A DNA stretch of 64,000 bases, from contig NZ_MVBC01000013.1 of assembly GCF_002007105.1 (NCBI RefSeq), positions 1 through 64,000 of the forward strand, given 5' to 3'. Source of the stretch: Hymenobacter sp. CRA2. Its GTDB lineage: Bacteria; Bacteroidota; Bacteroidia; Cytophagales; Hymenobacteraceae. Both the position numbers and the translations under genes were made by a program. The notes under the pieces were generated by a model, which searched no databases, was not told where the DNA came from, and saw only the letters and a program-made list of their open reading frames with translations. This document shows, piece by piece, positions 1-64,000 of the stretch (its first letter is position 1; every line of letters begins with the position of its first letter).

Positions 1-94
1 CGCAAAAGCGCGCGGCCACTTGGGCCTGCCGGGCGCCCGGCTCGGCCAGCGCCTGCGCCACGCGCTGACGCAAATCCATCGAGTATGCTTGCAT
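1..94 (-). CDS. IS630-type transposase, N-terminal fragment (runs off the window)
   Basis: Reading leftward from an ATG at 94 gives 31 residues beginning MQAYSMDLRQRV and continuing ALAEPGARQAQVAARFC to the window edge. This matches the start of the helix-turn-helix domain of IS630/Tc1-type transposases, where a (Y)S-x-D-x-R-x-x-V opening is followed by an A-x-R/K-F helix. A second in-frame ATG lies at 79. Only the N-terminus is present, so intactness cannot be judged, and I could not define a terminal inverted repeat to its right. It may instead be a stand-alone HTH protein of the same fold. Confidence 0.6.
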   Translation of the reverse strand, partial: MQAYSMDLRQRVAQALAEPGARQAQVAARFC

Positions 95-514
95 ACAGCC
101 GCTTACGTACGCGGAGCGCCAGCAGCTACATTGTCTGTGAATCTGCTATAGCTATACAAGCTTCTCCTCAACTACTGGCAATAAACAAAACACCGAACCT
201 GGTACGGCTAAATGCGCAGAGCCCGGCTTGGTAGGCCCAAGCAGCGAATTAGGAAGCTATTGACGCTAGGATTGAGAAGCTAATGTGGGCTTTTGCCACC
301 TCGTCTATCTCAACGATTAGCCTACCCCTCAAGAGGAGGGTGCTGCCAACTGAAGCAGCCGTCTAGCTTCTCTCCTGCCGCCAGGTCCCGCCCCTTACGC
401 CCCTCAAGCCGCCCAACACCAGAAAACCCAACTATCTTCACTCGCAGTTCACCCTGGGACTATCTTCCAATACCGCCGTCCCAACTGTGAGGGTTGAGCT
501 GGCCACCATCGCCC
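95..514. other. Non-coding stretch between transposase fragment and pyrD
   Basis: About 420 bases without a convincing gene. Base composition is more mixed than in the flanking coding DNA and short open frames here lack third-position GC bias. It should hold the transposase promoter and terminal repeat (leftward) and the pyrD promoter (rightward), but I could not point to a clear TTTG/TAnnTTTG pair for either. Confidence 0.5.
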
Positions 515-1549
515 ATGTACAAGGCACTCGTCAAACCTGCACTGTTTACCCTCGACGCCGAGCGCGCCCACCACTTTGTGTTCGACAACCTGCGGCGGGC
601 TGCCAGCGTGCCGGGAGCCAGGGCCATGCTCCGGAGCCTCTACGACTTTCAGCACCCGAGCTTGGCCCGCGAGGTATTTGGGCTCAAATTCCCCAATCCG
701 GTAGGTCTGGCGGCAGGGCTTGATAAGAACGCGGTCCTTACGGATGAGCTGGCGACGCTGGGCTTTGGGTTTGTAGAGATTGGTACAGTAACGCCCCGGC
801 CGCAGCCCGGCAACCCGCAGCCGCGCCTGTTCCGCTTGCCGCAGGACGAGGCCCTGGTGAACCGCATGGGCTTCAACAACGACGGCGCGGCGGCTGTGGC
901 CGCGCGGCTGGCGCGGCGCCAAAACCGGCAGCTGATTATCGGCGGCAACATCGGCAAGAACAAGGACACGCCCAACGAGCGGGCTGCCGAGGACTATGTG
1001 GCTTGTTTTGAGGCGCTGGCCGAGCAAGTCGACTACTTCGTGGTGAATGTCAGCTCGCCCAACACGCCCAACCTACGCCAGTTGCAGGAAAAAAAGCCCC
1101 TGATCGAGTTGCTGCAACGCGTGCAGGAACGGAACCTGAGCCGCGCCCGCCCGCGCCCCCTGCTGCTGAAAATAGCCCCGGACCTGACGGATTCGCAACT
1201 GGACGACATTCTCGACATTGCCCGCGAAACCAAGCTCAGCGGGCTGGTTTCGACCAATACCACCATCAGCCGGGAAGGCTTGCGCACGGATGCCGGGCAG
1301 GTGGCCGCTTTGGGGGCGGGCGGCCTGAGCGGGCGGCCACTGCGGGCGCGGGCTACCGAGGTCATTCGCTACCTGCACCAGCGCAGCCAGGGTGAGCTCC
1401 CCATCATCGGCGCCGGCGGTATTCACTCGGCGGCCGATGCGCAGGAAAAACTAGCAGCGGGCGCTTCGCTGGTGCAGCTGTACACGGGCTTTGTTTACGA
1501 AGGCCCGGCGCTTGTGAGCCGGATTAATAGAGCGTTGGCTCGGGGCTAG
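515..1549 (+). CDS. pyrD: Dihydroorotate dehydrogenase (quinone), class 2
   Basis: Oxidises dihydroorotate to orotate in de novo pyrimidine synthesis, passing electrons through FMN to membrane quinone. The 344-residue product has the class 2 layout: an N-terminal helical membrane-contact segment (about 1-45), then the FMN barrel with PNPVGLAAGLDKN, GFVEIGTVTPRPQPGNP, NRMGFNN, the catalytic-serine segment NVSSPNTPN near residues 178-186, STNTTI and GAGGIHSAADA. Length fits the family. I chose the ATG at 515 (MYKALVKPALF) because it matches the usual N-terminus; an in-frame TTG at 494 would add only seven atypical residues. It is transcribed alone, 660 bases ahead of pyrB. Confidence 0.95.
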   Translation: MYKALVKPALFTLDAERAHHFVFDNLRRAASVPGARAMLRSLYDFQHPSLAREVFGLKFPNPVGLAAGLDKNAVLTDELATLGFGFVEIGTVTPRPQPGNPQPRLFRLPQDEALVNRMGFNNDGAAAVAARLARRQNRQLIIGGNIGKNKDTPNERAAEDYVACFEALAEQVDYFVVNVSSPNTPNLRQLQEKKPLIELLQRVQERNLSRARPRPLLLKIAPDLTDSQLDDILDIARETKLSGLVSTNTTISREGLRTDAGQVAALGAGGLSGRPLRARATEVIRYLHQRSQGELPIIGAGGIHSAADAQEKLAAGASLVQLYTGFVYEGPALVSRINRALARG

Positions 1550-1801
1550 TCTCGCATTGGCGGCCCTTGATTTCCTTGTCCAACCCTTTCATTAATGCTT
1601 TGATCTAGTGGCATCTGCCGTGCGGGGTCGGCACATATTGCAGAAATCCTGGCCGCACCACCGTCGGATCTGCGGAGACGAATGGCTGCCCCTATGGGAA
1701 GATCATGGCGGAAAAAAGGACAAGAGCTGCGTCAGTTAGCCCGTTGGGTTTAGAATGAACGTTGAGAACAGCAGTGCGAAAAAAAATCAACATCAACAAT
1801 G

Positions 1802-1832
1802 TGTTACCGGGCGCAACATTGCCGTAGTTTTG
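1802..1832 (+). promoter_or_regulatory. Candidate pyrB leader promoter
   Basis: TAGTTTTG at 1825-1832 fits the Bacteroidota -7 element TAnnTTTG exactly. The -33 position (about 1802-1805, TGTT) matches TTTG only weakly. A start just downstream would make a roughly 170-nt transcript ending at the hairpin at 1981, or a leader read-through into pyrB. Confidence 0.4.
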
Positions 1833-1980
1833 CACCGTGCTTCAACCAAAAAACTCGTTGATGAAGCGCGGCCCCTTGCCCGGCAAGGAACCGCGAGCAG
1901 ACCGCAAGGTCTTCGCCACCATCGGTTTTCGCGATTTTGCCTCCGGCATTTCCGTTGTTTTTTCTGGGTGTTGCCCCGCT

Positions 1981-2009
1981 ACCGTTTCGGATTCCGAAAC
2001 GGTTTTTTT
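1981..2009 (+). terminator. Intrinsic terminator inside the pyrB leader
   Basis: Perfect 11-bp arms at 1981-1991 and 1993-2003 (ACCGTTTCGGA and its complement) with a run of seven T directly after. The T-run is on the + side only, so it stops rightward transcription. No gene ends just before it, which makes it a candidate attenuator for pyrB or the 3' end of a small RNA. Confidence 0.75.
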
Positions 2010-2212
2010 ATGCCCATTGAGTTCGTTGGCCACCGCCCCGCCGCCATGGCATCGACCTCTCCTGGACGCCAGCACCCCCGCCTGCAACCGTGGTTGCGGC
2101 CCCCAGCGCCTTGGCTCGCACCGGCAGCCCGTTGCGCCGGCATAGGTGGCAGCAGATCAGCCTTCACACCGTTCGTTTTAGCTAGACGACCTCACTTTTC
2201 CTCCTCTTCGGT

Positions 2213-3193
2213 ATGGCACGTAAAGACCTGCTCGACATTGCATCTCTTCACCGCGAGGAAATCGAGTTCCTGCTCGACCAATCCACGTCCTTCAAACAGC
2301 TGTTCACCCAGTCGGTGAAAAAAGTGCCTGCCCTCAAGGGCAAGTCGGTGCTCATGCTGTTCTACGAGCCCAGCACCCGCACGCACACCTCCTTTGAAGT
2401 CGCGGCCAAACGCCTCTCCGCCGAGGTGACGAATTTCGACATCGCGCAGTCCTCCATCACCAAGGGCGAGTCGGTGCGCGAAACGGTGGAGACGCTGCAA
2501 GCCATGCGCACCGACTACATCGTCGTGCGCCACGGGCGGTCGGGCCTGCCCGGCATGATTGCCCGCCTCACCAAGGCCTCGGTTATCAACGCCGGCGACG
2601 GGGCGCACGCGCACCCGACCCAGGCGCTGCTGGACGCCTTTACCATCAAGGAGAAATTCCCCGACCCCGTGGGCAAGAAAGTGCTCATCATCGGGGACAT
2701 TCTCCACTCCCGCGTCGCACGCTCCACCAGCAACCTGCTGACGAAGCTAGGCATCGAAGTAGCCTACCTCGGCCCGGGGTCGTTGGTGCCCAAGCACGGC
2801 CCGGCCAATATTCGCCGCTTCACCAACTACGACGAGGCCATGGCCTGGGCGCCTGATTTCGTGTACCTGCTCCGCGTGCAGATGGAGCGCCAGGACGTGC
2901 AGTTCTTTCCCAGCCTGCGCGAATACCACCGCATCTACGGCATCACCAACACGCGCCTGGAGGAAATCCGCCAGCGCGGGCTCTACATCATGCACCCCGG
3001 CCCCGTGAACCGGGGCGTGGAGCTGTGCGACGCCGTGATGGACTATGAGCGCAGCCTGATCAACTACCAGGTCGAAAACGGCATTGCCGTGCGCATGGCC
3101 GTGCTCGACTGGCTCACGCCGGGCGGCGAAGCTCCGAAGTCGGAACCGACCTTCGAGCGCTCCTTTGCTCACATGCCTCACCTGACCGCCTAG
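2213..3193 (+). CDS. pyrB: Aspartate carbamoyltransferase, catalytic chain
   Basis: Joins carbamoyl phosphate and L-aspartate to N-carbamoyl-aspartate, the committed step of pyrimidine synthesis. The 326-residue chain shows the carbamoyl-phosphate motif YEPSTRTHTSFE, then HGRSG, GDGAHAHPTQALLD, the segment VLIIGDILHSRVARS in the aspartate domain and the late HPGPVNRGVE. Length is normal for the catalytic chain, and no regulatory pyrI gene is nearby. The ATG at 2213 precedes the usual RKDLLDIASL opening. It is followed 150 bases later by pyrC in the same direction and preceded by a leader with an internal terminator, suggesting control by premature termination. Confidence 0.95.
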   Translation: MARKDLLDIASLHREEIEFLLDQSTSFKQLFTQSVKKVPALKGKSVLMLFYEPSTRTHTSFEVAAKRLSAEVTNFDIAQSSITKGESVRETVETLQAMRTDYIVVRHGRSGLPGMIARLTKASVINAGDGAHAHPTQALLDAFTIKEKFPDPVGKKVLIIGDILHSRVARSTSNLLTKLGIEVAYLGPGSLVPKHGPANIRRFTNYDEAMAWAPDFVYLLRVQMERQDVQFFPSLREYHRIYGITNTRLEEIRQRGLYIMHPGPVNRGVELCDAVMDYERSLINYQVENGIAVRMAVLDWLTPGGEAPKSEPTFERSFAHMPHLTA

Positions 3194-3342
3194 TTGTCGG
3201 CTGGGGCCTTGCACCGCCCGGTATCAAGTTAGTTCGACGGCTTGTGCCTTGAATGGCGGCAGCGGCGGCTGATTCCGGCCTTTCTTTGCAGCTTCAATAG
3301 CAGCACCTCCCACCAACCCTTGTCCGTTTACCGAAATCATCC

Positions 3343-4641
3343 ATGCTCCTGCTTCAGAACGCCCGCATCGCCTCCGAACATTCACCTGTACTCACTGAGG
3401 GCGACGTCCTGATCGTCGAAGGGAAAATTCAGGAAATCGGCCGCAACCTGGCCATTCCCGAGGGCGCCCGCGTCATCGACGCCCGTGGGCGGATTCTGAT
3501 GCCGGCCATGTTTGATGCCCACGTCCATTTCCGCGCCCCGGGCTTTGAGGCCAAGGAAACCATTACCACGGGTAGCGAAGCGGCCATCAACGGCGGCGTG
3601 ACCGGCGTGGTGATGATGCCGAACACCCGCCCGGCCCTCGACTCGGCCATGGTGGTGGCTACGGTGCTGGACAGCGCCAAACAAAAGTCCCGCATTCCGG
3701 TGTACACCTCCGGCTGCGTCACCAAGAACCGCGAGGGCAAGGAACTGGCGGAAATCGACGGCATGCGCGAGCTGGGCGTGAAAATGCTGACCGACGACGG
3801 CGACACCACCAGCGACCCGGCGGTGCTGCTGCGGGCCATGCAGTACGCCACCGAGTTTGGGATGTTTTTCGCCAGCCACTGCGAGGTGCCCGAGCTGGCC
3901 GGGCCGCGTGCCCTGAACGAAGGCGTGATGAGCTACCGGCTCGGCATCAAAGGGTCACCGGCCTGCGCGGAGGAAATCATCATCGACCGCGACATTCGCC
4001 TGGCCCACGCCGCGGGCGCGCACATTCACATCCAGCACGTGTCCAGCAAGCTCGGCATGGAAACCATCCGCTGGTGGAAATCCCGCGGCGACGTGAAGGT
4101 GACGGCGGAAGTAGCCCCGCACCACCTGCTGTTCACCGACGAGCACATCGGCGACTACGACACGAACTACAAGATGAACCCACCGCTGCGCACCCAGACC
4201 GACTGCGACGCGCTGCTCCAGGGGCTCAAGGAAGGCGTATTCGACCTCATTGCTACGGACCACGCCCCGCACACGCCATTCGAAAAAGCCCAGGATTTCA
4301 TCAGCGCGCCCAACGGCATCACCGGTCTGGAAACGGCCCTGGTGTCGCTCTACCACTACTTCGTGAAGCCCGAGAAATTCGGCTGGGACCTGGTGGTGAA
4401 GCGCTATTCGGCCGAGCCGCGCCGTCTGATGGGCCTGCCGGTGCCCACCCTCGAAGTCGGCCAACAAGCCGAGTGCTTGCTGTTCGATACCGAAGCAGAA
4501 ACCACCTTCACCAAGGAGTTCATGAAGTCCAAATCCCAGAACACGCCCTTCATCAACCAGACCTTGCAGGGTCGGGTGGATATGGTGATTCTGGGCACGG
4601 AAATCCTGCTGGAGCGCGAGCAGCTAGTGGAGCACAACTAA
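3343..4641 (+). CDS. pyrC: Dihydroorotase
   Basis: Zinc amidohydrolase that cyclises carbamoyl-aspartate to dihydroorotate. The 432-residue product has the metal-binding opening FDAHVHFRAPGFEAKE near residues 55-70, then NGGVTGVVMMPNTRPALDS, MLTDDGDTTSDP, IQHVSSKLG, APHHLLFTDE and the final metal Asp in ATDHAPHTPFEKAQ. These are features of the longer, class I (amidohydrolase-like) dihydroorotases. It lies directly downstream of pyrB and probably shares its regulation. The gene ends eight bases before the left arm of a 36-bp inverted repeat. Confidence 0.95.
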   Translation: MLLLQNARIASEHSPVLTEGDVLIVEGKIQEIGRNLAIPEGARVIDARGRILMPAMFDAHVHFRAPGFEAKETITTGSEAAINGGVTGVVMMPNTRPALDSAMVVATVLDSAKQKSRIPVYTSGCVTKNREGKELAEIDGMRELGVKMLTDDGDTTSDPAVLLRAMQYATEFGMFFASHCEVPELAGPRALNEGVMSYRLGIKGSPACAEEIIIDRDIRLAHAAGAHIHIQHVSSKLGMETIRWWKSRGDVKVTAEVAPHHLLFTDEHIGDYDTNYKMNPPLRTQTDCDALLQGLKEGVFDLIATDHAPHTPFEKAQDFISAPNGITGLETALVSLYHYFVKPEKFGWDLVVKRYSAEPRRLMGLPVPTLEVGQQAECLLFDTEAETTFTKEFMKSKSQNTPFINQTLQGRVDMVILGTEILLEREQLVEHN

Positions 4642-4648
4642 AAAGAAC

Positions 4649-4684
4649 GTCATGCTGAGCTTGTCGAAGCATCTCTACCGCTTC
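4649..4684 (+). repeat. Left arm of a perfect 36-bp inverted repeat
   Basis: The 36 bases beginning GTCATGCTGAGCTTGTCG are the exact reverse complement of 5046-5081. The motif is of the dispersed intergenic type I associate with high-GC Bacteroidota, but here two copies face each other around one gene. It begins eight bases after the pyrC stop. Confidence 0.9.
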
Positions 4685-4714
4685 GCTGAGTTGTTGCAGT
4701 TGCCCATTAAAGCA

Positions 4715-5047
4715 ATGGACGCTAATCAATACAGGCAGCTGAAAGAACACGGAAACGTTCTGGATTATGCCAGCCTGGATGCAACACGAAAGATCTTGAC
4801 GCAACGTGGCCATGCGTACTTGGCTGACCGCATCACTCGCGTTTTGTCGAACGATAAGATTGAAAAGCCCAGCTTGCACAATCCTCCGCAGGACCGTTTC
4901 TCAGATTTCTACCGAGTCAACTTAGCCGCTGGAGATGTTGAGGCTATTGTTTCAATTCTATTCGACCACGAAACTGAAGTAGTTGCCATAAATCCATCAG
5001 TAGCTGACTTAACTGACAGATGGAATGACCTAAATGAGCCCGGGTGA
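4715..5047 (+). CDS. Hypothetical protein inside an inverted-repeat cassette
   Basis: Encodes about 110 residues starting MDANQYRQLKEHGNVLDY. I do not recognise the family. It has no signal peptide or membrane segment, looks like a compact soluble alpha/beta protein, and carries DHETEVVAINPSVADL near the C-terminus. Base composition is clearly more AT-rich than pyrC and purE on either side. The TGA stop at 5045-5047 lies across the edge of the right inverted repeat, so gene and repeat ends are linked. An in-frame ATG at 4652 lies inside the left repeat and would add 21 residues read from repeat DNA, which I judge unlikely. The context suggests a small inserted cassette. Confidence 0.6.
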   Translation: MDANQYRQLKEHGNVLDYASLDATRKILTQRGHAYLADRITRVLSNDKIEKPSLHNPPQDRFSDFYRVNLAAGDVEAIVSILFDHETEVVAINPSVADLTDRWNDLNEPG

Positions 5048-5081
5048 AGCGGTAGAGATGCTTCGACAAGCTCAGCATGAC
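5046..5081 (-). repeat. Right arm of the perfect 36-bp inverted repeat
   Basis: Exact reverse complement of 4649-4684 over 36 of 36 bases, ending 14 bases before the purE start. Together the arms bracket a 361-base interior. No transposase lies between them and I did not see a clear flanking direct duplication. Confidence 0.9.
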
Positions 5082-5095
5082 ACCAACTAATTTCA

Positions 5096-5605
5096 ATGAG
5101 TACTCTTTCTTCTAATACATCCAAGCCCCTGGTCGGCGTTGTCATGGGCTCCAGCAGCGACTGGAACACCATGCAGCACGCCGTACAGATCCTCACGCAC
5201 TTTGGCGTGGCCCACGAAGCGCGCGTGGTATCGGCCCACCGCATGCCCGACGACTTATTTGCCTACGCCGAGCAAGCCGGCCCGCGGGGCCTGCAGGCCA
5301 TCATTGCCGGCGCGGGTGGCGCCGCCCACCTGCCGGGCATGATGGCCGCCAAAACCACGGTGCCCGTGCTGGGCGTGCCGGTGGCCAGCCGCCATCTGCA
5401 GGGCGTCGACTCGTTGCACAGCATCGTGCAGATGCCTAAGGGCATACCGGTGGCCACGTTTGCCATTGGTGATGCCGGCGCGGCCAATGCCGCGCTGTTC
5501 GCGGTCAGCATGCTGGCCCTGCACGATGCAGACCTGGCAGCCAGGCTGCAGGCGTTTCGCGCCGAGCAAACCGAGGCCGCTCGCGCCATGACGCTGCCGG
5601 TATGA
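5096..5605 (+). CDS. purE: N5-carboxyaminoimidazole ribonucleotide mutase
   Basis: Moves the carboxyl group of N5-CAIR to give CAIR in purine synthesis. The 169-residue protein shows the phosphate-binding start [12 protein letters not shown], the active-site segment [27 protein letters not shown] and [22 protein letters not shown] with [19 protein letters not shown], all typical of class I PurE. It overlaps purK by four bases (ATGA), so the two are translationally coupled, as expected for consecutive enzymes. Confidence 0.95.
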
Positions 5606-6852
5606 GCGTAGGAACTGACGTTGCAGCTATGAATCCTGTTTTCCCGGGCAGTGTAGACGCTGCGGGCCGGATGGCCACTTTGGGAGTGATGGGAGGTGGC
5701 CAGCTGGGCCGCATGTTTGTGCATGCCGCCCAGCGCCTGGGGTACTTCACCGCTGTGCTGGACCCGGACGCGCAAAGCCCGGCCGGCCTGGTGAGTCACC
5801 ACCACATCCAAACCGCTTACAACGACTCGGCCGGGCTGGCGCAATTGGCCGATCTGTGCCAGGCCGTTACCACCGAGTTTGAAAACGTGCCGGCTGAGGC
5901 CCTGCAAACGCTGGCGCAGACCCGCCCCGTGTCACCCGGCGCGGCCGTGGTGGGCATTGCGCAAAATCGCATCGAGGAAAAAGCCCACTTCGCGGCCTGC
6001 GCCGACATTTCGGGGGTGAGCTGCGCGCCCTACGCGGTGATTGAAACGCAGGCCCAGTTGCAGGCTGTCCTGGAGGCAGGGGATGATTTGCTGCCGGGCA
6101 TCCTGAAAACCGCGCGCATGGGCTACGATGGCAAGGGTCAGGTCCGCGTCAGGACCGCCGATGAGCTGGGTCCTGCTTGGACGGAGCTGGGCAGCATCGC
6201 CTGCGTGCTGGAAAAGATGCTGCCCCTCACTGCCGAGTGTTCGGTGCTGGTAGCCCGTGGCTGGGACGGGCAAGTGGTCAGCTTCGCCCCGCAGCGCAAC
6301 GTGCACGTCGATGGCATTCTGGCCGTAACCCACGCGTACGAAGGCAATATACCGCCCGCCCTGGCCGATAGAGCCCGCGACGCAGCCGTGGCCATTGCGC
6401 AGCACCTGGGCTACGTCGGGGTGCTGTGCGTTGAGTTTTTTGTGGTGGACGACGGCACTGAGCACGGCGGCCTGGTGGTCAACGAAATGGCCCCGCGCCC
6501 GCACAACAGCGGCCACTACACCCTGGACGCCTGCGACGCGTCGCAGTTTGATTTGCAGGTCCACGCTATGGCAGGCTTGCCCTTGCCACAGCCGCGCCAA
6601 CATTCCCCGGCCATCATGCTCAACCTACTGGGCGACGTGTGGTTTGACGCCAGCGGGCAGCAGCGGGAGCCGGACTGGCAGGCCGTGCTGAGCCTGCCGG
6701 GCACGCACCTGCACCTGTACGGCAAAGTACAAGCACGCACCGGCCGTAAGATGGGCCACCTGACCATTACCGGCCCAGATTTGGCCATTGTCAAAACCGT
6801 GGCGCGCCGCGCCGCTGAGCTGCTCGGCTTGCCGGGGCTGGACGCCATCTAG
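5602..6852 (+). CDS. purK: N5-carboxyaminoimidazole ribonucleotide synthase (ATP-grasp)
   Basis: Uses ATP and bicarbonate to carboxylate aminoimidazole ribonucleotide, making the substrate of PurE. The sequence has the N-terminal nucleotide fold with [12 protein letters not shown] and VTTEFENVP, the ATP-grasp core with [14 protein letters not shown] and VEFFVV, and the terminal signature [18 protein letters not shown]. At 416 residues it is slightly longer than usual because the first 25 residues precede the fold. The ATG at 5602 overlaps the purE stop; a later ATG at 5629 is also possible. Confidence 0.93.
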
Positions 6853-6931
6853 GTGCCGTTGTCTGACTTTGGCCAAGCGGGTACCGCGGCTAACTAGCAG
6901 ATTCTCGGTGGCAAAAGCGTGGGTATAAATT

Positions 6932-6967
6932 AAAAAACCTGCTTCCGGCTTGGAAACAGGTTTTTTT
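6932..6967. terminator. Bidirectional terminator after purK
   Basis: Arms AAAAAACCTG and CAGGTTTTTT around a loop of about 15 bases, with T-runs on both strands. It ends purK transcription and would also stop leftward transcripts from the decayed genes at 7-8 kb. Confidence 0.75.
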
Positions 6968-7335
6968 GTGGAACCAGCTGGTGAATTAGGCGGTACCGAC
7001 GTCGCTGGCCCGGCAGCGGCTAGGGCGTCGGTGATGAGCGCGTGCGTGTGGCTGGCAATGGAGTTTTTAAGCAAGCAGTGCGCTTCGATGAGCGACTCGA
7101 CGTACAACTTTCGGCCCTGGGCGTGCCAGCAGTGGGTGCGGGAAAACACCGGCTTGCTGACGAGGGTGGAAGTCTGCTGACTGAGCTGGAAGGCCAGCAG
7201 GATCAGCCACGTCAGCGGCCGGATGGCGACGAGTAGGAACGCGCCCGCCTGGTAGCGGAACTGGTTGGGGCCGAGTGTGGTCTTGGCGAGGCCGCCACAC
7301 TGCGGGAGGCGAATAGGGCGCAAGGTAGTGGCCAT
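6968..7335 (-). pseudogene. Possible remnant of a small membrane-associated protein gene
   Basis: A leftward frame from an ATG at 7335 (MATTLRPIRLPQCGG) has good third-position GC bias and one likely membrane segment (GAFLLVAIRPLTWLILLAF). It then runs without a stop through the purK terminator hairpin and into purK, which a functional gene would not do. I read it as a gene whose own stop has been lost to a frameshift: a neighbouring frame stops near 6988. It lies just downstream of a clearly broken gene on the same strand. No family is recognised, and the boundaries are approximate. Confidence 0.3.
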
Positions 7336-7403
7336 GACCCGGCAGTACGGCAACCAGCCGCGTGGATAGCGCCGGCGCAACAGGGGGCCTACGGCGGTAG
7401 TAG

Positions 7404-7945
7404 CTAGGTGGTCGATTGGCCGGCGGGCAGTTTGGCCAGGCCTGTCCGAATTCGGCGACCCATCCGGGCCCCGAGCAGGCCCGCCAGCACGCTACCCAGC
7501 GGCATCACCCAGGCCAGCGGCTTGCCCACATAATCCGACCAGACAGTCCCGAACGTGCTGGTTGAAATCGGCGGCGGTGGTACCGGGGAAGGGCATGAAG
7601 CGGAGGCCGCCTGCGCGAAATTACAGCCCCTGCTCACCAGCACGGCCAGCAGGAGCAGCAGCACGCCGCCGGCCACCCCGATCCGGCCCGGTGGGGGTGA
7701 CGGCCAATAGCGGCCCCGGCCCAACTACCACCCACTACTGCCCCGCCAAGCAGGGTCAGGCCACCCAGCACGAAGCTCTGCCAGTAGTCGGACCGGTCGA
7801 ACCAGGTGAGTTTTAGTAGCTGACCCGAGGGAGCAAAGACGACGGCTGCGCCGACATAGACCGCCAGTCAACTCAGCGCGGCCGTTTGCAGCGCGCGGCG
7901 GCGCCCCAGGCGCCGGGCCTGGCGGACAAAAACGGGTGAGCTCAT
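7404..7945 (-). pseudogene. Broken gene for a small membrane protein
   Basis: From an ATG at 7945 the leftward frame reads MSSPVFVRQARRLGRRR, meets an in-frame TGA at 7868-7870, and continues with a membrane-like stretch (LAVYVGAAVVFAP, then FVLGGLTLLGGAVVGG). A frameshift near 7700-7720 moves coding sense into another frame, giving IGVAGGVLLLLLAVLVSRG and WVMPLGSVLAGLLGARMGRR before a stop at 7404. Joined, the pieces make about 180 residues with three or four membrane segments. The family is not recognised. One stop plus one frameshift in otherwise well-biased codons points to recent inactivation, or less likely to sequence errors. Confidence 0.6.
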
Positions 7946-8660
7946 GGCCCCAAACTACTGTCTTGGAGAAGGAAATGCGTCAGTAAAACCCCAAAGGGCT
8001 GCTGAGCCTGGGCACTATCAGCGTCGGGCCAAAAATATTTTTCCGGGTCGCGGGAAGGGAGATGAGCAGCTGGTTGGGCTCAGTGGATTATATCAATGGC
8101 TATAGGAACCAGCAATTGCAGCACAACCTGCTTGCGTCTTTCTCACAAAGCAACAGCTAGCAATTACGCCGTTGGCCGCTGGCCTGGCTATTTATAGTGA
8201 CTCCATTTGTGGGTGATGATACACTTACGTCACACGTGCCGGGCAGACGGCTGACAACGAATTCAAACGGCCGCCGGGCGGGCTGCTCCGGGCAGATTGT
8301 CAGTCAGCTGCTGAACCCGTTTGGCCGCCTTGTTAGCAGCCGTAGCGACGTTGACAAGGGCAGAAAGTGCATCTATATTTACCAGCAACCGGGGCCAGCG
8401 GTGCAGTACTCATGCCAGGCTGACCACGCGCACAACCCCGCCCGGATGGGCCACCAAAGCCCGTCCTTCCGCCAGCGTCCGGCTGCTGCCCAGCCCTTTT
8501 GGCGGCAATAAAGCTCAGCCGGTAACGGTGGCTCCCCAACCCATATGCAATGCCCCGCGCCGCCTCTGCGGCCGCGGCCGGCTGCTCCCTGGTCCAGCGC
8601 CGCCCAGTTGGCGCCGGGCCCTGACCTACCTGCCATTTCCCACCAAAACGCCTTGCCTCT
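7946..8660. other. Non-coding region upstream of the GH81 gene
   Basis: About 700 bases with no supported gene. Frames on both strands lack starts, family signatures and consistent codon bias. It presumably holds the promoter of the large secreted glucanase. A TATATTTA sequence near 8372 resembles the -7 element but I cannot show a matching upstream box. Confidence 0.4.
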
Positions 8661-11600
8661 ATGCGCAAACCATTACCATCGCGCTCCCCGGGCCGCTTTC
8701 CTTCCCTAGCCGCCGGGCTGCTGGCCGGTCTGAGCGTGACGCTGCCGCTGACGCCGGCGCAGGCCCAGATTGTGGCGGCCGGCTCGGGCAGCTACACCAC
8801 CGTCTTTCCGGGCACCGACGTAGCCGGGCGTAATGCCGTGCCGATGGGCACTAGTCCGCTGGTAAGTGGGGCAGCGGCCACCAAGCCGGTGCCCACCAAC
8901 GACTTCTGGTCGGCCAAGCTGCAGAAGAGCCACGTCGGTAACATCTTCAACTACCCCTCGGCCTACCGCACCGACCCGGCCGGCCTGGGGGTGAACCGCA
9001 TCACGCCCAACCAGGCCCCGCTCGACTACCGGCAGCCCAACAGCAACGTGATGGGCGTGCTGGTGGGCGTGCAGAACCTGAATGCCACCGCCGCCACCGT
9101 CTCGAACTTCTCGGACTGGACGGTGACCATGAACTGGCGCAGCGGCTCGAACGATTTCAGCGCCACGCTGGGCATGGGCATGCCCTTCACCTACTTCACC
9201 AAGGCCGCCGCCGACGTGGCCCAGGTGAAAGTGGCCCAGGGCACCGCGACGGTGAACGGCGAAATGCTGCTGGTGCTCAACACCTTCAACAACGCCGACT
9301 TCGTGGTGTACGCCCCGGCCGGCGCCACCTGGACGCTGGGCGCCGCCAATACCTACACCTCCACGCTCGGCGGCAAAACGTACTGGTCGATGGTGCACGT
9401 GCCGGACGTGAATACCTCGGCCGACCTGCTCACGCAGGCGCAGGCGTTCAAGAAGTTTGCCTACGTGTTTCCGGCCAATACCCAGGTGGCTTGGCAGTAC
9501 AACGAAACCTCGGCGGTGCTGACCTCCACGTTTACCGTCACGCCCGACCGGAAAGAAGGCACCGCCAACAACGTGGCGCAGGGGCTGCTGCCGCACCAGT
9601 GGGGCCATTTGGCGGCGGGTTCGGCCCAGCCCCAGGGCGCTACCTATCCCACGGTGCGCGGGGCGCTGAAGCTGCTCGACGGCAATGTGTTTTCGACGGC
9701 CAACACCTTCCGCGGGCTGCTGCCGACTTTGCCCTACCTGGCCAACTACAGCGCCGGCTTCAGCCCGGTGAAGCTGAACACCAAGGTGAAAGGCCTGCAG
9801 AACAGCGGCCTGGCCGAGTGGACCGACTCCTACAACGAGGGGCAGGACATGAACAAGCTGCTGCAAACCGCCCGCATTGCCCACGAAACCGGCAACGTGG
9901 AGGCACGCGACAAGCTGGTGGCCACCATCAAGACGCGGCTGGAAAACTGGCTGACGGCCAGCGCCGGCGAGAAGGCGTTCATCTTCTACTACAACAACAC
10001 CTGGAAAACGATGATCGGCTACCCGGCCGGCCACAACCAGGATTACAAGCTCAACGACCACCACTTCCACTGGGGCTACTTCATTCAGGCGGCCACGCTC
10101 ATCGAGCAGTACCAGCCGGGCTGGGCCGCGCAGTGGAAGCCCATGATCAGCCTGCTCATCCGCGACGCGGCCAACCCCAGCCGCACCGACGCAGACTTTC
10201 CCTTCCTGCGCAGCTTCGATCCCTACGCGGGCCACGCCTGGGCCGACGGCTTCGCCATGACCGGCGACATCAACACCGAGGAGCCGCAGGGCAACAACCA
10301 GGAATCGACGCCGGAGAGCATGCAGTTCAACTCGGCCCTGATCCACTGGGGCGCCATCACGGGCGACAAGGCCATCCGCGACCTGGGCATCTACCTCTAC
10401 ACCACCGAGCAGAGCGCGGCCGAGGAGTACTGGTTTGACACCCAGCGCCGCACCTTCCAGCCGAATTACCCCTACGCCAGCACCGGCCGCATCTGGGGCT
10501 CGGGCTACGACGCGGGCACCTGGTGGACCCAGGACGTGCGCGCCATGTACGGCATTCAGCTCTACCCCATCCACGGCGGCTCGTTTTACCTGGGCCGCGA
10601 CACCACCTACGTGCGCCGGCTCTGGAACGACATGGTGGCCAACACCGGCATCCTGCAGAACGAAGTCAACCCCAACCTCTGGCACGACGTGCTGTGGCAG
10701 TATTTGGCCTTTATCGACCCGGCCCGTGCTATCCGCCTTTATGACAACTACCCCAACCGCGGGCTGAAAACCGGCATTTCCGACGCGCAAACGTACTACT
10801 GGCTGCACGCCATGAACGCCCTGGGTGCCCTCGACGGGACCGTAACGGCCAACTCCCCGCTGGCGGCCGTGTTCCGCAGCCGGAGCGGCCAGAAAACCTA
10901 CGTGGCGCACAATTACGGCAGCACCGCTACCACCGTCACCTTCTCCGACGGCTACGTGCTCAACGTGCCCGCCCGCAAAACCGCCACCAGCCGCGACGTA
11001 ACCGTGAGCGGTACGCTGGCAGCTAATGCGGTGGAAGTCGTCACCGGCGGCAGCGTGACCTTGACGGCCTCGGTTAGCGGCGCGGGCGTGACGGGCGTGG
11101 AATTCTTCGACGGGCCGACTTCGCTGGGCCGCGTCAATGCCGCGCCATTTGTCAAGACGGCCAGCAGTCTGCCGGTGGGTATTCACACCTTCTACGCCAA
11201 GGTGTACGCCGGAACTTCGTTCAGCGTGACCAACCTGGTGAGCGTGCAGGTGGGCAAACAGGCCTCCTTCACCGGCACGCCCCAGGCCATTCCGGGCACC
11301 ATCGAGGCGGGCCGCTACGACACCTACCCCGGCGGCTCGGGCCAGGACATTGCTTACAGCGACGTTTCGGAGGGCAACCAGGCCACCTACGAGCCGGCGC
11401 CCACCCAGGCCTTCCGCCCCGACCAGGGCGTGGACGCCGTGCTGGACCCGGCCGAAGGCGCTACCGTGGGCTGGGTGGACGCGGGCGAGTGGCTGGAGTA
11501 CACGGTGAACGTGGCCCAGGCCGGCACCCACACCCTGAACCTGCGCTACGCCGCCGGCAACGCCGGCGGGGGCGGCCCCTTCTTCCTGAGCGTGGACGGC

Positions 11601-13421
11601 ACCCGCGTCAGCCCCGACCAAACCGTAACGACCACCAGCAACTGGGGCACCTGGGCCACCAAAACCATTACCGGCCTCAGCTTGCCCGCCGGGGAACACG
11701 TGCTGCGCCTGACCTTTACGCAGGGCGGGCTGAACGTCGGCCGCCTGGCCTTCACCTACACCGGCGCCGCCAACACGCCGCCCACCGTCAGCCTGACCTC
11801 GCCGGCCAACAACGCCAGCTTCACGGCCCCGGCCAGCATCACGATTTCGGCCAACGCGGCCGACGCCAACGGCACGGTGAGCAAAGTCGAGTTCTTCCAG
11901 GGCTCGACCAAACTGAGCGAGGATACCAGCAGCCCGTACAGCTTCACGTGGAGCAGCGTGGCCGCCGGTACCTATAGCATCACGGCTCGGGCAACGGATA
12001 ACGGCGGCGCTACGACCACCTCGTCGGCCGTGAGCGTGACGGTGAATCCGGGCGGGCCAACGGCGCAGGCTATTCCCGGCAAGATTGAGGCGGAAAGCTT
12101 CTCGGCCCAACAGGGCACCGATACGGAAGAAACCAGCGACACGGGCGGCGGGCGCAACGTAGACTGGTTTGAAACCGGCGACTGGCTGGATTACTACGTG
12201 AACGTGGCCCAGGCCGGCACTTACACCGTGGGGTTCCGGGTGGCTTCGGCCAACGGCGGCGCCACCTTCCAGCTGCGCAACAGCGGCGGTACGGTGCTGG
12301 GCAGCATCAACATCGGCAATACCGGCAACTGGCAGAACTGGCAGACCATCAGCACCAACGTGACGCTGCCGGCCGGCCCGCAGACCCTGCGCGTGTACGC
12401 CTCGGCTTCCACCGGCTGCAACCTCAACTGGCTCAACTTTGCCGCAGCTACTACTACCAACACGCCTCCGACCGTCAGCCTGACCTCGCCCAGCGCCGGC
12501 GCTTCGTTTACGGCCCCGGCCAGCATCACGATTTCCGCCAACGCGGCCGACGCCAACGGCACGGTCAGCAAGGTGGAATTCTTCCAAGGTTCGACCAAGC
12601 TCGGCGAGGACACCAGCAGTCCTTATTCCTTTACGTGGAGCAATGTGGCGGCTGGCTCGTACTCCATTACAGCCCGGGCTACCGACAACGCCGGGGCCAC
12701 GACGACCAGCAGCGCCGTGAATGTGACGGTGACCAGCAGCCCGAGCAGCGGCTACTGCGCCGTGGTAAGTGACTTCAGCTACGGAGCCGTGAGCAGCGGC
12801 GGCAACGTCACCTTCACCTTCCACCCGCTGGGCGCCACGGCCGGCGGCAGCCTGGCCATCATCTACCTGCGCGAAGGCAGCGCGGGCGGCTACCCCGGCT
12901 ACACCATGACCAAAAACGCGGCCGGCGACTTCACCTTCACCAAGGCCATTGCCACCGGTACCGTGACCAGCATCTACTTCACCTACCAGGTAGGCGCCGG
13001 CGGGCCGGAGCGCAACACGGCCGCTTCGCCCTTCAGCTACACGGTGGGGCAGTCGTGCAACCTGCAGGCCCGCATGGCGGGAGTGACCAGCTCCTCCGGC
13101 CAGGCCAGCGGCAGCGCCCCGGAACGTGCCCAGCGGCCTGGCGCCACCGAAGCAGCTGTAGCCAGCCCGCTGCAAGTGACTCCCAACCCGGCCTATGACC
13201 GCGCTACCATCCAGTTTGCCCTGGCTCCGGCCAGTGCCTATACCCTGGAAGTGCGCGACCTGAGCGGCCGGTTGGTCAGGACCTTCAGCGGCTCCGCGAC
13301 CGAAGCGGCGCGGGTGGTGGCCTTGGAAATGCCGCTGGAAACCCACCCGGCGGGCGTATACGTGCTGCACCTGCGCACGGGCGGCCAAACGCAGACGCAA
13401 CGCCTGGTACTGCTGCGCTGA
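8661..13421 (+). CDS. Secreted endo-beta-1,3-glucanase (GH81) with CBM6, CBM56 and T9SS sorting domain
   Basis: Probably cuts beta-1,3-glucans such as laminarin, curdlan or fungal wall glucan outside the cell. The 1586-residue chain begins with a signal peptide (to about residue 36). The GH81 catalytic domain covers about 45-720 with NDHHFHWGYF (Asp466) and GNNQESTPES (Glu548 and Glu552), the regions holding the catalytic acids. Then come an Ig-like domain (about 775-870), CBM6 (about 876-1035), an Ig-like repeat (1036-1130), a second CBM6 (1136-1260), a near-copy of the Ig-like repeat (1266-1355) and a CBM56-type beta-1,3-glucan-binding module (1361-1465). The T9SS type A sorting domain starts near VTPNPAYDRATIQF and ends QRLVLLR. 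It stands alone with its own terminator. Confidence 0.92.
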   Translation: MRKPLPSRSPGRFPSLAAGLLAGLSVTLPLTPAQAQIVAAGSGSYTTVFPGTDVAGRNAVPMGTSPLVSGAAATKPVPTNDFWSAKLQKSHVGNIFNYPSAYRTDPAGLGVNRITPNQAPLDYRQPNSNVMGVLVGVQNLNATAATVSNFSDWTVTMNWRSGSNDFSATLGMGMPFTYFTKAAADVAQVKVAQGTATVNGEMLLVLNTFNNADFVVYAPAGATWTLGAANTYTSTLGGKTYWSMVHVPDVNTSADLLTQAQAFKKFAYVFPANTQVAWQYNETSAVLTSTFTVTPDRKEGTANNVAQGLLPHQWGHLAAGSAQPQGATYPTVRGALKLLDGNVFSTANTFRGLLPTLPYLANYSAGFSPVKLNTKVKGLQNSGLAEWTDSYNEGQDMNKLLQTARIAHETGNVEARDKLVATIKTRLENWLTASAGEKAFIFYYNNTWKTMIGYPAGHNQDYKLNDHHFHWGYFIQAATLIEQYQPGWAAQWKPMISLLIRDAANPSRTDADFPFLRSFDPYAGHAWADGFAMTGDINTEEPQGNNQESTPESMQFNSALIHWGAITGDKAIRDLGIYLYTTEQSAAEEYWFDTQRRTFQPNYPYASTGRIWGSGYDAGTWWTQDVRAMYGIQLYPIHGGSFYLGRDTTYVRRLWNDMVANTGILQNEVNPNLWHDVLWQYLAFIDPARAIRLYDNYPNRGLKTGISDAQTYYWLHAMNALGALDGTVTANSPLAAVFRSRSGQKTYVAHNYGSTATTVTFSDGYVLNVPARKTATSRDVTVSGTLAANAVEVVTGGSVTLTASVSGAGVTGVEFFDGPTSLGRVNAAPFVKTASSLPVGIHTFYAKVYAGTSFSVTNLVSVQVGKQASFTGTPQAIPGTIEAGRYDTYPGGSGQDIAYSDVSEGNQATYEPAPTQAFRPDQGVDAVLDPAEGATVGWVDAGEWLEYTVNVAQAGTHTLNLRYAAGNAGGGGPFFLSVDGTRVSPDQTVTTTSNWGTWATKTITGLSLPAGEHVLRLTFTQGGLNVGRLAFTYTGAANTPPTVSLTSPANNASFTAPASITISANAADANGTVSKVEFFQGSTKLSEDTSSPYSFTWSSVAAGTYSITARATDNGGATTTSSAVSVTVNPGGPTAQAIPGKIEAESFSAQQGTDTEETSDTGGGRNVDWFETGDWLDYYVNVAQAGTYTVGFRVASANGGATFQLRNSGGTVLGSINIGNTGNWQNWQTISTNVTLPAGPQTLRVYASASTGCNLNWLNFAAATTTNTPPTVSLTSPSAGASFTAPASITISANAADANGTVSKVEFFQGSTKLGEDTSSPYSFTWSNVAAGSYSITARATDNAGATTTSSAVNVTVTSSPSSGYCAVVSDFSYGAVSSGGNVTFTFHPLGATAGGSLAIIYLREGSAGGYPGYTMTKNAAGDFTFTKAIATGTVTSIYFTYQVGAGGPERNTAASPFSYTVGQSCNLQARMAGVTSSSGQASGSAPERAQRPGATEAAVASPLQVTPNPAYDRATIQFALAPASAYTLEVRDLSGRLVRTFSGSATEAARVVALEMPLETHPAGVYVLHLRTGGQTQTQRLVLLR

Positions 13422-13463
13422 GCCAGCGCTGCGCCTGGCCTGAACGACACGTAGTTACTTGCC

Positions 13464-13498
13464 GAAAGCCCCCGAAACCAGCCGTTTCGGGGGCTTTT
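13464..13498 (+). terminator. Terminator of the GH81 gene
   Basis: Stem GAAAGCCCCCGAAAC paired with GTTTCGGGGGCTTTT around a five-base loop, with a short T-run, 43 bases after the stop codon. Confidence 0.8.
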
Positions 13499-13731
13499 AG
13501 GTTGCTGGCTTGTTTTTGATTCATGCCATTGCTGCCTCTTGCTGAGGCCCCAGCCAGCACAGGGCCCATGTCACCAGCGCCTGTTATTGTCTGATTCGTC
13601 AAAATGAGGCTTTCAGAACCACCGAATCAGAGGCCTGCTCCGGCCCGCAGACGATGTCATTGCTTACAGGGCTACCTCCGTTTCGAAAGCAAGCCCGTGA
13701 AAAGAGCTGCTGCTGCTTACCATACCCGGCG

Positions 13732-14798
13732 CTAAAGCTTCCGCACCGTGGCGTGCCCTTGGGCAAGCGGCTCGATGCACACCTGATAACACTCACCGGC
13801 GGCGCTGACTATCAGCTCGCCACCCTGATCGGCGGGCACGCTCAGGTACTGCGCATCGGGCGCCACGCCCTCGATGCGCGGACGGTCATCGAAAGTTTTG
13901 AGCGTGAAGACCAGCTGCGGCGGCCGGAATGCGCTGGCCCAGGTAATGCAGCGTGAAGCTGGTGCTCGGGAAGGGACCTTTAAATGTGAGTTCCTGGGTG
14001 CCGAAGGCGGGCGAGGCGTGCAGGTCGGACACCTGGCTCAGGTACCAACGCGTGGCCGCGGGGCGGAGCGCAATCGGCCTAAACCCGGGCTGGCGCTGCA
14101 CCACCGCTTCGGATTCGGCGGTTTCGCGCAGTAGTTGCTCGACGCGGAACCGGGCAAACTCTGCGGGAACAAACCGGAGCGGCAACGACACGACCTGGCG
14201 CTGCCGCAGCTGCTGCCCGGCCGGTACGCCCTGTTGCAGAATAGCTTGCTGGCTGAACGACGTAAGGTAGCGGCCGTCGGCGAAGTACTCCGGCGTGCGC
14301 GGACTGGGGGTAGTCGAGCTACCCAGGCGCGCCACAAAAAACACTTCCTAGTACTCTCTGTTGAGGCCGTAGAAAAAGTAGCCCACGTCCACGAACCAGC
14401 CCGGCTGGTACTGCGCTACGGCTTCGAGCGGCGGCAGGTCCGCTGCGGTTAGCTGCTGGTTGATGTGCCGCAGATTGGTTTGCACGTTGGCCTGCTCCAC
14501 TTCCTGCCGGCGCAGGGCAATGGGGCGGACGTAGTCGAAGTACCGCGCCAGCGCGGCGGGCTCCCGGCGCAGGCTCAGCGCCACGCGGCGCAGCAGCTCG
14601 GCCTCGCGGCGCGAGAGTTTGTCGTCGGCGGCGCTCAGAAACAGCCGGACGTGGCGGCTTGGGTCAGTGAGCAGCAGGTGCATCCGCGTGTACTGCTTCG
14701 TCGCCCAGAAGCCGGGGGGTGCCCGGCTCTTCGGCGTAGAGCAGGTCGGGCGCGACGGGCTCGTAGTCTACTTCACGCCTTCGAACTTCCTTTTCCAG
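13732..14798 (-). pseudogene. Multiply broken gene of unknown family
   Basis: Reading leftward, coding sense begins near 14798 (LEKEVRRREVDYEPVAPD), shifts frame near the C-run around 14717, and continues as QYTRMHLLLTDPSRHVRLF through SRREAELLRRVALSLRREP to GYFFYGLNREY. It then meets an in-frame TAG at 14348-14350 and resumes in the same frame as EVFFVARLGSSTTPSP. It shifts again near 13930 and ends QVCIEPLAQGHATVRKL with a stop at 13732. The rebuilt protein would have roughly 340 residues and no signal peptide that I can see. Three lesions and the missing start make this a true pseudogene. I do not recognise the family. Confidence 0.65.
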
Positions 14799-15127
14799 AC
14801 ACTCTCAGCCGGATCCGTTTTCGTTCGCCAAGAAACCAGCTGTACCCAGTTTCATATCCGTCGAACGGTTCCCTTCAAACAGCCGCTTCTTCGTGGTTAC
14901 ATGCGCGCGCTGATTTCGACGGATGTACTAGATGCCTCAAACTTTAGTAAATTGCCCACTAAAATCTTAAAATAAGTCATTCTTTATATTTTGAATGACT
15001 TATTTTTTGTTCTGGTTAACCGATTCACTAGTGTCCATAGTGTAACGTTTTGGCGGTATAGATTTTCAATGAATATTGGCTTGTCACCTGTACACAACGG
15101 TCGGCGGGTTGACTTAACATCACTGCT
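14799..15127. other. AT-richer spacer before the glycan locus, with a hairpin
   Basis: About 330 bases whose AT content rises sharply after 14900. It holds a perfect 12-bp inverted repeat (14971-14982 with 14993-15004) followed by a T-rich tail, and the likely promoter zone of the glycosyltransferase at 15128. No gene is supported. Confidence 0.5.
14971..15009 (+). terminator. Hairpin with T-rich tail
   Basis: Arms AATAAGTCATTC and GAATGACTTATT are perfect complements around a 10-base AT-rich loop, followed by TTTT. It separates the pseudogene region from the glycan locus. No rightward gene ends here, so it may shield the locus or be part of its leader. Confidence 0.5.
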
Positions 15128-16318
15128 ATGTCCATTGTAGGCCCGTCGTTGCCCCACGCGGCGGCGCGAATTGCCTTTGTAAGTTCTTGTCCAGCAGTAT
15201 GGGGCGGTAGCGAGGAGCTGTGGGCCGCTACGGCTTTGTGGCTGCGGCGTGCGGGGCACACTGTTCGTACCTTTAAAACCACCGTCGACCCCAAGCACCA
15301 CAAAGTAGCGGAACTGCTGGCTGCTGGCTGTTCCGTGGACGACATCGATCCAGCACTGACCCTGCGCCAGCGGATGCTCAACCGCGTGCTGCCCTACCAG
15401 CGCCAGCATACGCGCCGCAGCTGCGGCGAACGGGTGCTGACGCGCGGCTTACGGGCCTTCGAGCCGCACTTGGTAGTAGTTTCGCAGGGCTCTAACTACG
15501 ACGGCATTGCCTTCGCGGAGGTGTGCCGCCAGCAGGGCCATGCCTATGTGCTGCTCTCGCAGAAAGCGGTGGACTTTTTTCTTCCGTTGTACTTCGAGCG
15601 GACATTGGCGCAGCGCGCGTACGCCACCGCCCGGCGCTGCTACTTCGTGGCGCGGCACAACATGGTGCTGACCGAGCAGCAGCTGGCAATGCGGCTGCCC
15701 GCGGCCGAGGTAGTAACCAACCCCTTTAACGTACCCTTTGAGGCCCTGCAGCCCTGGCCCGCGGCCGAGGCGGAGCAGGTACTGCACCTAGCCTGCGTGG
15801 CCCGCTTCGAAGTACTGGACAAAGGCCAGGACCTCTTGCTGCAAGTGCTCAGCCAGCCCCACTGGCGCGCGCGCGCCCTTCGCGTTACGCTGTTCGGTGC
15901 CGGTCACGACGAGCAGGCCCTGCGCGAAATGATTGACTTGCTGGACCTGCACGAGACGGTGCGCATCGGCGGGCACGTGCGCGACATCAGTGCTGTTTGG
16001 CGAAGCTACCACGCCCTGGTGCTGCCCTCGCGCAACGAAGGACTGCCCCTGGCTTTGGTCGAAGCCATGCTCTCAGGCCGGCCGGCCATTGCCGTCAGCG
16101 CCGGCGGCATGGCGGAGTTGCTGACCGACAACGTAACCGGCTTTCTGGCCGCCGCGCCCACGCCGCAGGCCCTGGAGGAAGCCCTGGAACGGGCCTGGAA
16201 TCAGCGCGCCCGCTGGCCCGAGCTGGGCCGGGAGGCTGCGCGGCGGGCCCGGGCCGCCATACCCGCCGACGCCGCCGCCCGGTTTGGGGAGCGGCTGCTG
16301 GCCGAAATAGCCGGCTAA
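15128..16318 (+). CDS. Glycosyltransferase family 4
   Basis: Probably a retaining GT-B enzyme adding a sugar to a lipid-linked glycan at the inner face of the cytoplasmic membrane. The 396-residue protein has an N-terminal acceptor half with FVSSCPAVWGGSEELW (about residues 18-33). The C-terminal donor half includes CVARFEVLDKGQDLLLQVL, GAGHDEQALREM, IGGHVRDI and the E-x7-E motif RNEGLPLALVEAMLSGRP, then NVTGFLA. It is the first gene of the locus; the GT2 follows after 32 bases. Donor and linkage cannot be told from sequence. Confidence 0.88.
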   Translation: MSIVGPSLPHAAARIAFVSSCPAVWGGSEELWAATALWLRRAGHTVRTFKTTVDPKHHKVAELLAAGCSVDDIDPALTLRQRMLNRVLPYQRQHTRRSCGERVLTRGLRAFEPHLVVVSQGSNYDGIAFAEVCRQQGHAYVLLSQKAVDFFLPLYFERTLAQRAYATARRCYFVARHNMVLTEQQLAMRLPAAEVVTNPFNVPFEALQPWPAAEAEQVLHLACVARFEVLDKGQDLLLQVLSQPHWRARALRVTLFGAGHDEQALREMIDLLDLHETVRIGGHVRDISAVWRSYHALVLPSRNEGLPLALVEAMLSGRPAIAVSAGGMAELLTDNVTGFLAAAPTPQALEEALERAWNQRARWPELGREAARRARAAIPADAAARFGERLLAEIAG

Positions 16319-16350
16319 ACTTTACTTCTACCTCGTTCTTCCGCCGCGCT

Positions 16351-17310
16351 TTGACTCCACCGTTAGTTTCCGTTATTATCCCTACTTACAACCGCGGGGC
16401 CTGGGTAGCCGCAGCCATTCGCAGTGCGCTGGCCCAATCCTACCCGTGCACCCAGATAATTGTCATCGACGACGGCTCGACGGACGACACGCGGACGCAG
16501 GTGGCAGCCTTCGAGGGAGTGGAATACTACTATCAAGCCAATGCCGGGCAAGCCGCCGCCCGCAACGCGGGGTTGCGCCACTGCATCGGAACGTATGTGG
16601 CCTCCCTGGACTCCGACGATACCTGGAGTCCGGATTTTCTGACGGCGGGCGTGGCCGCGATGCAGAAGCACGCCCTGGATTTCGTGTTTCTAAACTGGAC
16701 GGCTTCCAACGGACACAACGGCCTGGAGAGCTTTCTGCATTTGCCCGAACGGCGGCAACGTTACTGCGCCCAGTCGGACGCAGAGTGGTGGCTGCTGGAA
16801 GCAACGCAAACCCGGCAGCTGTTCATTGAAACCTGCCCCGCCCCGTCCTCGTCGCTGCTCCTGCGCCGGGCCGACCTGCCGCCAAGTGCCTGGAATGAGT
16901 CCATGCGCATTGCCGACGATTGGTGTCTGATGCTGGACTTGGTGCTGTCCCGCCCGCGCCGGGGCGCGTTTACCACGGTGGCGCACTGGCAAAAAACAGT
17001 GCACGGCGGTAATATCTACGACGGACGCGACCCGCTGGCAGTGATTCAGGAACTGGGATTCCACGATGAAAAGCAGTTGGTGACGCGCTTTCAGCACCAG
17101 CTGAAGGCCCCCGAGCGGGCCGTGTTTCGACAGCGGCTGGCCCGCAACAACTTCGAGTTTGCCTACCACAATTGGAAAGTCCGCAACCCCACACGCACGG
17201 TGGTACGGCACTTGACGTTAGCATTTGCGCTGGCGCCACTCATCATTTTTCGGCATTCGCTCAAGGGCTTGCTGGGCCACTTAAAGAAGCAGCAGTGGCT
17301 TACCCGTTAG
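16351..17310 (+). CDS. Glycosyltransferase family 2
   Basis: GT-A fold enzyme, likely inverting, using a nucleotide-sugar donor. Residues 1-100 show the family core: VSVIIPTYNRG, IIVIDDGSTDDT, ANAGQAAARNAGLRH and the metal-binding DSDD in VASLDSDDTW. The frame is open far upstream, but that part overlaps the preceding gene. The first sensible start is TTG at 16351, giving MTPPLVSVIIPTY and 319 residues; no ATG lies between the preceding stop and the fold, so a non-ATG start is needed. The C-terminal region near residue 290 is hydrophobic (LTLAFALAPLIIF), perhaps a membrane contact. It converges with the UbiA gene. Confidence 0.87.
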   Translation: MTPPLVSVIIPTYNRGAWVAAAIRSALAQSYPCTQIIVIDDGSTDDTRTQVAAFEGVEYYYQANAGQAAARNAGLRHCIGTYVASLDSDDTWSPDFLTAGVAAMQKHALDFVFLNWTASNGHNGLESFLHLPERRQRYCAQSDAEWWLLEATQTRQLFIETCPAPSSSLLLRRADLPPSAWNESMRIADDWCLMLDLVLSRPRRGAFTTVAHWQKTVHGGNIYDGRDPLAVIQELGFHDEKQLVTRFQHQLKAPERAVFRQRLARNNFEFAYHNWKVRNPTRTVVRHLTLAFALAPLIIFRHSLKGLLGHLKKQQWLTR

Positions 17311-17330
17311 GCGCGAAGTCGCGGCGCTTG

Positions 17331-18389
17331 TTACCGAGCGGAAAGTTTGTGAGCCAGCACCGAGGCCACCTGCGCCAAGCTGTGGGCGGTGTGCCAGAGG
17401 TGAGGGCCGAAGAGCAGCGCGTGCAGACCGAGCACGGCAAAGTCGGCGGAGTGCCGGGCGCCCAGCAACACCAGAAACGCCAGCGGGTAAAACACTTCGT
17501 AGTATTCGTTAAGCAGCGGCCGTTGCCGGGGCTGCCACTCCACCACCGCCAGCCGCACATTCCACACCCGCTGGCGAAACCACTCCAACGCCGCGTACCC
17601 CACCAGCAACCACCCCGGCAGCAGGGCCTGGCTCAGCCACAGCAACGCCCCAAAGCTCAGTACCTCAACGGGAAAGGCCAGGCCCTGCCCTACCATTCGG
17701 GCAACGGCCACCCCGCGGCGCTGCACGAAGGTGGCTACGCCGGCGTGAGCGTCGGCCGTAGCGTCGCTGAGCTGGTGCCCGATGATGTTGCGCACGCCGC
17801 TGGTCAGCGACCAGGCGCCCAAGGCCAGCAGCCAGCCTGCGGGCAGCGGGCGAGCTGCCCAGGCAGCGATGAGCGTGGCGGTAAGCAGTTGCGGAAAGAA
17901 ATGCGCCCCGGCGGCATCGGCCAGCAGGCCGGGCAGGCCCCGGGTTTTCAAGCGCACCGGCGGCACCGAGTACAGCGTGTAAACCACCCACGCCCCCAGG
18001 TAAAGCAGGCCCGCAGCGGGGCTCAGCTGCCAGAAGTACCAGCCGAAGCCCAGGCCGGGCCCGAGGCAGCCCGCAAAAGCCGCCGCGGCGAAAGTGCCCG
18101 ACCGTCCGGTCCAGCCGTTGGGCTTGCCAGCCGCCGCATCGTCGCGGCGGTCGGTCCAGTCGTTGATAAGGCTGACGTAGGCCGCACCCACCGCCAGGGC
18201 GGCCAGCAGCAGCAGCAACCGGGGCAGCAGCGCCCAGCCGGAGGCACCCACTACCCAGGCCGTGGCGTAGGCCGTGCCCAGCAGGGGCGAAAATTTGAAA
18301 GCCCACCACTCATTAGCGCGGGCCATGCGGACAAGGTTTGGGGCCATGGTAGCAGGAACTGCTTGATAGTTTCTGGTTCCCATTAGCAA
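17331..18389 (-). CDS. UbiA-family prenyltransferase
   Basis: Integral membrane enzyme that transfers a polyprenyl chain, or a phosphoribosyl group in the DPPR-synthase branch, to an acceptor. The 352-residue sequence has about eight membrane segments. The first Asp-rich motif is LINDWTDRRDDAAAGKPNG and the second is DATADAHAG. The YSVPPVRLKTRG loop is typical of the superfamily. It lies on the opposite strand between the GT2 and the ABC permease, converging with the first and diverging from the second with an 86-base gap. It may supply a lipid carrier or prenyl group to the locus. A later start at MAPNLVRM is also possible. Confidence 0.85.
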   Translation of the reverse strand: MLMGTRNYQAVPATMAPNLVRMARANEWWAFKFSPLLGTAYATAWVVGASGWALLPRLLLLLAALAVGAAYVSLINDWTDRRDDAAAGKPNGWTGRSGTFAAAAFAGCLGPGLGFGWYFWQLSPAAGLLYLGAWVVYTLYSVPPVRLKTRGLPGLLADAAGAHFFPQLLTATLIAAWAARPLPAGWLLALGAWSLTSGVRNIIGHQLSDATADAHAGVATFVQRRGVAVARMVGQGLAFPVEVLSFGALLWLSQALLPGWLLVGYAALEWFRQRVWNVRLAVVEWQPRQRPLLNEYYEVFYPLAFLVLLGARHSADFAVLGLHALLFGPHLWHTAHSLAQVASVLAHKLSAR

Positions 18390-18475
18390 ACCAGTATTGC
18401 GTTTCGCTTTTAGCCTGAATTAGTTATGAATCGATACCTCAAGAACAAGACCTTGGAAGCCCAAACGCTCAGCAA

Positions 18476-19306
18476 ATGAAAGAAACAATTTACTCATCTA
18501 GGGCCAGCTTGCACGCGCCCCGCGCCTTTCTGCGGCAGGTGCGCGAGGATGCCCGGGTGGTGTACCACATCAGCGGGCAGTTGTTCGTGCGCAACCTCAA
18601 GGTGCAAGTGCGGCAAAGCTTGCTCGGCTACGCCTGGATGCTACTGCCTCCGCTGGCGGTGGCCCTGGTGTGGGTTTTGCTAGGGCGGGCCCGGGTGCTC
18701 AACATCGAATCGGGTCCCGTGCCCTACCCGGTGTTTGTGCTGGCCGGGGTGTTCCTGTGGCAAGGGTTCGTGGAGGCGCTGAACTGCCCGCTGCAGCAGC
18801 TGTCGGCATCCAAGGCCACCCTGGCCAAGGTACGGGTGCCGCACGAGGCCTTCGTGGCCGCGGGCATGGGCGTGGTGGGCTTCAACTGCCTGGTGCGGCT
18901 GCTGGTGCTGCTGGGCGCCATGCTGTGGGCAGGTGTGCCCTTCACCAGCGCACTGGCCCTGGTGCCGCTGGGGCTGGCCGCCCTGCTGGGCCTGGGCCTG
19001 GCCTTGGGCTGGTTGGTGGCCCTGCTCGGCTTGCTCTACGCCGACATTCCTAACGCCCTGGCCGTGGGCCTGAACCTGTGGTTTCTCGTCACCCCGGTGG
19101 TGTACGTCCTGCCGGCTCAGTACGGGCGCCTGCTCAGCCTCAACCCCGTAACGCCCCTGCTCACGACCACGCGCAGCTGGCTGCTAGCCGGTACAGTAGC
19201 GCCGGGGCCGGGCTTCTGGCTGGTGGCGGCACTGACCGGCCTTGCCTTGGGCACCAACTGGTTGGCCTACCGCCTGGCCCAACCCCACCTCATTGCCCGC
19301 TTCTGA
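18476..19306 (+). CDS. ABC-2 type permease for surface glycan export
   Basis: Membrane half of an ABC exporter of the Wzm/TagG kind, which moves lipid-linked polysaccharide or teichoic-acid-like polymers across the cytoplasmic membrane. The 276-residue protein has an N-terminal cytosolic segment containing VRNLKVQVRQSLLGYAWMLL, the amphipathic entry typical of this family, then six predicted membrane segments. Its stop overlaps the next start by one base (TGATG), and the partner ATPase is two genes downstream, with the acyltransferase-P450 fusion inserted between the two halves of the transporter. Confidence 0.88.
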   Translation: MKETIYSSRASLHAPRAFLRQVREDARVVYHISGQLFVRNLKVQVRQSLLGYAWMLLPPLAVALVWVLLGRARVLNIESGPVPYPVFVLAGVFLWQGFVEALNCPLQQLSASKATLAKVRVPHEAFVAAGMGVVGFNCLVRLLVLLGAMLWAGVPFTSALALVPLGLAALLGLGLALGWLVALLGLLYADIPNALAVGLNLWFLVTPVVYVLPAQYGRLLSLNPVTPLLTTTRSWLLAGTVAPGPGFWLVAALTGLALGTNWLAYRLAQPHLIARF

Positions 19307-21552
19307 TGCTGCGCTCCTTGCCCCGGGCCCTGGTGGCTCGCTACGCTCCTTCCGTACTCAAGCGCCTGGCCCGTGGGGCGTGGCGGCGGCTTCGGCGCCC
19401 CGCCCCGCCGCGGCACCTATTGGTGTTTGGGGGGCGTACCGAGTACTGGCCGGGCGCCGGGCGTACCCTTTTTGCACGCGAGCCGGTCTTCCGGGCGGCC
19501 ATTCTGGAGTGTGAGCGGATAACGACGCAGGTGCTGGGCGGTCCTTCGCTGCTGCGGCAGTTCGAGGGCGAGCAGGACCCGGGCTTTTTCAAGGACGAGC
19601 GGCGCCTGATGCACACCAGCGCCGTGATGCAGCTAGCCCTGGTGGACCTGTGGCGGGCCCACGGCGTGGAGCCCGAAGCCGTGCTGGGCGTCAGCCTGGG
19701 CGAAATAGCGGCCGTGTACGCCGCCGGGGGACTGAGCCTGACCGACGCGCTGCGGGTGAGTGCCTGCTACTACTCCATCAGCGAAGTAGAGGAGTTTGAC
19801 TACGCGGCGCTGGTGGTCGGGGCCGGTTTTGAGGACTGTGCCCGGCTGATAGCCAGCGGGCCAGCCGACATGTTCATCGTGCTGGTGCTGGACGCGGCTA
19901 GCTGCTTCGTGTTCTGCGCCCGGGCCCACGTAGCGGCGGCGCAGGCCCACCTGGCGGCGCACGGCACGAGCTGCCTGCCGCTGCGAACCGCGCCCATGCT
20001 TCCCTACCACTGCCTGGTGCCGTTGGATCGGCACCTCGACCGCCTGCGGCAGCCGTTGCGGGGTATGCAGCCCTTGCCCACTACCCGGCCGGCTTACCTG
20101 AGCACGGTGGGCCGGCTGGTTCCTTCCGGCACCGTACTGGGCGCCGACTACTGGCTGACCCTGATTCGGTACCCGGTAAATGTGCACGGCGCCCTGGCTG
20201 CCGCGCTGGCCGATGGTTATCAGCTGCTGACGCCCGTCGGCACGCATCCCTTTCCCTTCTTCCAGGGCCCGCAGGCGCCGAACCGCTTGGCTCAGGCCCG
20301 CCTGCTGGGAGGCCTGCACGAGGGCGGCGACGAACACGCGCTGTTTGAAAGCATCCGGCAGCAGTTGCAGCAGGCACGGGTGAGCATGCACCCTGCTGTG
20401 CCCACTACCGCCCTGGAATTTGCCCGGCAGTTTCGGTTCCAGAACCTGGACGTGGTGGCGGATCCTTACCCGGCTTTTGCCTTTCTACGCCGGCAAGGAG
20501 CCCTGCACCAGCTGCCCGGCGAAGAAGGCTGGCTGGTAACCGACTCGGATATGGTGGCTGACATCCTGCGCCAGCCCCTCGTGTTTTCGAACGGTACCGT
20601 ATCTGAATTTGACACGGAGCTATTAGGGGCCGACCCGCCCATTCATACCACCAACCGGGCCATTTTTCAGCCCTTTTTCTCCCCCCGGGAGCTGTCCACG
20701 CTCAGCGACTACACCGCCAGGATGGTGCAGGAGCTAGGCGCTGACCTATACCGCCGGCCCTGCTTCGAATTTGTAACGGAGTTTGCCGTCCCACTTGCCC
20801 AGGCAGTAAGTGGGCGCTTATTGGGTCTCACGGCGGCCGAGTTGGAAAAGTTACGGGGCAGCTTGCCCGGCCATATCTATGGGCTGGACTACTTTGCCGA
20901 GCTGACGCGCTACTTCGAGGACTATTTCAACCACCGGCAAGCCCCAGCAGAACCCCCAGTGATGCTTGACAACCTGCTGGCTCTCGTGCGCAGCGGCTCC
21001 ATCAGCCAGGCAGCGGCCGTGAGTTTGGCCAAAACCATGTGGCTGGCCGGTCTCGCCACCAGCAGCATCCTGATGACCAGCGCGGCCCATTACTTGCTCA
21101 CCCACCCGACTACGGCTGCCCAGCTGCAAGCCCAGCCGGCGCTGGTGGATGCTTTTGTGGAAGAAATTCTGCGGCTGCAGCCGCCCCTCAGCAGCATCTC
21201 CCGCGTTACGACCGAGCCCGTAACCCTGGGCGGGGTGGCGCTACCCGCAGGCACCACGCTGGTGCTGAGCATCGGCGCGGTGAACCGCGACCCGGCCCGC
21301 TTTCCTAGCCCCGACGAGCTGGACCTAAGCCGCCGCCCCACCCGCCACCACGCCTTTGGCGGGGGAATTCATGCCTGCATGGGCGCGCACCTGGCCCGGC
21401 AGGAAGCGCGGCTGATGGTACAATGGCTGGTCGCGCAAGGGGCGGCGCTACAGCTCACTACTCCTTTCGCCTTGCCCCACTACTACCCGCATCCGGTGTT
21501 TCGGGCGCACGCTCACCTCTACCTGACTTTGCAGCCCCCGCTACCCGCCTAA
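19306..21552 (+). CDS. Acyltransferase-cytochrome P450 fusion protein
   Basis: A single 748-residue frame joining two enzymes rarely fused. Residues about 38-330 resemble a malonyl-CoA/ACP acyltransferase: GVSLGEIAAVYAAGGL carries the nucleophile Ser130 (the usual His before it is Val), and LPYHC gives a candidate catalytic His235; the usual N-terminal GQGSQ is replaced by FGGRTEYW. Residues about 368-748 are a P450 with ExxR (Glu620-Arg623) and the haem loop FGGGIHACMGAHLAR (Cys691). The I-helix reads AGLATS, lacking the usual acid of the acid-alcohol pair. There is no stop or frameshift at the joint near residue 350. One-base overlaps link it to permease and ATPase genes. No carrier protein or ketosynthase is visible in the window. 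The substrate is unknown. Confidence 0.88.
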   Translation: MLRSLPRALVARYAPSVLKRLARGAWRRLRRPAPPRHLLVFGGRTEYWPGAGRTLFAREPVFRAAILECERITTQVLGGPSLLRQFEGEQDPGFFKDERRLMHTSAVMQLALVDLWRAHGVEPEAVLGVSLGEIAAVYAAGGLSLTDALRVSACYYSISEVEEFDYAALVVGAGFEDCARLIASGPADMFIVLVLDAASCFVFCARAHVAAAQAHLAAHGTSCLPLRTAPMLPYHCLVPLDRHLDRLRQPLRGMQPLPTTRPAYLSTVGRLVPSGTVLGADYWLTLIRYPVNVHGALAAALADGYQLLTPVGTHPFPFFQGPQAPNRLAQARLLGGLHEGGDEHALFESIRQQLQQARVSMHPAVPTTALEFARQFRFQNLDVVADPYPAFAFLRRQGALHQLPGEEGWLVTDSDMVADILRQPLVFSNGTVSEFDTELLGADPPIHTTNRAIFQPFFSPRELSTLSDYTARMVQELGADLYRRPCFEFVTEFAVPLAQAVSGRLLGLTAAELEKLRGSLPGHIYGLDYFAELTRYFEDYFNHRQAPAEPPVMLDNLLALVRSGSISQAAAVSLAKTMWLAGLATSSILMTSAAHYLLTHPTTAAQLQAQPALVDAFVEEILRLQPPLSSISRVTTEPVTLGGVALPAGTTLVLSIGAVNRDPARFPSPDELDLSRRPTRHHAFGGGIHACMGAHLARQEARLMVQWLVAQGAALQLTTPFALPHYYPHPVFRAHAHLYLTLQPPLPA

Positions 21553-22793
21553 TGTCCGCCTCTCCTCCTTTGGTTACAGTGCGTAATCTTTCCAAGAAGT
21601 TCTGCACGCACTTGCGCTCCTCGCTCTGGTACGGCCTGCGCGACATTGTCGCCGAGGCGTTGCCGGGCCGGCTGCGGCAGCCCCACCGCCTGCGGCGGGC
21701 CGAGTTCTGGAGCTTGCAGGATGTCTCGTTTGAGCTGCGCCGGGGCGAGGCGCTGGCCATTATTGGCGACAACGGCGCGGGCAAAAGCACCCTGCTGAAG
21801 CTACTCAACGGCCTGATTAAGCCCGATGCGGGCACCATCCGCATCCTGGGCCGGGTTGGGGCCCTCATTGAGCTGGGCGTGGGACTTGATCCGCTGCTGA
21901 GCGGGCGCGAAAACATTTTCCTGCGCGCTTCTCTGCTGGGCGTTTCGCAGGGGCAGGTGGCGCCGCTGCTGCCAGCCATCATTGACTTCACCGGCCTGGG
22001 CAGCGCCATTGAGATGCCGGTGCAGTTCTACAGTTCGGGCATGGTGTCGCGCTTGGCCTACGCCGTAGCGGCGCATTTGCACCCCGACGTGCTGCTCGTA
22101 GACGAGGTGCTGGCCGTGGGCGACTTCGACTTTCAGCGCAAGTGTATTCACCACATGATGAGCTACCTTGCCGGCGGGGGCTCCATCATCCTCGTTTCGC
22201 ACCAGCCCCACCATATTCAATCGGTGTGCCAGCGCGGCCTGGTGCTGGAAAAGGGGCAACTGGCGTTCAGCGGCACGGCCGTCGAGGCACTCGATTACTA
22301 CTTTGGGCAGCAACTAGCTTTGGGCAGCCCCGCCGATGCGGCACCTGCGGCCGAGGCGCTCAACGAACTAAAGCCCGTGGTGATTGAGGAAGTGCGGATG
22401 ACGGGTGCCGGCACGGGCCTGTGCCCCGGGGCAGCAGCTACCATTCAGCTCACTTACCATGCCCTGCGGTCGGTTCAGCAGGTGAGTTGGGGCTTTTATT
22501 TATACACCAACGACGGGCAGGTGTGTATCGGCGGGGCCTTCCACCCAACGCCCACCCGTATCAGCGAAGGGCAGCACGTGCTCCGCTGCCAGCTGGCGCG
22601 CCTGCCGCTCACAGCCGGCAATTACCTGCTGCGAGCGGCCATCTTCGACTGTAATTCCTTGCAGCCTTTGGCTCTTTTTGGCTGGGAGAATGCGCCTGGG
22701 CGGTTGCAGGTGGAAGCCGCCACCAGCCTGGAAAAAAACAGCCACAAATTGCTTAACCAGCTTACCATCTTGGACGTCGAATGGAACCACTAG
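21552..22793 (+). CDS. Wzt-like ABC transporter ATPase with C-terminal glycan-binding domain
   Basis: ATP-driven partner of the permease at 18476. The N-terminal ATPase domain has Walker A GDNGAGKST, the signature region YSSGMVSRLAYAVA and Walker B VLLVDEVLAVGD followed by the switch His in VSHQ. After about residue 265 comes a beta-rich domain (VQQVSWGFYLYTNDGQVC through LLRAAIFDCN) like the Wzt C-terminal domain that recognises a modified glycan end. Total length is 413 residues. ATG at 21552 overlaps the preceding stop (TAATG), and the 3' end overlaps the next gene by 13 bases. A recognition domain suggests the exported chain bears a terminal modification, perhaps made by the neighbours. 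Confidence 0.92.
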   Translation: MSASPPLVTVRNLSKKFCTHLRSSLWYGLRDIVAEALPGRLRQPHRLRRAEFWSLQDVSFELRRGEALAIIGDNGAGKSTLLKLLNGLIKPDAGTIRILGRVGALIELGVGLDPLLSGRENIFLRASLLGVSQGQVAPLLPAIIDFTGLGSAIEMPVQFYSSGMVSRLAYAVAAHLHPDVLLVDEVLAVGDFDFQRKCIHHMMSYLAGGGSIILVSHQPHHIQSVCQRGLVLEKGQLAFSGTAVEALDYYFGQQLALGSPADAAPAAEALNELKPVVIEEVRMTGAGTGLCPGAAATIQLTYHALRSVQQVSWGFYLYTNDGQVCIGGAFHPTPTRISEGQHVLRCQLARLPLTAGNYLLRAAIFDCNSLQPLALFGWENAPGRLQVEAATSLEKNSHKLLNQLTILDVEWNH

Positions 22794-23860
22794 TTTCCAC
22801 CCCCACGGGTATTACCCAGAACTCCCGCCTGAACAAGGCCATCAGCCGGGGCCTGACTTACCTGACGCAGCACCAGTTCCCCAACGGCGAGTTCTGCTGC
22901 TACATTGCCGCCGATGAGCCCATGCAGGGCTGGTGCCTGACCGAAAGCACGGTGTTTGCGACGATGGTGGTGGCCTCGTGCCTGCTGCCGCTGGCTGACC
23001 GGCCCGAAACGGAAGCCATGCTGGCCAAGGCCAGCGGCTGGCTGCAGTACCAGATGCACCACGGCGGGGTGTGGCCGGTGTTTTCCGACCGCCACCCCTG
23101 GCATGCGCTGGTGCCCTACGACACCGACAGCATGGTTTACGCCTCTGCTTTTATGCGGGCCCGCGGCATCGATTGCCCTAGCCCGACCAATCTGCCCTTG
23201 CTACTGGCCAATCGTACTCGTAAGGGCTTGTTCTACACCTGGTTTCTGCTGCGTCTGAACTGGCAAACCAATCCCACGCACTGGCGCATCACAGCCCGTG
23301 AGGTGCTGCATCCCATCAACAGCTTCTTTTTTTGGCGGGCCAACGAGTGCACCCGGGCCGATGTCGACATGGGCATTAACACCAATGTTCTGTATTATTT
23401 GGGCGACGTGGAGGCCACTCAGCCCATCATTGCCGAACTGCTGCGGGTGATTGCCGAAAAGCGGGAAGACGACTGCGACAAGTGGTACCGCAACCCGTTC
23501 ACCATCTACTACCTCATGTCGCGGGTGTACCGGCAGGGCGTAACGAAGCTGGAGCCCGCCCGACCAGCCATTCTGGAGCGCATCTTGGCCACGGCCCGCC
23601 CCGACGGGCAATTGGGCAAGTCCATCTTCGACACCGCGCTGGCTGTTACCACCTTACTTAATCTGGGCTTCGCCAGCCCAATCCTGGACCAAGCCATTGA
23701 ATTCATCCTGCAAGCCCAGGCTGCGTCCGGCGAGTGGCCCCGTTGGCTGTTCTACTACGGCGGGCCGAAGCTGCTGCAGGGCTGGGGCTCCGAGGAACTG
23801 ACCACCGGCTTCTGCCTGGAGGCGCTGGCCCGTTACCAAGCCGAGCATCCCCATGCTTAG
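22781..23860 (+). CDS. Alpha-toroid protein resembling terpene cyclases
   Basis: The 359-residue protein is mostly helical with prenyltransferase/squalene-oxidase-type repeats. QW-like motifs occur as QYQMHHGGVWPVF and QAQAASGEWPRW. PYDTDSMVY holds Asp114-x-Asp116-Ser117 at the place where class II cyclases carry DxDD, so a protonating Asp could be present although the fourth acid is Ser. It is about half the size of squalene-hopene cyclase, one toroid domain rather than two, and has no signal peptide. It overlaps the ATPase gene by 13 bases and ends three bases before the next possible start, so it belongs to the operon. It might cyclise a prenyl chain or be a sugar-modifying toroid enzyme; the family alone does not decide. 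Confidence 0.7.
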   Translation: MEPLVSTPTGITQNSRLNKAISRGLTYLTQHQFPNGEFCCYIAADEPMQGWCLTESTVFATMVVASCLLPLADRPETEAMLAKASGWLQYQMHHGGVWPVFSDRHPWHALVPYDTDSMVYASAFMRARGIDCPSPTNLPLLLANRTRKGLFYTWFLLRLNWQTNPTHWRITAREVLHPINSFFFWRANECTRADVDMGINTNVLYYLGDVEATQPIIAELLRVIAEKREDDCDKWYRNPFTIYYLMSRVYRQGVTKLEPARPAILERILATARPDGQLGKSIFDTALAVTTLLNLGFASPILDQAIEFILQAQAASGEWPRWLFYYGGPKLLQGWGSEELTTGFCLEALARYQAEHPHA

Positions 23861-23904
23861 CCCATGAAACCCGTTCCCTACGAGGCTTCCCGCCGCTACC
23901 CGGA

Positions 23905-24963
23905 GTGGACTTGCTGCGCTTCTTGGCTAGTCTGGCAGTGGTACTACTGCACTTCACTTACAGCATGCCGCTGATAGCCCGCATTAGCCCATCGTTTCCG
24001 GCTCTGGGCGGGGTGTTCCGCTACGGCTACTTGGCGGTCGACTTGTTTTTCATGATCAGCGGGTTTGTGGTGCTGCGCTCGGCCCGCCACAAAAGCTTGT
24101 CGCAGTTTGTGGTGGCCCGCGTGGTGCGCCTCTATCCAGTGTTCTGGCTGAGTTGCTTGCTCACCTTTGCGGGCCTTTATTTCAGCGGCACGGGCGGGCC
24201 GGGAATGGGTCGGCAGTTGGTGTTCAACCTCACCATGCTACACGAGTTTTTTGGCTACAAGCCCCTGAATGGCGTGTACTGGTCGCTGACCTACGAGCTG
24301 ACCTTTTGCTTTCTGGTGGGACTCATCATTGGCTGCCGGCTGTGGCAATGGCTGTTTGGGCTAGTGCTGGGCTGGCTGGCGTACACGGCGGTGGCCGGTC
24401 CGCTGCCGGCCGGCCACCTGTTCAGCTACTTGTTCATTCCCAAGCACAGCGCCTATTTCATTGCGGGCATGCTGTTCTACCTGCTGCAAAGCCGCACAGA
24501 AGCAGCCTGGAAGCTGCACGCAGCGCTGCTTTTCGCCTTCGGGCTGGCCTTGCGCAGCGACCGGGCCGAGCGGCAGCTGGCGCAGGAGTTCTTCCACGAA
24601 GCGCCGCTCAGCGCGGTCGTGTCGGGGGTAGTAATTGCCGGGTGCTTCCTGGTGTTTTACGCCATCGTGGCGGGCCGCCTGCGCCCTCACCCGGTTTGGG
24701 CCGCGTTAGGGCTGCTGACCTACCCGCTTTACCTGCTGCACGGCCTGGGGGCCATTCCGCTCAACTTGCTCAGTGGCAAGGTCGATAAATACTTGCTACT
24801 GGCGGGTACGCTGGCTTTGGTGCTGCTGGTGGCCGCCCTGGCGCAACGGCTGGTGGAGCGTCCCCTGAGCCTGGCCCTGGGCCGCTGGCTCAACCACTGG
24901 CTGGCGCAGCAGCGGCCGCAGTTCGTCCACTCCGAAGCCGTAGCAGCGGCGCCCCACGCCTAG
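23905..24963 (+). CDS. Membrane acyltransferase 3 (OafA-like), 5' end apparently frameshifted
   Basis: O-acyltransferases of this family acetylate or otherwise acylate sugars of surface glycans. The frame has about ten membrane segments, the conserved LHFTYSM histidine region, FFMISGFVVLRSARHKSL and the ARVVRLYPVFW motif. The expected N-terminus (MKPVPYEASRRYP, ATG at 23864) lies in a different frame and ends soon after, while the remainder starts GVDLLRFLASL. One missing base near 23898-23903 would join them into the usual YPGVDLLRF opening. As written, only a GTG at 23905 could start the long frame, giving 352 residues. It is either a fresh frameshift mutation, a sequence error, or a shortened but working enzyme. 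Confidence 0.75.
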   Translation: MDLLRFLASLAVVLLHFTYSMPLIARISPSFPALGGVFRYGYLAVDLFFMISGFVVLRSARHKSLSQFVVARVVRLYPVFWLSCLLTFAGLYFSGTGGPGMGRQLVFNLTMLHEFFGYKPLNGVYWSLTYELTFCFLVGLIIGCRLWQWLFGLVLGWLAYTAVAGPLPAGHLFSYLFIPKHSAYFIAGMLFYLLQSRTEAAWKLHAALLFAFGLALRSDRAERQLAQEFFHEAPLSAVVSGVVIAGCFLVFYAIVAGRLRPHPVWAALGLLTYPLYLLHGLGAIPLNLLSGKVDKYLLLAGTLALVLLVAALAQRLVERPLSLALGRWLNHWLAQQRPQFVHSEAVAAAPHA

Positions 24964-25010
24964 CTGCTGCCGTAGCCACCTGTTTCTTTCCTTTCCAAGC
25001 CGCCTTGCAC

Positions 25011-26147
25011 ATGCCTACGCATTTAGAAAAAATCAACGTCCTGCGCGGCATTGCCATTCTGCTGGTGTTCGGCTACCATGCCCTGCTCATTCTCTTCGGG
25101 CAGTATGAAATCTACGATTTCAGCCCGTCGTGGGTGTGGATTGATTTTGCGCGCTACGTGCCCGGCCGCATCTTGCTGGGGATGACGCCGCCGGGTATGG
25201 GCGCACAGGGCGTCACGTTGTTCCTTGTCATCTCAGGCTTTTTGATTCACTTAGGCTATTTGCGCAGCGGCGTCAGCTTCCGCTGGGGCGAGTTTTTCAA
25301 CAAACGGTTCTGGCGCATCTATCCCCCGTATCTGGTGGCGCTGCTTGTGTTCGGCCTCAGCCTGGGGACGGGCGGCTGGCTCGGCCTGCTCACCCACCTC
25401 ACGCTCACGCACAATCTCACCGACCGCACCATCTTCACGATTAATCCTTCTTTTTGGTCGCTGGCCCTGGAAATGCAGCTTTACCTGCTGTACCCGCTGT
25501 TGCTGTTGCTGCGCCACCGGCTGGGCATGGCCGGAGCCACGCTGGCTATAGGTGGACTAGCAATACTGGCTATGGGCTTGGGAATAGCCTTGCAGACGCG
25601 GAGCGAGGCACTCTGGCTGTCGGCCCTCAACCTCTGGATAGTATGGGCACTAGGCGCCTATCTCGGCGAGAAGTTCTTTTACCAGCAACGCATTTATACG
25701 GGCAGCGGCTACTACCTGCTGATGGCTTACCTGCTGCTCACACTCTCGCGGCTCACCATTGTGTACGTGCTGTTTGGCCGCATCCTGTTCAGCGTATTTT
25801 TCATTTACGTTATCGACTGGTATCTGCACCGCCCGGCCAAAGCCGGCGCTGCTTTTTCGGGCGCTTTGGCCCGGTTCACGGCGCTGGTGGGCGTATATAG
25901 CTATAGTATCTACCTATTTCACCAGCCTTCCTTGCAGCAGTTAATTGAGTTTTTCAGCCACGGGCAACAGAATAAGTTGGTGCTGACCGGGGCCGTGGCA
26001 CTCTCCTTTGGGGTGGTGCTCGGCTTATCGTACTGCACCTACCGCTGGTTGGAGCTACCCTCCATACATTGGGGCAAGCAGCTTTATGCACGGTTCCGTC
26101 CTACAGGGAAAGCTGCTTTGGTGCCGGCCCGGCAGCCAGGGGCCTAA
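25011..26147 (+). CDS. Membrane acyltransferase 3 (OafA-like)
   Basis: Second acyltransferase of the locus, 378 residues, intact. The start MPTHLEKINVLRGIAILLVFGYHALL has the conserved LRGIAIL and the active His. LVISGFLIHLGY and NKRFWRIYPPYLVALL are the family's SGF and R-x-x-RIYP motifs. About ten membrane segments follow. ATG at 25011 is preferred to the TTG two codons earlier. It is the last gene of the run and begins 47 bases after its paralogue. The two differ in length and sequence, so they may place acyl groups on different sugars or positions. Confidence 0.88.
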   Translation: MPTHLEKINVLRGIAILLVFGYHALLILFGQYEIYDFSPSWVWIDFARYVPGRILLGMTPPGMGAQGVTLFLVISGFLIHLGYLRSGVSFRWGEFFNKRFWRIYPPYLVALLVFGLSLGTGGWLGLLTHLTLTHNLTDRTIFTINPSFWSLALEMQLYLLYPLLLLLRHRLGMAGATLAIGGLAILAMGLGIALQTRSEALWLSALNLWIVWALGAYLGEKFFYQQRIYTGSGYYLLMAYLLLTLSRLTIVYVLFGRILFSVFFIYVIDWYLHRPAKAGAAFSGALARFTALVGVYSYSIYLFHQPSLQQLIEFFSHGQQNKLVLTGAVALSFGVVLGLSYCTYRWLELPSIHWGKQLYARFRPTGKAALVPARQPGA

Positions 26148-26350
26148 CGTGGAATGCAATTGCAAGGGGTGCTACCAGTACTTGCCGGTGACGCCCAGTA
26201 GCGACCGGCTTCGCGGTACATGTCGCGCTTGAGGGCCTCTAGTCATTCAAGAACGCTCGAGCAAGAAAAAACCTGGTAAAGAATCCCGGTTGCGCTATTA
26301 GGCATATGCCCATTAGTGCGGTTTAGTGTAACGGCCGTCATCATCTAGGC

Positions 26351-26608
26351 ATGCGAGAGGGCACGGGCATGTTCACGCACCATCTGGCATGCTCCGGCAC
26401 CCGCCTGCTCTATGACTCGCAGCTAGAGCCCAAACGGTTCCGCGGCATGGGTAGCTACTTTGCTGTTGATCGGGAGTGGGAAAAGGAATACCGCAAAGGC
26501 TGCAAGACGCACTACCGCGGCAAGCCTACCCGATGGTATGCCCGCCTCCTGAAGCTGGAGCAACGAGCTGAAGCAAGTGCGCCGGCTCTGCTCCAGCTGC
26601 TACAGTGA
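26351..26608 (+). CDS. Small hypothetical protein
   Basis: Open frame of 85 residues starting MREGTGMFTHHLAC, rich in charged and aromatic residues (SYFAVDREWEKEYRKGCKTHYRGK) and ending in a short helical stretch ARLLKLEQRAEASAPALLQLL. No family, signal peptide or membrane segment is recognised. It lies in a patch with mixed base composition and no clear operon partner. It may be a gene remnant; I keep it with low confidence because it has a start, reasonable length and no overlap with anything else. The 200 bases before it (26148-26350) show nothing I can name. Confidence 0.3.
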   Translation: MREGTGMFTHHLACSGTRLLYDSQLEPKRFRGMGSYFAVDREWEKEYRKGCKTHYRGKPTRWYARLLKLEQRAEASAPALLQLLQ

Positions 26609-26650
26609 GGCTCGAACCTGACAAAACCTTACTTTTTCAGATGGCTTAGC

Positions 26651-27448
26651 CTACTCGGTCTTGGTGAATTTCGCCACAAGCTCTTTTGCATTGTACTTCC
26701 CACCAATGCAGCCATCTATACTTTCCACCTCCGGTAACTCTCGGAAAACGGTTTCTACCCACTGCTCTATCTGTGGCCTGTTGGTGAACAGCTCTTTGTT
26801 CTTCAGGTAGTATTCAATGGCTGTTAATCTACTAGCCGGGTTAATGGAGTGCATCACAAGTAGAACCTGCTCCAGTGAGAGGCCTTTCTGAATTTGGGTG
26901 AATGCCTCTCGATTTTGAAGCATTGTCATGCCATATCCTCCATAATCGCCGTACTCCAAACCAGATTCGGGAGACATATATTCTACAACGGCCTTAGTTG
27001 CTACCTGAGAGGTAGGAGGTTTAACCAAAGCAGAGAGCGGCTTTTGCATCAGCGCACCATTGTAGCGGAAAGGGGCTACTCCTGCTGAGCTGACCTTGAA
27101 ACCGGCGGAGTACCACTGTACATATTTACTCTTAAGCTCTTGCTCACGCGGTAGCCCAGGGTAAACGGTATAGCTAACCAGGGAGCCATTATAGTAGTAG
27201 AGCGCAGCTTTGATGGAGATATAGCCGCCTCCTATAGCAGCATCCCGTGACCTCCACCCAAAGCCTAGGTTATGCCCGCTCTCTATACCCTTCTCAAAAT
27301 ATCGCTCTACTGTTCTTGGGCTGGCTTTGAGTAGAGAGGTTACTTCGTTGATAATCTTCTTGTCCTGTGCTACCCACTCAGGATTAGCCGCACTCGATGG
27401 CAAGCTTACCGATATAAAGAGCAGCAGATAAAGCAGAGGAACACGCAT
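26651..27448 (-). CDS. Secreted hypothetical protein
   Basis: The 265-residue product has a clear signal peptide (MRVPLLYLLLFISVSLPSSAA, cleavage near residue 21). The mature part is mixed alpha/beta with IGGGYISIKAALYYYNGSLVSYTVYP, and a tail with two Cys-free helices ending GGKYNAKELVAKFTKTE. I do not recognise a domain. Codon usage and GC are noticeably lower than in surrounding genes, a sign of recent arrival. It is probably periplasmic or outer-surface. It is transcribed alone, toward the small gene at 26351. Confidence 0.6.
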   Translation of the reverse strand: MRVPLLYLLLFISVSLPSSAANPEWVAQDKKIINEVTSLLKASPRTVERYFEKGIESGHNLGFGWRSRDAAIGGGYISIKAALYYYNGSLVSYTVYPGLPREQELKSKYVQWYSAGFKVSSAGVAPFRYNGALMQKPLSALVKPPTSQVATKAVVEYMSPESGLEYGDYGGYGMTMLQNREAFTQIQKGLSLEQVLLVMHSINPASRLTAIEYYLKNKELFTNRPQIEQWVETVFRELPEVESIDGCIGGKYNAKELVAKFTKTE

Positions 27449-27583
27449 GAGAAGTAGTGTTAATGATCTATCAGCGGGGTAGGTAGGCTAATTCTTCCGG
27501 CTGTGCTGAACTATACCGCAGTCAGGAGTGGCCGGCGCATACGTGCAAAACTCAACCCTAAAAGCTGACCCTGAGCGATGCTT

Positions 27584-27910
27584 CTATTCATTCGTAAGTG
27601 CTTGAGATTTGTATCTCTTTACAAACTCAGCCGCCTCTCTCAGGTTTTCAGGGTATGGTACATATCCTAATATGCGGTTAAGTTGCTCTTGTGTTTCGGC
27701 TTTATCGAAGATGTGCTGATACCGGAACCCTTGATTAACCAGGAACTTAACTGTTCCCCATCTAGCCTTGTCTCCCTTCTTTGGTGGACGGAATCTATGA
27801 GGTAACCGCACCATTGGTTGACCACATTCGGTGCAGCAAACGGTTTGCACCATTCCAAATGCGCTGTTAAATGCCTTCTGGCATTGCAAGCAAACATTCT
27901 TGTGTCCCAT
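27584..27910 (-). CDS. Small zinc-ribbon-like hypothetical protein
   Basis: From the ATG at 27910 the product is 108 residues. MGHKNVCLQCQKAFN and QTVCCTECGQPMV give two CxxC pairs about 20 residues apart, the pattern of a zinc ribbon. The rest (KARWGTVKFLVNQGFRYQHIF, then a helical tail) has no known match to me. The frame continues 31 residues further upstream, but that part reads through non-coding DNA and lacks bias. GC is low, like the gene at 26651. Nucleic-acid binding is a guess from the Cys pairs only. Confidence 0.5.
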   Translation of the reverse strand: MGHKNVCLQCQKAFNSAFGMVQTVCCTECGQPMVRLPHRFRPPKKGDKARWGTVKFLVNQGFRYQHIFDKAETQEQLNRILGYVPYPENLREAAEFVKRYKSQALTNE

Positions 27911-28000
27911 ACCTACACAGCAACATTTGAAATAAGCCGAAGAAAGACGTCCAACAGAGGCTTTCTGCTCAGGTTGTCCCGTAAGCCGTCCCAATAACAA

Positions 28001-28046
28001 CAAACAACCCTCGCAATCGACTATAAAATAACGACTTACGAGGGTT
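28001..28046 (-). terminator. Terminator of the CAU tRNA
   Basis: On the minus strand, AACCCTCG (complement of 28039-28046) pairs with CGAGGGTT (complement of 28006-28013), followed by a T-rich tail. It lies directly after the tRNA 3' end. Confidence 0.65.
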
Positions 28047-28051
28047 ATTTG

Positions 28052-28125
28052 TGGGCCCAGCTGGAATCGAACCAGCGACCTGCTGATTATGAGTCAGCTG
28101 CTCTAACCGATTGAGCTATAGGCCC
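28052..28125 (-). tRNA. tRNA with anticodon CAU (Met or Ile2)
   Basis: The minus strand folds into a full cloverleaf of 74 nt: acceptor GGGCCTA with TGGGCCC, D-arm AGCTCAATCGGTTAGAGC, anticodon stem GCTGA/TCAGC with loop CTCATAA (anticodon CAT in DNA) and T-arm CTGGTTCGATTCCAG. CCA is not encoded. A CAU anticodon can mean elongator Met or the lysidine-modified Ile tRNA reading AUA. The absence of three G-C pairs below the anticodon loop rules out the initiator. Acceptor similarity to Ile-GAU tRNAs leaves Ile2 possible. Confidence 0.92.
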
Positions 28126-28211
28126 GGCTAAAACCGCCTGCGGAAGCCCGCAGGTTGGTTTCGGCGGCGCAATCTACCAATTTCGCGGCGGTATTACCAA
28201 ACCTGCTTGCT

Positions 28212-28877
28212 ATGACCGCTGCACATCGGCTCCCGAATCTGCTCCTTGATTTCGGTGGCGTCATCATCAATATCGACTACAACCGCACTCTGGAGGCCAT
28301 GCGGGCCCTGAGCCGGGTGGGCTCCACCATTGGGTTTACCCAAGCTGCGCAATCGGAGCTGTTCGACGATCTGGAAACCGGCCGGATTACGCCCGACGGC
28401 TTCCGCCAGGGCCTGCGCACGCACTACGACCTGCACCACGCCACCGACGCTGAGCTGGACGCGGCCTGGAATGCGATGCTGCTCGACGTGCCACTGGAAC
28501 GGCTGGAATACATCCGCGAGCTACGGCGCGAGGGCTACCAGACGGCGTTGCTCTCCAACACCAACAGTATCCACATTGCCGTCATCAACGAAATGCTGCG
28601 CCGCGAGTACGGCCTGCAGCAGGGTATTGCCGACGTGCTGGACCGCGTGTTCTACTCGCAGGAAGTGGGCCTGCGCAAGCCGGGTACCGAAATCTTTGAA
28701 CACGTGCTGCGCCAGATGAACTGGCAGCCGGCGGAAACCCTTTTTATCGAGGACAGTATCCAACACATTCGGACGGCCGAGTCGCTGGGAATTCGCACCC
28801 TGTTTCTGGCCCCGCCGCTTACCCTCACCGAAGCCCTTCCCGCTGCCCTCCGTGCCTTCCCCCACCCCGCCGCCTGA
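28212..28877 (+). CDS. HAD-family hydrolase
   Basis: Phosphatase of the haloacid-dehalogenase superfamily, YihX-like subgroup. The 221-residue protein starts near MTAAHRLPNLLLDFGGVIIN, where DFGGV is motif I with the nucleophile Asp; the second Asp of DxD is replaced by Gly, common in this subgroup. Motif II is LLSNTNSIH, motif III the Lys in GLRKPGTEIFEHVL, and motif IV FIEDSIQHIRTAESLG. An upstream in-frame start at 28155 would add 19 residues lacking the fold. The 3' end overlaps the next gene by 26 bases, so the two are probably co-translated. The substrate is not predictable. Confidence 0.88.
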   Translation: MTAAHRLPNLLLDFGGVIINIDYNRTLEAMRALSRVGSTIGFTQAAQSELFDDLETGRITPDGFRQGLRTHYDLHHATDAELDAAWNAMLLDVPLERLEYIRELRREGYQTALLSNTNSIHIAVINEMLRREYGLQQGIADVLDRVFYSQEVGLRKPGTEIFEHVLRQMNWQPAETLFIEDSIQHIRTAESLGIRTLFLAPPLTLTEALPAALRAFPHPAA

Positions 28878-30498
28878 CGACGCCCAGCCGCCCGGCAGCC
28901 CGTGGCCGCTGCTGACCGCGCGCCGGTCGGCAAGGCTCCGCATCCCGCGTTACGAACGTCCAGCACCGCGCTGGCGCATGGCGCTCGTGCACCTAAGCCT
29001 GTTTCTGCTCACGCTGGCCACTACCACCGTGGCCGGGGCCGAGTGGATGACGGCCCATACGCTGCTCGACGACCAGCTACGCCCCAGCGGCTGGTTGCCG
29101 TCGCGTACCGAGCTGGTGCACGCGCTGGCTTACTCGCTGTCGTTTCTAGGTATTCTGACGGTGCACGAGTTCGGGCACTACTTCACGGCCGTGCGCAACG
29201 GCATCCGCACCACGCTGCCGTACTACATTCCGTTTTTGACGGGCCTGTTCGATATCGGCACGTTCGGGGCTGTCATCCGCATCCGCGACAAAATTTACTC
29301 GCGCCGGGAGTTTTTCGACGTGGGCATTGCCGGGCCGCTGGCAGGCCTGGTGGTGGCGGTGGGTGTGCTGATCTACGGCTTCACGCACCTGCCGCCGCTG
29401 GAATACCTCTACCAGATTCACCCGCACTACCGTTTCTACGGCGCCGATTACGCCCGCTACGTGTACGGTCCGCAGGACGAAATCATCACGCTGAATCCGC
29501 CGCTGCTCTACCAGTGGCTGCAGCAGTGGCTGGCCGACCCGCGGCTGCTCCCCCACCCGTACGAGCTAATGCACTACCCCTACCTGGTGGCCGGGGCGCT
29601 GGGGCTGTTCTTCACGGCGCTGAACCTGCTGCCCATTGGCCAGCTCGACGGCGGACACATTCTGTACGGCCTGCTGGGCTTCCGGCGCTTCAACCGGCTG
29701 TCGGCAGCCTTCTTTCTGGCCTTTATTTTCTACGCCGGGCTGGGGTTATTCAGCCTGCACTCGGAGCGGGATACGTGGCTGTACTTCGGGCCGGTCTACG
29801 CCCTGTACCTGCTGGTGGCGCTGTGGCGGGTGCTGCCCTCGCCGCGGCGCGCCTTCATGCTGGCGGCGGGCATCTGGCTGGCACAGCTGGCGGTGGTAAC
29901 GGCCGTGCCTACCATTCAGGGCAACCCTGGCTGGCTGATTTTCGGGCTGCTGCTCGGGCGCCTGACGGGTATTTATCACCCGCCGGCCACCGATGAGCGG
30001 CCACTCTCCGGCGGCCGGCAGGCGCTGGGCTGGCTGACGGTGGTCTTGTTCGGGCTCTGCTTTTCTCCCTCGCCCATCCGGGTGGTGACGCCCACCCCCG
30101 AGCGCAACGCGCCGCGCCCGGCCGCGTACGTGCAGCCTATGGCTACTCCTTCTGCTGCTACCGCCCCCGACCGCACCGCCCCCGAATACCGCTGGGACCT
30201 GGCTTCCCAGATTGCCAACCGCATGCTCGAAGCCGGCCTGAGCCACCGCGACGTGAGCGAGGCCACTACCCCCGACGACGTCATCGGCCACGCGACCCTG
30301 CCCAAAGCCGACGCCGCGTACGTGCGTAGCCTCACGGTGCTGCCCGATGGGGAAGCCCGCGAGCTGTTTGTGCGCCACGCCCGCAGCAAAACCAATCCCG
30401 ACGACCCGGATTGCTGCACCACGTTCAACTTCTTCCGCCAGCTGGTCTGGATCAACCTGTACAGCCGCCCCGACGAAGAAGACGGGCTGCCGGCGTAG
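28852..30498 (+). CDS. Site-2 protease family membrane metalloprotease
   Basis: Intramembrane zinc protease related to the EGY/S2P group. The active-site HEFGHYF follows LSFLGILT near residues 104-110, the third metal ligand is in NLLPIGQLDGGHILYG, and about eight membrane segments surround them. The GTG at 28852 lies inside the end of the HAD gene; the product is 548 residues. After the membrane part comes a soluble tail of about 130 residues (from APEYRWDLASQ) with a CC pair in DPDCCTTFNFF, not part of the standard family. It may cleave membrane-anchored regulators; the target is unknown. Confidence 0.85.
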   Translation: MPSPTPPPDDAQPPGSPWPLLTARRSARLRIPRYERPAPRWRMALVHLSLFLLTLATTTVAGAEWMTAHTLLDDQLRPSGWLPSRTELVHALAYSLSFLGILTVHEFGHYFTAVRNGIRTTLPYYIPFLTGLFDIGTFGAVIRIRDKIYSRREFFDVGIAGPLAGLVVAVGVLIYGFTHLPPLEYLYQIHPHYRFYGADYARYVYGPQDEIITLNPPLLYQWLQQWLADPRLLPHPYELMHYPYLVAGALGLFFTALNLLPIGQLDGGHILYGLLGFRRFNRLSAAFFLAFIFYAGLGLFSLHSERDTWLYFGPVYALYLLVALWRVLPSPRRAFMLAAGIWLAQLAVVTAVPTIQGNPGWLIFGLLLGRLTGIYHPPATDERPLSGGRQALGWLTVVLFGLCFSPSPIRVVTPTPERNAPRPAAYVQPMATPSAATAPDRTAPEYRWDLASQIANRMLEAGLSHRDVSEATTPDDVIGHATLPKADAAYVRSLTVLPDGEARELFVRHARSKTNPDDPDCCTTFNFFRQLVWINLYSRPDEEDGLPA

Positions 30499-30517
30499 GT
30501 TCCGCCCCGGTCCGCCG

Positions 30518-30525
30518 TACCTTTG
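30518..30525 (+). promoter_or_regulatory. TAnnTTTG box immediately before a start codon
   Basis: TACCTTTG fits the Bacteroidota -7 element exactly and ends four bases before the ATG at 30530. No TTTG is seen at the -33 position. If active, the transcript would begin at or next to the ATG, that is, leaderless. Confidence 0.35.
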
Positions 30526-30529
30526 CGCC

Positions 30530-31159
30530 ATGTTGCGCCACTTGCAATTCACCCAACGTACGCTGCTCACGCGCACGCATCTGGAGCTGACGGCCGACGG
30601 CCTGCGCTGCGAACAACGCGGCCTGCGTAGCCTGCACGAGTTTACCCTGCCCTACCGCGAGCTGCTGCCCGTGCGGGTGGCCCGGCACCGCGAGTACCCC
30701 GTGCTGCCCACGGCCCTGGCGCTGTTTATCCTGTTGCCGTTCCTGAAAGTCGTCTACGAAGCCGCTACGGCTACTGGCCCGGCGGCCGAGCGCGTGGCCT
30801 GGCTACCGCTGGCCTTGGTGGGGGCGCTGGTGCTGCTGCTGGCCGGCCACGCCCTGAGCCGCTGGCAGCAGCAGTTTATCATTCACACCGGCCGCGGCAC
30901 CGTGGTACTGACAGACCGGGCTCAGGACCGCGAGCAGCTACGCGCCTTTGCCGAAGCCCTCGAAGCGCATACCATTGCCTTTCTGCGCCAGCAGTACGCC
31001 TACGTCGATACGTACCTGCCACGCGAGCCGCAGCTGGAACGCCTGCGCTGGCTGCGCACCCACGGCGTCATCACGGCCGCCGAGCTGGAGCACTTCCGGC
31101 AGAAGCTGTTCGGCAGCAGCAGCTCGCTTGTGGGACCGGTCGGCTTCAGCCTGAACTAG
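30530..31159 (+). CDS. Two-helix membrane protein, hypothetical
   Basis: The 209-residue protein has an N-terminal soluble segment with alternating strands (MLRHLQFTQRTLLTRTHLEL) and two membrane helices (LPTALALFILLPFLKVVYE and WLPLALVGALVLLLAGHAL). A soluble C-terminal part contains HTGRGTVVLTDRAQDREQL and LRTHGVITAAELEHFRQKL, which resembles the short helix often ending membrane-anchored PH-like proteins. I do not assign a family. The frame extends upstream into the protease gene, but ATG 30530 follows a promoter-like box. The convergent pgk gene lies beyond a shared terminator. Confidence 0.65.
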   Translation: MLRHLQFTQRTLLTRTHLELTADGLRCEQRGLRSLHEFTLPYRELLPVRVARHREYPVLPTALALFILLPFLKVVYEAATATGPAAERVAWLPLALVGALVLLLAGHALSRWQQQFIIHTGRGTVVLTDRAQDREQLRAFAEALEAHTIAFLRQQYAYVDTYLPREPQLERLRWLRTHGVITAAELEHFRQKLFGSSSSLVGPVGFSLN

Positions 31160-31180
31160 TACCCGCCTGCTGATCGGCAC

Positions 31181-31222
31181 AAAAAAGCCCCGCGACCAAC
31201 CAAGGCCGCGGGGCTTTTTTTT
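31181..31222. terminator. Bidirectional terminator between convergent genes
   Basis: AAAAAAGCCCCGCG paired with CGCGGGGCTTTTTTTT; A-run on one side and T-run on the other, placed between the stop of the 30530 gene and the stop of pgk. Confidence 0.85.
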
Positions 31223-31236
31223 ATGAGGCGTCGGGC

Positions 31237-32424
31237 TTAGCCCAGAGCGGCTACGCCGGGCAGGGTTTTGCCTTCCATGTACTCCAGCAGGGCACCGCCG
31301 CCGGTGGAGATGTACGACACGCGGTCGGCGTAGCCGAGCTGGTTGACGGCCGCGGCCGAGTCGCCGCCGCCGATGAGCGAGTAGGCGCCGGCTTCGGTGG
31401 CTTCGGCAATGGCGCGGGCCACGTACTCGGTGCCGAGCGAGAAGTTGCTCATCTCGAACACGCCCATCGGGCCGTTCCACAGAATGGTTTTCGAGTTGCG
31501 GATGATTTCAGCGAACTGCTCGCGGCTGTCCGGACCGATGTCGAGGCCCAGCCAACCCACGGGGATGTGGTGGTTGCCGGCTATGTCCACGTTGGCGTCG
31601 TTGGCGAATTTGTCGGCAATGAGGCTGTCGACGGGCAGCACCAGGTTCACGCCCTTCTCCTTGGCCTTCTGGATCAGGCTCAGCGCGAGGTCCAGCTTGT
31701 CAGCTTCCAGCAGCGAGCCGCCGATGTCGCCGCCCTCGGCCTTAGCGAAGGTGTAGGCCATGCCGCCGCCGATGAGCAGGTTGTCGACCTTGTCGAGCAG
31801 TTGCTCGATGATTTCAATCTTGTCGGAAATCTTGGCGCCGCCCATGATGGCCGTGAAAGGCCGCTCGGGGTTGTTGAGCACGCGCTGGGCGTTATCCACC
31901 TCGCTCTGCAGCAGGTAGCCGCCCACGCGGGCCTGCGGAAACGACTCGGCCACCACGGCCGTGGAGGCGTGCCGGCGGTGGGCCGTGCCGAAAGCGTCGT
32001 TCACGTACACGTCGGCCAGGGCGGCCAGGCGCTGGGCAAACGGCGCGTCGCCCTTCTCCTCTTCGGGGTGGAAGCGCAGGTTTTCGAGCAGCAGAATCTC
32101 GCCGGGCTGCAGCGACTGGGCCAGCTGCACGGCCTCGTGGCCAATGGCGTCGGGGGCAAACTTCACCTCGCGGCCGTACTCGTGGTTGAGGCGGCTGATG
32201 AGGTGGCGCAGCGAATATTTCTCCTCCGGTCCGCCCTTGGGCCGGCCCAGGTGCGACATCAGGATGACGCTGCCGCCGTCGGTGAGGATCTTGTTAATCG
32301 TGCGCGTGGCCGCCCGGATGCGGGTGTCGTCGGTGATGCGGTAGTCCTTATCGAGGGGCACGTTGAAGTCAACGCGCACCAGGGCTTTCTTGCCGGCGAA
32401 GTTGTACTGGTCGATGGTCTGCAT
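31237..32424 (-). CDS. pgk: Phosphoglycerate kinase
   Basis: Glycolytic enzyme transferring phosphate from 1,3-bisphosphoglycerate to ADP. The product is 395 residues, the normal length, with [69 protein letters not shown] and the C-terminal [14 protein letters not shown] start it at the ATG at 32424 ([13 protein letters not shown]). The frame stays open another 73 codons upstream, but those residues come from the tandem-repeat region and have no counterpart in the family. The convergent neighbour shares its terminator. Confidence 0.96.
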
Positions 32425-32573
32425 GGTAGCTGACGGGTTGGGGAACGGAAACGCTGCTCTTATACGGAGCGGCGGCGCGTAGTTCGCGGTTTTTCGGGGC
32501 GAAAGCAAGATTGTTGGTACATGGGCGGAGCGGCCGTTAGGTCCGGTATGGGGCGCTAAGCCCGTCCGGAAGG

Positions 32574-32745
32574 ACTCCGCAAGGCCCTTTTGTCGTGCAG
32601 AAACTGCCTTGTGGAGTACTACAAGGGTCTTTCCGCACGACAAAACACCCTTGCGGAGTACTACAAGCCTCTTTCTGCATCACAAAAGGGCCTTGCGGAG
32701 TACTACAAAGGTCTTTCTGCACGACAAAACGCCCTTGAAGGGTAC
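32574..32745. repeat. 42-bp tandem repeats with an inverted copy, upstream of pgk
   Basis: The core GGAGTACTACAA recurs at 32613, 32655 and 32697, exactly 42 bases apart, each followed by a CTTTCYGCAYSACAAAA segment. Bases 32574-32603 are the reverse complement of 32672-32701 with two mismatches in 30, so the block can also fold into a large hairpin. The unit is 14 codons long and open in frames on both strands (for example a repeated [11 protein letters not shown]), with no clear start and no codon bias, so I treat it as a repeat rather than a gene. It lies between the divergent pgk and Ddl genes. Confidence 0.8.
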
Positions 32746-32940
32746 GCCGACGCCAGGCTGGCAGGCGAGGCTGGCTTGGCCGAGCCGCCATATTTGGTTC
32801 AGCTACTGCTGGCCTTGAGTAGAGGCTAAGCCGGGTGGGGCACCGCCGGCGCCGGCGGCCGAAGCCGTAACGTTTCGGGTCCTTGCATTGTTAGGCGCCG
32901 AAGCGGGGGCCGCAGTGCGGCGGGCCGCTCGAAATTCGCC

Positions 32941-32948
32941 TACCTTTG
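32941..32948 (+). promoter_or_regulatory. TAnnTTTG box before the double Ddl gene
   Basis: TACCTTTG, an exact -7 element match, ends seven bases before the ATG at 32956. A -33 TTTG is not evident. It implies a very short or absent leader. Confidence 0.4.
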
Positions 32949-32955
32949 TAGCAGC

Positions 32956-35670
32956 ATGAGAATTGGCATTTTCTTCGGTGGTCCGTCGCGCGAGCGGGAA
33001 ATTTCCTTTGCCGGCGGCCGGACGGTTTACGATAACCTCGACAAGTCGCTGTTCCAGGCCGTGCCGGTCTTCGTGGACAGCCACGGCAACTTTATTCTGC
33101 TCGACTGGCAGTACCTCTACAAGGGCACCATTCGGGACTTTTACCCGCCCGTATCGGCCCTGCCGCCCTCGGAGCTGAAGCTGCAGGTGTACCTGGAAAG
33201 CCTCGGCGAGCTGAGCCGCGACGAGCAGGACCGCATCATCGGGGAAGTGGGCCGCCGCCTGCGCCCCGACGAGCTGCCCGAGCTGATGGATTTCGCCTTT
33301 CTGGCCCTGCACGGCCCGGCCGGCGAAGACGGCGCCATTCAGGGCCTGCTCGAATGGTACGGCATCCCCTACTCCGGCTCCGGCATCCTGCCCTCGGCCT
33401 TCGGCATTGATAAGATTGCCCAGAAAACCCTGCTGCACGCGCTGAACCTGCCTTCACCGGCCTTCCGCGTACTTACGGCTGAAGAGTTTGACGCTGCTAA
33501 GCCCGAGGCTTTGCTGGCTTACGTGGAAAAGGAATTGGGCCTGCCGCTGGTGGTGAAAGCCCCGCGCCAGGGCTCCAGCATCGGCGTGAGCATCGTGCGC
33601 GAGGCCGACGTGGACAAGTTCGTGGCCGCCGTGGAGCGCAGCCTGTTCCGCCGCACCGTCACCCGCGAGGATTGGCAGCGCCTCGGCGCGCAGGACCGCC
33701 TGGCCTGGGCCCAGCACCTCACAGACATCCGCGAAGGCATCGGCCTGCCCATCATCCTCGACGCAGACGATGACCAGATCATCTACCACCCCGAAGCCCT
33801 GCTCCGCGCCCTCGACGAGCGACTGACTTTGCAGGATTCGGTGCGCCTCACCAACACCCAGGGCGAGCAGCAAGTGCTGCTGGAAGCCTTTGTGCAGGGC
33901 CGCGAGTTTTCGTGCATCGTGGTGGAAGACGTGGACGGCTCGCCGCTGGCCCTGCCCCCGACGGAAATCGTGAAGGGCACGGAGGTATTTGACTACCGCT
34001 CGAAGTACCTGCCCGGCATGGCCCGCAAGGTTACGCCCATCGAGCTGCCCGAGGCCGACATTCAACGCATTCGAGAGCAGTGCGAGCAGCTGTTTCGCAC
34101 CTTCGGCTTCCAGGTATACGCCCGCCTCGACGGCTTCATCACCGAGAGCGGCGAGATTTTCCTGAACGACCCGAACACTACCTCCGGGATGCTGCCGGCC
34201 TCGTTCTTCTTCCACCAGGCGGCCGAAATCGGGCTGAATCCCTCGCAGTTCCTCACCTACATCATCCGCACTTCGCTGGCCGCCCGGCGGCGCGGCGGGT
34301 TGCAGCCGGTGAAGCTGGGCCGGCAGCTGCGCGCCCTCGACGCGGCCGTGGCCAGCCGCCAGCACGAGCAGAAGCCGCGCACCAAGGTGGCCGTCATCAT
34401 GGGCGGGTACTCCTCGGAGCGCCACATTTCGGTGGAAAGCGGCCGGAATATCTTCGAGAAGCTCAGCTCCTCGGCCAAGTATGAGCCGGTGCCGGTGTTC
34501 CTGACGGGCTCCTCGGAAAGCTACGAGCTGTACGTGCTGCCCGTCAACGTGATGCTGAAGGACAACGCCGACGACATCCGCGACAAGGTGAAGCACTACG
34601 AGGCGGGCCACGGCGCGCACCCCATCCTGGAGCGCATCCGCCAGCACGCCGCCCACATCACCCGCACCTACGCGGCGCAGTCGGTGCCCGTGCCCGAGAA
34701 GCTGACCTTCGAGCAGCTGGCCGAGCGCGTGGACGAGGTGTTCATCGCCCTGCACGGCCGCCCCGGCGAGGACGGCGCCCTGCAGCAGCAGTTGGAGCGC
34801 GTGGGCCTGCCCTACAACGGCTCCGGCACCGAGTCGAGCAGCATCACCATCAACAAGTTCGAGACCAACAAGCGCCTGCGCGAGGCCGGCCTGCTAGTGG
34901 CCGAGCACCGCATGGCCGCCCGCCTGGAGTGGGAGGCCGATGCCGAAAGCTTCTACCAGTCGCTCGAAAGCCAGTTTCAGTACCCCTTCATCGCCAAGCC
35001 CGCCGACGACGGCTGCTCCTCGGCCGTGAAGAAAATCAAGAACCGCCAGGAGCTGGAAGCCTTCTGCCGCTTGATGTTCCGCGACCAGGAAGACCTGCTG
35101 GAAGACGCAGCCCGCGTGCTGAGCCTGGGCTTCAAGGAGGAATTCCCGCGCAAGGACGCCTTCCTGGTCGAAACCCTCATTTCGCGCGACGGCGCCCGGC
35201 ACTTCCTCGAAATTACCGGGGGCCTGCTTACGCACCGCCGCACTGATGGGGGCCGCGACATCGAGGTATTCGAAGCCTCGGAGGCGCTGGCAACCGGCGA
35301 GGTACTGAGCCTGGAGGAGAAGTTTCTGGCCGGTGAAGGCCAGAACATCACCCCCGCTCGCTACGCCGCGGCCCCCGCGGAACGTCAGCGCGTGTCGGAC
35401 GAAGTAAAAGCTGTGCTGAAGCGCGTGGCCGAAGTGCTCAACATCGAAGGCTACGCCCGCATCGACGCCTTCGTGCGGGTGCGCGGCAATGTTGATCAGG
35501 CGGGCGCGGTGGAGGTCATCATCATCGAGGTAAACTCGCTGCCCGGCATGACGCCCGCCACCTGCATCTTCCACCAGACCGCCCTAGCCGGCTACACGCC
35601 CTACGATTTTATTGACCGCATTCTGGAGTACGGCAAGAGCCGCTCAGTTAAAGAAGTAGGGAGTTTGTGA
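32956..35670 (+). CDS. Tandem-fused D-alanine--D-alanine ligase (two ATP-grasp modules)
   Basis: Ddl makes the D-Ala-D-Ala dipeptide for peptidoglycan. Here a 904-residue chain holds two Ddl-like units. Unit 1 (residues 1-460) begins MRIGIFFGGPSREREISF and has LALHGPAGEDGAIQGLLE, PYSGSG, LVVKAPRQGSSIGV, and ends NDPNTTSGMLPAS. Unit 2 begins near residue 476 with KVAVIMGGYSSERHISVES and has ALHGRPGEDGALQQQLE, PYNGSGTESS, IAKPADDGCSSAVKKIK and EVNSLPGMTPA. Single Ddl proteins have about 310-360 residues, so both units are somewhat enlarged. Unit 2 reads DDGCSSAVKK where ligases usually have GSSxGV. The PASTA gene follows. Which unit is active cannot be decided from sequence alone. Confidence 0.88.
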   Translation: MRIGIFFGGPSREREISFAGGRTVYDNLDKSLFQAVPVFVDSHGNFILLDWQYLYKGTIRDFYPPVSALPPSELKLQVYLESLGELSRDEQDRIIGEVGRRLRPDELPELMDFAFLALHGPAGEDGAIQGLLEWYGIPYSGSGILPSAFGIDKIAQKTLLHALNLPSPAFRVLTAEEFDAAKPEALLAYVEKELGLPLVVKAPRQGSSIGVSIVREADVDKFVAAVERSLFRRTVTREDWQRLGAQDRLAWAQHLTDIREGIGLPIILDADDDQIIYHPEALLRALDERLTLQDSVRLTNTQGEQQVLLEAFVQGREFSCIVVEDVDGSPLALPPTEIVKGTEVFDYRSKYLPGMARKVTPIELPEADIQRIREQCEQLFRTFGFQVYARLDGFITESGEIFLNDPNTTSGMLPASFFFHQAAEIGLNPSQFLTYIIRTSLAARRRGGLQPVKLGRQLRALDAAVASRQHEQKPRTKVAVIMGGYSSERHISVESGRNIFEKLSSSAKYEPVPVFLTGSSESYELYVLPVNVMLKDNADDIRDKVKHYEAGHGAHPILERIRQHAAHITRTYAAQSVPVPEKLTFEQLAERVDEVFIALHGRPGEDGALQQQLERVGLPYNGSGTESSSITINKFETNKRLREAGLLVAEHRMAARLEWEADAESFYQSLESQFQYPFIAKPADDGCSSAVKKIKNRQELEAFCRLMFRDQEDLLEDAARVLSLGFKEEFPRKDAFLVETLISRDGARHFLEITGGLLTHRRTDGGRDIEVFEASEALATGEVLSLEEKFLAGEGQNITPARYAAAPAERQRVSDEVKAVLKRVAEVLNIEGYARIDAFVRVRGNVDQAGAVEVIIIEVNSLPGMTPATCIFHQTALAGYTPYDFIDRILEYGKSRSVKEVGSL

Positions 35671-35755
35671 GTTTTGGAGTTGACCAGCTCCGTCAGACCT
35701 GATCGAGCCCTAACTCGCAAACTCGGTAACTCGCAAACTCTTAAACTCCTTAATT
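35668..35755. repeat. Short direct and inverted repeats between ddl and the PASTA gene
   Basis: AACTCGCAAACTC occurs twice in direct repeat (about 35712-35724 and 35730-35742). GAGTTTGTGAGTT at the end of the Ddl gene is a near-complement of it, so the spacer can form a hairpin. There is no T-run, so it is not a standard terminator. Confidence 0.55.
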
Positions 35756-35770
35756 CATAAACTGCCAAAG

Positions 35771-36556
35771 ATGGCTTTCCTCAAATCTGATACCTGGCTG
35801 GACCTCGTCAAGCACCTCGTGGTGATTGTCGGCGTGTCGTTGCTGCTGCTGTTTCTGTTCTTCTTCGTGTACCTGCCCGTCACCACCAACCACGGCGAAA
35901 CCATTCCGGTACCGAAAATCACCGGTATGCAGCTGGCCGACCTGGAGGACTACCTCGGCGACCGGGACCTGGCTTATTTCGTGGATGACAGCAGCTACTC
36001 GGCCAGCACTCGGCCGGGCACGGTGCTCACGCAGGAGCCCAAGCCGGGCGAGAAGGTGAAGGACGGCCGCAAGATTTACATCTCGGTGGCGATGAAAAAT
36101 CCGCCCGTCATCAAGATGCCCAAGCTAACGGATGGCTCGGTGAAAAATGCCCAGATGATCCTGAACAGCTACGACCTGGTGGTGGGCAAAATCACGCTGG
36201 TGCCCGACCTGCGCCAGAATGCGGTGCTGAAGCAGGAAGTAGGCGGCAAGGAAATCAAGCCTGGTGACCCGATTACCAAGGGTACCAAAGTGGACCTGAC
36301 CGTGGGTGACGGCCTCGGCAACCAGGAATTCCCGGTGCCGAATGTGGTGGGCATGCCCGCCGACGAAGCCACCACCCTGCTGGCCGGCCAGGGCCTGCAG
36401 ATCGGCGAGACCTTCTACCAGCAGCCAGAGGAAGGCCAGCCCGAAGGCACCATCGTGAAACAGCGGCCGGAAGCTACCGGCGGAGCCACCATCCGTTCGG
36501 GCCAGCTCGTCGACTTGTGGGTGGCGGGCCAGGAGCCGCTGAAGCCGGTTAAATAA
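35771..36556 (+). CDS. PASTA-domain membrane protein
   Basis: The 261-residue protein has a short cytosolic start, one membrane helix (LVVIVGVSLLLLFLFFFVYL, residues 18-37) and three PASTA repeats outside the membrane: about 45-110 (PKITGMQLADLEDYLGD), 115-180 (PKLTDGSVKNAQMILNS) and 190-258 (PNVVGMPADEATTLLAG). PASTA domains bind peptidoglycan fragments or beta-lactams in penicillin-binding proteins and Ser/Thr kinases; here there is no kinase or transpeptidase domain. Placement directly after the D-Ala-D-Ala ligase supports a cell-wall role, perhaps a scaffold or sensor. Confidence 0.9.
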   Translation: MAFLKSDTWLDLVKHLVVIVGVSLLLLFLFFFVYLPVTTNHGETIPVPKITGMQLADLEDYLGDRDLAYFVDDSSYSASTRPGTVLTQEPKPGEKVKDGRKIYISVAMKNPPVIKMPKLTDGSVKNAQMILNSYDLVVGKITLVPDLRQNAVLKQEVGGKEIKPGDPITKGTKVDLTVGDGLGNQEFPVPNVVGMPADEATTLLAGQGLQIGETFYQQPEEGQPEGTIVKQRPEATGGATIRSGQLVDLWVAGQEPLKPVK

Positions 36557-36574
36557 CCTGATTACGCTTTTTGG

Positions 36575-36605
36575 AAAGGCCGCCTGATGCTTCGGGCGGC
36601 CTTTC
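36575..36605 (+). terminator. Terminator of the PASTA gene
   Basis: AAAGGCCGCC paired with GGGCGGCCTTT around a nine-base loop, 19 bases after the stop. Confidence 0.7.
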
Positions 36606-36690
36606 GTGCTATGGGGGCAGGGCGCTGTTTTGCCGCCAGGCAAAATCTTTTCGGCCCCGGGCTCGTTTGGGGTGCGTAACTTACCCGCAC

Positions 36691-38589
36691 ATGAACTATC
36701 GGCTACACTTACCTTTTGTCGTCTGCAGCTTGTTGCTTCTAGCTGGCATTGTTCAGCCAGCGAGGGCTCAGCAAGTCGTTCTGCCCTTGTCGGCCGACCC
36801 GGCCCGCACCCAACCCGGCACGGCGGCTGGTGCTGCGCGCACGGCCGCCCTTGGGCTGCCCTTCTTCGAAGACTTTGCCGGGCAGCGCGAAGGCAGCCCC
36901 AACGCCGCCCGCTGGGAAACCAATGGCGGCGTGCTGGTAAACGAACGGTTTTCGCTGGGGCCGCCGTCCCGCGGCATGGCGACGTTCGACGGGCTGAACG
37001 GGCGAGGTCAATCGTACGGCCCGCCGGCGGCTTACAGCAACACCGACACCCTGACTTCGCTGCCCATTGACCTGAGCGGCGGACAGCCAACCGACCGCAC
37101 CTACCTCAGCTTTTTCTGGCAGGCGGGCAGCATCGTTGGCGCCCCCTCGGCTAACAGCAGCAGCCGGCGGGTGAATTTGCAGCTGGAATTTCTGGATAAT
37201 ACCGGCGCTTGGAACAGCGTCTGGGACCAGAACAGCCAGGGTATCCGCACCGATTTTAAGCAGGAGTTTATTGCCGTGGACCAGGCCAAGTACCTGCACG
37301 CGGGCTTCCGCTTCCGCTTCCGGGCTTCTGGCAGCCAGTTCGGCACGCGCGACACCTGGAACCTTGACTACATCTTGCTGGACCGCAACCGCGCCACGAC
37401 GAATGTATCGTACGCCGATGTGGTACTTAGTGCCCCGCTTTCCTCGCTGCTCAAGCGCTACGCGGCCATGCCCTCGTGGCAGTTTAATGCCGCGCCCAAC
37501 CCCACGCAGGAGCTGAACGACAGTACCTTCAGCACCTTCAATAACCTGGACGTAGGCGCCGTACCGCCCACGCCCTTCCAGTACCAGGGCAGCGTGCAGG
37601 TGCTGCCGGCCGGCAACGTCGTTACGTCCGCCACGGTGACGCCCAGCCCGCCCCCGGCTCCGGGCACCCGCCAGCTGTACGTGGGCTACTCGGTGCGCGC
37701 GCTGCCGGTGGCCATTCCGGCAGGCCCGTCGCGCGTGCGCCACAACCTCTACCTCTCGCTGCTCAACGCCCCCACCGACCCGCGGCGGGCGCCCAACGAC
37801 ACGGTGCGCCGCATCACCGAGTTCAGCAACTACTTCGCCTACGACGACGGTACGGCCGAAGGCACCAACAACCTGCGGCAAAGCGAGGTGCGCGCTACTT
37901 CCCGCGCTATCCGCTTCGAGCTGAACCGTCCCGACCAAATCGACAGCCTGCGCTACTATTACGCCGGCGCCACCGCGGCTTCGGGCGTGCCCGTGCCACC
38001 TTCGGTGACCATCACGTTTGCCGTGTGGGAAGTGGGGCCTGATGGCCTACCGGCCGCCCAGCCCAAGGCCACCAAAAGCGTGAACCTACCGACGACGGTA
38101 ACCAGCCCGGGCTACCGCGGCGTGAAGTTTGACCGCCCGGTGAGCGTCAGCGGCCGGTTCTTCATTGGCTATCTGCAGCCAGTCACCCCGCTGTTCGTGC
38201 AGTTCGGCGCCGACCTGAACAGCCGTCAGCCCCGCGACACCTTCTACGACAACGAAACCGGCGCCTGGGTCCCGTTCGGCAACCGTTCTTTCGTGCCCAT
38301 GCTACGCCCTTACATGAGCGGCGTGGTAAGCAGCGCGCACAACGCTGCCGCCAACGCGGCGCTGCGCGTGTACCCCAACCCGACTCAGGGCCTGTTGCAG
38401 GTCAGTGGGGCGCGCTACAGCCGCGCTGTGGCGCTGGATGCGCTGGGCCGCACGGTATGGGAGCAGCCCGCCGCCGAAGCCGGCAAGAGCCAGCTGGATT
38501 TGCGCACGCTGCGCGCCGGCGTGTACCTGTTGCGCTTCACCTTACCCGACGGCAGTGTGAGCACCCAGCGCCTGGTCTTGCAGCCGTAG
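36691..38589 (+). CDS. T9SS-sorted secreted protein of unknown function
   Basis: The 632-residue chain starts with a signal peptide (MNYRLHLPFVVCSLLLLAG, ending at about residue 26, RAQ). The front part FFEDFAGQREGSPNAARWE, with a DTWNLDYILLDRN segment, resembles the MAM/jelly-roll-like front module common in large secreted Bacteroidota proteins. The middle is beta-rich without a recognised catalytic motif. The C-terminal 80 residues (ALRVYPNPTQGLLQVSG to QRLVLQP) form a T9SS type A sorting domain, so the protein is probably exported through T9SS and held at the surface. The ATG at 36691 is chosen because earlier starts precede the signal peptide with charged non-coding sequence. Confidence 0.85.
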   Translation: MNYRLHLPFVVCSLLLLAGIVQPARAQQVVLPLSADPARTQPGTAAGAARTAALGLPFFEDFAGQREGSPNAARWETNGGVLVNERFSLGPPSRGMATFDGLNGRGQSYGPPAAYSNTDTLTSLPIDLSGGQPTDRTYLSFFWQAGSIVGAPSANSSSRRVNLQLEFLDNTGAWNSVWDQNSQGIRTDFKQEFIAVDQAKYLHAGFRFRFRASGSQFGTRDTWNLDYILLDRNRATTNVSYADVVLSAPLSSLLKRYAAMPSWQFNAAPNPTQELNDSTFSTFNNLDVGAVPPTPFQYQGSVQVLPAGNVVTSATVTPSPPPAPGTRQLYVGYSVRALPVAIPAGPSRVRHNLYLSLLNAPTDPRRAPNDTVRRITEFSNYFAYDDGTAEGTNNLRQSEVRATSRAIRFELNRPDQIDSLRYYYAGATAASGVPVPPSVTITFAVWEVGPDGLPAAQPKATKSVNLPTTVTSPGYRGVKFDRPVSVSGRFFIGYLQPVTPLFVQFGADLNSRQPRDTFYDNETGAWVPFGNRSFVPMLRPYMSGVVSSAHNAAANAALRVYPNPTQGLLQVSGARYSRAVALDALGRTVWEQPAAEAGKSQLDLRTLRAGVYLLRFTLPDGSVSTQRLVLQP

Positions 38590-38684
38590 TAGTGGCCCGA
38601 ATGCGTTGAATTCACTTCTTTAGCGGCCCCAAGCGCTTCGTGGTGCTTGGGGCCGGTTGTTTATCACCCGTTTTTCTCCGTCTT

Positions 38685-38984
38685 ATGAACGACATCACCC
38701 CCGCTGAGCTGAAAGAGCGTCAGCAGCAAAACCAAGCCCCCATCATCATCGACGTGCGCGAGCCGTGGGAGCACGAAGAGACCCGCATCAACGGCAGCCA
38801 GAACATCCCGCTCGGCGAGCTGCCTGGCAAAATCGAAGACTTGGAAGACCTGAAGCACCAGGAAATCGTGGTGCACTGCAAGGGCGGTGGCCGCTCCGCT
38901 TCGGCCAAGGCGCTGCTGCAGCAACACGGCTTCGATAAAGTGCGCAACCTGCTCGGCGGCATCTCGGCCTACAACGCCGGCTAA
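38685..38984 (+). CDS. Single-domain rhodanese-like protein
   Basis: Small sulfurtransferase domain of 99 residues. It has IIIDVREPWEHEETRI, NIPLGELPGKI and the active-site loop VHCKGGGRSASAKALL, with the catalytic Cys and a six-residue loop ending in Arg. It ends with NLLGGISAYNAG, typical of the GlpE/PspE-size class. The ATG at 38685 matches the fold; a GTG 45 bases earlier would add unlikely residues. Such proteins carry sulfane sulfur in cyanide detoxification or sulfur transfer; no partner genes are adjacent. Confidence 0.93.
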   Translation: MNDITPAELKERQQQNQAPIIIDVREPWEHEETRINGSQNIPLGELPGKIEDLEDLKHQEIVVHCKGGGRSASAKALLQQHGFDKVRNLLGGISAYNAG

Positions 38985-39002
38985 GCCCTGAGGCAGCACA
39001 GT

Positions 39003-39075
39003 CGTCATTCCGGGCGGAAGCCAGGAATCTGGTAAATTATCTGTCCCAGATTTCTGACTTCCGCCCGGAATGACG
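39003..39075. repeat. Palindromic intergenic repeat
   Basis: CGTCATTCCGGGCGGAAG (39003-39020) and its exact complement at 39058-39075 enclose further partly complementary sequence (CAGGAATCTGG with CCAGATTTCTG), giving a hairpin of about 73 bases between the convergent rhodanese and recQ genes. There is no strong T-run. It has the look of a REP-like element. Confidence 0.75.
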
Positions 39076-39095
39076 TTTTATAACGATTCCTGACC

Positions 39096-41063
39096 TTACG
39101 CCAGCGCCAGCTGCCCCGCGGCGGTGTAGCGCAATTGGCCGGTATCTACCAAGTCCCGCAGCAGGGCTGTGAGCGTATCGGCCTGTGCCGGCGCAAAGCC
39201 AGCCAGGAGTTCCCGCGGGGTGCGCGGGGCCGCTTGCAGCTGCGCCAGCACTTGTGCGCGCAGGTCCGTGGCTACCACGGGCTTTTGCCGGTGCCGCTTC
39301 TCGGCCAGGCAATGGTCGCAGATACCGCAGGGCGTGCTGTCCAGCTCGCCGAAATACTCCAGCAGCAATTGCTGCCGGCAGCGGGTGCCGGCGGCGTAGC
39401 CAATTACCGCCTCGGTTTTCTGCTGGTCCCGCTCCCGCGCTGCTTCCAGGGCTTTCACGTCGAGGGGTAGACGGGCGGCATCCAGGCGGGGTGTGGTGAA
39501 CATGGCCTGAGGCGAATCGTGGCGCGGCTGGTACTGCACAATGCCTGATTTGTGCAGAAACTCCAGAGTCTTGCGCACATCGGTGGTGCTCCAGCGCAAG
39601 CTCTGGCTGAGCTGCCCTTCCGAGACATTCAGAAAGCCGGTAAATACTTCGCCGCCGTAGTGCCGCAGAATGGCCTTGATGAGCTGGTCGTGACGCACGT
39701 TGGCCACCTGAAAGCGGTACAGGTCGCGGGCGTCGATGGGAATGAACACCTTGGCCGGGCTGAATACGGCCTCATTAAGCTGCACCAGGCCCGCTTTTTC
39801 CAAGGTGCGCATGGCGTTGTGCACGTCTATGGGCTTGAGGCGGTAGGTGCTGGCAAAGGCGCCCAGGTCGAAGTCGAAACCGACTAGCTCACCTCCTCCT
39901 ACGGCCGTGCCGGAGTAGTTGGCCAGGGCCTGGTACACGCGCTTCACCACGTCGAGCGGCGGGTGGCTCATCAGCACGCGGCGGCGCATTTCATCGGCGT
40001 CGTTGGGGCCCCAGAGCAGCACGGCAAATGCGTACAGTTCGTCGCGCCCGGCGCGGCCGGCTTCCTGGTAATAGGCTTCCAAGGAGTCGGGTGCGTCGAG
40101 GTGTACCACGCAGCGCACGTCGGGCTTGTCGATACCCATGCCGAAAGCATTGGTAGCTACTACGATACGCGTTTTATCCGAGGTCCATTCCTGCTGCGCG
40201 CGGCTGCGCTGATCGGCGGGCAGGCCGGCATGGTAGGCGGCGGCGCTCAGGCCGTGCTGTTGCAGCCAGGCGGCCGCCGTTTCGGTTTGCTTGCGGGTGC
40301 GGGCGTACACCACGGCTGTTTTGCTTGGTCCCACGCCCTTGAGCACCTGCAACAAGCGCTGCAGCTTATCCTCCGTTTCGAGCACCGAGTACGAGAGGTT
40401 GGGCCGCTGGAAGCTGCGCTGAAACATCTGCCCTGTTTCGCCAAAGCGCAGCTTCTCGCGGATGTCGCGCCGCACCTCTTCCGTGGCCGTAGCCGTGAGG
40501 GCCAACACTGGCACCCCCGGCAGCAAGTCGCGCAGCGCGCTGATCTGCAGGTAAGGCGGGCGGAAGTCGTAGCCCCATTGCGAAAGGCAGTGCGCCTCAT
40601 CCACGGCAATGAGCTGCACCTTCATCTTGGGTACCCGCGCCCGAAACATGTCCGTCAGCAAGCGCTCCGGCGACACGTACAGGAACTTCACTGGCCCGTA
40701 CACGCAGTTGTCCAGCGTCTGGTCGATGTCGCGGTGGCTCATGCCGGCGTACACCGCTTCGGCCTTGATGCCACGCTTACGCAGGTTTTCCACCTGGTCC
40801 TTCATCAGCGCTATCAGCGGCGAAATAACCAGGCATAGCCCCTCGCGCGCCAGCGTGGGCACCTGAAAGCATACGCTTTTCCCACCGCCCGTCGGCAGCA
40901 AAGCCAGCGTGTCCTGCCCCGCCAATACCGAGCGAATGATGTCTTCCTGCCCTGGCCGAAACGCCCGGTGCCCCCAGTGCTGGCGCAGAACGGAAAGAAT
41001 ATCTTCGGTAGGAGCTGACACGGCGGATTGAGAACGTTGGGACAGCGAAGATACAGCCAACAC
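39096..41063 (-). CDS. recQ: ATP-dependent DNA helicase RecQ
   Basis: 3'-5' helicase acting in recombinational repair. It shows motif 0 RPGQEDIIRSVL, Walker A LLPTGGGKSVCFQ (about residues 56-68), motif II AVDEAHCLSQWGYDFRP, TATATEEVRRDI and the later VATNAFGMGIDKPDVR and QEAGRAGRD. The RQC region has four Cys in CRQQLL and CGICDHC. At 655 residues the C-terminus ends with a winged-helix-like segment and I do not see an HRDC domain, so it is a shorter RecQ type. The start at 41063 is GTG; a second GTG at 41021 (before SAPTEDILSVL) is equally plausible. Confidence 0.93.
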   Translation of the reverse strand: MLAVSSLSQRSQSAVSAPTEDILSVLRQHWGHRAFRPGQEDIIRSVLAGQDTLALLPTGGGKSVCFQVPTLAREGLCLVISPLIALMKDQVENLRKRGIKAEAVYAGMSHRDIDQTLDNCVYGPVKFLYVSPERLLTDMFRARVPKMKVQLIAVDEAHCLSQWGYDFRPPYLQISALRDLLPGVPVLALTATATEEVRRDIREKLRFGETGQMFQRSFQRPNLSYSVLETEDKLQRLLQVLKGVGPSKTAVVYARTRKQTETAAAWLQQHGLSAAAYHAGLPADQRSRAQQEWTSDKTRIVVATNAFGMGIDKPDVRCVVHLDAPDSLEAYYQEAGRAGRDELYAFAVLLWGPNDADEMRRRVLMSHPPLDVVKRVYQALANYSGTAVGGGELVGFDFDLGAFASTYRLKPIDVHNAMRTLEKAGLVQLNEAVFSPAKVFIPIDARDLYRFQVANVRHDQLIKAILRHYGGEVFTGFLNVSEGQLSQSLRWSTTDVRKTLEFLHKSGIVQYQPRHDSPQAMFTTPRLDAARLPLDVKALEAARERDQQKTEAVIGYAAGTRCRQQLLLEYFGELDSTPCGICDHCLAEKRHRQKPVVATDLRAQVLAQLQAAPRTPRELLAGFAPAQADTLTALLRDLVDTGQLRYTAAGQLALA

Positions 41064-41120
41064 GGCAGCGGCGCCAGCACCGAAGCGGCTCGGCCCGTAG
41101 TGCTGGCGCTGCCGACAAAC

Positions 41121-41154
41121 AAAAAAGCCCGGCTCCTTGCGAAGCCGGGCTTTT
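41121..41154 (-). terminator. Terminator after the 41182 gene
   Basis: On the minus strand, AAAAGCCCGGCTTC pairs with GGAGCCGGGCTTTTTT, ending in a six-T run. It lies 28 bases after that gene's stop and separates it from recQ. Confidence 0.8.
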
Positions 41155-41181
41155 CCAATCTATCAATACAACACTAACTCG

Positions 41182-41967
41182 TTAGGCAGCCACTTGACCG
41201 TTTTCACGGTCGTCGATGGTCTTTTTCAGGTTGGCAATAGCCTGAGTGGCGCGCTCCTGATCCAGTTTGTTGATGTTGAGCAGCATCTTGGTCTTCTCCT
41301 GCCGCGTCACCACGGGGTGGTTCAGCAGGCGGATGATTTCCTCTTTCTGCTGCGCCGTGGCATAAGCCGGGTTGCTAGCGGCGGGGGCCATCGGCTCAGC
41401 TACGGCCGGCGTCGGCTGGTCGGTCTTCACCGCTTTCATGGGCGCGGGCTCGGCTACGGCTTGCTTGGTTTCGGGCAGGTTGCCACCGTACTCCATTTCT
41501 TCGGCCGGGGTGGGTTCGTAGCCAGCAGCGCGGATGATCCACGCCAGGATGTTGCGGTAGGCTTTGCCGATGGCGCGCGTCTGGGCCATCGAAGCAATGG
41601 CAAATTCCTGGTAGAATTTCTTGCCCTGTTCCTTGTTCGAGCAGATAGCAAAGCCGGCGCCTACGGTGTGCTGGCTGCGCATGTCAAACAGCGTCACCTT
41701 GGCTTGGTATTTAATCTCCGAGTCGGTGCTCATGTTGATGACGTGGTCGACGATGGGCACAATGCCCAGGCGCGAGCCGGCGTACTGCCAGCCTTCCACG
41801 TTCACGAACTCTTTGCCCTGCACCGAAGTCGTGAGTTTGTTTTCCTTGATGAAGTTCGCCAAGTCCTTGGCCAAGGTCAACGTCTCGTCCGAACGCGAGA
41901 TGTCATAGCTCTCAGCTTTCGGTTTGCGGATCGGTGCTTGTGCTTTGTCTTTTTGTGCCTCAGTCAT
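41182..41967 (-). CDS. Phage-like conserved protein of unknown function
   Basis: The 261-residue protein has a charged N-terminus (MTEAQKDKAQAPIRKPKAE). A globular part includes VQGKEFVNVEGWQYAGSRLG and SMAQTRAIGKAYRNILAWI followed by AAGYEPTPAEEME, and a proline/alanine linker leads to a small helical C-terminal domain (YATAQQKEEIIRLLNHPVV). The EGWQ...SMAQTRA.GKA.R...AGYE.TPAEEM pattern recalls a family I associate with phage and prophage recombination regions; I cannot confirm this without a search. No other phage genes are nearby, so it seems domesticated or simply shared. It is preceded by an unusually AT-rich upstream region. Confidence 0.6.
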   Translation of the reverse strand: MTEAQKDKAQAPIRKPKAESYDISRSDETLTLAKDLANFIKENKLTTSVQGKEFVNVEGWQYAGSRLGIVPIVDHVINMSTDSEIKYQAKVTLFDMRSQHTVGAGFAICSNKEQGKKFYQEFAIASMAQTRAIGKAYRNILAWIIRAAGYEPTPAEEMEYGGNLPETKQAVAEPAPMKAVKTDQPTPAVAEPMAPAASNPAYATAQQKEEIIRLLNHPVVTRQEKTKMLLNINKLDQERATQAIANLKKTIDDRENGQVAA

Positions 41968-42211
41968 GGCTTCTTCTTTTATCCCTGTAGTACGTTCTGT
42001 GTTACGTAAAGATAACGCGTCGATCTACTGAAAGGTGCAAAACAATGCAGATTTTTTAGCAAATTTTCATATTGATTATCAGGCATTTACAGCCAGTATT
42101 CAAAAATATGAAAGCTAAAACCTTTAGCAGAACATTTTCCTTAGCAACAAAGTGCCTGCGAAAGCACTTTCCGGCAGTTGTTACCGCCTGCTTTAGGTAG
42201 CCTTTGTACGC
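41968..42211. other. AT-rich upstream region
   Basis: Roughly 240 bases markedly richer in A+T than the rest of the window. On the minus strand TATCTTTA (complement of 42007-42014) is one mismatch from TAnnTTTG and could be the -7 element of the 41182 gene. No gene is supported. Confidence 0.4.
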
Positions 42212-42248
42212 AAAAAAAGTCCCGGCGTCTGATCAACGCCGGGACTTT
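42212..42248 (-). terminator. Terminator of the LolD-like ATPase gene
   Basis: AAAGTCCCGGCGT pairs with ACGCCGGGACTTT around a seven-base loop; the minus strand continues with a T-run. It begins 28 bases after the stop. Confidence 0.85.
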
Positions 42249-42275
42249 CTCCAGTAGGGACACGGGGGCCTGCGC

Positions 42276-42929
42276 CTATTCTAGGATGTGGCCGTCGCGC
42301 ATGGTGATTTTGCGGTCGGCCATGGCGGCGAGTTGGTCGTTGTGAGTCACGATGACGAAGGTCTGGCCCAGTTCTTTGCGCAGCAGAAAGAATATCTGGT
42401 GCAGCTCGGCAGCGTTCTTCGAGTCGAGGTTACCAGAAGGTTCGTCGGCGAAGATGATTTCGGGTGAGTTGATCAGGGCGCGGGCCACCGACACGCGCTG
42501 CTGCTCCCCGCCCGACATTTCAGAGGGCTTGTGATCGGCGCGGCGCTCCATGTTCAGCATGCCAAGCAATTCGCGGGCCCGGACGCGGGTTTCTTTTTCG
42601 GAGCGACCCGCCAGGTAAGCCGGCAGGCACACGTTCTCCAAGGCCGTGAATTCGGGCAGCAGGTTATGAAACTGGAACACAAAGCCGATGTGCCGGTTGC
42701 GGAACTTGGCCAGTTCGGAGCGCTTCAAGGTGCTGACGGACTCGCCATCGAACAGGACCTCGCCGGTATCGGGCGTATCGAGCGTGCCCAGGATGTGCAG
42801 CAGCGTGCTTTTGCCCGCCCCGGAGGAGCCGACGATGGACACGATTTCGGACTTTTCGATGGTCAGGTCGATGCCCTTGAGCACTTCCAGCGAACCGTAG
42901 CGTTTGCGGATGTTGACGGCCTGCAGCAA
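42276..42929 (-). CDS. LolD-like ABC transporter ATPase
   Basis: Cytosolic ATPase of the MacB/LolD group; in LolCDE it releases lipoproteins from the inner membrane. The 217-residue protein has Walker [17 protein letters not shown]-loop [18 protein letters not shown], signature [15 protein letters not shown], Walker [14 protein letters not shown] and switch His VTHNDQLA. The [16 protein letters not shown] stretch and short length are typical of LolD. No membrane partner is adjacent, so the LolCE component must be elsewhere. It is divergent from the gene at 43018. Confidence 0.88.
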
Positions 42930-43017
42930 ACCGGCGAGAGTTAGGAGAAACGAAAACGAATAGGGACAAAGCTACGCAGAATAGGCCGCCTCGGCCATTG
43001 CCGCGTATCTTGGCTGT

Positions 43018-44115
43018 ATGCGCAACCGGCGGCTTATACGCAACCTCGGCCGAAGCGGCCTACTGCCGCTCGTTTTTGCTTTGCTCGCTTCGCGCTGCGA
43101 AGCCCCGGCCGGCTCCCCTACCCGCCCGCTCATCCCGGCGGACGTGCGCCTGCGGGGCGTCAGCTGGGTAGCAGCCGACTCCACTACCGAAGACGAAATT
43201 CTGGCTCTGCAGCGCAACCACGTCACGTGGATTTCCCAGACGCCCTTCGGCTGGCAGGCCGATTCGGCCGCGCCGGAAGTGGTGCTGCACACCGGTGGCG
43301 GGCGGCAGCGGCGGATGTTCTGGGGCGAGGCCGACAGCGGCCTGGTGCACACGGCCCGGCTGGCACGCCGCCACGGCATCCGTACCCTGCTCAAGCCGCA
43401 CTTGTGGCTGCGCAGCCGCGGGCAGTGGCCCGGGCAGATTCAGATGCGTACGGCGGCTGATTGGCAGGCGTGGTTTGCCAGCTATTCCCGCTTTATCCTG
43501 CACTACGCCGAGCTAGCCGAGCGCCACCACATGGAGGCGCTCTGCATCGGTACGGAACTGAAGCACGCCGCGGTGGAGCACGAGCCGGAATGGCGCCGGC
43601 TGATTCAAGCCATTCGGCAAGTGTACCACGGGCAACTTACCTACGCCGCCAACTGGCACGAAGAATACGAAGGCATCCGCTTCTGGGACGCGCTGGACTT
43701 TATCGGCGTGCAGGCCTATTTCCCGCTCAGCCCCAGGCCGCAACCCGATACCGCCGAGCTGCGCCAGGCCTGGCAGCCTCACTTGCAGGCCATTGCGCGC
43801 GTGCAGCAGCGCTACGGTAAGCCGGTGGTGTTTACGGAGGCGGGCTACCGCTCCATTCCGACGGCTGCGGCGGCGCCCTGGGAATGGCCCGACCCGCGCA
43901 AACCCACGCCCGAAGACGACGCGACCCAGGCCGTTTGCTACGAAGCGTTATTCCGGGCCTGCTGGCGGCAGCCCTGGTTCGGGGGCCTGTTCATCTGGAA
44001 GTGGTATCCCGGCATGCCCCCCGACGCCACGGGCCGGCGCCGCACCGATTACACGCCCCAGCACCGGCCCGCCGAGCAAGTCATGGCCCGCTGGTATGCG
44101 TTGGACCATGAATAA
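43018..44115 (+). CDS. Exported glycoside hydrolase, GH113-like TIM barrel
   Basis: The 365-residue protein has an N-terminal signal (GLLPLVFALLASRCEAPAG); the Cys could be lipidated, although Arg before it is unusual for a lipobox. The barrel shows RLRGVSWVAADS, TLLKPHLWLRSRGQW, LCIGTELKH with the likely acid/base Glu, and VVFTEAGYRS with the likely nucleophile Glu, then GGLFIWKWYPG. These match GH113, whose known members include beta-mannanases. Activity on mannan is an inference from the family. No sugar-uptake genes are beside it. Divergent from the LolD-like gene. Confidence 0.8.
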   Translation: MRNRRLIRNLGRSGLLPLVFALLASRCEAPAGSPTRPLIPADVRLRGVSWVAADSTTEDEILALQRNHVTWISQTPFGWQADSAAPEVVLHTGGGRQRRMFWGEADSGLVHTARLARRHGIRTLLKPHLWLRSRGQWPGQIQMRTAADWQAWFASYSRFILHYAELAERHHMEALCIGTELKHAAVEHEPEWRRLIQAIRQVYHGQLTYAANWHEEYEGIRFWDALDFIGVQAYFPLSPRPQPDTAELRQAWQPHLQAIARVQQRYGKPVVFTEAGYRSIPTAAAAPWEWPDPRKPTPEDDATQAVCYEALFRACWRQPWFGGLFIWKWYPGMPPDATGRRRTDYTPQHRPAEQVMARWYALDHE

Positions 44116-44298
44116 GGGGTGCTGATCTACTCGCATCAATCCCGGGTGAGCTTTGTGCAGAAAAACCCTGACTTATCTATAAACCTGATTCTCAAACCTT
44201 ACTTGCCTGTTACGTATCACACATTACCTGTCACCTAAAATATTGCCTACTTTCGCGGGCACATTTCCGGAACCCGAAAACCCACTCACGTTCGACGT

Positions 44299-45507
44299 AT
44301 GAACATTCACGAATATCAGGGCAAGGACATCCTCAAGCGTTACGGCGTACGCGTGCAGGAAGGCATCGTGGCCGAAACGGCCGAGGAGGCCGTGGAAGCC
44401 GCCAAGAAACTCACGGAGCAGACCGGCACCGGCTGGCACGTGATTAAAGCCCAAATCCACGCGGGTGGCCGCGGCAAAGGGGGCGGCGTGAAGCTGGCCA
44501 AAAACCTTGACCAGGTGCGTGAAATTGCCGGTCAGATCATCGGCATGCAGCTGGTGACCAAGCAAACCGGTCCCGAAGGCCGCAAAGTACACAAGGTACT
44601 GGTTGCCCAGGACGTGTACTACCCCGGCGAATCGGAAACCAAGGAATTCTACATGTCGGTGCTGCTGGACCGTGCGTCCGGCAAGAACGTCATCATCTAC
44701 ACCACCGAGGGTGGCATGGACATCGAGGAAGTAGCCGAGGCGCATCCCGACAAGATCCTGAAGGAGCACGTGGACCCGCGCGTGGGTTTGCGCCCCTTCC
44801 AGGCCGGCAAGATTGCCTTCAACCTGGGTTTGTCGGGTGAAGCCTACAAAGAGATGGTGAAGTTCGTGCAGGCCCTGTACAAGGCCTACGACGACACCGA
44901 CTCGGCCATGTTCGAAATCAACCCGGTGCTCAAGACCTCGGACAACAAGATCCTGGCCGTCGACGCCAAGGTGACGCTGGACGAAAACGCGCTGTACCGT
45001 CACAAGGACTTCGCTGCCCTGCGCGACACCAACGAGGAAGATCCGCTGGAAGTGGAAGCTTCGGCCTCGAACCTGAACTACGTGAAGCTCGACGGCAACG
45101 TGGGCTGCATGGTAAACGGCGCCGGCCTGGCCATGGCGACCATGGACATCATCAAGCTCTCGGGCGGTGAGCCGGCCAACTTCCTCGACGTAGGGGGCGG
45201 AGCCAATGCGCAGACCGTAGAAGCCGGTTTCCGCATCATCCTGAAGGACCCGAACGTGAAGGCCATTCTGATCAACATCTTCGGTGGCATCGTGCGTTGC
45301 GACCGGGTGGCCAACGGCGTGGTGGAAGCTTATAAGAACATCGGCGACATCCGCGTGCCTATCATCGTGCGCCTGCAAGGCACCAACGCAGAGGAAGGCG
45401 CCCGCATCATCGACGAGTCGGGCCTGAAGGTGTACTCGGCCGTGCTGCTGAAAGACGCCGCTCAGAAAGTGAAAGAGGTACTTGCCATGCAGGAGCAGAA
45501 AGCCTAG
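44299..45507 (+). CDS. sucC: Succinate--CoA ligase [ADP-forming], beta chain
   Basis: TCA-cycle enzyme converting succinyl-CoA to succinate with nucleotide triphosphate formation. The 402-residue protein has the N-terminal [17 protein letters not shown], the ATP-grasp region [48 protein letters not shown] in blocks, [28 protein letters not shown] and [13 protein letters not shown]. Length is slightly greater than the typical 388. The alpha chain gene (sucD) is not adjacent. A TACTTTCG box at 44250 is one mismatch from TAnnTTTG. Confidence 0.96.
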
Positions 45508-45536
45508 GTTTTCTTCCTCAGCACGTTACCCTCGTG

Positions 45537-45569
45537 CAAAACCCCGCCAGCCCGCTGGCGGGGTTTTTC
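45537..45569 (+). terminator. Terminator of sucC
   Basis: AAAACCCCGCCAG paired with CTGGCGGGGTTTTT, 30 bases after the stop codon. Confidence 0.85.
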
Positions 45570-45794
45570 ATTACCCAAATCTGGTGTACTTGTCAATCAC
45601 ATATATTTTTAGTCATATATAAAATATATTAAGTTATACTTGCACCACGAAGCTTGCGTGTTGAATCAGACTGATATTTGATTGCATTTTGTCGGTTGCT
45701 TTGTGGCTGCGCCTGCCGATTTGTCGCCCTTTTTGCTCAACCCCCTGCTTGCTTTCTGCGTTTGCAGGTCTTCACCTACGTGCCTTCCGTTCTG

Positions 45795-46676
45795 ATGCAT
45801 AAAAAGTTTACTCTCCTGTTGATTTGGCTGGCGCTGGGCTTATCCTTGCCAAGCCAGGCACAGTCCGCCGCTCCTACCACCGAGCAGCCGCTGCCGTTTA
45901 GCACCGCGCCTGCGGGGGCCGCAGCTTACACTTTCCGCTTCAGCGAACCAGAGGACTTTTACCTGCAAACCCTACGCGACCGGTACGGGCTCGAAGCCAT
46001 TGCGGCCGCGGAGAATACTACGCTGGGCAAGGTGAAGGCTCTGAGTCTGTGGGTACACAACCGGCTGACCCACGACGGACGCATAGCCTCGACCAAGACG
46101 GACCCGATGGAAATTCTGGACGACGCGCTGCGCGGTAAATCGGTGCAGTGCGTGGAATATGGCCGGGTAATGGCCGCCGTACTTACGGCCATGGGCATGC
46201 CGGCCCGCCCCCTGTTTCTCAAAGCCCCCGACGCCGACAAGCGCGGCTCGGCTGGCGGCCACGTGCTGACGGAAGTGTGGCTGGAGGAATACCAGAAGTG
46301 GGCCCTGGTGGACAGCCAGTGGGATGTGCTGCCCATCCTCAATGGGGCGCCCCTCAGCGCCGTGGAACTGCAGCATGCTCTGGCCAAGAAAGCTACCGGG
46401 CTAAGCGGCGAGACGTCGACGGATGCCAAAATCAAGTTTTATTACCGCTGGCTGCAGCCCTACCTATACTACTTCGATACGCCGCTGGATAACCGCTACG
46501 GTGTGAAGACGAGCACCGCCAGCCTGATGCTGACGCCCATAGGGGCGAAGAAGCTGACGGTGTTTCAGCGCACGACCCGCCTGATCGGCATGCGCTATAC
46601 TAACTCCACAGCCGTTTTCTACCCCAACCCCTTGGAAACTCACCAGGCGCAGGAGCCCTCCAGCGCTGGCGAGTAA
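45795..46676 (+). CDS. Secreted transglutaminase-like protein
   Basis: The 293-residue product has a signal peptide (MHKKFTLLLIWLALGLSLPSQAQ). Its transglutaminase-like/papain-type core runs about residues 75-185: VQCVEYGRVMAAVLTAMGMPARPLFL has the candidate Cys, GGHVLTEVWLEEYQKWALVDSQWDV has His and Asp in the right order. Such domains may act as cysteine proteases, amidases or be inactive. ATG 45795 is chosen because it begins the signal peptide; earlier starts lie in AT-rich leader. The upstream 45600-45660 zone is AT-rich and probably promoter. Confidence 0.85.
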   Translation: MHKKFTLLLIWLALGLSLPSQAQSAAPTTEQPLPFSTAPAGAAAYTFRFSEPEDFYLQTLRDRYGLEAIAAAENTTLGKVKALSLWVHNRLTHDGRIASTKTDPMEILDDALRGKSVQCVEYGRVMAAVLTAMGMPARPLFLKAPDADKRGSAGGHVLTEVWLEEYQKWALVDSQWDVLPILNGAPLSAVELQHALAKKATGLSGETSTDAKIKFYYRWLQPYLYYFDTPLDNRYGVKTSTASLMLTPIGAKKLTVFQRTTRLIGMRYTNSTAVFYPNPLETHQAQEPSSAGE

Positions 46677-46700
46677 CAGTGTCTGCTTATAGCCAAACAC

Positions 46701-46744
46701 AAAAGCGCGGGCCCGCTCCACATAAGGAACGGGCCCGCGCTTTT
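46701..46744. terminator. Bidirectional terminator between convergent genes
   Basis: AAAAGCGCGGGCCCG paired with CGGGCCCGCGCTTTT around a 14-base loop, between the transglutaminase-like gene and ohr. Confidence 0.85.
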
Positions 46745-46760
46745 GTGCTTGGACTGGGTG

Positions 46761-47243
46761 CTACTGCTTTTGGGCTACCCCGGCGTTTTCTTCTGCCTGC
46801 ACCGGAATGGCCTGCCCCTTCACGCGCAGCTCCACTTCCATGTTGCCGCGGGTACCTACGGAGTACGGGCAAATGCGGTGTGCCTGCCGTACCATGTCGA
46901 TGGTTTTCTGCTCATCAAATTTCTTCAGGTCGACATCCAGCACGGCGCTTAGACCATAGGCTTCGCCTTCTTGGAACAAGGTCACTGAGCAGTTAACGGT
47001 GGTATCGGGGTCGAGCCGGTCGCCGGCGCGCTGCGCAATGACCAGCAGCGCCTGCTGAAAGCACGACGAATACCCGGCGGCAAATAATTCTTCGGGGTTG
47101 GTAGCACCTCTTTTTCCGCCCAGGCCCTCAGGCACCGACATGTCGAGGTCGATGACGCCGGTCGTGGAGCGCACGTGGCCGCTACGGCCGCCCACCGCCT
47201 GAGCCTCAGCGGTGTACAAGGTCTTTTTCTCGGATGAAGCCAT
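46761..47243 (-). CDS. ohr: Organic hydroperoxide resistance protein (OsmC family)
   Basis: Thiol peroxidase that reduces organic and lipid hydroperoxides. The 160-residue protein has both reactive Cys in their Ohr contexts: AAGYSSCFQQAL and HRICPYSVGTRGN. The middle QRAGDRLDPDTTVNCSV and the N-terminal LYTAEAQAVGGRSGHVRS fit Ohr rather than OsmC. The last 15 residues (QAIPVQAEENAGVAQKQ) are slightly longer than usual. No OhrR-type regulator is adjacent. Confidence 0.92.
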   Translation of the reverse strand: MASSEKKTLYTAEAQAVGGRSGHVRSTTGVIDLDMSVPEGLGGKRGATNPEELFAAGYSSCFQQALLVIAQRAGDRLDPDTTVNCSVTLFQEGEAYGLSAVLDVDLKKFDEQKTIDMVRQAHRICPYSVGTRGNMEVELRVKGQAIPVQAEENAGVAQKQ

Positions 47244-47340
47244 AGGATGCAGTACTTAGGGTTTGTGGTTGTGTGCTTCTGTTAACTACGAAACGAAAGG
47301 GAAGGTTATGGGAGGAATTTCGTAGAAAAGGCCAGCGTGA

Positions 47341-47371
47341 TTTGGTAGCGGCGCATTTTTACCTACTTTTG
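47341..47371 (+). promoter_or_regulatory. Promoter of tRNA-Arg
   Basis: TTTG at 47341-47344 and TACTTTTG at 47364-47371 are separated by 19 bases, a perfect match to the Bacteroidota -33/-7 consensus. The box ends 12 bases before the tRNA 5' end. Confidence 0.8.
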
Positions 47372-47383
47372 CCGCCCACTACC

Positions 47384-47455
47384 GGCCACGTAGTACAACG
47401 GATAGTATAGGAGTCTCCGAAGCTCTTGATCCAGGTTCGATTCCTGGCGTGGCCA
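47384..47455 (+). tRNA. tRNA-Arg (anticodon CCG)
   Basis: A 72-nt cloverleaf: acceptor GGCCACG with CGTGGCC, T8, D-arm GTACAACGGATAGTAT, anticodon stem GGAGT/GCTCT with loop CTCCGAA (anticodon CCG, reading CGG), T-arm CCAGGTTCGATTCCTGG and discriminator A. CCA is not encoded. A consensus promoter lies just upstream and a terminator just downstream. Confidence 0.95.
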
Positions 47456-47458
47456 CAG

Positions 47459-47497
47459 AAAGCCCTCTTTGCAAGCTGCAACGAGGGCTTTTTATTT
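47459..47497 (+). terminator. Terminator of tRNA-Arg
   Basis: AAAGCCCTC paired with GAGGGCTTT, then TTATTTT, four bases after the tRNA. Confidence 0.8.
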
Positions 47498-47797
47498 TGC
47501 GGCGGTGCCGGGCAGATGCGGGCAGGCGCCTCTACTGGTCCCAGCTATTTAAAGTAGCCCTAAGGTGCCCGGGCTACGAGCCGTAAGCACGCGACCGTGA
47601 AGCTCTTTTATAAGCTGCCTGGAAGCCGCACCGTCAGCTATCCGACTTCTTTCTCATTGTATAGCGACCCAAGCGCGACGTGCTGGTTGTTTCTGCGTTG
47701 ATTGTGGGTAGAGCGGTCATCCTGCGCAGCACCACTCGAGGAGTCGGGCTTTTTGCCTGAACGTATTCCGTTTGTTCTGCCCACTATTCATGATTCG
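47498..47797. other. Spacer before the sugar kinase gene
   Basis: Three hundred bases in which I see no gene, repeat or clear promoter box; presumably it contains the kinase promoter. An open frame leads into the kinase from 47702 but has no family match before the ATG at 47798. Confidence 0.4.
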
Positions 47798-48700
47798 ATG
47801 CTTATGCCAGCTAGCCAAGTAGTCTGCTTCGGCGAAATCCTGTGGGACGTACTGCCTTCGGGCAAACAGCCCGGCGGCGCCCCCTTCAACGTGTCCGTGC
47901 ACCTGCGCCAGCTGGGCGTGTCGGCGCAGCTCATCAGCGGCGTGGGCAACGACGCTTTAGGCACGGAACTACTGGACTTTGTAGCCCGCAAAGGACTGGG
48001 CACCGATTATATTCAGCTTGACGCCACCCACCGTACCGGCGTGGTGCAGGCCAACGTGGACGACGCGCACGAGGTGACCTACACCATTGTGCACCCGGTG
48101 GCGTGGGATTACGTGCAGCACGATGCAGCCCAGGCAGAGCTGGTGCAGCGCGCCGATATGTTTGTATTCGGCTCGCTGGCGGCCCGCGACGCGACTACAC
48201 GCCAGAGCCTGTACCGACTGCTGGAACAGGCCCGGTTCAAGGTATTCGACGTGAACCTGCGCCCGCCGCACTACACCCAGGAAGTGGTAGCACACCTGCT
48301 GGGCAAGGCCGATCTGGTAAAAATGAACCATCACGAGCTGGCCGAAATCATAGGCTGGCTTGGGCAGCCGCTCGACGCCAAGGCAGGCCATGAGGCCGCC
48401 ATGCAATGGCTGGCTACGCATTTTGGGCTGCAGGGCGTGTGCGTGACCTGCGGTGCCGACGGCGCCCTGCTCTGGGCGGGAAACGAACTGTACCGCGCGC
48501 CCGGCGTGCCCGTGGCCGTCAAAGACACCATCGGTAGCGGCGACGCCTTTCTGGCGGCGCTGCTCAAAGGTTGGCTAATCGGCCGGCCGCCGGCAGAGTC
48601 GCTGCGTTTTGCCTGCGCTACCGGGGCCCTGGTGGCCATGCACGAGGGTGCTACCCCGGCCTTTAGCGAAGCCGAGGTAGACGCGCTGCTCGTCACCTGA
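47798..48700 (+). CDS. PfkB-family sugar kinase, probable fructokinase
   Basis: ATP-dependent kinase of the ribokinase fold. The 300-residue protein has VVCFGEILWDVLPSGKQPGGAPFN at the start (sugar-binding GG), DVNLRPPHY, KMNHHELAEI and the catalytic DTIGSGDAFLAALLKG near residue 245 with the base Asp. The opening GEILWDVLP...GGAPFNVSVHLRQLG is typical of bacterial fructokinases. ATG 47798 or the ATG two codons later may be used. It stands alone. Confidence 0.88.
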   Translation: MLMPASQVVCFGEILWDVLPSGKQPGGAPFNVSVHLRQLGVSAQLISGVGNDALGTELLDFVARKGLGTDYIQLDATHRTGVVQANVDDAHEVTYTIVHPVAWDYVQHDAAQAELVQRADMFVFGSLAARDATTRQSLYRLLEQARFKVFDVNLRPPHYTQEVVAHLLGKADLVKMNHHELAEIIGWLGQPLDAKAGHEAAMQWLATHFGLQGVCVTCGADGALLWAGNELYRAPGVPVAVKDTIGSGDAFLAALLKGWLIGRPPAESLRFACATGALVAMHEGATPAFSEAEVDALLVT

Positions 48701-48927
48701 TGGGCGCGTCCGGGCTTCTTACAACTCCCTACGACTTCCTGTCCTTAGCTTTTCTGCCGCGCAGCGAGGTCTAGGTTAAGCGAATCGGTTTCGGCGCTTG
48801 AGGTGCTAAATGCGGTGACGCGACGGGGTGGCGGCCAGGGCAAGAAAAAGAGGCAACGCAATCCGGTGGTGAGTGGCCTTCGTAAGTTGGTCATTCTCAC
48901 ACCGCTCACTATCTACACCCAAGCACC

Positions 48928-49575
48928 ATGGTAAAGTATCTGCTGGCTACAACGGCCCTCTTGCTGGCCCTCGGCACCGGCTTTTCGTCTTCGGCCTTCG
49001 CCCAGACTAAAGCCCAGGACGGCAAAATGAAAACGAAGGACAAAAAGAGCATGAACGGCACTTCTACCGGCGGCAGCATGAGCGCCTCGGGTAGCATGGC
49101 AGGCTCGTCGGCGGGCGTGATGGTGGGGGGAGCGATGATGGCGCCCAACAAAGACATCGTGACCAACGCCCTGAACTCCAAGGACCACACCACGCTGGTT
49201 ACGGCCGTGAAAGCGGCGGGACTGGTACCTACCCTGCAGGGCGCGGGCCCTTTCACGGTGTTCGCGCCCACCAACGAAGCCTTCCAGAAGCTGCCCGCGG
49301 GAACGGTGGAAAGTCTGGTAAAGCCCGAAAACAAGCAGCAGCTCACGACCATTCTCACTTACCACGTAGTGCCCGGTCGCTACCTCGCTTCTGACCTGAA
49401 GGATGGGCAGAAACTCACCACCGTGGAAGGCGAAACGCTGACGGTAATGACCATGGGTGGCTCGGTAATGCTGCACGACAGCAAAGGCGGCATGTCCACC
49501 GTGACCATCCCCAATGTGGTGTCGAGCAACGGCGTGACCCACGTGGTAGACGCCGTGCTGATGCCCGCCCGCTAG
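48928..49575 (+). CDS. Secreted fasciclin-domain protein
   Basis: The 215-residue protein has a signal peptide (to about residue 26, AFA/QTK). A low-complexity linker rich in Lys, Met, Ser, Gly and Thr follows (KMKTKDKKSMNGTSTGG, then SMSASGSMAGSSAG), then one FAS1 domain (about 75-215) with IVTNALNSKDHTTLVTAVK, GPFTVFAPTNEAFQKLP, LTYHVVPGRY and a final NGVTHVVDAVLMP. FAS1 domains mediate adhesion between cells or to surfaces. The linker closely resembles the product of the next gene. Confidence 0.92.
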   Translation: MVKYLLATTALLLALGTGFSSSAFAQTKAQDGKMKTKDKKSMNGTSTGGSMSASGSMAGSSAGVMVGGAMMAPNKDIVTNALNSKDHTTLVTAVKAAGLVPTLQGAGPFTVFAPTNEAFQKLPAGTVESLVKPENKQQLTTILTYHVVPGRYLASDLKDGQKLTTVEGETLTVMTMGGSVMLHDSKGGMSTVTIPNVVSSNGVTHVVDAVLMPAR

Positions 49576-49602
49576 GTTTTCAGCGCCAAAAATTCAGCTC
49601 CC

Positions 49603-49636
49603 AAAGCCCTTCCTGCCGAGCGGGGAGGGCTTTTTT
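49603..49636 (+). terminator. Terminator of the fasciclin gene
   Basis: AAAGCCCT and GGAGGGCTTTTTT pair around a GC-rich loop; six-T run. Confidence 0.75.
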
Positions 49637-49743
49637 GTGCCTGTAAAGGCACGTTGTCACCTGTCGAGGCCACCCAACTTTTACGGCCTGCGTATACGGG
49701 GCCATAACACCGTCTCCCTTTTTACTCCCAACCAAGACTCACC

Positions 49744-50415
49744 ATGTTTAAGAAAACCATCTCCGTCCTGGCCCTTGCCGTAGCCTTTTGTACCGTAGCC
49801 GAAGCGCAGACCACCAAAACGTCGAGCGACGGTACCAAGACCAAAACGACCGACATGGGCACCAAGACCAAAACCAAGGACGACGACAACGGCAATGCCA
49901 AGATGAAGGGCAAAGCCGATGACGGCGCCAAGATGAAGGCCAAACTCAAGCCCATGAACGGCACCACGATGGACGGCTCCACGAGCGGCTCATCGTCGGG
50001 CTCTTCCACCGGCGGCTCGATGATGAACTCGTCGGGCTCGATGGATAACTCGGGCACCAACTCCTCGTCGACGACTACCAACACCACGACGAACACGAAC
50101 ACCACGACCAACAGCGGCATGATGCAGGGCGGCACGGGCACGAACCTGTCGAACACCACCACGCCGAGCAACACGGGTTCGGGCACGATGAACTCGGGCA
50201 CGAGCACCACGCCGAGCAGCACCTCGGGCACCATGGATTCGTCCGGCTCGATGAGCGGTTCGGGCACCTCGACCACGACTACGACCGGCACCACCGACGG
50301 CACCATGAGCACCGGCACCTCGTCGGGGTCTGATGATATGCGCGTGGGTCGCCGCATGAAGCCCGACAAATCGGACAAGAAAAAAGATAAGATGAAGGAC
50401 AAGTCGGGCATGTAA
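49744..50415 (+). CDS. Secreted low-complexity Ser/Thr/Gly-rich protein
   Basis: The 223-residue product begins with a signal peptide (MFKKTISVLALAVAFCTVAEA). Then come a Lys/Thr/Asp-rich segment (KTKTTDMGTKTKTKDDD), a long Ser/Thr/Gly/Met/Asn stretch (about residues 80-195), and a basic tail (DDMRVGRRMKPDKSDKKKD). No folded domain is visible. The strong third-position GC bias and proper start, stop and terminator argue for a real gene. It probably forms a disordered, perhaps O-glycosylated, surface or matrix protein. Its MNGTT/SSGS motifs are shared with the fasciclin protein just upstream. Confidence 0.7.
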   Translation: MFKKTISVLALAVAFCTVAEAQTTKTSSDGTKTKTTDMGTKTKTKDDDNGNAKMKGKADDGAKMKAKLKPMNGTTMDGSTSGSSSGSSTGGSMMNSSGSMDNSGTNSSSTTTNTTTNTNTTTNSGMMQGGTGTNLSNTTTPSNTGSGTMNSGTSTTPSSTSGTMDSSGSMSGSGTSTTTTTGTTDGTMSTGTSSGSDDMRVGRRMKPDKSDKKKDKMKDKSGM

Positions 50416-50436
50416 GCCCGGCCTGTTTAGAGCTGC

Positions 50437-50478
50437 GGCGGCGGCCCGGGCAATGCCGGGGCCGCCGCTTTTTTTTGC
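50437..50478 (+). terminator. Terminator of the Ser/Thr-rich gene
   Basis: GCGGCGGCCCGGG and CCGGGGCCGCCGC pair, followed by eight T. Confidence 0.85.
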
Positions 50479-50573
50479 TCCGGCGCAATTTGGTAACCCC
50501 TCGGTAAAGCCGGTACGGATTGCTTTTCAGAACTTGGTCGCGGTTTTCCTTACTCTCTCCTCTTTCCTTTTGC

Positions 50574-52886
50574 ATGAAGCACCTCTTCGCAACGCTTCTC
50601 TTAACCGGCCTGAGCCTGGCTTCGGTCACGGCCCAAACGCTACCGCCGGCCCCGCCGGCCAGCCTGCAGGGCGTGGCCCTGCGCGACTGGCTGCGCCAGA
50701 ACTGGTACGATGGCAAGCGCGTGGACCTGGGCTACGACCAGGCCCGCGGCAAGATGTACAACTACGTGGACGTGTTCAACGGCCAGCTCACCTGCGTGTA
50801 CTCGGGCTACTCGGTGCCCAAAACCATCGACTCGACGGCCACCAGCACGGCCAATGTGGGCCTGATCAACTGCGAGCATACCATTCCGCAGTCGTGGTTT
50901 AACGAGGTGAGCCGCATGCGCTCCGACATTCACCACCTCTACCCCACCTACACGCAGTGGAACTCGAACCGCGGCAGCGACATGTTTGCGGAAATTCCGG
51001 ACGCGCAAACCCGCATCTGGATGCGCAACACCACCAGCCAGAGCAGCATCCCGAGCAGCAACATCGACGAGTGGAGCGAAGACAGCGGCTCCCTGTTTGA
51101 GCCCCGCGAAGACCACAAGGGCAACCTCGCTCGCACGGCCTTCTACTTCTACACCATGCACGCCGGGCAGAATTTTGATTCCGGCAAGGAAGTAATTACG
51201 GCCCTGGCCGACCTGCAGACCCTCTATCAGTGGCACTTGGCCGACCCGGTGGACGCCCACGAACGGGAGCGGAACCGCCGCGCCGCCAAGGCGCAGGGCA
51301 ACTTCAACCCCTACATCGTTGATCCGTCGCTGGTAGCGAAGGCCTGGGGCTTCGCGCCGGCCGGTCCCACAGTTACGTTTGCCGCCGCTACGGGCAGCAT
51401 CGTGGAGGGCAACGGCGGCACGAGCAGCTACACGGCTACGCTCAGCGTGTCGCCGGCTCCGACGGCCACCCTGACGGTGGAAGTGGCCGTGGACGCGGCT
51501 AACTCGACGGCTACTTCGCCCAGCGACTACACCTATACCACCCAGACGGTGACCTTCGCGGCGGGCCAGACCTCGCAGACCGTGACGCTTACCATCAACG
51601 GCGACACCCAGCCGGAGGCCGACGAAACGGTGCGCCTGGTGCTGCAGAACGCCGCGGCCGGCCTGAGCATCGCCTCGCCGAATGCGCACGACGTGACCAT
51701 CCGCAACGACGACGGCCAGCCGCCGCTGGTGAGCTTCGCCGCGGCTACGGGCAGCATCGTGGAAGGCAATAGCGGCACGAGCAGCTACACGGTGAACGTG
51801 GTGCTGAGCGGCGCCGCGCCCACCGGCGCGTTTACCCTGCCCATCAGCGTGGATGCCGCCGGCAGCACCGCCGATGCCACGGACTACACCCTGAACACGA
51901 CTTCGCTCAGCTTCGGGGCCGGCGTAACCAGCCTGCCGGTACAGGTAACGGTGAACGGCGACGCCACCGCTGAACCCAACGAAACGGTACGCCTGCTGCT
52001 GGGCCAGCCCAGCGGAGGCGGCGTAGCCGTGAGTGCCCCCACGGCCCACGTGCTGACCATCACCAACGACGACGCGGCTGCTCCCGGTGGCAGCGGCAAC
52101 TGCGCGCAGCTCTTCTTCTCGGAGTACGTGGAATCGAGCGGCGCCACCCGCGCCGTGGAGATTTACAACCCCTCGGCCAACGCCATCAACCTGAGCACCT
52201 ACCGCCTGCTGCGCTTCGCCAACGGCAGCCGCACCCCGCAGGCCCCTTACACGCTGAGCGGCATTATCGCCCCGGGCGGCACCTACGTGGTGGCCACGCC
52301 GGCTTCCGTTTCGCAGGTGCTGGCCGTAGCCAACGCCACTAGCTCGGTGGTCGACTTCAACGGCGACGACGCCATGGCCCTCTTCAACGGCACCGACACA
52401 CTGGACATCATCGGCGTTATCGGGCAGCAGGCCAACTGGACCATCCCCGGCGGCGGCGCTACCACCAACGCGACGCTGATTCGTCGGCCGACGGTGGGCA
52501 GCGGCAACCTGCGCTGGAGCACCGCCGCTGCTGAGTGGCAGGGCCGCAACGTGGACGACTTCTCCGACCTGGGCCGCCACACCAACACCTCGTGCGGTAC
52601 CACTACGGGCACCACCAAGGCTGCGGCGCTGGGCGTAGGCATCGAGGTATTCCCGAACCCGACGGCCGGGGCGGTGCAGGTGCGCCTGCCCGGCCTGAGC
52701 GGCACGCACACGGCCACCGTCGGCCTCTACGACGGGCTGGGCCGGCAGGTGCTGAGCACGCAGCGCACCCTGCGCGGCGCCGAGGCTACCAACCTCAGCC
52801 TGCCCACGCTGCCCGCGGGCCTGTACTCGCTGCGCGTGACGGTGAACGGTGTGCAGCACACTGCCCGCGTAGCCGTGCAACGCTAA
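50574..52886 (+). CDS. Secreted endonuclease I with Calx-beta, lamin-tail and T9SS domains
   Basis: The 770-residue product has a signal peptide (MKHLFATLLLTGLSLASVTAQ). An EndA/NucM-type nuclease follows (about 25-260) with INCEHTIPQSWFN, SDIHHLYPTYTQWNSNRG and EDHKGNLARTAFYFYT, the residues of the beta-beta-alpha metal site. Two Calx-beta repeats come next (about 262-385 and 388-505), each containing VEGNxGTSSYT and ETVRLxL. A lamin-tail domain (about 508-690, LFFSEYVESSGATRAVEIYN) and a T9SS sorting domain (from IEVFPNPTAGAVQVRLP to VAVQR) complete it. It likely degrades extracellular DNA or RNA. The start at 50574 begins the signal peptide. Confidence 0.92.
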   Translation: MKHLFATLLLTGLSLASVTAQTLPPAPPASLQGVALRDWLRQNWYDGKRVDLGYDQARGKMYNYVDVFNGQLTCVYSGYSVPKTIDSTATSTANVGLINCEHTIPQSWFNEVSRMRSDIHHLYPTYTQWNSNRGSDMFAEIPDAQTRIWMRNTTSQSSIPSSNIDEWSEDSGSLFEPREDHKGNLARTAFYFYTMHAGQNFDSGKEVITALADLQTLYQWHLADPVDAHERERNRRAAKAQGNFNPYIVDPSLVAKAWGFAPAGPTVTFAAATGSIVEGNGGTSSYTATLSVSPAPTATLTVEVAVDAANSTATSPSDYTYTTQTVTFAAGQTSQTVTLTINGDTQPEADETVRLVLQNAAAGLSIASPNAHDVTIRNDDGQPPLVSFAAATGSIVEGNSGTSSYTVNVVLSGAAPTGAFTLPISVDAAGSTADATDYTLNTTSLSFGAGVTSLPVQVTVNGDATAEPNETVRLLLGQPSGGGVAVSAPTAHVLTITNDDAAAPGGSGNCAQLFFSEYVESSGATRAVEIYNPSANAINLSTYRLLRFANGSRTPQAPYTLSGIIAPGGTYVVATPASVSQVLAVANATSSVVDFNGDDAMALFNGTDTLDIIGVIGQQANWTIPGGGATTNATLIRRPTVGSGNLRWSTAAAEWQGRNVDDFSDLGRHTNTSCGTTTGTTKAAALGVGIEVFPNPTAGAVQVRLPGLSGTHTATVGLYDGLGRQVLSTQRTLRGAEATNLSLPTLPAGLYSLRVTVNGVQHTARVAVQR

Positions 52887-52907
52887 ACGCTGATTACGTT
52901 TCTGCTG

Positions 52908-52945
52908 AAAAGCGCCTTCCTGGCTTCGGCCGGGAAGGCGCTTTC
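52908..52945 (+). terminator. Terminator of the nuclease gene
   Basis: GAAAAGCGCCTTCC paired with GGGAAGGCGCTTTCC around a GC-rich loop. Confidence 0.8.
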
Positions 52946-53099
52946 CGTTAATAATCAACGCAATATTCCTCATTCCTTGAGCCTGATAATAAGCCAGATA
53001 CCCACGTTGCAAATCCCCTTAACCTTGGCGTAACTTGCGTAGCTGAATAGCACCGGCGCCCACCCGTTTGCGGCGGCTTCCCTCCCACCCACTTTGCGT

Positions 53100-56000
53100 A
53101 TGCAACAACGCTACTCTCGCCGCGGCCGCTGGTCGTGGATTCTGCTGCTGTTACTCCTGCTGGGCCGGCCGCTGGCCGCGCAAACCACCAAGCGCGTGGT
53201 GCTGCAAGCCTTCTGGTGGGACTATTGGAACACCAACTACCCGGCGGGCTGGGCTAACTACCTGGCCGACCTCGCCCCGCGCCTGAAAAGCATGGGCATC
53301 GACGCGGTGTGGATTCCGCCGACGGCGAAAAACAAAAACGCGACCAGCGACGTGGGCTACTCGCCCTTCGACCACTACGACCTCGGCGACAAGTACCAGA
53401 AGGGCGCCACCGGCACCCGTGTGGGCACCAAGGACGAATTGCTGCGCTTGGTGGCCGTGCTGCACGCCAACGGCATCGAGGTGATTCAGGACGTGGTGCT
53501 GAACCACACCGATGGGGCCGGTACCAACACCGGCGCCGGCGGGCAGGACCCGGACCCGTACGCCATGTCGAGCAACGCGGGCTACAAGAACTTCCGTTAC
53601 GCCAGCTACGCCACCCCGCTGCCCGAGACGGGCGAAACGGCGGCCGAGTACTTGGCGCGGCAGGGCCGCTGGAGCAAGAACTTCCCCAACTTTCACGCCC
53701 ACGCCGGCCACAACACCACCTCCGGCGACATGGCCGCGCCCTACTTCGGCCCCGACTTCTGCTACGGCGACGACGGGGGCTCTGATGGCTACGGGCTGAG
53801 CTCTAACGCTACGTACAACCCCGCTCAGGGCCCGGGCTACTCGCGCAACCAGGCCCGCAGCTGGCTGCTGTGGCTGGCCAAGCAAACCGGCGTCGACGGC
53901 TTCCGCTGGGACGCGGTGAAGCACTTCAGCTACGCCGCCCAGCAGGACTGGAGCTACAACCTGAAGTACCTCAACGGCTGGGCCTCGGCCGGCAACCAGA
54001 TGTACAACGTGGGCGAGTACGTGGGCAACAAGGGCGAGCTGGACGGCTACACCAGCAGCGTCAACGCCCAGAACGGCGGCTCGGACTTTCTCATGGGCAC
54101 CTTCGACTTCAGCCTGCGCGACGGGCTGTACCAGATGGTGACCGGGGGCGGCAACTTCAACATCGGCTCCCTGCCGGGCTACCAGCAGGACCAGCGCGTG
54201 GCGCAGTACGGCTCGGGCAATAGCATCAGCTACGTGCACCGCACGGCCCCATTCGTGAACAACCACGATACCTTCCGGCCCCAGCTCGACGCCAACGGCA
54301 ACTACACCGGCTGGAACACGGGCTCGGAGCTGGCCCCGCACATCGACCCGTTTGACGCGCGCCTGTCGGCGGCCTACGCGGTGGCGTTTGCGGTGGACGG
54401 CAACCCGCAGATTTTCTTTGAGGACCTGTTCAACCTCGGCGGCACCGGCAAGCGCTACTCGCACCTGCCCTCTTCCAGCACCGACCTGCCCGTGCGCGAC
54501 GACCTGGTGAACCTGCTCTGGTGCCACCAGAACCTGCACTTAAAGGACGGCGCCTACCGCGTGCGGGCGCAGCAGGGCGACCACCTCGTCATTGAGCGCA
54601 GCGCCAAGGCCATCATCGGCATCAACGACAGCTACGACACCTGGCAGGAAACCTATGTCGACTCGGACTTTGCGCCGGGCACGCGTCTGGTGGACTATTC
54701 CGGCGCCAACGGCAGCTACGAGTACGAGGTGCCGCAGGACCGGCGCGTGCGCATCAATACGCCGCCCTGCAACGGTTCGGCCCTGAACGGCCGCCGCGGC
54801 TACTCGGTGTGGGCGCCTAAGGGCCAGGGCAGCTCTTTCAGCCCGGCCCGCGCCACTACCACCACCCAGGAGTGGGAAATGGCCGACGACCTGGGTGACC
54901 AGAACTGCCAGAGCCTGGGCCAGGGCGGCCGCCTGCCCGACAACTCCACCAACCGCCGCGTGGTGGGCAAAATCTACGCGCAGGCCGGCCAGCCGGTGAG
55001 CTACGAACTGTACCCCGAGCTGCCCAACACCGGCCGCGACCTGACCCTGGAAGTGCAGGACCTGCAGGGCGACATCCTGAAGAGCAGCAACGGCACGGGC
55101 TCGGTGGGGGGTAGCTTCACGCCGGGCAGCACGGGCTGGCTGACGCTGAAAGTGCGCAACACCACAGCCAGCTACCCCGGGCAGCGCTGCTACGTGAAAG
55201 CCACCTATACCGCGCCCGCCGCGGCGGATGCGCGCACCGCCCCGGCCCGCAATACCGTGGCCATCTGGACCGGCAACGGCAACTCGGCCGACGTGAGCAG
55301 CTGCCGCAACTGGGAAGGCGGCGTGCAGCCCTCAGCCAGCACCGACGTGCTCATCCCGGCGGGCAGCTCGTTTATGCCCAATCTGAGCGGCACCACCCTG
55401 CAAGCCCGCAACTTTACCGTGGCTCCCGGCGCCTCTTTCACGCTGGCGGCCGGCGCAACGCTGCGCCTGACCGGCAACCTCACCAGCCAAGGCCCGCTGA
55501 CAGCGGCCGGCACGGTGGAGCTGGTCAGCATGACGCCCCAGACGCTAAGCGGCACTGGCCTGAGCTTTAGCAACCTGATCATCGACAACCCCGCCGACGT
55601 GCGGCTGCTCTCGCCCGTATCCGTCAGCGGCACGCTGGCCCTGAGCAACGGTCACCTCATCCTCGACGACCAGAACCTCACGCTGACGACCACGGCTACC
55701 ATCACCGGGGCTGGCAACGCCCGCTACGTGGTAACCAAAAACGACCCGGCCAGCGGCGGCGCGGTGATTCGGCCGGTAGCGGCCGGCGCTACGCTGCTCT
55801 ACCCGGTGGGCACGGCCGCCGGCTACTCGCCGCTGAGCCTGCAGAATACCGGCAACACCACGGCTACCGTGCCCGTGCGCGCGGCCGGCACCGTACTCAC
55901 CAACGGCAACTCGGGCGCGCCGCTCGCCCAGGCCAATAAGTTTGTGAACCGCACCTGGCAAATCAGCCCCACGGGCGCGCTAACAGCCTCGCTGACTTTC

Positions 56001-56732
56001 CAGTGGAATGTGGCCGACGAAAACGCGGACTTCGTGCGCAATGCTGCCACCGTGTACCACTTCAACGGCACGCAGTGGGAGCAGCTGCCCACCTCCGCCG
56101 TAAGCGGCAGCGGGCCGTACTCCGTTACGGCTACCGATGTGAGCAACTTCTCGCCGTTCAGCGTGGGCACGGGCGGTACGGTGCTGCCCATCACGTTGGT
56201 CAGCTTCGGGGCCGAGCGGCGCGGCGTGGCTGTGCAGTTGGGCTGGCGCACAGCGCAGGAACGAGACAACGTAGGCTTCGAGGTGGAAAAATCCGCTGAT
56301 GGCCGCACGTTCCGCCGCCTGGGGCAGGTGCCCGGCCACGGCACCACCACGCAGCCGCAGACCTACCAATACCTGGACGCCAACGCTCCCGCTGCGGCTT
56401 ACTACCGCCTGCGCCAGCTGGATACCGATGGCAAATGGGCTTACAGCCCGGTGCAGTACGTGCCCGCGGCAGGGGAAACCGTGGCGCTGACGTTGTTTCC
56501 GAACCCCACTACCGGCGAGGTAGCACTGCGGAGCTGGCCCGCCACCGGCGAAACCGTAGAGCTGACCCTGCGCACGGCCCTGGGCCGCACCCTCTACCAC
56601 GGCCGCACGGCTACGGCAGCGGCTGCCGGCGAACAGCTGAGCGCTGCGTTGCGCCAAGCGGCACCGGGCCTGTACGTACTCGTGGCGACCAGCGGCGGCA
56701 CGCAGCAGCACCTGAAAGTGGTGAAGCAGTAA
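53100..56732 (+). CDS. Secreted alpha-amylase (GH13) with T9SS sorting domain
   Basis: Hydrolyses starch-type alpha-1,4-glucans outside the cell. The 1210-residue chain has a signal peptide (WSWILLLLLLLGRPLAAQ). The GH13 barrel (about 30-490) has QDVVLNHTDG, GFRWDAVKHF with nucleophile Asp271, YNVGEYVGN with acid/base Glu306 and VNNHDTF with Asp390. A beta domain follows to about 590, then YVKATY-type beta modules. A region starting VAIWTGNGNSADVSSCRNWEGG with repeats like those of surface adhesins follows, then a VGFEVEKSADGRTFRRLGQV domain and a T9SS sorting domain (LTLFPNPTTGEVALR to HLKVVKQ). ATG 53100 is preferred to the TTG two codons before. Confidence 0.93.
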   Translation: MQQRYSRRGRWSWILLLLLLLGRPLAAQTTKRVVLQAFWWDYWNTNYPAGWANYLADLAPRLKSMGIDAVWIPPTAKNKNATSDVGYSPFDHYDLGDKYQKGATGTRVGTKDELLRLVAVLHANGIEVIQDVVLNHTDGAGTNTGAGGQDPDPYAMSSNAGYKNFRYASYATPLPETGETAAEYLARQGRWSKNFPNFHAHAGHNTTSGDMAAPYFGPDFCYGDDGGSDGYGLSSNATYNPAQGPGYSRNQARSWLLWLAKQTGVDGFRWDAVKHFSYAAQQDWSYNLKYLNGWASAGNQMYNVGEYVGNKGELDGYTSSVNAQNGGSDFLMGTFDFSLRDGLYQMVTGGGNFNIGSLPGYQQDQRVAQYGSGNSISYVHRTAPFVNNHDTFRPQLDANGNYTGWNTGSELAPHIDPFDARLSAAYAVAFAVDGNPQIFFEDLFNLGGTGKRYSHLPSSSTDLPVRDDLVNLLWCHQNLHLKDGAYRVRAQQGDHLVIERSAKAIIGINDSYDTWQETYVDSDFAPGTRLVDYSGANGSYEYEVPQDRRVRINTPPCNGSALNGRRGYSVWAPKGQGSSFSPARATTTTQEWEMADDLGDQNCQSLGQGGRLPDNSTNRRVVGKIYAQAGQPVSYELYPELPNTGRDLTLEVQDLQGDILKSSNGTGSVGGSFTPGSTGWLTLKVRNTTASYPGQRCYVKATYTAPAAADARTAPARNTVAIWTGNGNSADVSSCRNWEGGVQPSASTDVLIPAGSSFMPNLSGTTLQARNFTVAPGASFTLAAGATLRLTGNLTSQGPLTAAGTVELVSMTPQTLSGTGLSFSNLIIDNPADVRLLSPVSVSGTLALSNGHLILDDQNLTLTTTATITGAGNARYVVTKNDPASGGAVIRPVAAGATLLYPVGTAAGYSPLSLQNTGNTTATVPVRAAGTVLTNGNSGAPLAQANKFVNRTWQISPTGALTASLTFQWNVADENADFVRNAATVYHFNGTQWEQLPTSAVSGSGPYSVTATDVSNFSPFSVGTGGTVLPITLVSFGAERRGVAVQLGWRTAQERDNVGFEVEKSADGRTFRRLGQVPGHGTTTQPQTYQYLDANAPAAAYYRLRQLDTDGKWAYSPVQYVPAAGETVALTLFPNPTTGEVALRSWPATGETVELTLRTALGRTLYHGRTATAAAAGEQLSAALRQAAPGLYVLVATSGGTQQHLKVVKQ

Positions 56733-56753
56733 CGGCTTCTTGCCACAAAAATG

Positions 56754-56788
56754 AACGGCGGCTGTCCTTTCGGGCAGCCGCCGTTTTT
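56754..56788 (+). terminator. Terminator of the amylase gene
   Basis: AACGGCGGCTG paired with CAGCCGCCGTT, then TTT. Confidence 0.8.
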
Positions 56789-56854
56789 GCTGGGTAACGC
56801 CGATGTAGACAGCACAGCCAAACATTCGTTGCGGGACGATTCCGGATTTAGCAT

Positions 56855-56898
56855 TAAGGTTAGTTCCCCTCCTCAAATGAGGAGGGGAACTAACCTTA
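56855..56898. repeat. Perfect 44-base palindrome
   Basis: Two 21-base arms (beginning TAAGGTTAGTTCCCCTCC and its exact complement) around AA, between the convergent amylase and GNAT genes. It has no T-run beyond the arm and follows a normal terminator, so it is more like a dispersed palindromic element than a second terminator. Confidence 0.85.
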
Positions 56899-56920
56899 GC
56901 TTTAAACCCCGGCCCGCTGC

Positions 56921-57199
56921 TTAAGCCTCCAGCAAGTCCTGGTACTCGCCCTGGTGCTTCTGCACGAACTGGGCCACGTAGGGGCAGCTGGCGCGCACGC
57001 GCAGCTTTTCGGCGCGGGCCCAGGCCAGGGCTTCTTTGGCCAGGGCCTCGCCTGCGCCCTTGCCGCGCAGGCCTTCGTCCACGTAGGTGTGCTGAAAATC
57101 GACCACGCCGTCCTCGGGGAGGCTGTAGGCCAGCTCGCCCTCGTAGCCGTGCGAGGTGAGGTAAAACGTTTGGTCTTCGGATTGGTGTTGGACGTGCAT
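56921..57199 (-). CDS. Small GNAT-fold N-acetyltransferase (NATD1/YidJ-like)
   Basis: The 92-residue protein belongs to the minimal GNAT group. It has GYEGELAYSLPEDGVVDFQHTYV as the strand pair, then the acetyl-CoA loop DEGLRGKGAGEALAKEAL and the end ASCPYVAQFVQKHQGEYQDLL, with the characteristic C-P-Y/F-V and Y-x-D-L-L of this family. ATG 57199 starts MHVQHQ. The substrate is unknown for the family. Confidence 0.9.
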   Translation of the reverse strand: MHVQHQSEDQTFYLTSHGYEGELAYSLPEDGVVDFQHTYVDEGLRGKGAGEALAKEALAWARAEKLRVRASCPYVAQFVQKHQGEYQDLLEA

Positions 57200-57348
57200 G
57201 GCCAAGGTGCTTAAGGAGAAGTAAAACCGCGGGGTAGCGGCCGACGCTGGAGCACTTACGCGCCGCCGGCTTCGACCGTTCGGCTTCCGTTTACGTAGAA
57301 GACGCCAACCGGTGCCCCACCACCGGCCCGTTCTTTCTCCATCATCGT

Positions 57349-57537
57349 ATGAGCCAAGCTACTACCACTTCTTCCACTGCCGAGCGGCCGTCCTCCCTGC
57401 CCAACCGCCCGGCTGTCACCACTTCCTCGGCCCCTGCGGCCGCCCCGGCCACTGCTGCCCCTACCCGCCCGGCCCTGCGCGTGCGCTACTGGGAGCATAT
57501 GGACCCGGCCAGCAACAGCCTGTACCCCGTCGACTAA
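57349..57537 (+). CDS. Small Ala/Pro/Thr-rich hypothetical protein
   Basis: Frame of 62 residues (MSQATTTSSTAERPSS...) with Ala, Pro, Ser and Thr making up most of the chain, ending RVRYWEHMDPASNSLYPVD. No fold is predicted in the front part; the tail looks like a short conserved peptide. It stops 11 bases before the next small gene, so the two may be co-transcribed. There is no recognised family. Confidence 0.5.
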   Translation: MSQATTTSSTAERPSSLPNRPAVTTSSAPAAAPATAAPTRPALRVRYWEHMDPASNSLYPVD

Positions 57538-57548
57538 CCGCTCACCGC

Positions 57549-57800
57549 ATGAACCCTCCCACTCCCGAGCCCGCTGCTGAGTCGCAACGGCCGCAATCGG
57601 GTGCCGCAGCCGATAACGCGGCCGAAGGCACCTCGCAGTCGATGCTGGACCGCGAAACCTACGGGCAGATTCTCGACCAGCCCGCGCCCGACGCCGATAC
57701 CTCGGATCTGACTTCGGGCCTGAACCAACCGGCCTCGCAGCACCTCGGCAACGAGGAGCGCGTGCCCGGCGAAGAAAATCCCAACGCCCGGGCCCAATAG
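57549..57800 (+). CDS. Small disordered protein with MLDRETYGQI motif
   Basis: Encodes 83 residues, acidic and rich in Pro, Ala, Gln and Asn, beginning MNPPTPEPAAESQRPQ. The central SMLDRETYGQILDQPAPDAD recurs in altered form in the gene at 57925 (AMLNRETHGQIMSRSTPD), so the two are paralogues. No signal peptide or membrane segment. The function is unknown; composition resembles small hydrophilic stress-type proteins. Confidence 0.65.
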   Translation: MNPPTPEPAAESQRPQSGAAADNAAEGTSQSMLDRETYGQILDQPAPDADTSDLTSGLNQPASQHLGNEERVPGEENPNARAQ

Positions 57801-57924
57801 CCCTGCGCACCATCCGTGGCACTGGCCCCGGCCGCCCGGCCGGGGCTTTTTGTTGCCGCCGCTGCTCGACCGCAGCGGCCTTGTTTGCGTAAAACGTCTC
57901 ACCAACTCATCCACCCCCACAACC

Positions 57925-58221
57925 ATGGCAGATAAACCCAACCAGTCGCAGGACTATAACCCCGACGACAACCAAGCCCACGAAGAGCGGCAGGAGCAGC
58001 AGCGCATCGACAACTCGGACCGCCCTACGCCGGCCCAGGAAAACAACAACACCGAGGGCAGCACCACGGCCATGCTGAACCGCGAAACGCACGGGCAGAT
58101 CATGTCGCGCAGCACCCCCGACCGCATTTACTCCGACGGTAGCGACGACACCGAAACGCCGCGCCCGCCGACACTCAACGACGATACCACGGGCTTCGAC
58201 CCGATGAACCGCACGCGTTAA
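57925..58221 (+). CDS. Small disordered protein with MLNRETHGQI motif
   Basis: Encodes 98 residues, very hydrophilic: MADKPNQSQDYNPDDNQAHE, then EERQEQQRIDNSDRPTP, then the motif AMLNRETHGQIMSRSTPD and an acidic tail ending DDTTGFDPMNRTR. It is paralogous to the gene 124 bases upstream through the shared motif, and longer at both ends. No cysteine, no membrane segment. I know no family for it. Confidence 0.65.
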   Translation: MADKPNQSQDYNPDDNQAHEERQEQQRIDNSDRPTPAQENNNTEGSTTAMLNRETHGQIMSRSTPDRIYSDGSDDTETPRPPTLNDDTTGFDPMNRTR

Positions 58222-58448
58222 TTCGCGTTGCGCAGGCCCGCCGCCCGATTCGTGCTTGCGCGGGTCGGGCGGTTTGCGTTGCCGGCGCCACAACGGACAC
58301 ACCAGCGAGGCAACACCCCGGCCTGACCGGCTTCGGCACCGTTACCAGCTACATGTTTGTGTGGGTTCGGGGCGCTTGATTCTGCCGTAACATTGCCGGC
58401 TCAAAGCGACCTTCCACCACCCTTTGCTCCTACCCTTTACGCTTACTG

Positions 58449-59249
58449 ATGCGCACGTTTACTTCCTTTGTATTGGCGCTGTGGCTGACTGTTGGCGCGG
58501 CTCACGCCCAAATTCCACAGAACCCACCCGCCGCCCAGCCCGACACGCTAAAGAAATACGCCAACCTGGAGGGGGTGCCGGTGGCCGAAAAGAAGCCCTG
58601 GTACAAGGGCAAGTTGGTGCGAGCTACCATTGTGCCGGCGCTGCTCATCGGCTACGGAGCCAGCACCATCAACGGCAATGGCCTCTACAGCAGCTACGAC
58701 GCTCGTAGCGACGTGCGCCGGGCATTTCCGAATTTCCGCACCAAAATCGACGACTACCTGATTTTTGCGCCCTACGCCGAGCTGGCGCTGGTAGAATTGG
58801 CCGGCGTGGAAGGCCGCAACGACCGGCTGAATACGCTGCTGGTCATCGTTAAGTCGGAGGCCATTTTCGGGCTGAGCACCTACCTCATCAAGAACACCAC
58901 CAAGGTGCTGCGCCCCGATGGCTCCACCTACAACTCCTTCCCCTCGGGCCACACGGCACAGGCATTTCTGGCGGCCAGCATCGTGCACGCCGAGTTCCGC
59001 GACAAAAGCCAGTGGTACGGCATCGGGGCCTACACCATTGCCACCGGCGTGGGCGCCCTGCGCATGCTCAACGACCGGCACTGGCAATCGGACGTGGTGG
59101 CCGGCGCGGGCCTGGGTATTCTGTCGGCCCACATCGGCTACCTGACGCACCGTAACCGCTGGGGCCGTAAGCCGCTGCCGGGCAAGTACAGCGTGATGCC
59201 TATGGCCTACCCCGGCGCCACCGGCCTCACGATGGTGTGGCGTCCGTAA
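58449..59249 (+). CDS. PAP2-family phosphatase, exported
   Basis: The 266-residue protein has a signal peptide (MRTFTSFVLALWLTVGAAHA). The acid phosphatase core shows the three PAP2 motifs: KNTTKVLRPDGS, SFPSGHTAQAFLA with the catalytic His and RMLNDRHWQSDVVAGAGLG with the nucleophilic His. It likely removes phosphate from lipids such as undecaprenyl pyrophosphate or phosphatidate in the periplasm or outer membrane. The sequence between signal and core has one or two hydrophobic stretches. Convergent with the TonB receptor gene. Confidence 0.9.
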   Translation: MRTFTSFVLALWLTVGAAHAQIPQNPPAAQPDTLKKYANLEGVPVAEKKPWYKGKLVRATIVPALLIGYGASTINGNGLYSSYDARSDVRRAFPNFRTKIDDYLIFAPYAELALVELAGVEGRNDRLNTLLVIVKSEAIFGLSTYLIKNTTKVLRPDGSTYNSFPSGHTAQAFLAASIVHAEFRDKSQWYGIGAYTIATGVGALRMLNDRHWQSDVVAGAGLGILSAHIGYLTHRNRWGRKPLPGKYSVMPMAYPGATGLTMVWRP

Positions 59250-59250
59250 T

Positions 59251-59332
59251 GGTGAGGTTGTGAGATGGTGAGTTGAGGGGGCAACGAAACGGCTACGTCA
59301 GAACGGCACACGCACCATCTCACAACCTCACC
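59251..59332. repeat. 20-bp inverted repeat between convergent genes
   Basis: GGTGAGGTTGTGAGATGGTG at 59251-59270 and its exact complement at 59313-59332, with a 42-base loop. It lies between the stops of the PAP2 and TonB receptor genes and has no T-run; it may stop transcription as a simple hairpin or be a dispersed repeat. Confidence 0.75.
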
Positions 59333-59341
59333 GCCTCACCG

Positions 59342-61495
59342 CTACAAGAAGCGCCAACCGACAGTGGCCCCGCCATAGTAGTTGCGGCCGGGCGCGGGCT
59401 GGAAGTAGCGGCCTCCGAAGGCATTCAGGTCGTTGCCGAGCGAGTACCGGCGGTCGGTAGCGTTTTCGACGCCGACGTAGAGTTCCGTTTCCAGCGCCCG
59501 GAACCAAGTACGGCGCCAGCCGCCGCGTGCCCCGAAGGTCCAGTAACCGGCGGCGTAGTCGGTATTGGCGTCGTTGAGCGGCAGCCGCGCCTGGTGGCTG
59601 ACGGTGGGGCTCAGGTAAAAGCCCCCGGCGGAAGCATCCAGCCCGGCCGTGAGCGTGTGCGGGGCCGTACCGGTGAGGCGGTTGCCGCTGAAGTCGCTGC
59701 CACTGGATTCGTAGCGACCGAAGCGGTAGTGGTTGTAGGTGTAGCTCACGAAAGCGCGCAGGCCGCCTGGCTCCTCAGCCGCGTATGCGCTGGACTTGCC
59801 GGGCAACGACTCGCTGGCTGCTACCCGTTCCTGCCGCCACAGCCAGCCGCTCAGGGCCGCCTCCACCCCGCGCTGCCGGGTGCTGCCGGTGTTGTAGAAC
59901 AGTTGCTGACCCAACTCGTTGGTGCGCACCACGATAGTATTGCGCAGGCGAAAATCGTAAGCGGCCACGTCGAACTTCAGGCGCTGGCCCAGTACCTCGC
60001 CGCGGGCGCCTACCTCGTAGCTGGTGCCGCGCTCGGCCTGCAAGGCTTGGTTCAGGGAGCCATCCGAGGGCCGGATTTCTTCCTCCGTCGGCGGTGAAAA
60101 CCCGCTGCTGACGCTGGCATAGGCCGAAATAGTTGGGGTCAGTTCCTTGAGCAGCGCTACCCGCGGCGACACTTCGGGGCGGAAGTCGCGGCTGATGTTG
60201 TAGGGCTGAGGCGGCGTATTGAGGGCGTCCTGCAGCCGCCGAATGCGGTAGCGCAGGCGGTTGTAGCTGGCGCCTACGGTGGCCAGGAAGCCGTACGGCA
60301 GCTCCCAGTCGGCCTGCGCGAAACCGAAGCCGGTGAGCGTGCGGATTTCGTCGTCGTAGCGTAAGGGGCCGGGCGTACCGCCGCGGTTCTGGTAGTTGCG
60401 GGAGCTTTCGAATGACGTTTGCAGCTCGCCGCCTGCCGTAAGGCGCAGTGGGCGCCCGGCCAGCGCCGTGCGGTAGTTGAAGCGGCTGCGGCCGCCGCCG
60501 CCTACCTGCGTATTGCGCTCAAAATCCACCAGATACGGCGTACGAATGACGCTACCGGTACCGTAAAGCGTGGTTTGGTTGCTCAGCCGCTCGCTGAACC
60601 GGTACTCGTGCGTGAGGCCCAGCAACGCCGTGCGCGAGGCGTAAAACGTGCGCTGAGCCACCGTACCCGGAGCCGCCGCAGTGCCCGGCCGGGCCTGGCG
60701 CGGGTTCTGCTCAAACTGCGCCCGCGTGAGTCCGCCCGGTAGCTGGTAGCGCAAATCGGTGTAGAGGGCGTGCACGGCCACCGTTTGCTTGTCGGAGGCG
60801 GCCACTTCGCCATCCAGGGCCAGCACGTCGCGGCGCAGGGTGCTTTGCTCGCGGTAGCCATTCAGTTCCTGCCGGGCGTACTGGGCGCGCAGCAGGCCTT
60901 TTTCAGTAGCCGTTTCGGCGGTGGCCGTGTAGCGGCGCAACCCGAAGCTGCCAGCAGCCGCGCCCAGAGCCACGCGGCTGGTGCCCGGCTCGGGCCGCCT
61001 GGTGCTCAGCAGCACGGCCCCGCCGGTGCCGGCTCCATAGGCGCTGCCCGCGGGCCCTTTGATGACCTCGATGCGCCCGATCAGCGTCGGATCGAGCAGG
61101 TTGAGCGGGGTGCTGCCGCTGGCCTCGGTGAAGGGAATGTCGTGGTAGTACACCTTCACATTGCGCACGCCGAAAGGCGAACGAAGCGTGCTGCCACGCA
61201 CGCTCAGGCGGTAGCTGGCCGTGGCCCGTTCTTCCAGCCGCACCCCGGGCAGCGTGTTGACGGCTTGCGTCAGCGAAGTCTCGTTGAAGCGTCCGATGAC
61301 GCCCGCATCCACCACGCCCACGGCGGCCGCGGTGCGGCGCAGCGGCAGGCGTTGGCCGTAGCCTATCACGGTGGCTTCGGGCAGGGCCACGGGCGCCGGG
61401 CGCGTGGTGTCGGGAGGGGTAGTCTGGGCCTGGGCCGTGGGCAAGGTCATCAGCGACGATGCCGCGAGCAGCCCCGCAAGGTACAATAGACGCAT
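59342..61495 (-). CDS. TonB-dependent outer-membrane receptor
   Basis: Large beta-barrel that imports a ligand using TonB energy. From ATG 61495 it begins with a signal peptide (MRLLYLAGLLAASSLMTLP). A plug domain follows with ALPEATVIGYGQRLPLRRTAA as the TonB-box region, VNTLPGVRLEERA, VRGSTLRSPFGVRNVKVYYHDIP in part, and IEVIKGPAGSAYGAGTGGAV. The barrel ends in the C-terminal aromatic GGATVGWRFL. There is no N-terminal carboxypeptidase-like domain and no SusD gene beside it, so this is the siderophore/vitamin-type rather than a SusC-type. Five codons earlier an ATG at 61510 is also possible. The ligand is unknown. Confidence 0.93.
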   Translation of the reverse strand: MRLLYLAGLLAASSLMTLPTAQAQTTPPDTTRPAPVALPEATVIGYGQRLPLRRTAAAVGVVDAGVIGRFNETSLTQAVNTLPGVRLEERATASYRLSVRGSTLRSPFGVRNVKVYYHDIPFTEASGSTPLNLLDPTLIGRIEVIKGPAGSAYGAGTGGAVLLSTRRPEPGTSRVALGAAAGSFGLRRYTATAETATEKGLLRAQYARQELNGYREQSTLRRDVLALDGEVAASDKQTVAVHALYTDLRYQLPGGLTRAQFEQNPRQARPGTAAAPGTVAQRTFYASRTALLGLTHEYRFSERLSNQTTLYGTGSVIRTPYLVDFERNTQVGGGGRSRFNYRTALAGRPLRLTAGGELQTSFESSRNYQNRGGTPGPLRYDDEIRTLTGFGFAQADWELPYGFLATVGASYNRLRYRIRRLQDALNTPPQPYNISRDFRPEVSPRVALLKELTPTISAYASVSSGFSPPTEEEIRPSDGSLNQALQAERGTSYEVGARGEVLGQRLKFDVAAYDFRLRNTIVVRTNELGQQLFYNTGSTRQRGVEAALSGWLWRQERVAASESLPGKSSAYAAEEPGGLRAFVSYTYNHYRFGRYESSGSDFSGNRLTGTAPHTLTAGLDASAGGFYLSPTVSHQARLPLNDANTDYAAGYWTFGARGGWRRTWFRALETELYVGVENATDRRYSLGNDLNAFGGRYFQPAPGRNYYGGATVGWRFL

Positions 61496-61682
61496 AACTG
61501 AGCTTTGCATGCCCAACGGCAAAAGGGGCCTTGAAGTTAGATTCTTTCGCTGCCGTGACTCCCAAACCCACACGCAGACGGCCCAGCCATGCGTTGTTGT
61601 CGGGCGGTATCTGGAAGTCCCAGTTTGCCAAGCTATGCACAACCCTGTAGACGTGTAGTCAGACACAATCCTGTTTCAGCCC

Positions 61683-62165
61683 ATGCCCGTTGTTCGCCGC
61701 CACTCGCGCAAGTTGTTCTTTCCGCTGGGTCTGCTAGCCGCACTACTGCTCCCGCTGCTGCTCCAACGCCTTGCTCCAAGGTTGTTTCAACCGAAACAAT
61801 GCGTGATGCAAATCAGCATGCCGATTCCACTGCATAAGGCCAGCTCTCGTTGGACCTTTACCATTCCGCCGAATATCGAGCAGCTGCGGCACTGGCACTC
61901 GTACGCGCTCATCGGCAATGCCCGGCACGACGCGGCTATGCTACGAGCCGCCGAAGAGCAGTTGGCCCGATTCGGAGCCCGCCGCGACTACCGCACGGGC
62001 ATACGCATTGATTTTGGTAGCCACAGCCGCTACGGCCAGCTAACCACCGTGCTGGACCTGATGCTGCGCTACGACATCAAGCAGTACATGCTCGACATTT
62101 ACCGCTCTGAGCCGGTGCTTTACGTGTGGAACGGCCATTGGTCGTCTGGCCAAGGGCGTTATTAG
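61683..62165 (+). CDS. Small membrane-anchored hypothetical protein
   Basis: The 160-residue protein has one N-terminal membrane helix (FFPLGLLAALLLPLLLQRL) and a soluble part. GIRIDFGSHSRYGQLTTVLDLM and RYDIKQYMLDIY faintly resemble the periplasmic domain of ExbD/TolR, where a similar YG-x-x-x-x-x-D pattern occurs. The resemblance is too weak to name it. It lies divergently from the TonB receptor with a gap of about 190 bases. It may be a lineage-specific protein. Confidence 0.5.
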   Translation: MPVVRRHSRKLFFPLGLLAALLLPLLLQRLAPRLFQPKQCVMQISMPIPLHKASSRWTFTIPPNIEQLRHWHSYALIGNARHDAAMLRAAEEQLARFGARRDYRTGIRIDFGSHSRYGQLTTVLDLMLRYDIKQYMLDIYRSEPVLYVWNGHWSSGQGRY

Positions 62166-62216
62166 CTTCGGCGCGGAAAGCATTACCTAATTTGGCGCTT
62201 TCCCGTAACGCCCCGC

Positions 62217-63533
62217 ATGAAGTTCTTCACCCGCAACCTCACCGTTCAGGTTCTTACCGCCATTGCCCTGGGCGTGCTCGTCGGGGCGCTGCTGCCGGCG
62301 GTGGGCTCGGCGCTGAAGCCGGTGGGTGAGACGTTCATCCGGCTCATCAAGATGCTCATCGCGCCCATCATCTTCCTGACGGTGGTGCTCGGCATCGGCA
62401 GCATCGGCTCGCTGAAAAAGGTGGGGCGCGTGGGCGGTAAGGCCCTGCTGTACTTCGAGCTGATTACCACGTTTGCCCTCGTCATCGGGGTGGCGGCGGC
62501 CAACCTGGTGCAGCCCGGCGCGGGCGTGGATACCTCGGCGGCCACGGCCAAAGCGGCCGAAACGCAGAAGTACGCCGAGCAGGCCGCCGGCATGGACTGG
62601 GTAGCTTTCTTTACCCACATCGTGCCCGAAAACCTGGTGGGCGCCTTCGCGCAGGGCGAGGTGCTGCAGGTGCTGCTGGTGGCCGTGCTCTTTGGGCTGG
62701 CCCTCACGCGGGTGCCCGAGGCGGTGGGTCGGCCGCTGCTCAGCACCTTCGAGCGGCTGAGCCACGTGCTGTTCGGGGTGCTGGGCATGGTGATGAAGCT
62801 GGCGCCGCTGGGGGCCTTCGGGGGCATGGCCTACACCATCGGCACGTACGGGCTGCACACGCTGCTGCCGCTGGCCAAGCTCATGGCCTCGGTGTACCTG
62901 ACCATGGCCCTGTTCATCTTCGGCGTGCTGGGGCTGGTGGCGCGCTACTACCGGTTCAGCATTTTCCGGCTGCTGGGCTTCATCAAGGAAGAGCTGCTGA
63001 TTGTACTCGGCACGTCCTCGTCGGAGTCGGCCCTGCCGCGGCTCATCGACAAGCTCACGGCCTTCGGCTGCTCCCGCTCGGTGGCCGGGCTGGTCATCCC
63101 CACGGGCTACTCCTTCAACCTCGATGGCACCACCATCTACCTGTCGATGGCTAGTATTTTTCTGGCCCAAGCGTTTAACATTCCGCTCACGCTCGGGCAG
63201 CAGCTCACCATCATCGGCATCCTGATGCTCACCAGCAAAGGCGCGGCGGGCGTCACGGGCTCAGGCTTTGTAGTGCTGGCCTCCACCCTGGCGGCTACCA
63301 AAACGATTCCCGTTGAGGGCATGGCCTTGTTGCTGGGCGTCGACCGGTTTATGTCCGAAGCGCGGGCCATTACCAACATCATCGGCAACGCCGTGGCCAC
63401 GGTGGTGGTAGCCAAAAGCGAAAACGAGTTCGACGAGGCGCAAAACCAACGCGCGCTGGCCGGCATCGTACAGCCCGAAAGCACGGCACTAGCCGAGCAG
63501 CCCGAGCACGCGCTGCCTCTGGACCGGCGCTAA
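62217..63533 (+). CDS. Dicarboxylate/amino acid:cation symporter (DAACS family)
   Basis: Sodium- or proton-coupled uptake of dicarboxylates, glutamate or aspartate. The 438-residue protein has eight membrane helices and two re-entrant loops. IKMLIAPIIFLTVVLGIGSI is the early signature, TSSSESALPRLIDKL is the first hairpin, GYSFNLDGTTIYLSMA carries the Asn/Asp cation and substrate residues, and TSKGAAGVTGSGFVVLA the second hairpin. A short insert GVDTSAATAKAAETQKY is present between helices 2 and 3, as in many Gram-negative members. Substrate among C4-dicarboxylate, Glu and Asp is unresolved. Confidence 0.93.
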   Translation: MKFFTRNLTVQVLTAIALGVLVGALLPAVGSALKPVGETFIRLIKMLIAPIIFLTVVLGIGSIGSLKKVGRVGGKALLYFELITTFALVIGVAAANLVQPGAGVDTSAATAKAAETQKYAEQAAGMDWVAFFTHIVPENLVGAFAQGEVLQVLLVAVLFGLALTRVPEAVGRPLLSTFERLSHVLFGVLGMVMKLAPLGAFGGMAYTIGTYGLHTLLPLAKLMASVYLTMALFIFGVLGLVARYYRFSIFRLLGFIKEELLIVLGTSSSESALPRLIDKLTAFGCSRSVAGLVIPTGYSFNLDGTTIYLSMASIFLAQAFNIPLTLGQQLTIIGILMLTSKGAAGVTGSGFVVLASTLAATKTIPVEGMALLLGVDRFMSEARAITNIIGNAVATVVVAKSENEFDEAQNQRALAGIVQPESTALAEQPEHALPLDRR

Positions 63534-63668
63534 CGGCGGTGCCTGACTTCCGTACCGCTCAGTTGCCGGCCGCCAGGCTCAGCTAGTTGCGTTGCTGACG
63601 GAAAAAACTGCACTTTCGGAAGCAAAAAAGGATGCACGCGTGTTATTTCGCTGTATCCAATTGACTGC

Positions 63669-64000
63669 ATGGCTTCTTTACCCCCCGCTTTACGCAAAGC
63701 TCTCCTGAACCTGCCCCAAAAGGAAAAGGACCAGCTCCTGGCGCGCCTCGTGTGCCAGGATAAGGTGCTGACCGAGCAACTGCAGTTTCGGTTGCTGGAG
63801 GGCCCCGAGGCGCTGGAGGAGCGCCGGGCGCGCCTGCGCGAGCGGCTCGATGACCCTGTGCGCGGCTACCACCAGACGCCCAACGACTTACTACTCATCC
63901 TGCGGCAGCTGCAACACCAGATCAGCTACCACAGCAAGATTACCGGCGACCAGTTCGGCGAAGTGGAGCTGACGGTGCGCCTGCTCAACAACGTTTTCCG
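63669..64000 (+). CDS. Hypothetical protein, 5' part (runs off the window)
   Basis: Frame of 110 residues to the window edge, starting MASLPPALRKALLNLPQKEKD. It is charged and largely helical (LEERRARLRERLDDPVRGYHQ, then LLLILRQLQHQISYHSKIT) with no signal peptide. The regular Leu spacing suggests a coiled-coil or helical bundle. Codon bias is normal for this genome. I do not recognise the family and the rest lies beyond the edge. Confidence 0.6.
   Translation, partial: MASLPPALRKALLNLPQKEKDQLLARLVCQDKVLTEQLQFRLLEGPEALEERRARLRERLDDPVRGYHQTPNDLLLILRQLQHQISYHSKITGDQFGEVELTVRLLNNVF

What the first reader, a model, noticed from the sequence alone, without database searches (positions are those of the whole stretch)
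18476..26147. Glycan-export operon with an acyltransferase-P450 fusion and a terpene-cyclase-like toroid
Seen: a Wzm-like permease, an AT-P450 fusion, a Wzt-like ATPase with C-terminal recognition domain and a toroid protein overlap by 1, 1 and 13 nt, then two O-acyltransferases; GT4, GT2 and UbiA genes lie just before. Known: Wzm/Wzt export lipid-linked glycans, P450s oxidise, AT domains load acyl groups from CoA, toroid proteins cyclise prenyl chains. Inference: the locus makes and exports a glycan or glycolipid bearing an unusual oxidised, acylated or cyclised lipid group, a combination I do not know as a described pathway.
Basis: partly seen in the sequence, partly recalled or inferred. 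Interest (0 to 1): 0.88.

Follow-up and report, generated by a model that had tools for sequence, protein, structure and literature searches.

The report
Terpenoid-glycolipid operon with acyltransferase-P450 fusion
A bacterium of the Hymenobacter family carries a conserved gene set, not found described in the papers searched, that probably builds a sugar-bearing lipid with a ring-folded terpene part and pumps it across the membrane, using among others one protein that joins two unrelated chemistries.

Summary
In detail: Wzm-like permease, AT-P450 fusion, Wzt-like ATPase and toroid overlap by 1, 1 and 13 nt, with GT4, GT2 and UbiA just upstream and two membrane acyltransferases downstream. The set is conserved. 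In 24 toroid loci of a genome-collection scan, UbiA lies within 10 kb in 24, GT4 in 23, GT2 in 22. Eight family genomes show only GT4, UbiA and toroid of the set, so that triad is the core; exporter, GT2, fusion and acyltransferases are add-ons. The exporter is Wzm/Wzt in 11 of 24 loci and a ~600-aa one-piece ABC protein in 12. The fusion occurs in 8 of 200 family genomes, each with a toroid gene, and again in the cluster of a genome outside the class (29% identity). The toroid groups with class II terpene cyclases: profile E 4e-13 to drimenol synthase, fold matches to drimenol synthase and single-domain MstE, D-x-D motif in 40 of 40. Best reading: UbiA prenylates an unknown acceptor, the toroid cyclises the chain, GTs glycosylate, an ABC exporter moves the product. 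All chemistry is inferred; no description turned up in the papers searched.

The parts
15128..16318 (+). GT4 glycosyltransferase; part of the minimal core
   Evidence: PF13692 94 bits; in 23 of 24 toroid loci (the miss, L045, ends at a contig edge) and 18 of 18 intact-toroid regions
16351..17310 (+). GT2 glycosyltransferase (start TTG 16351 is my choice)
   Evidence: PF00535 115 bits (translated from 16372); in 22 of 24 toroid loci, one of them cut by a contig end; no match in the eight minimal loci
17331..18389 (-). UbiA-family intramembrane prenyltransferase; core
   Evidence: PF01040 40.3 bits, cut-off 34.2; both Asp motifs in the window protein and 21 relatives; in 33 further-checked relatives NDxxDxxxD 33 of 33 and HQ[LF]xDxxxD 30 of 33 (window not in that set)
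18476..19306 (+). Wzm-like ABC permease
   Evidence: weak KpsM match E 2e-6; precedes Wzt, directly or with the fusion between, in the Wzm/Wzt loci
19306..21552 (+). AT-P450 fusion, 748 aa: acyltransferase domain about residues 35-360, cytochrome P450 domain about 385-745
21552..22793 (+). Wzt-like ABC ATPase with C-terminal recognition domain
   Evidence: PF00005 and PF14524 above cut-off
22781..23860 (+). single-toroid class II terpene cyclase homologue; acid motif D114-T-D116-S117; core
23734..24963 (+). membrane O-acyltransferase 1 (ORF as listed; true start uncertain)
   Evidence: PF01757 70.5 bits; homologues in L032 and L037
25005..26147 (+). membrane O-acyltransferase 2
   Evidence: PF01757 83 bits; homologues in L031, L032, L035, L036

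Best explanation
A tailoring-rich version of a conserved, mainly Bacteroidota module that makes and exports a cyclised prenyl (terpenoid) glycolipid. Proposed order: UbiA transfers a prenyl chain from a prenyl diphosphate to an unknown acceptor at the inner membrane; the single-domain toroid protonates the chain through its D-x-D acid and cyclises it, as MstE does with a prenylated head group; GT4 and GT2 add sugars; the AT-P450 fusion attaches and/or oxidises a neutral acyl or terpenoid group; the ABC transporter moves the glycolipid across the inner membrane; the two membrane acyltransferases esterify it. Shown: gene content, conservation, co-occurrence, homology, catalytic motifs. Inferred: every reaction, the order, the substrates and the export.
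For: Conserved order in six relatives. GT4-UbiA-toroid alone of the set in 8 genomes. Co-occurrence in the same 200 genomes: UbiA and toroid together in 18 (23 and 20 carriers, Fisher p 3e-19); fusion with toroid 8 of 8 (p 2e-9) (relatedness not corrected, one toroid carrier has only a fragment). Profile of 30 toroids: drimenol synthase E 4e-13, squalene-hopene cyclase 6e-12, AstC 2e-7, MstE 0.004; the best 28 of 33 PDB matches are named terpene or prenyl cyclases or synthases, then pectate lyase at 0.21. Fold: drimenol synthase 5.8e-8, MstE 8e-6 to 2e-5, identity 13-18%. Window D116 aligns with drimenol synthase D333, whose change to Asn abolished product (PMC9128629, passages). Fusion beside the same core in a genome outside the class. 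Exporter type changes while the core stays.
Against: The window toroid has DTDS, not DxDD, and the stretch holding the motif aligns only weakly by itself (3.6 bits, 14.4; the C-terminal half carries the score). Five genomes have UbiA with Wzt but no toroid; in four a methyltransferase gene lies beside Wzt (Pfam run on three), so UbiA can serve without cyclisation. G117 has toroid and GT4 but no UbiA of this subgroup at E 1e-30. No acceptor-making gene was recognised. The eight minimal loci show neither exporter type within about 9 kb (other exporters not excluded). The toroid model is poor at residues 136-194. Wzt_C domains fit a polysaccharide as well.
Confidence: 0.6

Rival explanations
1. 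An ABC-dependent O-antigen-like polysaccharide locus in which UbiA and toroid only modify the lipid carrier or the chain end, the toroid or fusion standing in for the methyltransferase that caps chains in other Wzm/Wzt systems.
For: Wzt_C domain; five toroid-less genomes have UbiA with Wzt, four with a methyltransferase gene beside Wzt, the kind of enzyme that caps chains in such systems (recalled; the abstract start of PMC9445017 in the listing says O-antigen secretion often needs a modified terminus).
Against: Minimal loci show no Wzm/Wzt; a one-piece ABC protein takes the place of Wzm/Wzt in 12 of 24 loci; only two GTs are conserved.
Confidence: 0.2
2. UbiA is a decaprenyl-phosphate phosphoribosyltransferase type enzyme that supplies pentofuranose donors to the exported glycan (three-component system of PMC11127046).
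For: Such systems occur with Wzm/Wzt (PMC11127046, passages); five Pedobacter loci carry a second UbiA near the toroid cluster, in L065 with oxidoreductase, HAD and PMT_2 genes.
Against: The second UbiA of L065 matches the phosphoribosyltransferase structure 8j8j at 1e-9, but the profile of seven toroid-linked UbiA proteins does not up to E 10, matching only chlorophyll synthase at 5.5e-5 (the seven are all from the window's family); it explains neither toroid nor fusion.
Confidence: 0.05
3. The P450 half is not an oxygenase but a helper of a glycosyltransferase, like the P450-derived activators of macrolide glycosyltransferases.
For: Best NCBIfam match is TIGR04515, 118 bits; the residue aligned with PikC's I-helix acid is not acidic in 9 of 9 inspected.
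Against: 118 bits is far below the cut-off of 343; the haem cysteine is present in 9 of 9, while activators lack it (recalled); GTs here are GT4 and GT2, not the macrolide type (type recalled).
Confidence: 0.1
4. The toroid is a glycan-active (alpha/alpha) barrel enzyme (lyase, hydrolase or aldolase) rather than a terpene cyclase.
For: Pec_lyase matched weakly by 9 of 30 members and slightly better than SQHop_cyclase_C in the window protein, both below cut-off; GH105 and AprG appear lower in the fold list.
Against: SQHop_cyclase_C matched by 18 of 30 and above cut-off in L136 (27.3 against 26.1); terpene cyclases fill fold ranks 1-36 (rank 15, 6ij1, is named a prenylcyclase) and sequence ranks 1-28; D-x-D invariant in 40 of 40.
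Confidence: 0.07

Closest known systems
MstE, merosterolic acid synthase of Scytonema, acting on a prenylated dihydroxybenzoate
   Same: single toroid domain of about 350 aa, class II enzyme that works on a prenylated head group; fold match, weak profile match
   Different: 13-15% identity in the fold alignment; aromatic acceptor there; here GTs and an exporter, no aromatic-acid gene seen
Drimenol synthase AsDMS (HAD-terpene cyclase beta fusion) of marine bacteria
   Same: best sequence and fold match; catalytic Asp aligned
   Different: fused to a HAD phosphatase and acts on farnesyl diphosphate (PMC9128629, passages); here no HAD domain
Wzm/Wzt O-antigen exporters
   Same: permease plus ATPase with Wzt_C domain
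   Different: no polymerase recognised; terpene-type enzymes interleaved; exporter optional across loci
Three-component pentofuranose systems (PMC11127046, passages)
   Same: UbiA-family gene beside Wzm/Wzt and GTs
   Different: UbiA here is not of the phosphoribosyltransferase type
ebo operon of algal plastids and Bacteroidota (PMC5133447, passages)
   Same: small uncharacterised operon with an orphan UbiA, known from Bacteroidota
   Different: its other families, as named in the abstract passage, are not these

Membership tests
Class II terpene cyclase, beta domain | alpha-toroid fold of the family | tested here: met
   model pLDDT 71.8, pTM 0.79; fold ranks 1-36 terpene cyclases, TM to query mostly 0.4-0.6
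Class II terpene cyclase, beta domain | catalytic D-x-D(D/T) acid motif | tested here: met
   D-x-D in 40 of 40, fourth position D, S, N or T; window DTDS
Class II terpene cyclase, beta domain | sequence homology | tested here: met
   E 4e-13 with 30-member profile; window protein alone below Pfam cut-off
Class II terpene cyclase, beta domain | protonation-initiated cyclisation | not testable with these tools
   needs enzyme assay
UbiA superfamily | PF01040 and two Asp-rich motifs | tested here: met
   PF01040 above cut-off; window has both motifs; relatives: first motif 33 of 33, second as HQ[LF]xDxxxD 30 of 33, two more as HQYxDxxxD, one not found by the pattern
Decaprenyl-phosphate phosphoribosyltransferase (UbiA subgroup) | similarity to 8j8j | tested here: not met
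   no match up to E 10; positive control, second UbiA of L065, 1e-9
Wzm/Wzt exporter | ATPase with Wzt_C domain | tested here: met
Wzm/Wzt exporter | ABC-2 type permease | tested here: inconclusive
   no Pfam match, weak KpsM match below cut-off
Cytochrome P450 | haem cysteine loop and ExxR | tested here: met
   C691, E620, R623 in 8 of 8 and in L136
Cytochrome P450 monooxygenase, classical | I-helix acid-alcohol pair | tested here: not met
   alcohol T585 in 9 of 9; acid absent in 9 of 9; that the pair is typical is recalled
PKS/FabD acyltransferase | GxSxG serine and catalytic histidine | tested here: met
   S130 and H235 in 8 of 8 and L136; role of H235 by analogy, the pairwise alignments do not place it on the PKS histidine exactly
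PKS/FabD extender-unit acyltransferase | carboxylate-binding Arg | tested here: not met
   PKS Arg aligns with Y155; no Arg there in 9 of 9; Arg role recalled
P450-derived glycosyltransferase activator TIGR04515 | score above family cut-off | tested here: not met
   117.8 against 343
Meroterpenoid pathway | UbiA plus terpene cyclase acting on one substrate | tested here: inconclusive
   genes present and linked; shared substrate not testable
Meroterpenoid pathway | gene for the non-terpene acceptor | tested here: inconclusive
   none recognised among genes scanned; many neighbours were not scanned

The most novel reading that the evidence does not exclude
Bacteroidota make a class of surface glycolipids with a polycyclic terpenoid lipid part, built by UbiA plus a stand-alone class II cyclase and pumped out by interchangeable ABC exporters; in some, a self-loading AT-P450 holds an acyl chain on its AT serine, or passes it on, while its own P450 domain, lacking the usual I-helix acid, oxidises it before transfer.
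Probability: 0.25. Interest if true: 0.88.

Novelty: new variant of a known kind. Interest (0 to 1): 0.72.

Why it matters
If true, a terpene-cyclase pathway and a surface-glycan export pathway meet in one operon, giving envelope lipids that I found no report of in several Bacteroidota genera. It would add a stand-alone family to class II cyclases, where PMC9128629 (passages) notes a single beta-domain enzyme as a recent single case, and a two-domain enzyme for which the phrase searches returned no paper. It also gives a clear genetic handle: minimal, full and toroid-less versions of the locus occur in related genomes, so comparing their lipids is a direct test.

Tried and rejected
UbiA as phosphoribosyltransferase: rejected. 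Fusion as a random insertion or mis-joined ORFs: rejected, full length in 8 of 200 family genomes and with the core in a genome outside the class. It is rare elsewhere: in the order sample 4 of 390 genomes at E 1e-60, all of the family; in the phylum sample 4 of 395 genomes at E 1e-40, two full-length (G000, G615) and two with P450-only matches. Plasmid records: 1300 of 72,556 match, none covering 80% of the query; the ten listed lie over the P450 part. Phage families for fusion and toroid: no match at E 0.001. Glycan-active toroid: see rivals. Order-wide toroid search: 32 of 390 genomes at E 0.001; 14 of these have strong matches (E below 1e-80), the other 18 only weak partial ones (E 1e-13 to 4e-5) in longer frames, which I did not follow.

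Papers: the searches. Of the papers only listings (titles, abstract starts) were seen, plus passages of four: PMC9128629, PMC11127046, PMC12365925, PMC5133447. No paper describing the set or the fusion turned up; the library lacks most subscription papers, so absence is weak evidence.

Toroid count limits: one search set aside six toroid sequences identical over their last 250 residues to another, and did not hold those of L034/L045, L037/L055 (D-x-D present), L136 (present) or L051 (not inspected).

Full report
OBSERVATION. Domain calls hold for GT4, GT2, UbiA, AT-P450, Wzt and both acyltransferases; the permease and the window toroid are weak in Pfam and NCBIfam.

CONSERVATION. The AT-P450 fusion is full length in 8 of 200 genomes of the family (the 100 of 200 in that call's tally are mostly partial P450 or AT matches). 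Around six of the other seven, GT2, UbiA, Wzm, fusion, Wzt and toroid lie in the window's order (GT2 cut by the contig end in L034), GT4 in five (L034 stops before it), and one or both acyltransferases in five. In the seventh, G117, the fusion stands apart (L033) with RecJ- and M61-peptidase-type neighbours, while a toroid with GT4 but no UbiA lies on another contig (L123).

A WIDER CORE. A scan of the GTDB genome collection with the toroid gave 24 loci in Hymenobacter and a Hymenobacteraceae MAG, Fibrella, Fibrivirga, Chitinophaga, Pedobacter, Paracnuella and one Sphingomonas (the search patterns came from seven Hymenobacter-family proteins, so distant members are missed, and the window's own genome may be left out). 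UbiA is within 10 kb in 24 of 24, GT4 in 23, GT2 in 22 (one cut by a contig end), the fusion in 7. Exporters: Wzm/Wzt in 11, a one-piece ABC protein of about 600 aa in 12, neither in L046; Pfam was run on two of the 12: ABC_tran above cut-off in both, ABC_membrane just above cut-off in one and below it in the other. Of 20 regions fetched later, 18 hold an intact toroid (four are the same places as loci): GT4 in 18, UbiA in 17; eight show only GT4, UbiA and toroid of the reference set within about 9 kb. So the triad is the core, arranged GT4 forward, UbiA reverse, toroid forward in these eight; in the window GT2 sits between the first two and Wzm-fusion-Wzt between the last two. L112, L113, L115 and L124-L127 have the same order without the fusion.

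CO-OCCURRENCE. In the same 200 genomes: toroid 20 (one, G168, only a fragment), UbiA of this subgroup 23 at E 1e-30, both 18; fusion 8, all with toroid, 7 with UbiA. The p-values ignore relatedness. Independent support: G615, in the same phylum but outside the class, has toroid (DVDD), a weak sulfotransferase-like gene, fusion, GT4, GT2 and UbiA in a row on one strand, its fusion 29% identical to the window's by BLAST; no ABC exporter of either type is next to it, an ABC ATPase gene lies about 1.5 kb upstream of the toroid.

TOROID. The seven-member profile matches drimenol synthase at 1.8e-7; with 30 members, 4.2e-13, then squalene-hopene cyclase 6e-12, AstC 2e-7 and, weakly, MstE 0.004; the first pectate lyase is at 0.21. 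The model (pLDDT 71.8; residues 136-194 poor) finds drimenol synthases first and MstE among ranks 16-22. D114 and D116 fall on D331 and D333 of drimenol synthase, the latter essential there (PMC9128629, passages); the stretch holding the motif scores only 3.6 bits alone (14.4). D-x-D is invariant in 40 of 40; the fourth residue is D, S, N or T, and drimenol synthase has T there. A PYDxDS form occurs in the window, L115, Sphingomonas, two Chitinophaga and as the second of two tandem toroids in four distinct loci of the order (L042, L043, L124, L125). [quoted passage not shown]

UBIA. Both Asp motifs are kept. The seven-member family profile is not of the phosphoribosyltransferase type; its only relative found in the PDB is chlorophyll synthase at 5.5e-5. 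Acceptor and chain length are unknown.

FUSION. AT: serine of GxSxGE and histidine of PYH kept in 9 of 9 inspected; the Arg that binds the malonyl carboxylate in PKS ATs (role recalled) is Y, C, G, L or S, so I infer a neutral acyl donor. P450: haem cysteine, ExxR and I-helix Thr kept, acid of the I-helix pair absent in 9 of 9; the P450 domain best matches PikC by sequence and CYP109A2 by fold, with acyl-ACP-binding P450BioI also high. I infer haem binding with unusual oxygen activation or a non-oxygenase reaction. The fusion of L051 was not inspected.

AGAINST. Five genomes have UbiA with Wzt (Wzm called in four) but no toroid; in four a methyltransferase-type gene lies beside Wzt (Pfam on three of the four). 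So the toroid is replaceable and the UbiA product may be exported uncyclised. Export itself is inferred and neither exporter type is near the minimal loci. A polysaccharide product is not excluded.

VERDICT. Real, conserved and, in the papers I could search, undescribed. All parts belong to known families; the combination and the AT-P450 architecture are what appears new. Chemistry is inferred.

Noticed in passing
23856-23920: First membrane acyltransferase has no in-frame ATG at the expected start; an ATG at 23864 opens a different frame that reads like the start of the L032 homologue, so the gene may be frameshifted near its start or use another start codon.
   Followed up: partly
L130 (G166) and L131 (G168): Decayed toroid remnants: in G166 a second, broken copy beside a Wzm piece and both acyltransferases; in G168 only an end fragment.
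   Followed up: no
L143-L147: UbiA with Wzt but no toroid; a methyltransferase-type gene next to Wzt in four of five.
   Followed up: partly
L056, L057, L058, L062, L065: Pedobacter loci carry a second UbiA close to the toroid cluster; the one of L065 is of phosphoribosyltransferase type and lies by GMC-oxidoreductase, HAD and PMT_2 genes, resembling a pentofuranose donor set.
   Followed up: partly
L038:9265-10326: G136 has a stand-alone AT-domain protein 33% identical to the fusion's AT half, in an unrelated-looking neighbourhood.
   Followed up: no
L044: A Sphingomonas immobilis contig carries toroid, UbiA, Wzm, Wzt and GT4 of this otherwise Bacteroidota system, suggesting horizontal transfer or a contaminant contig.
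   Followed up: no
32956-35670: 904-aa protein that appears to hold two D-alanine-D-alanine-ligase-like halves in tandem, followed by a PASTA-like protein at 35771 (both read from the translation only, names recalled).
   Followed up: no
8661-13421: 1586-aa secreted-looking protein with repeated modules; looks like a beta-glucanase with binding modules (read from the translation only, name recalled).
   Followed up: no
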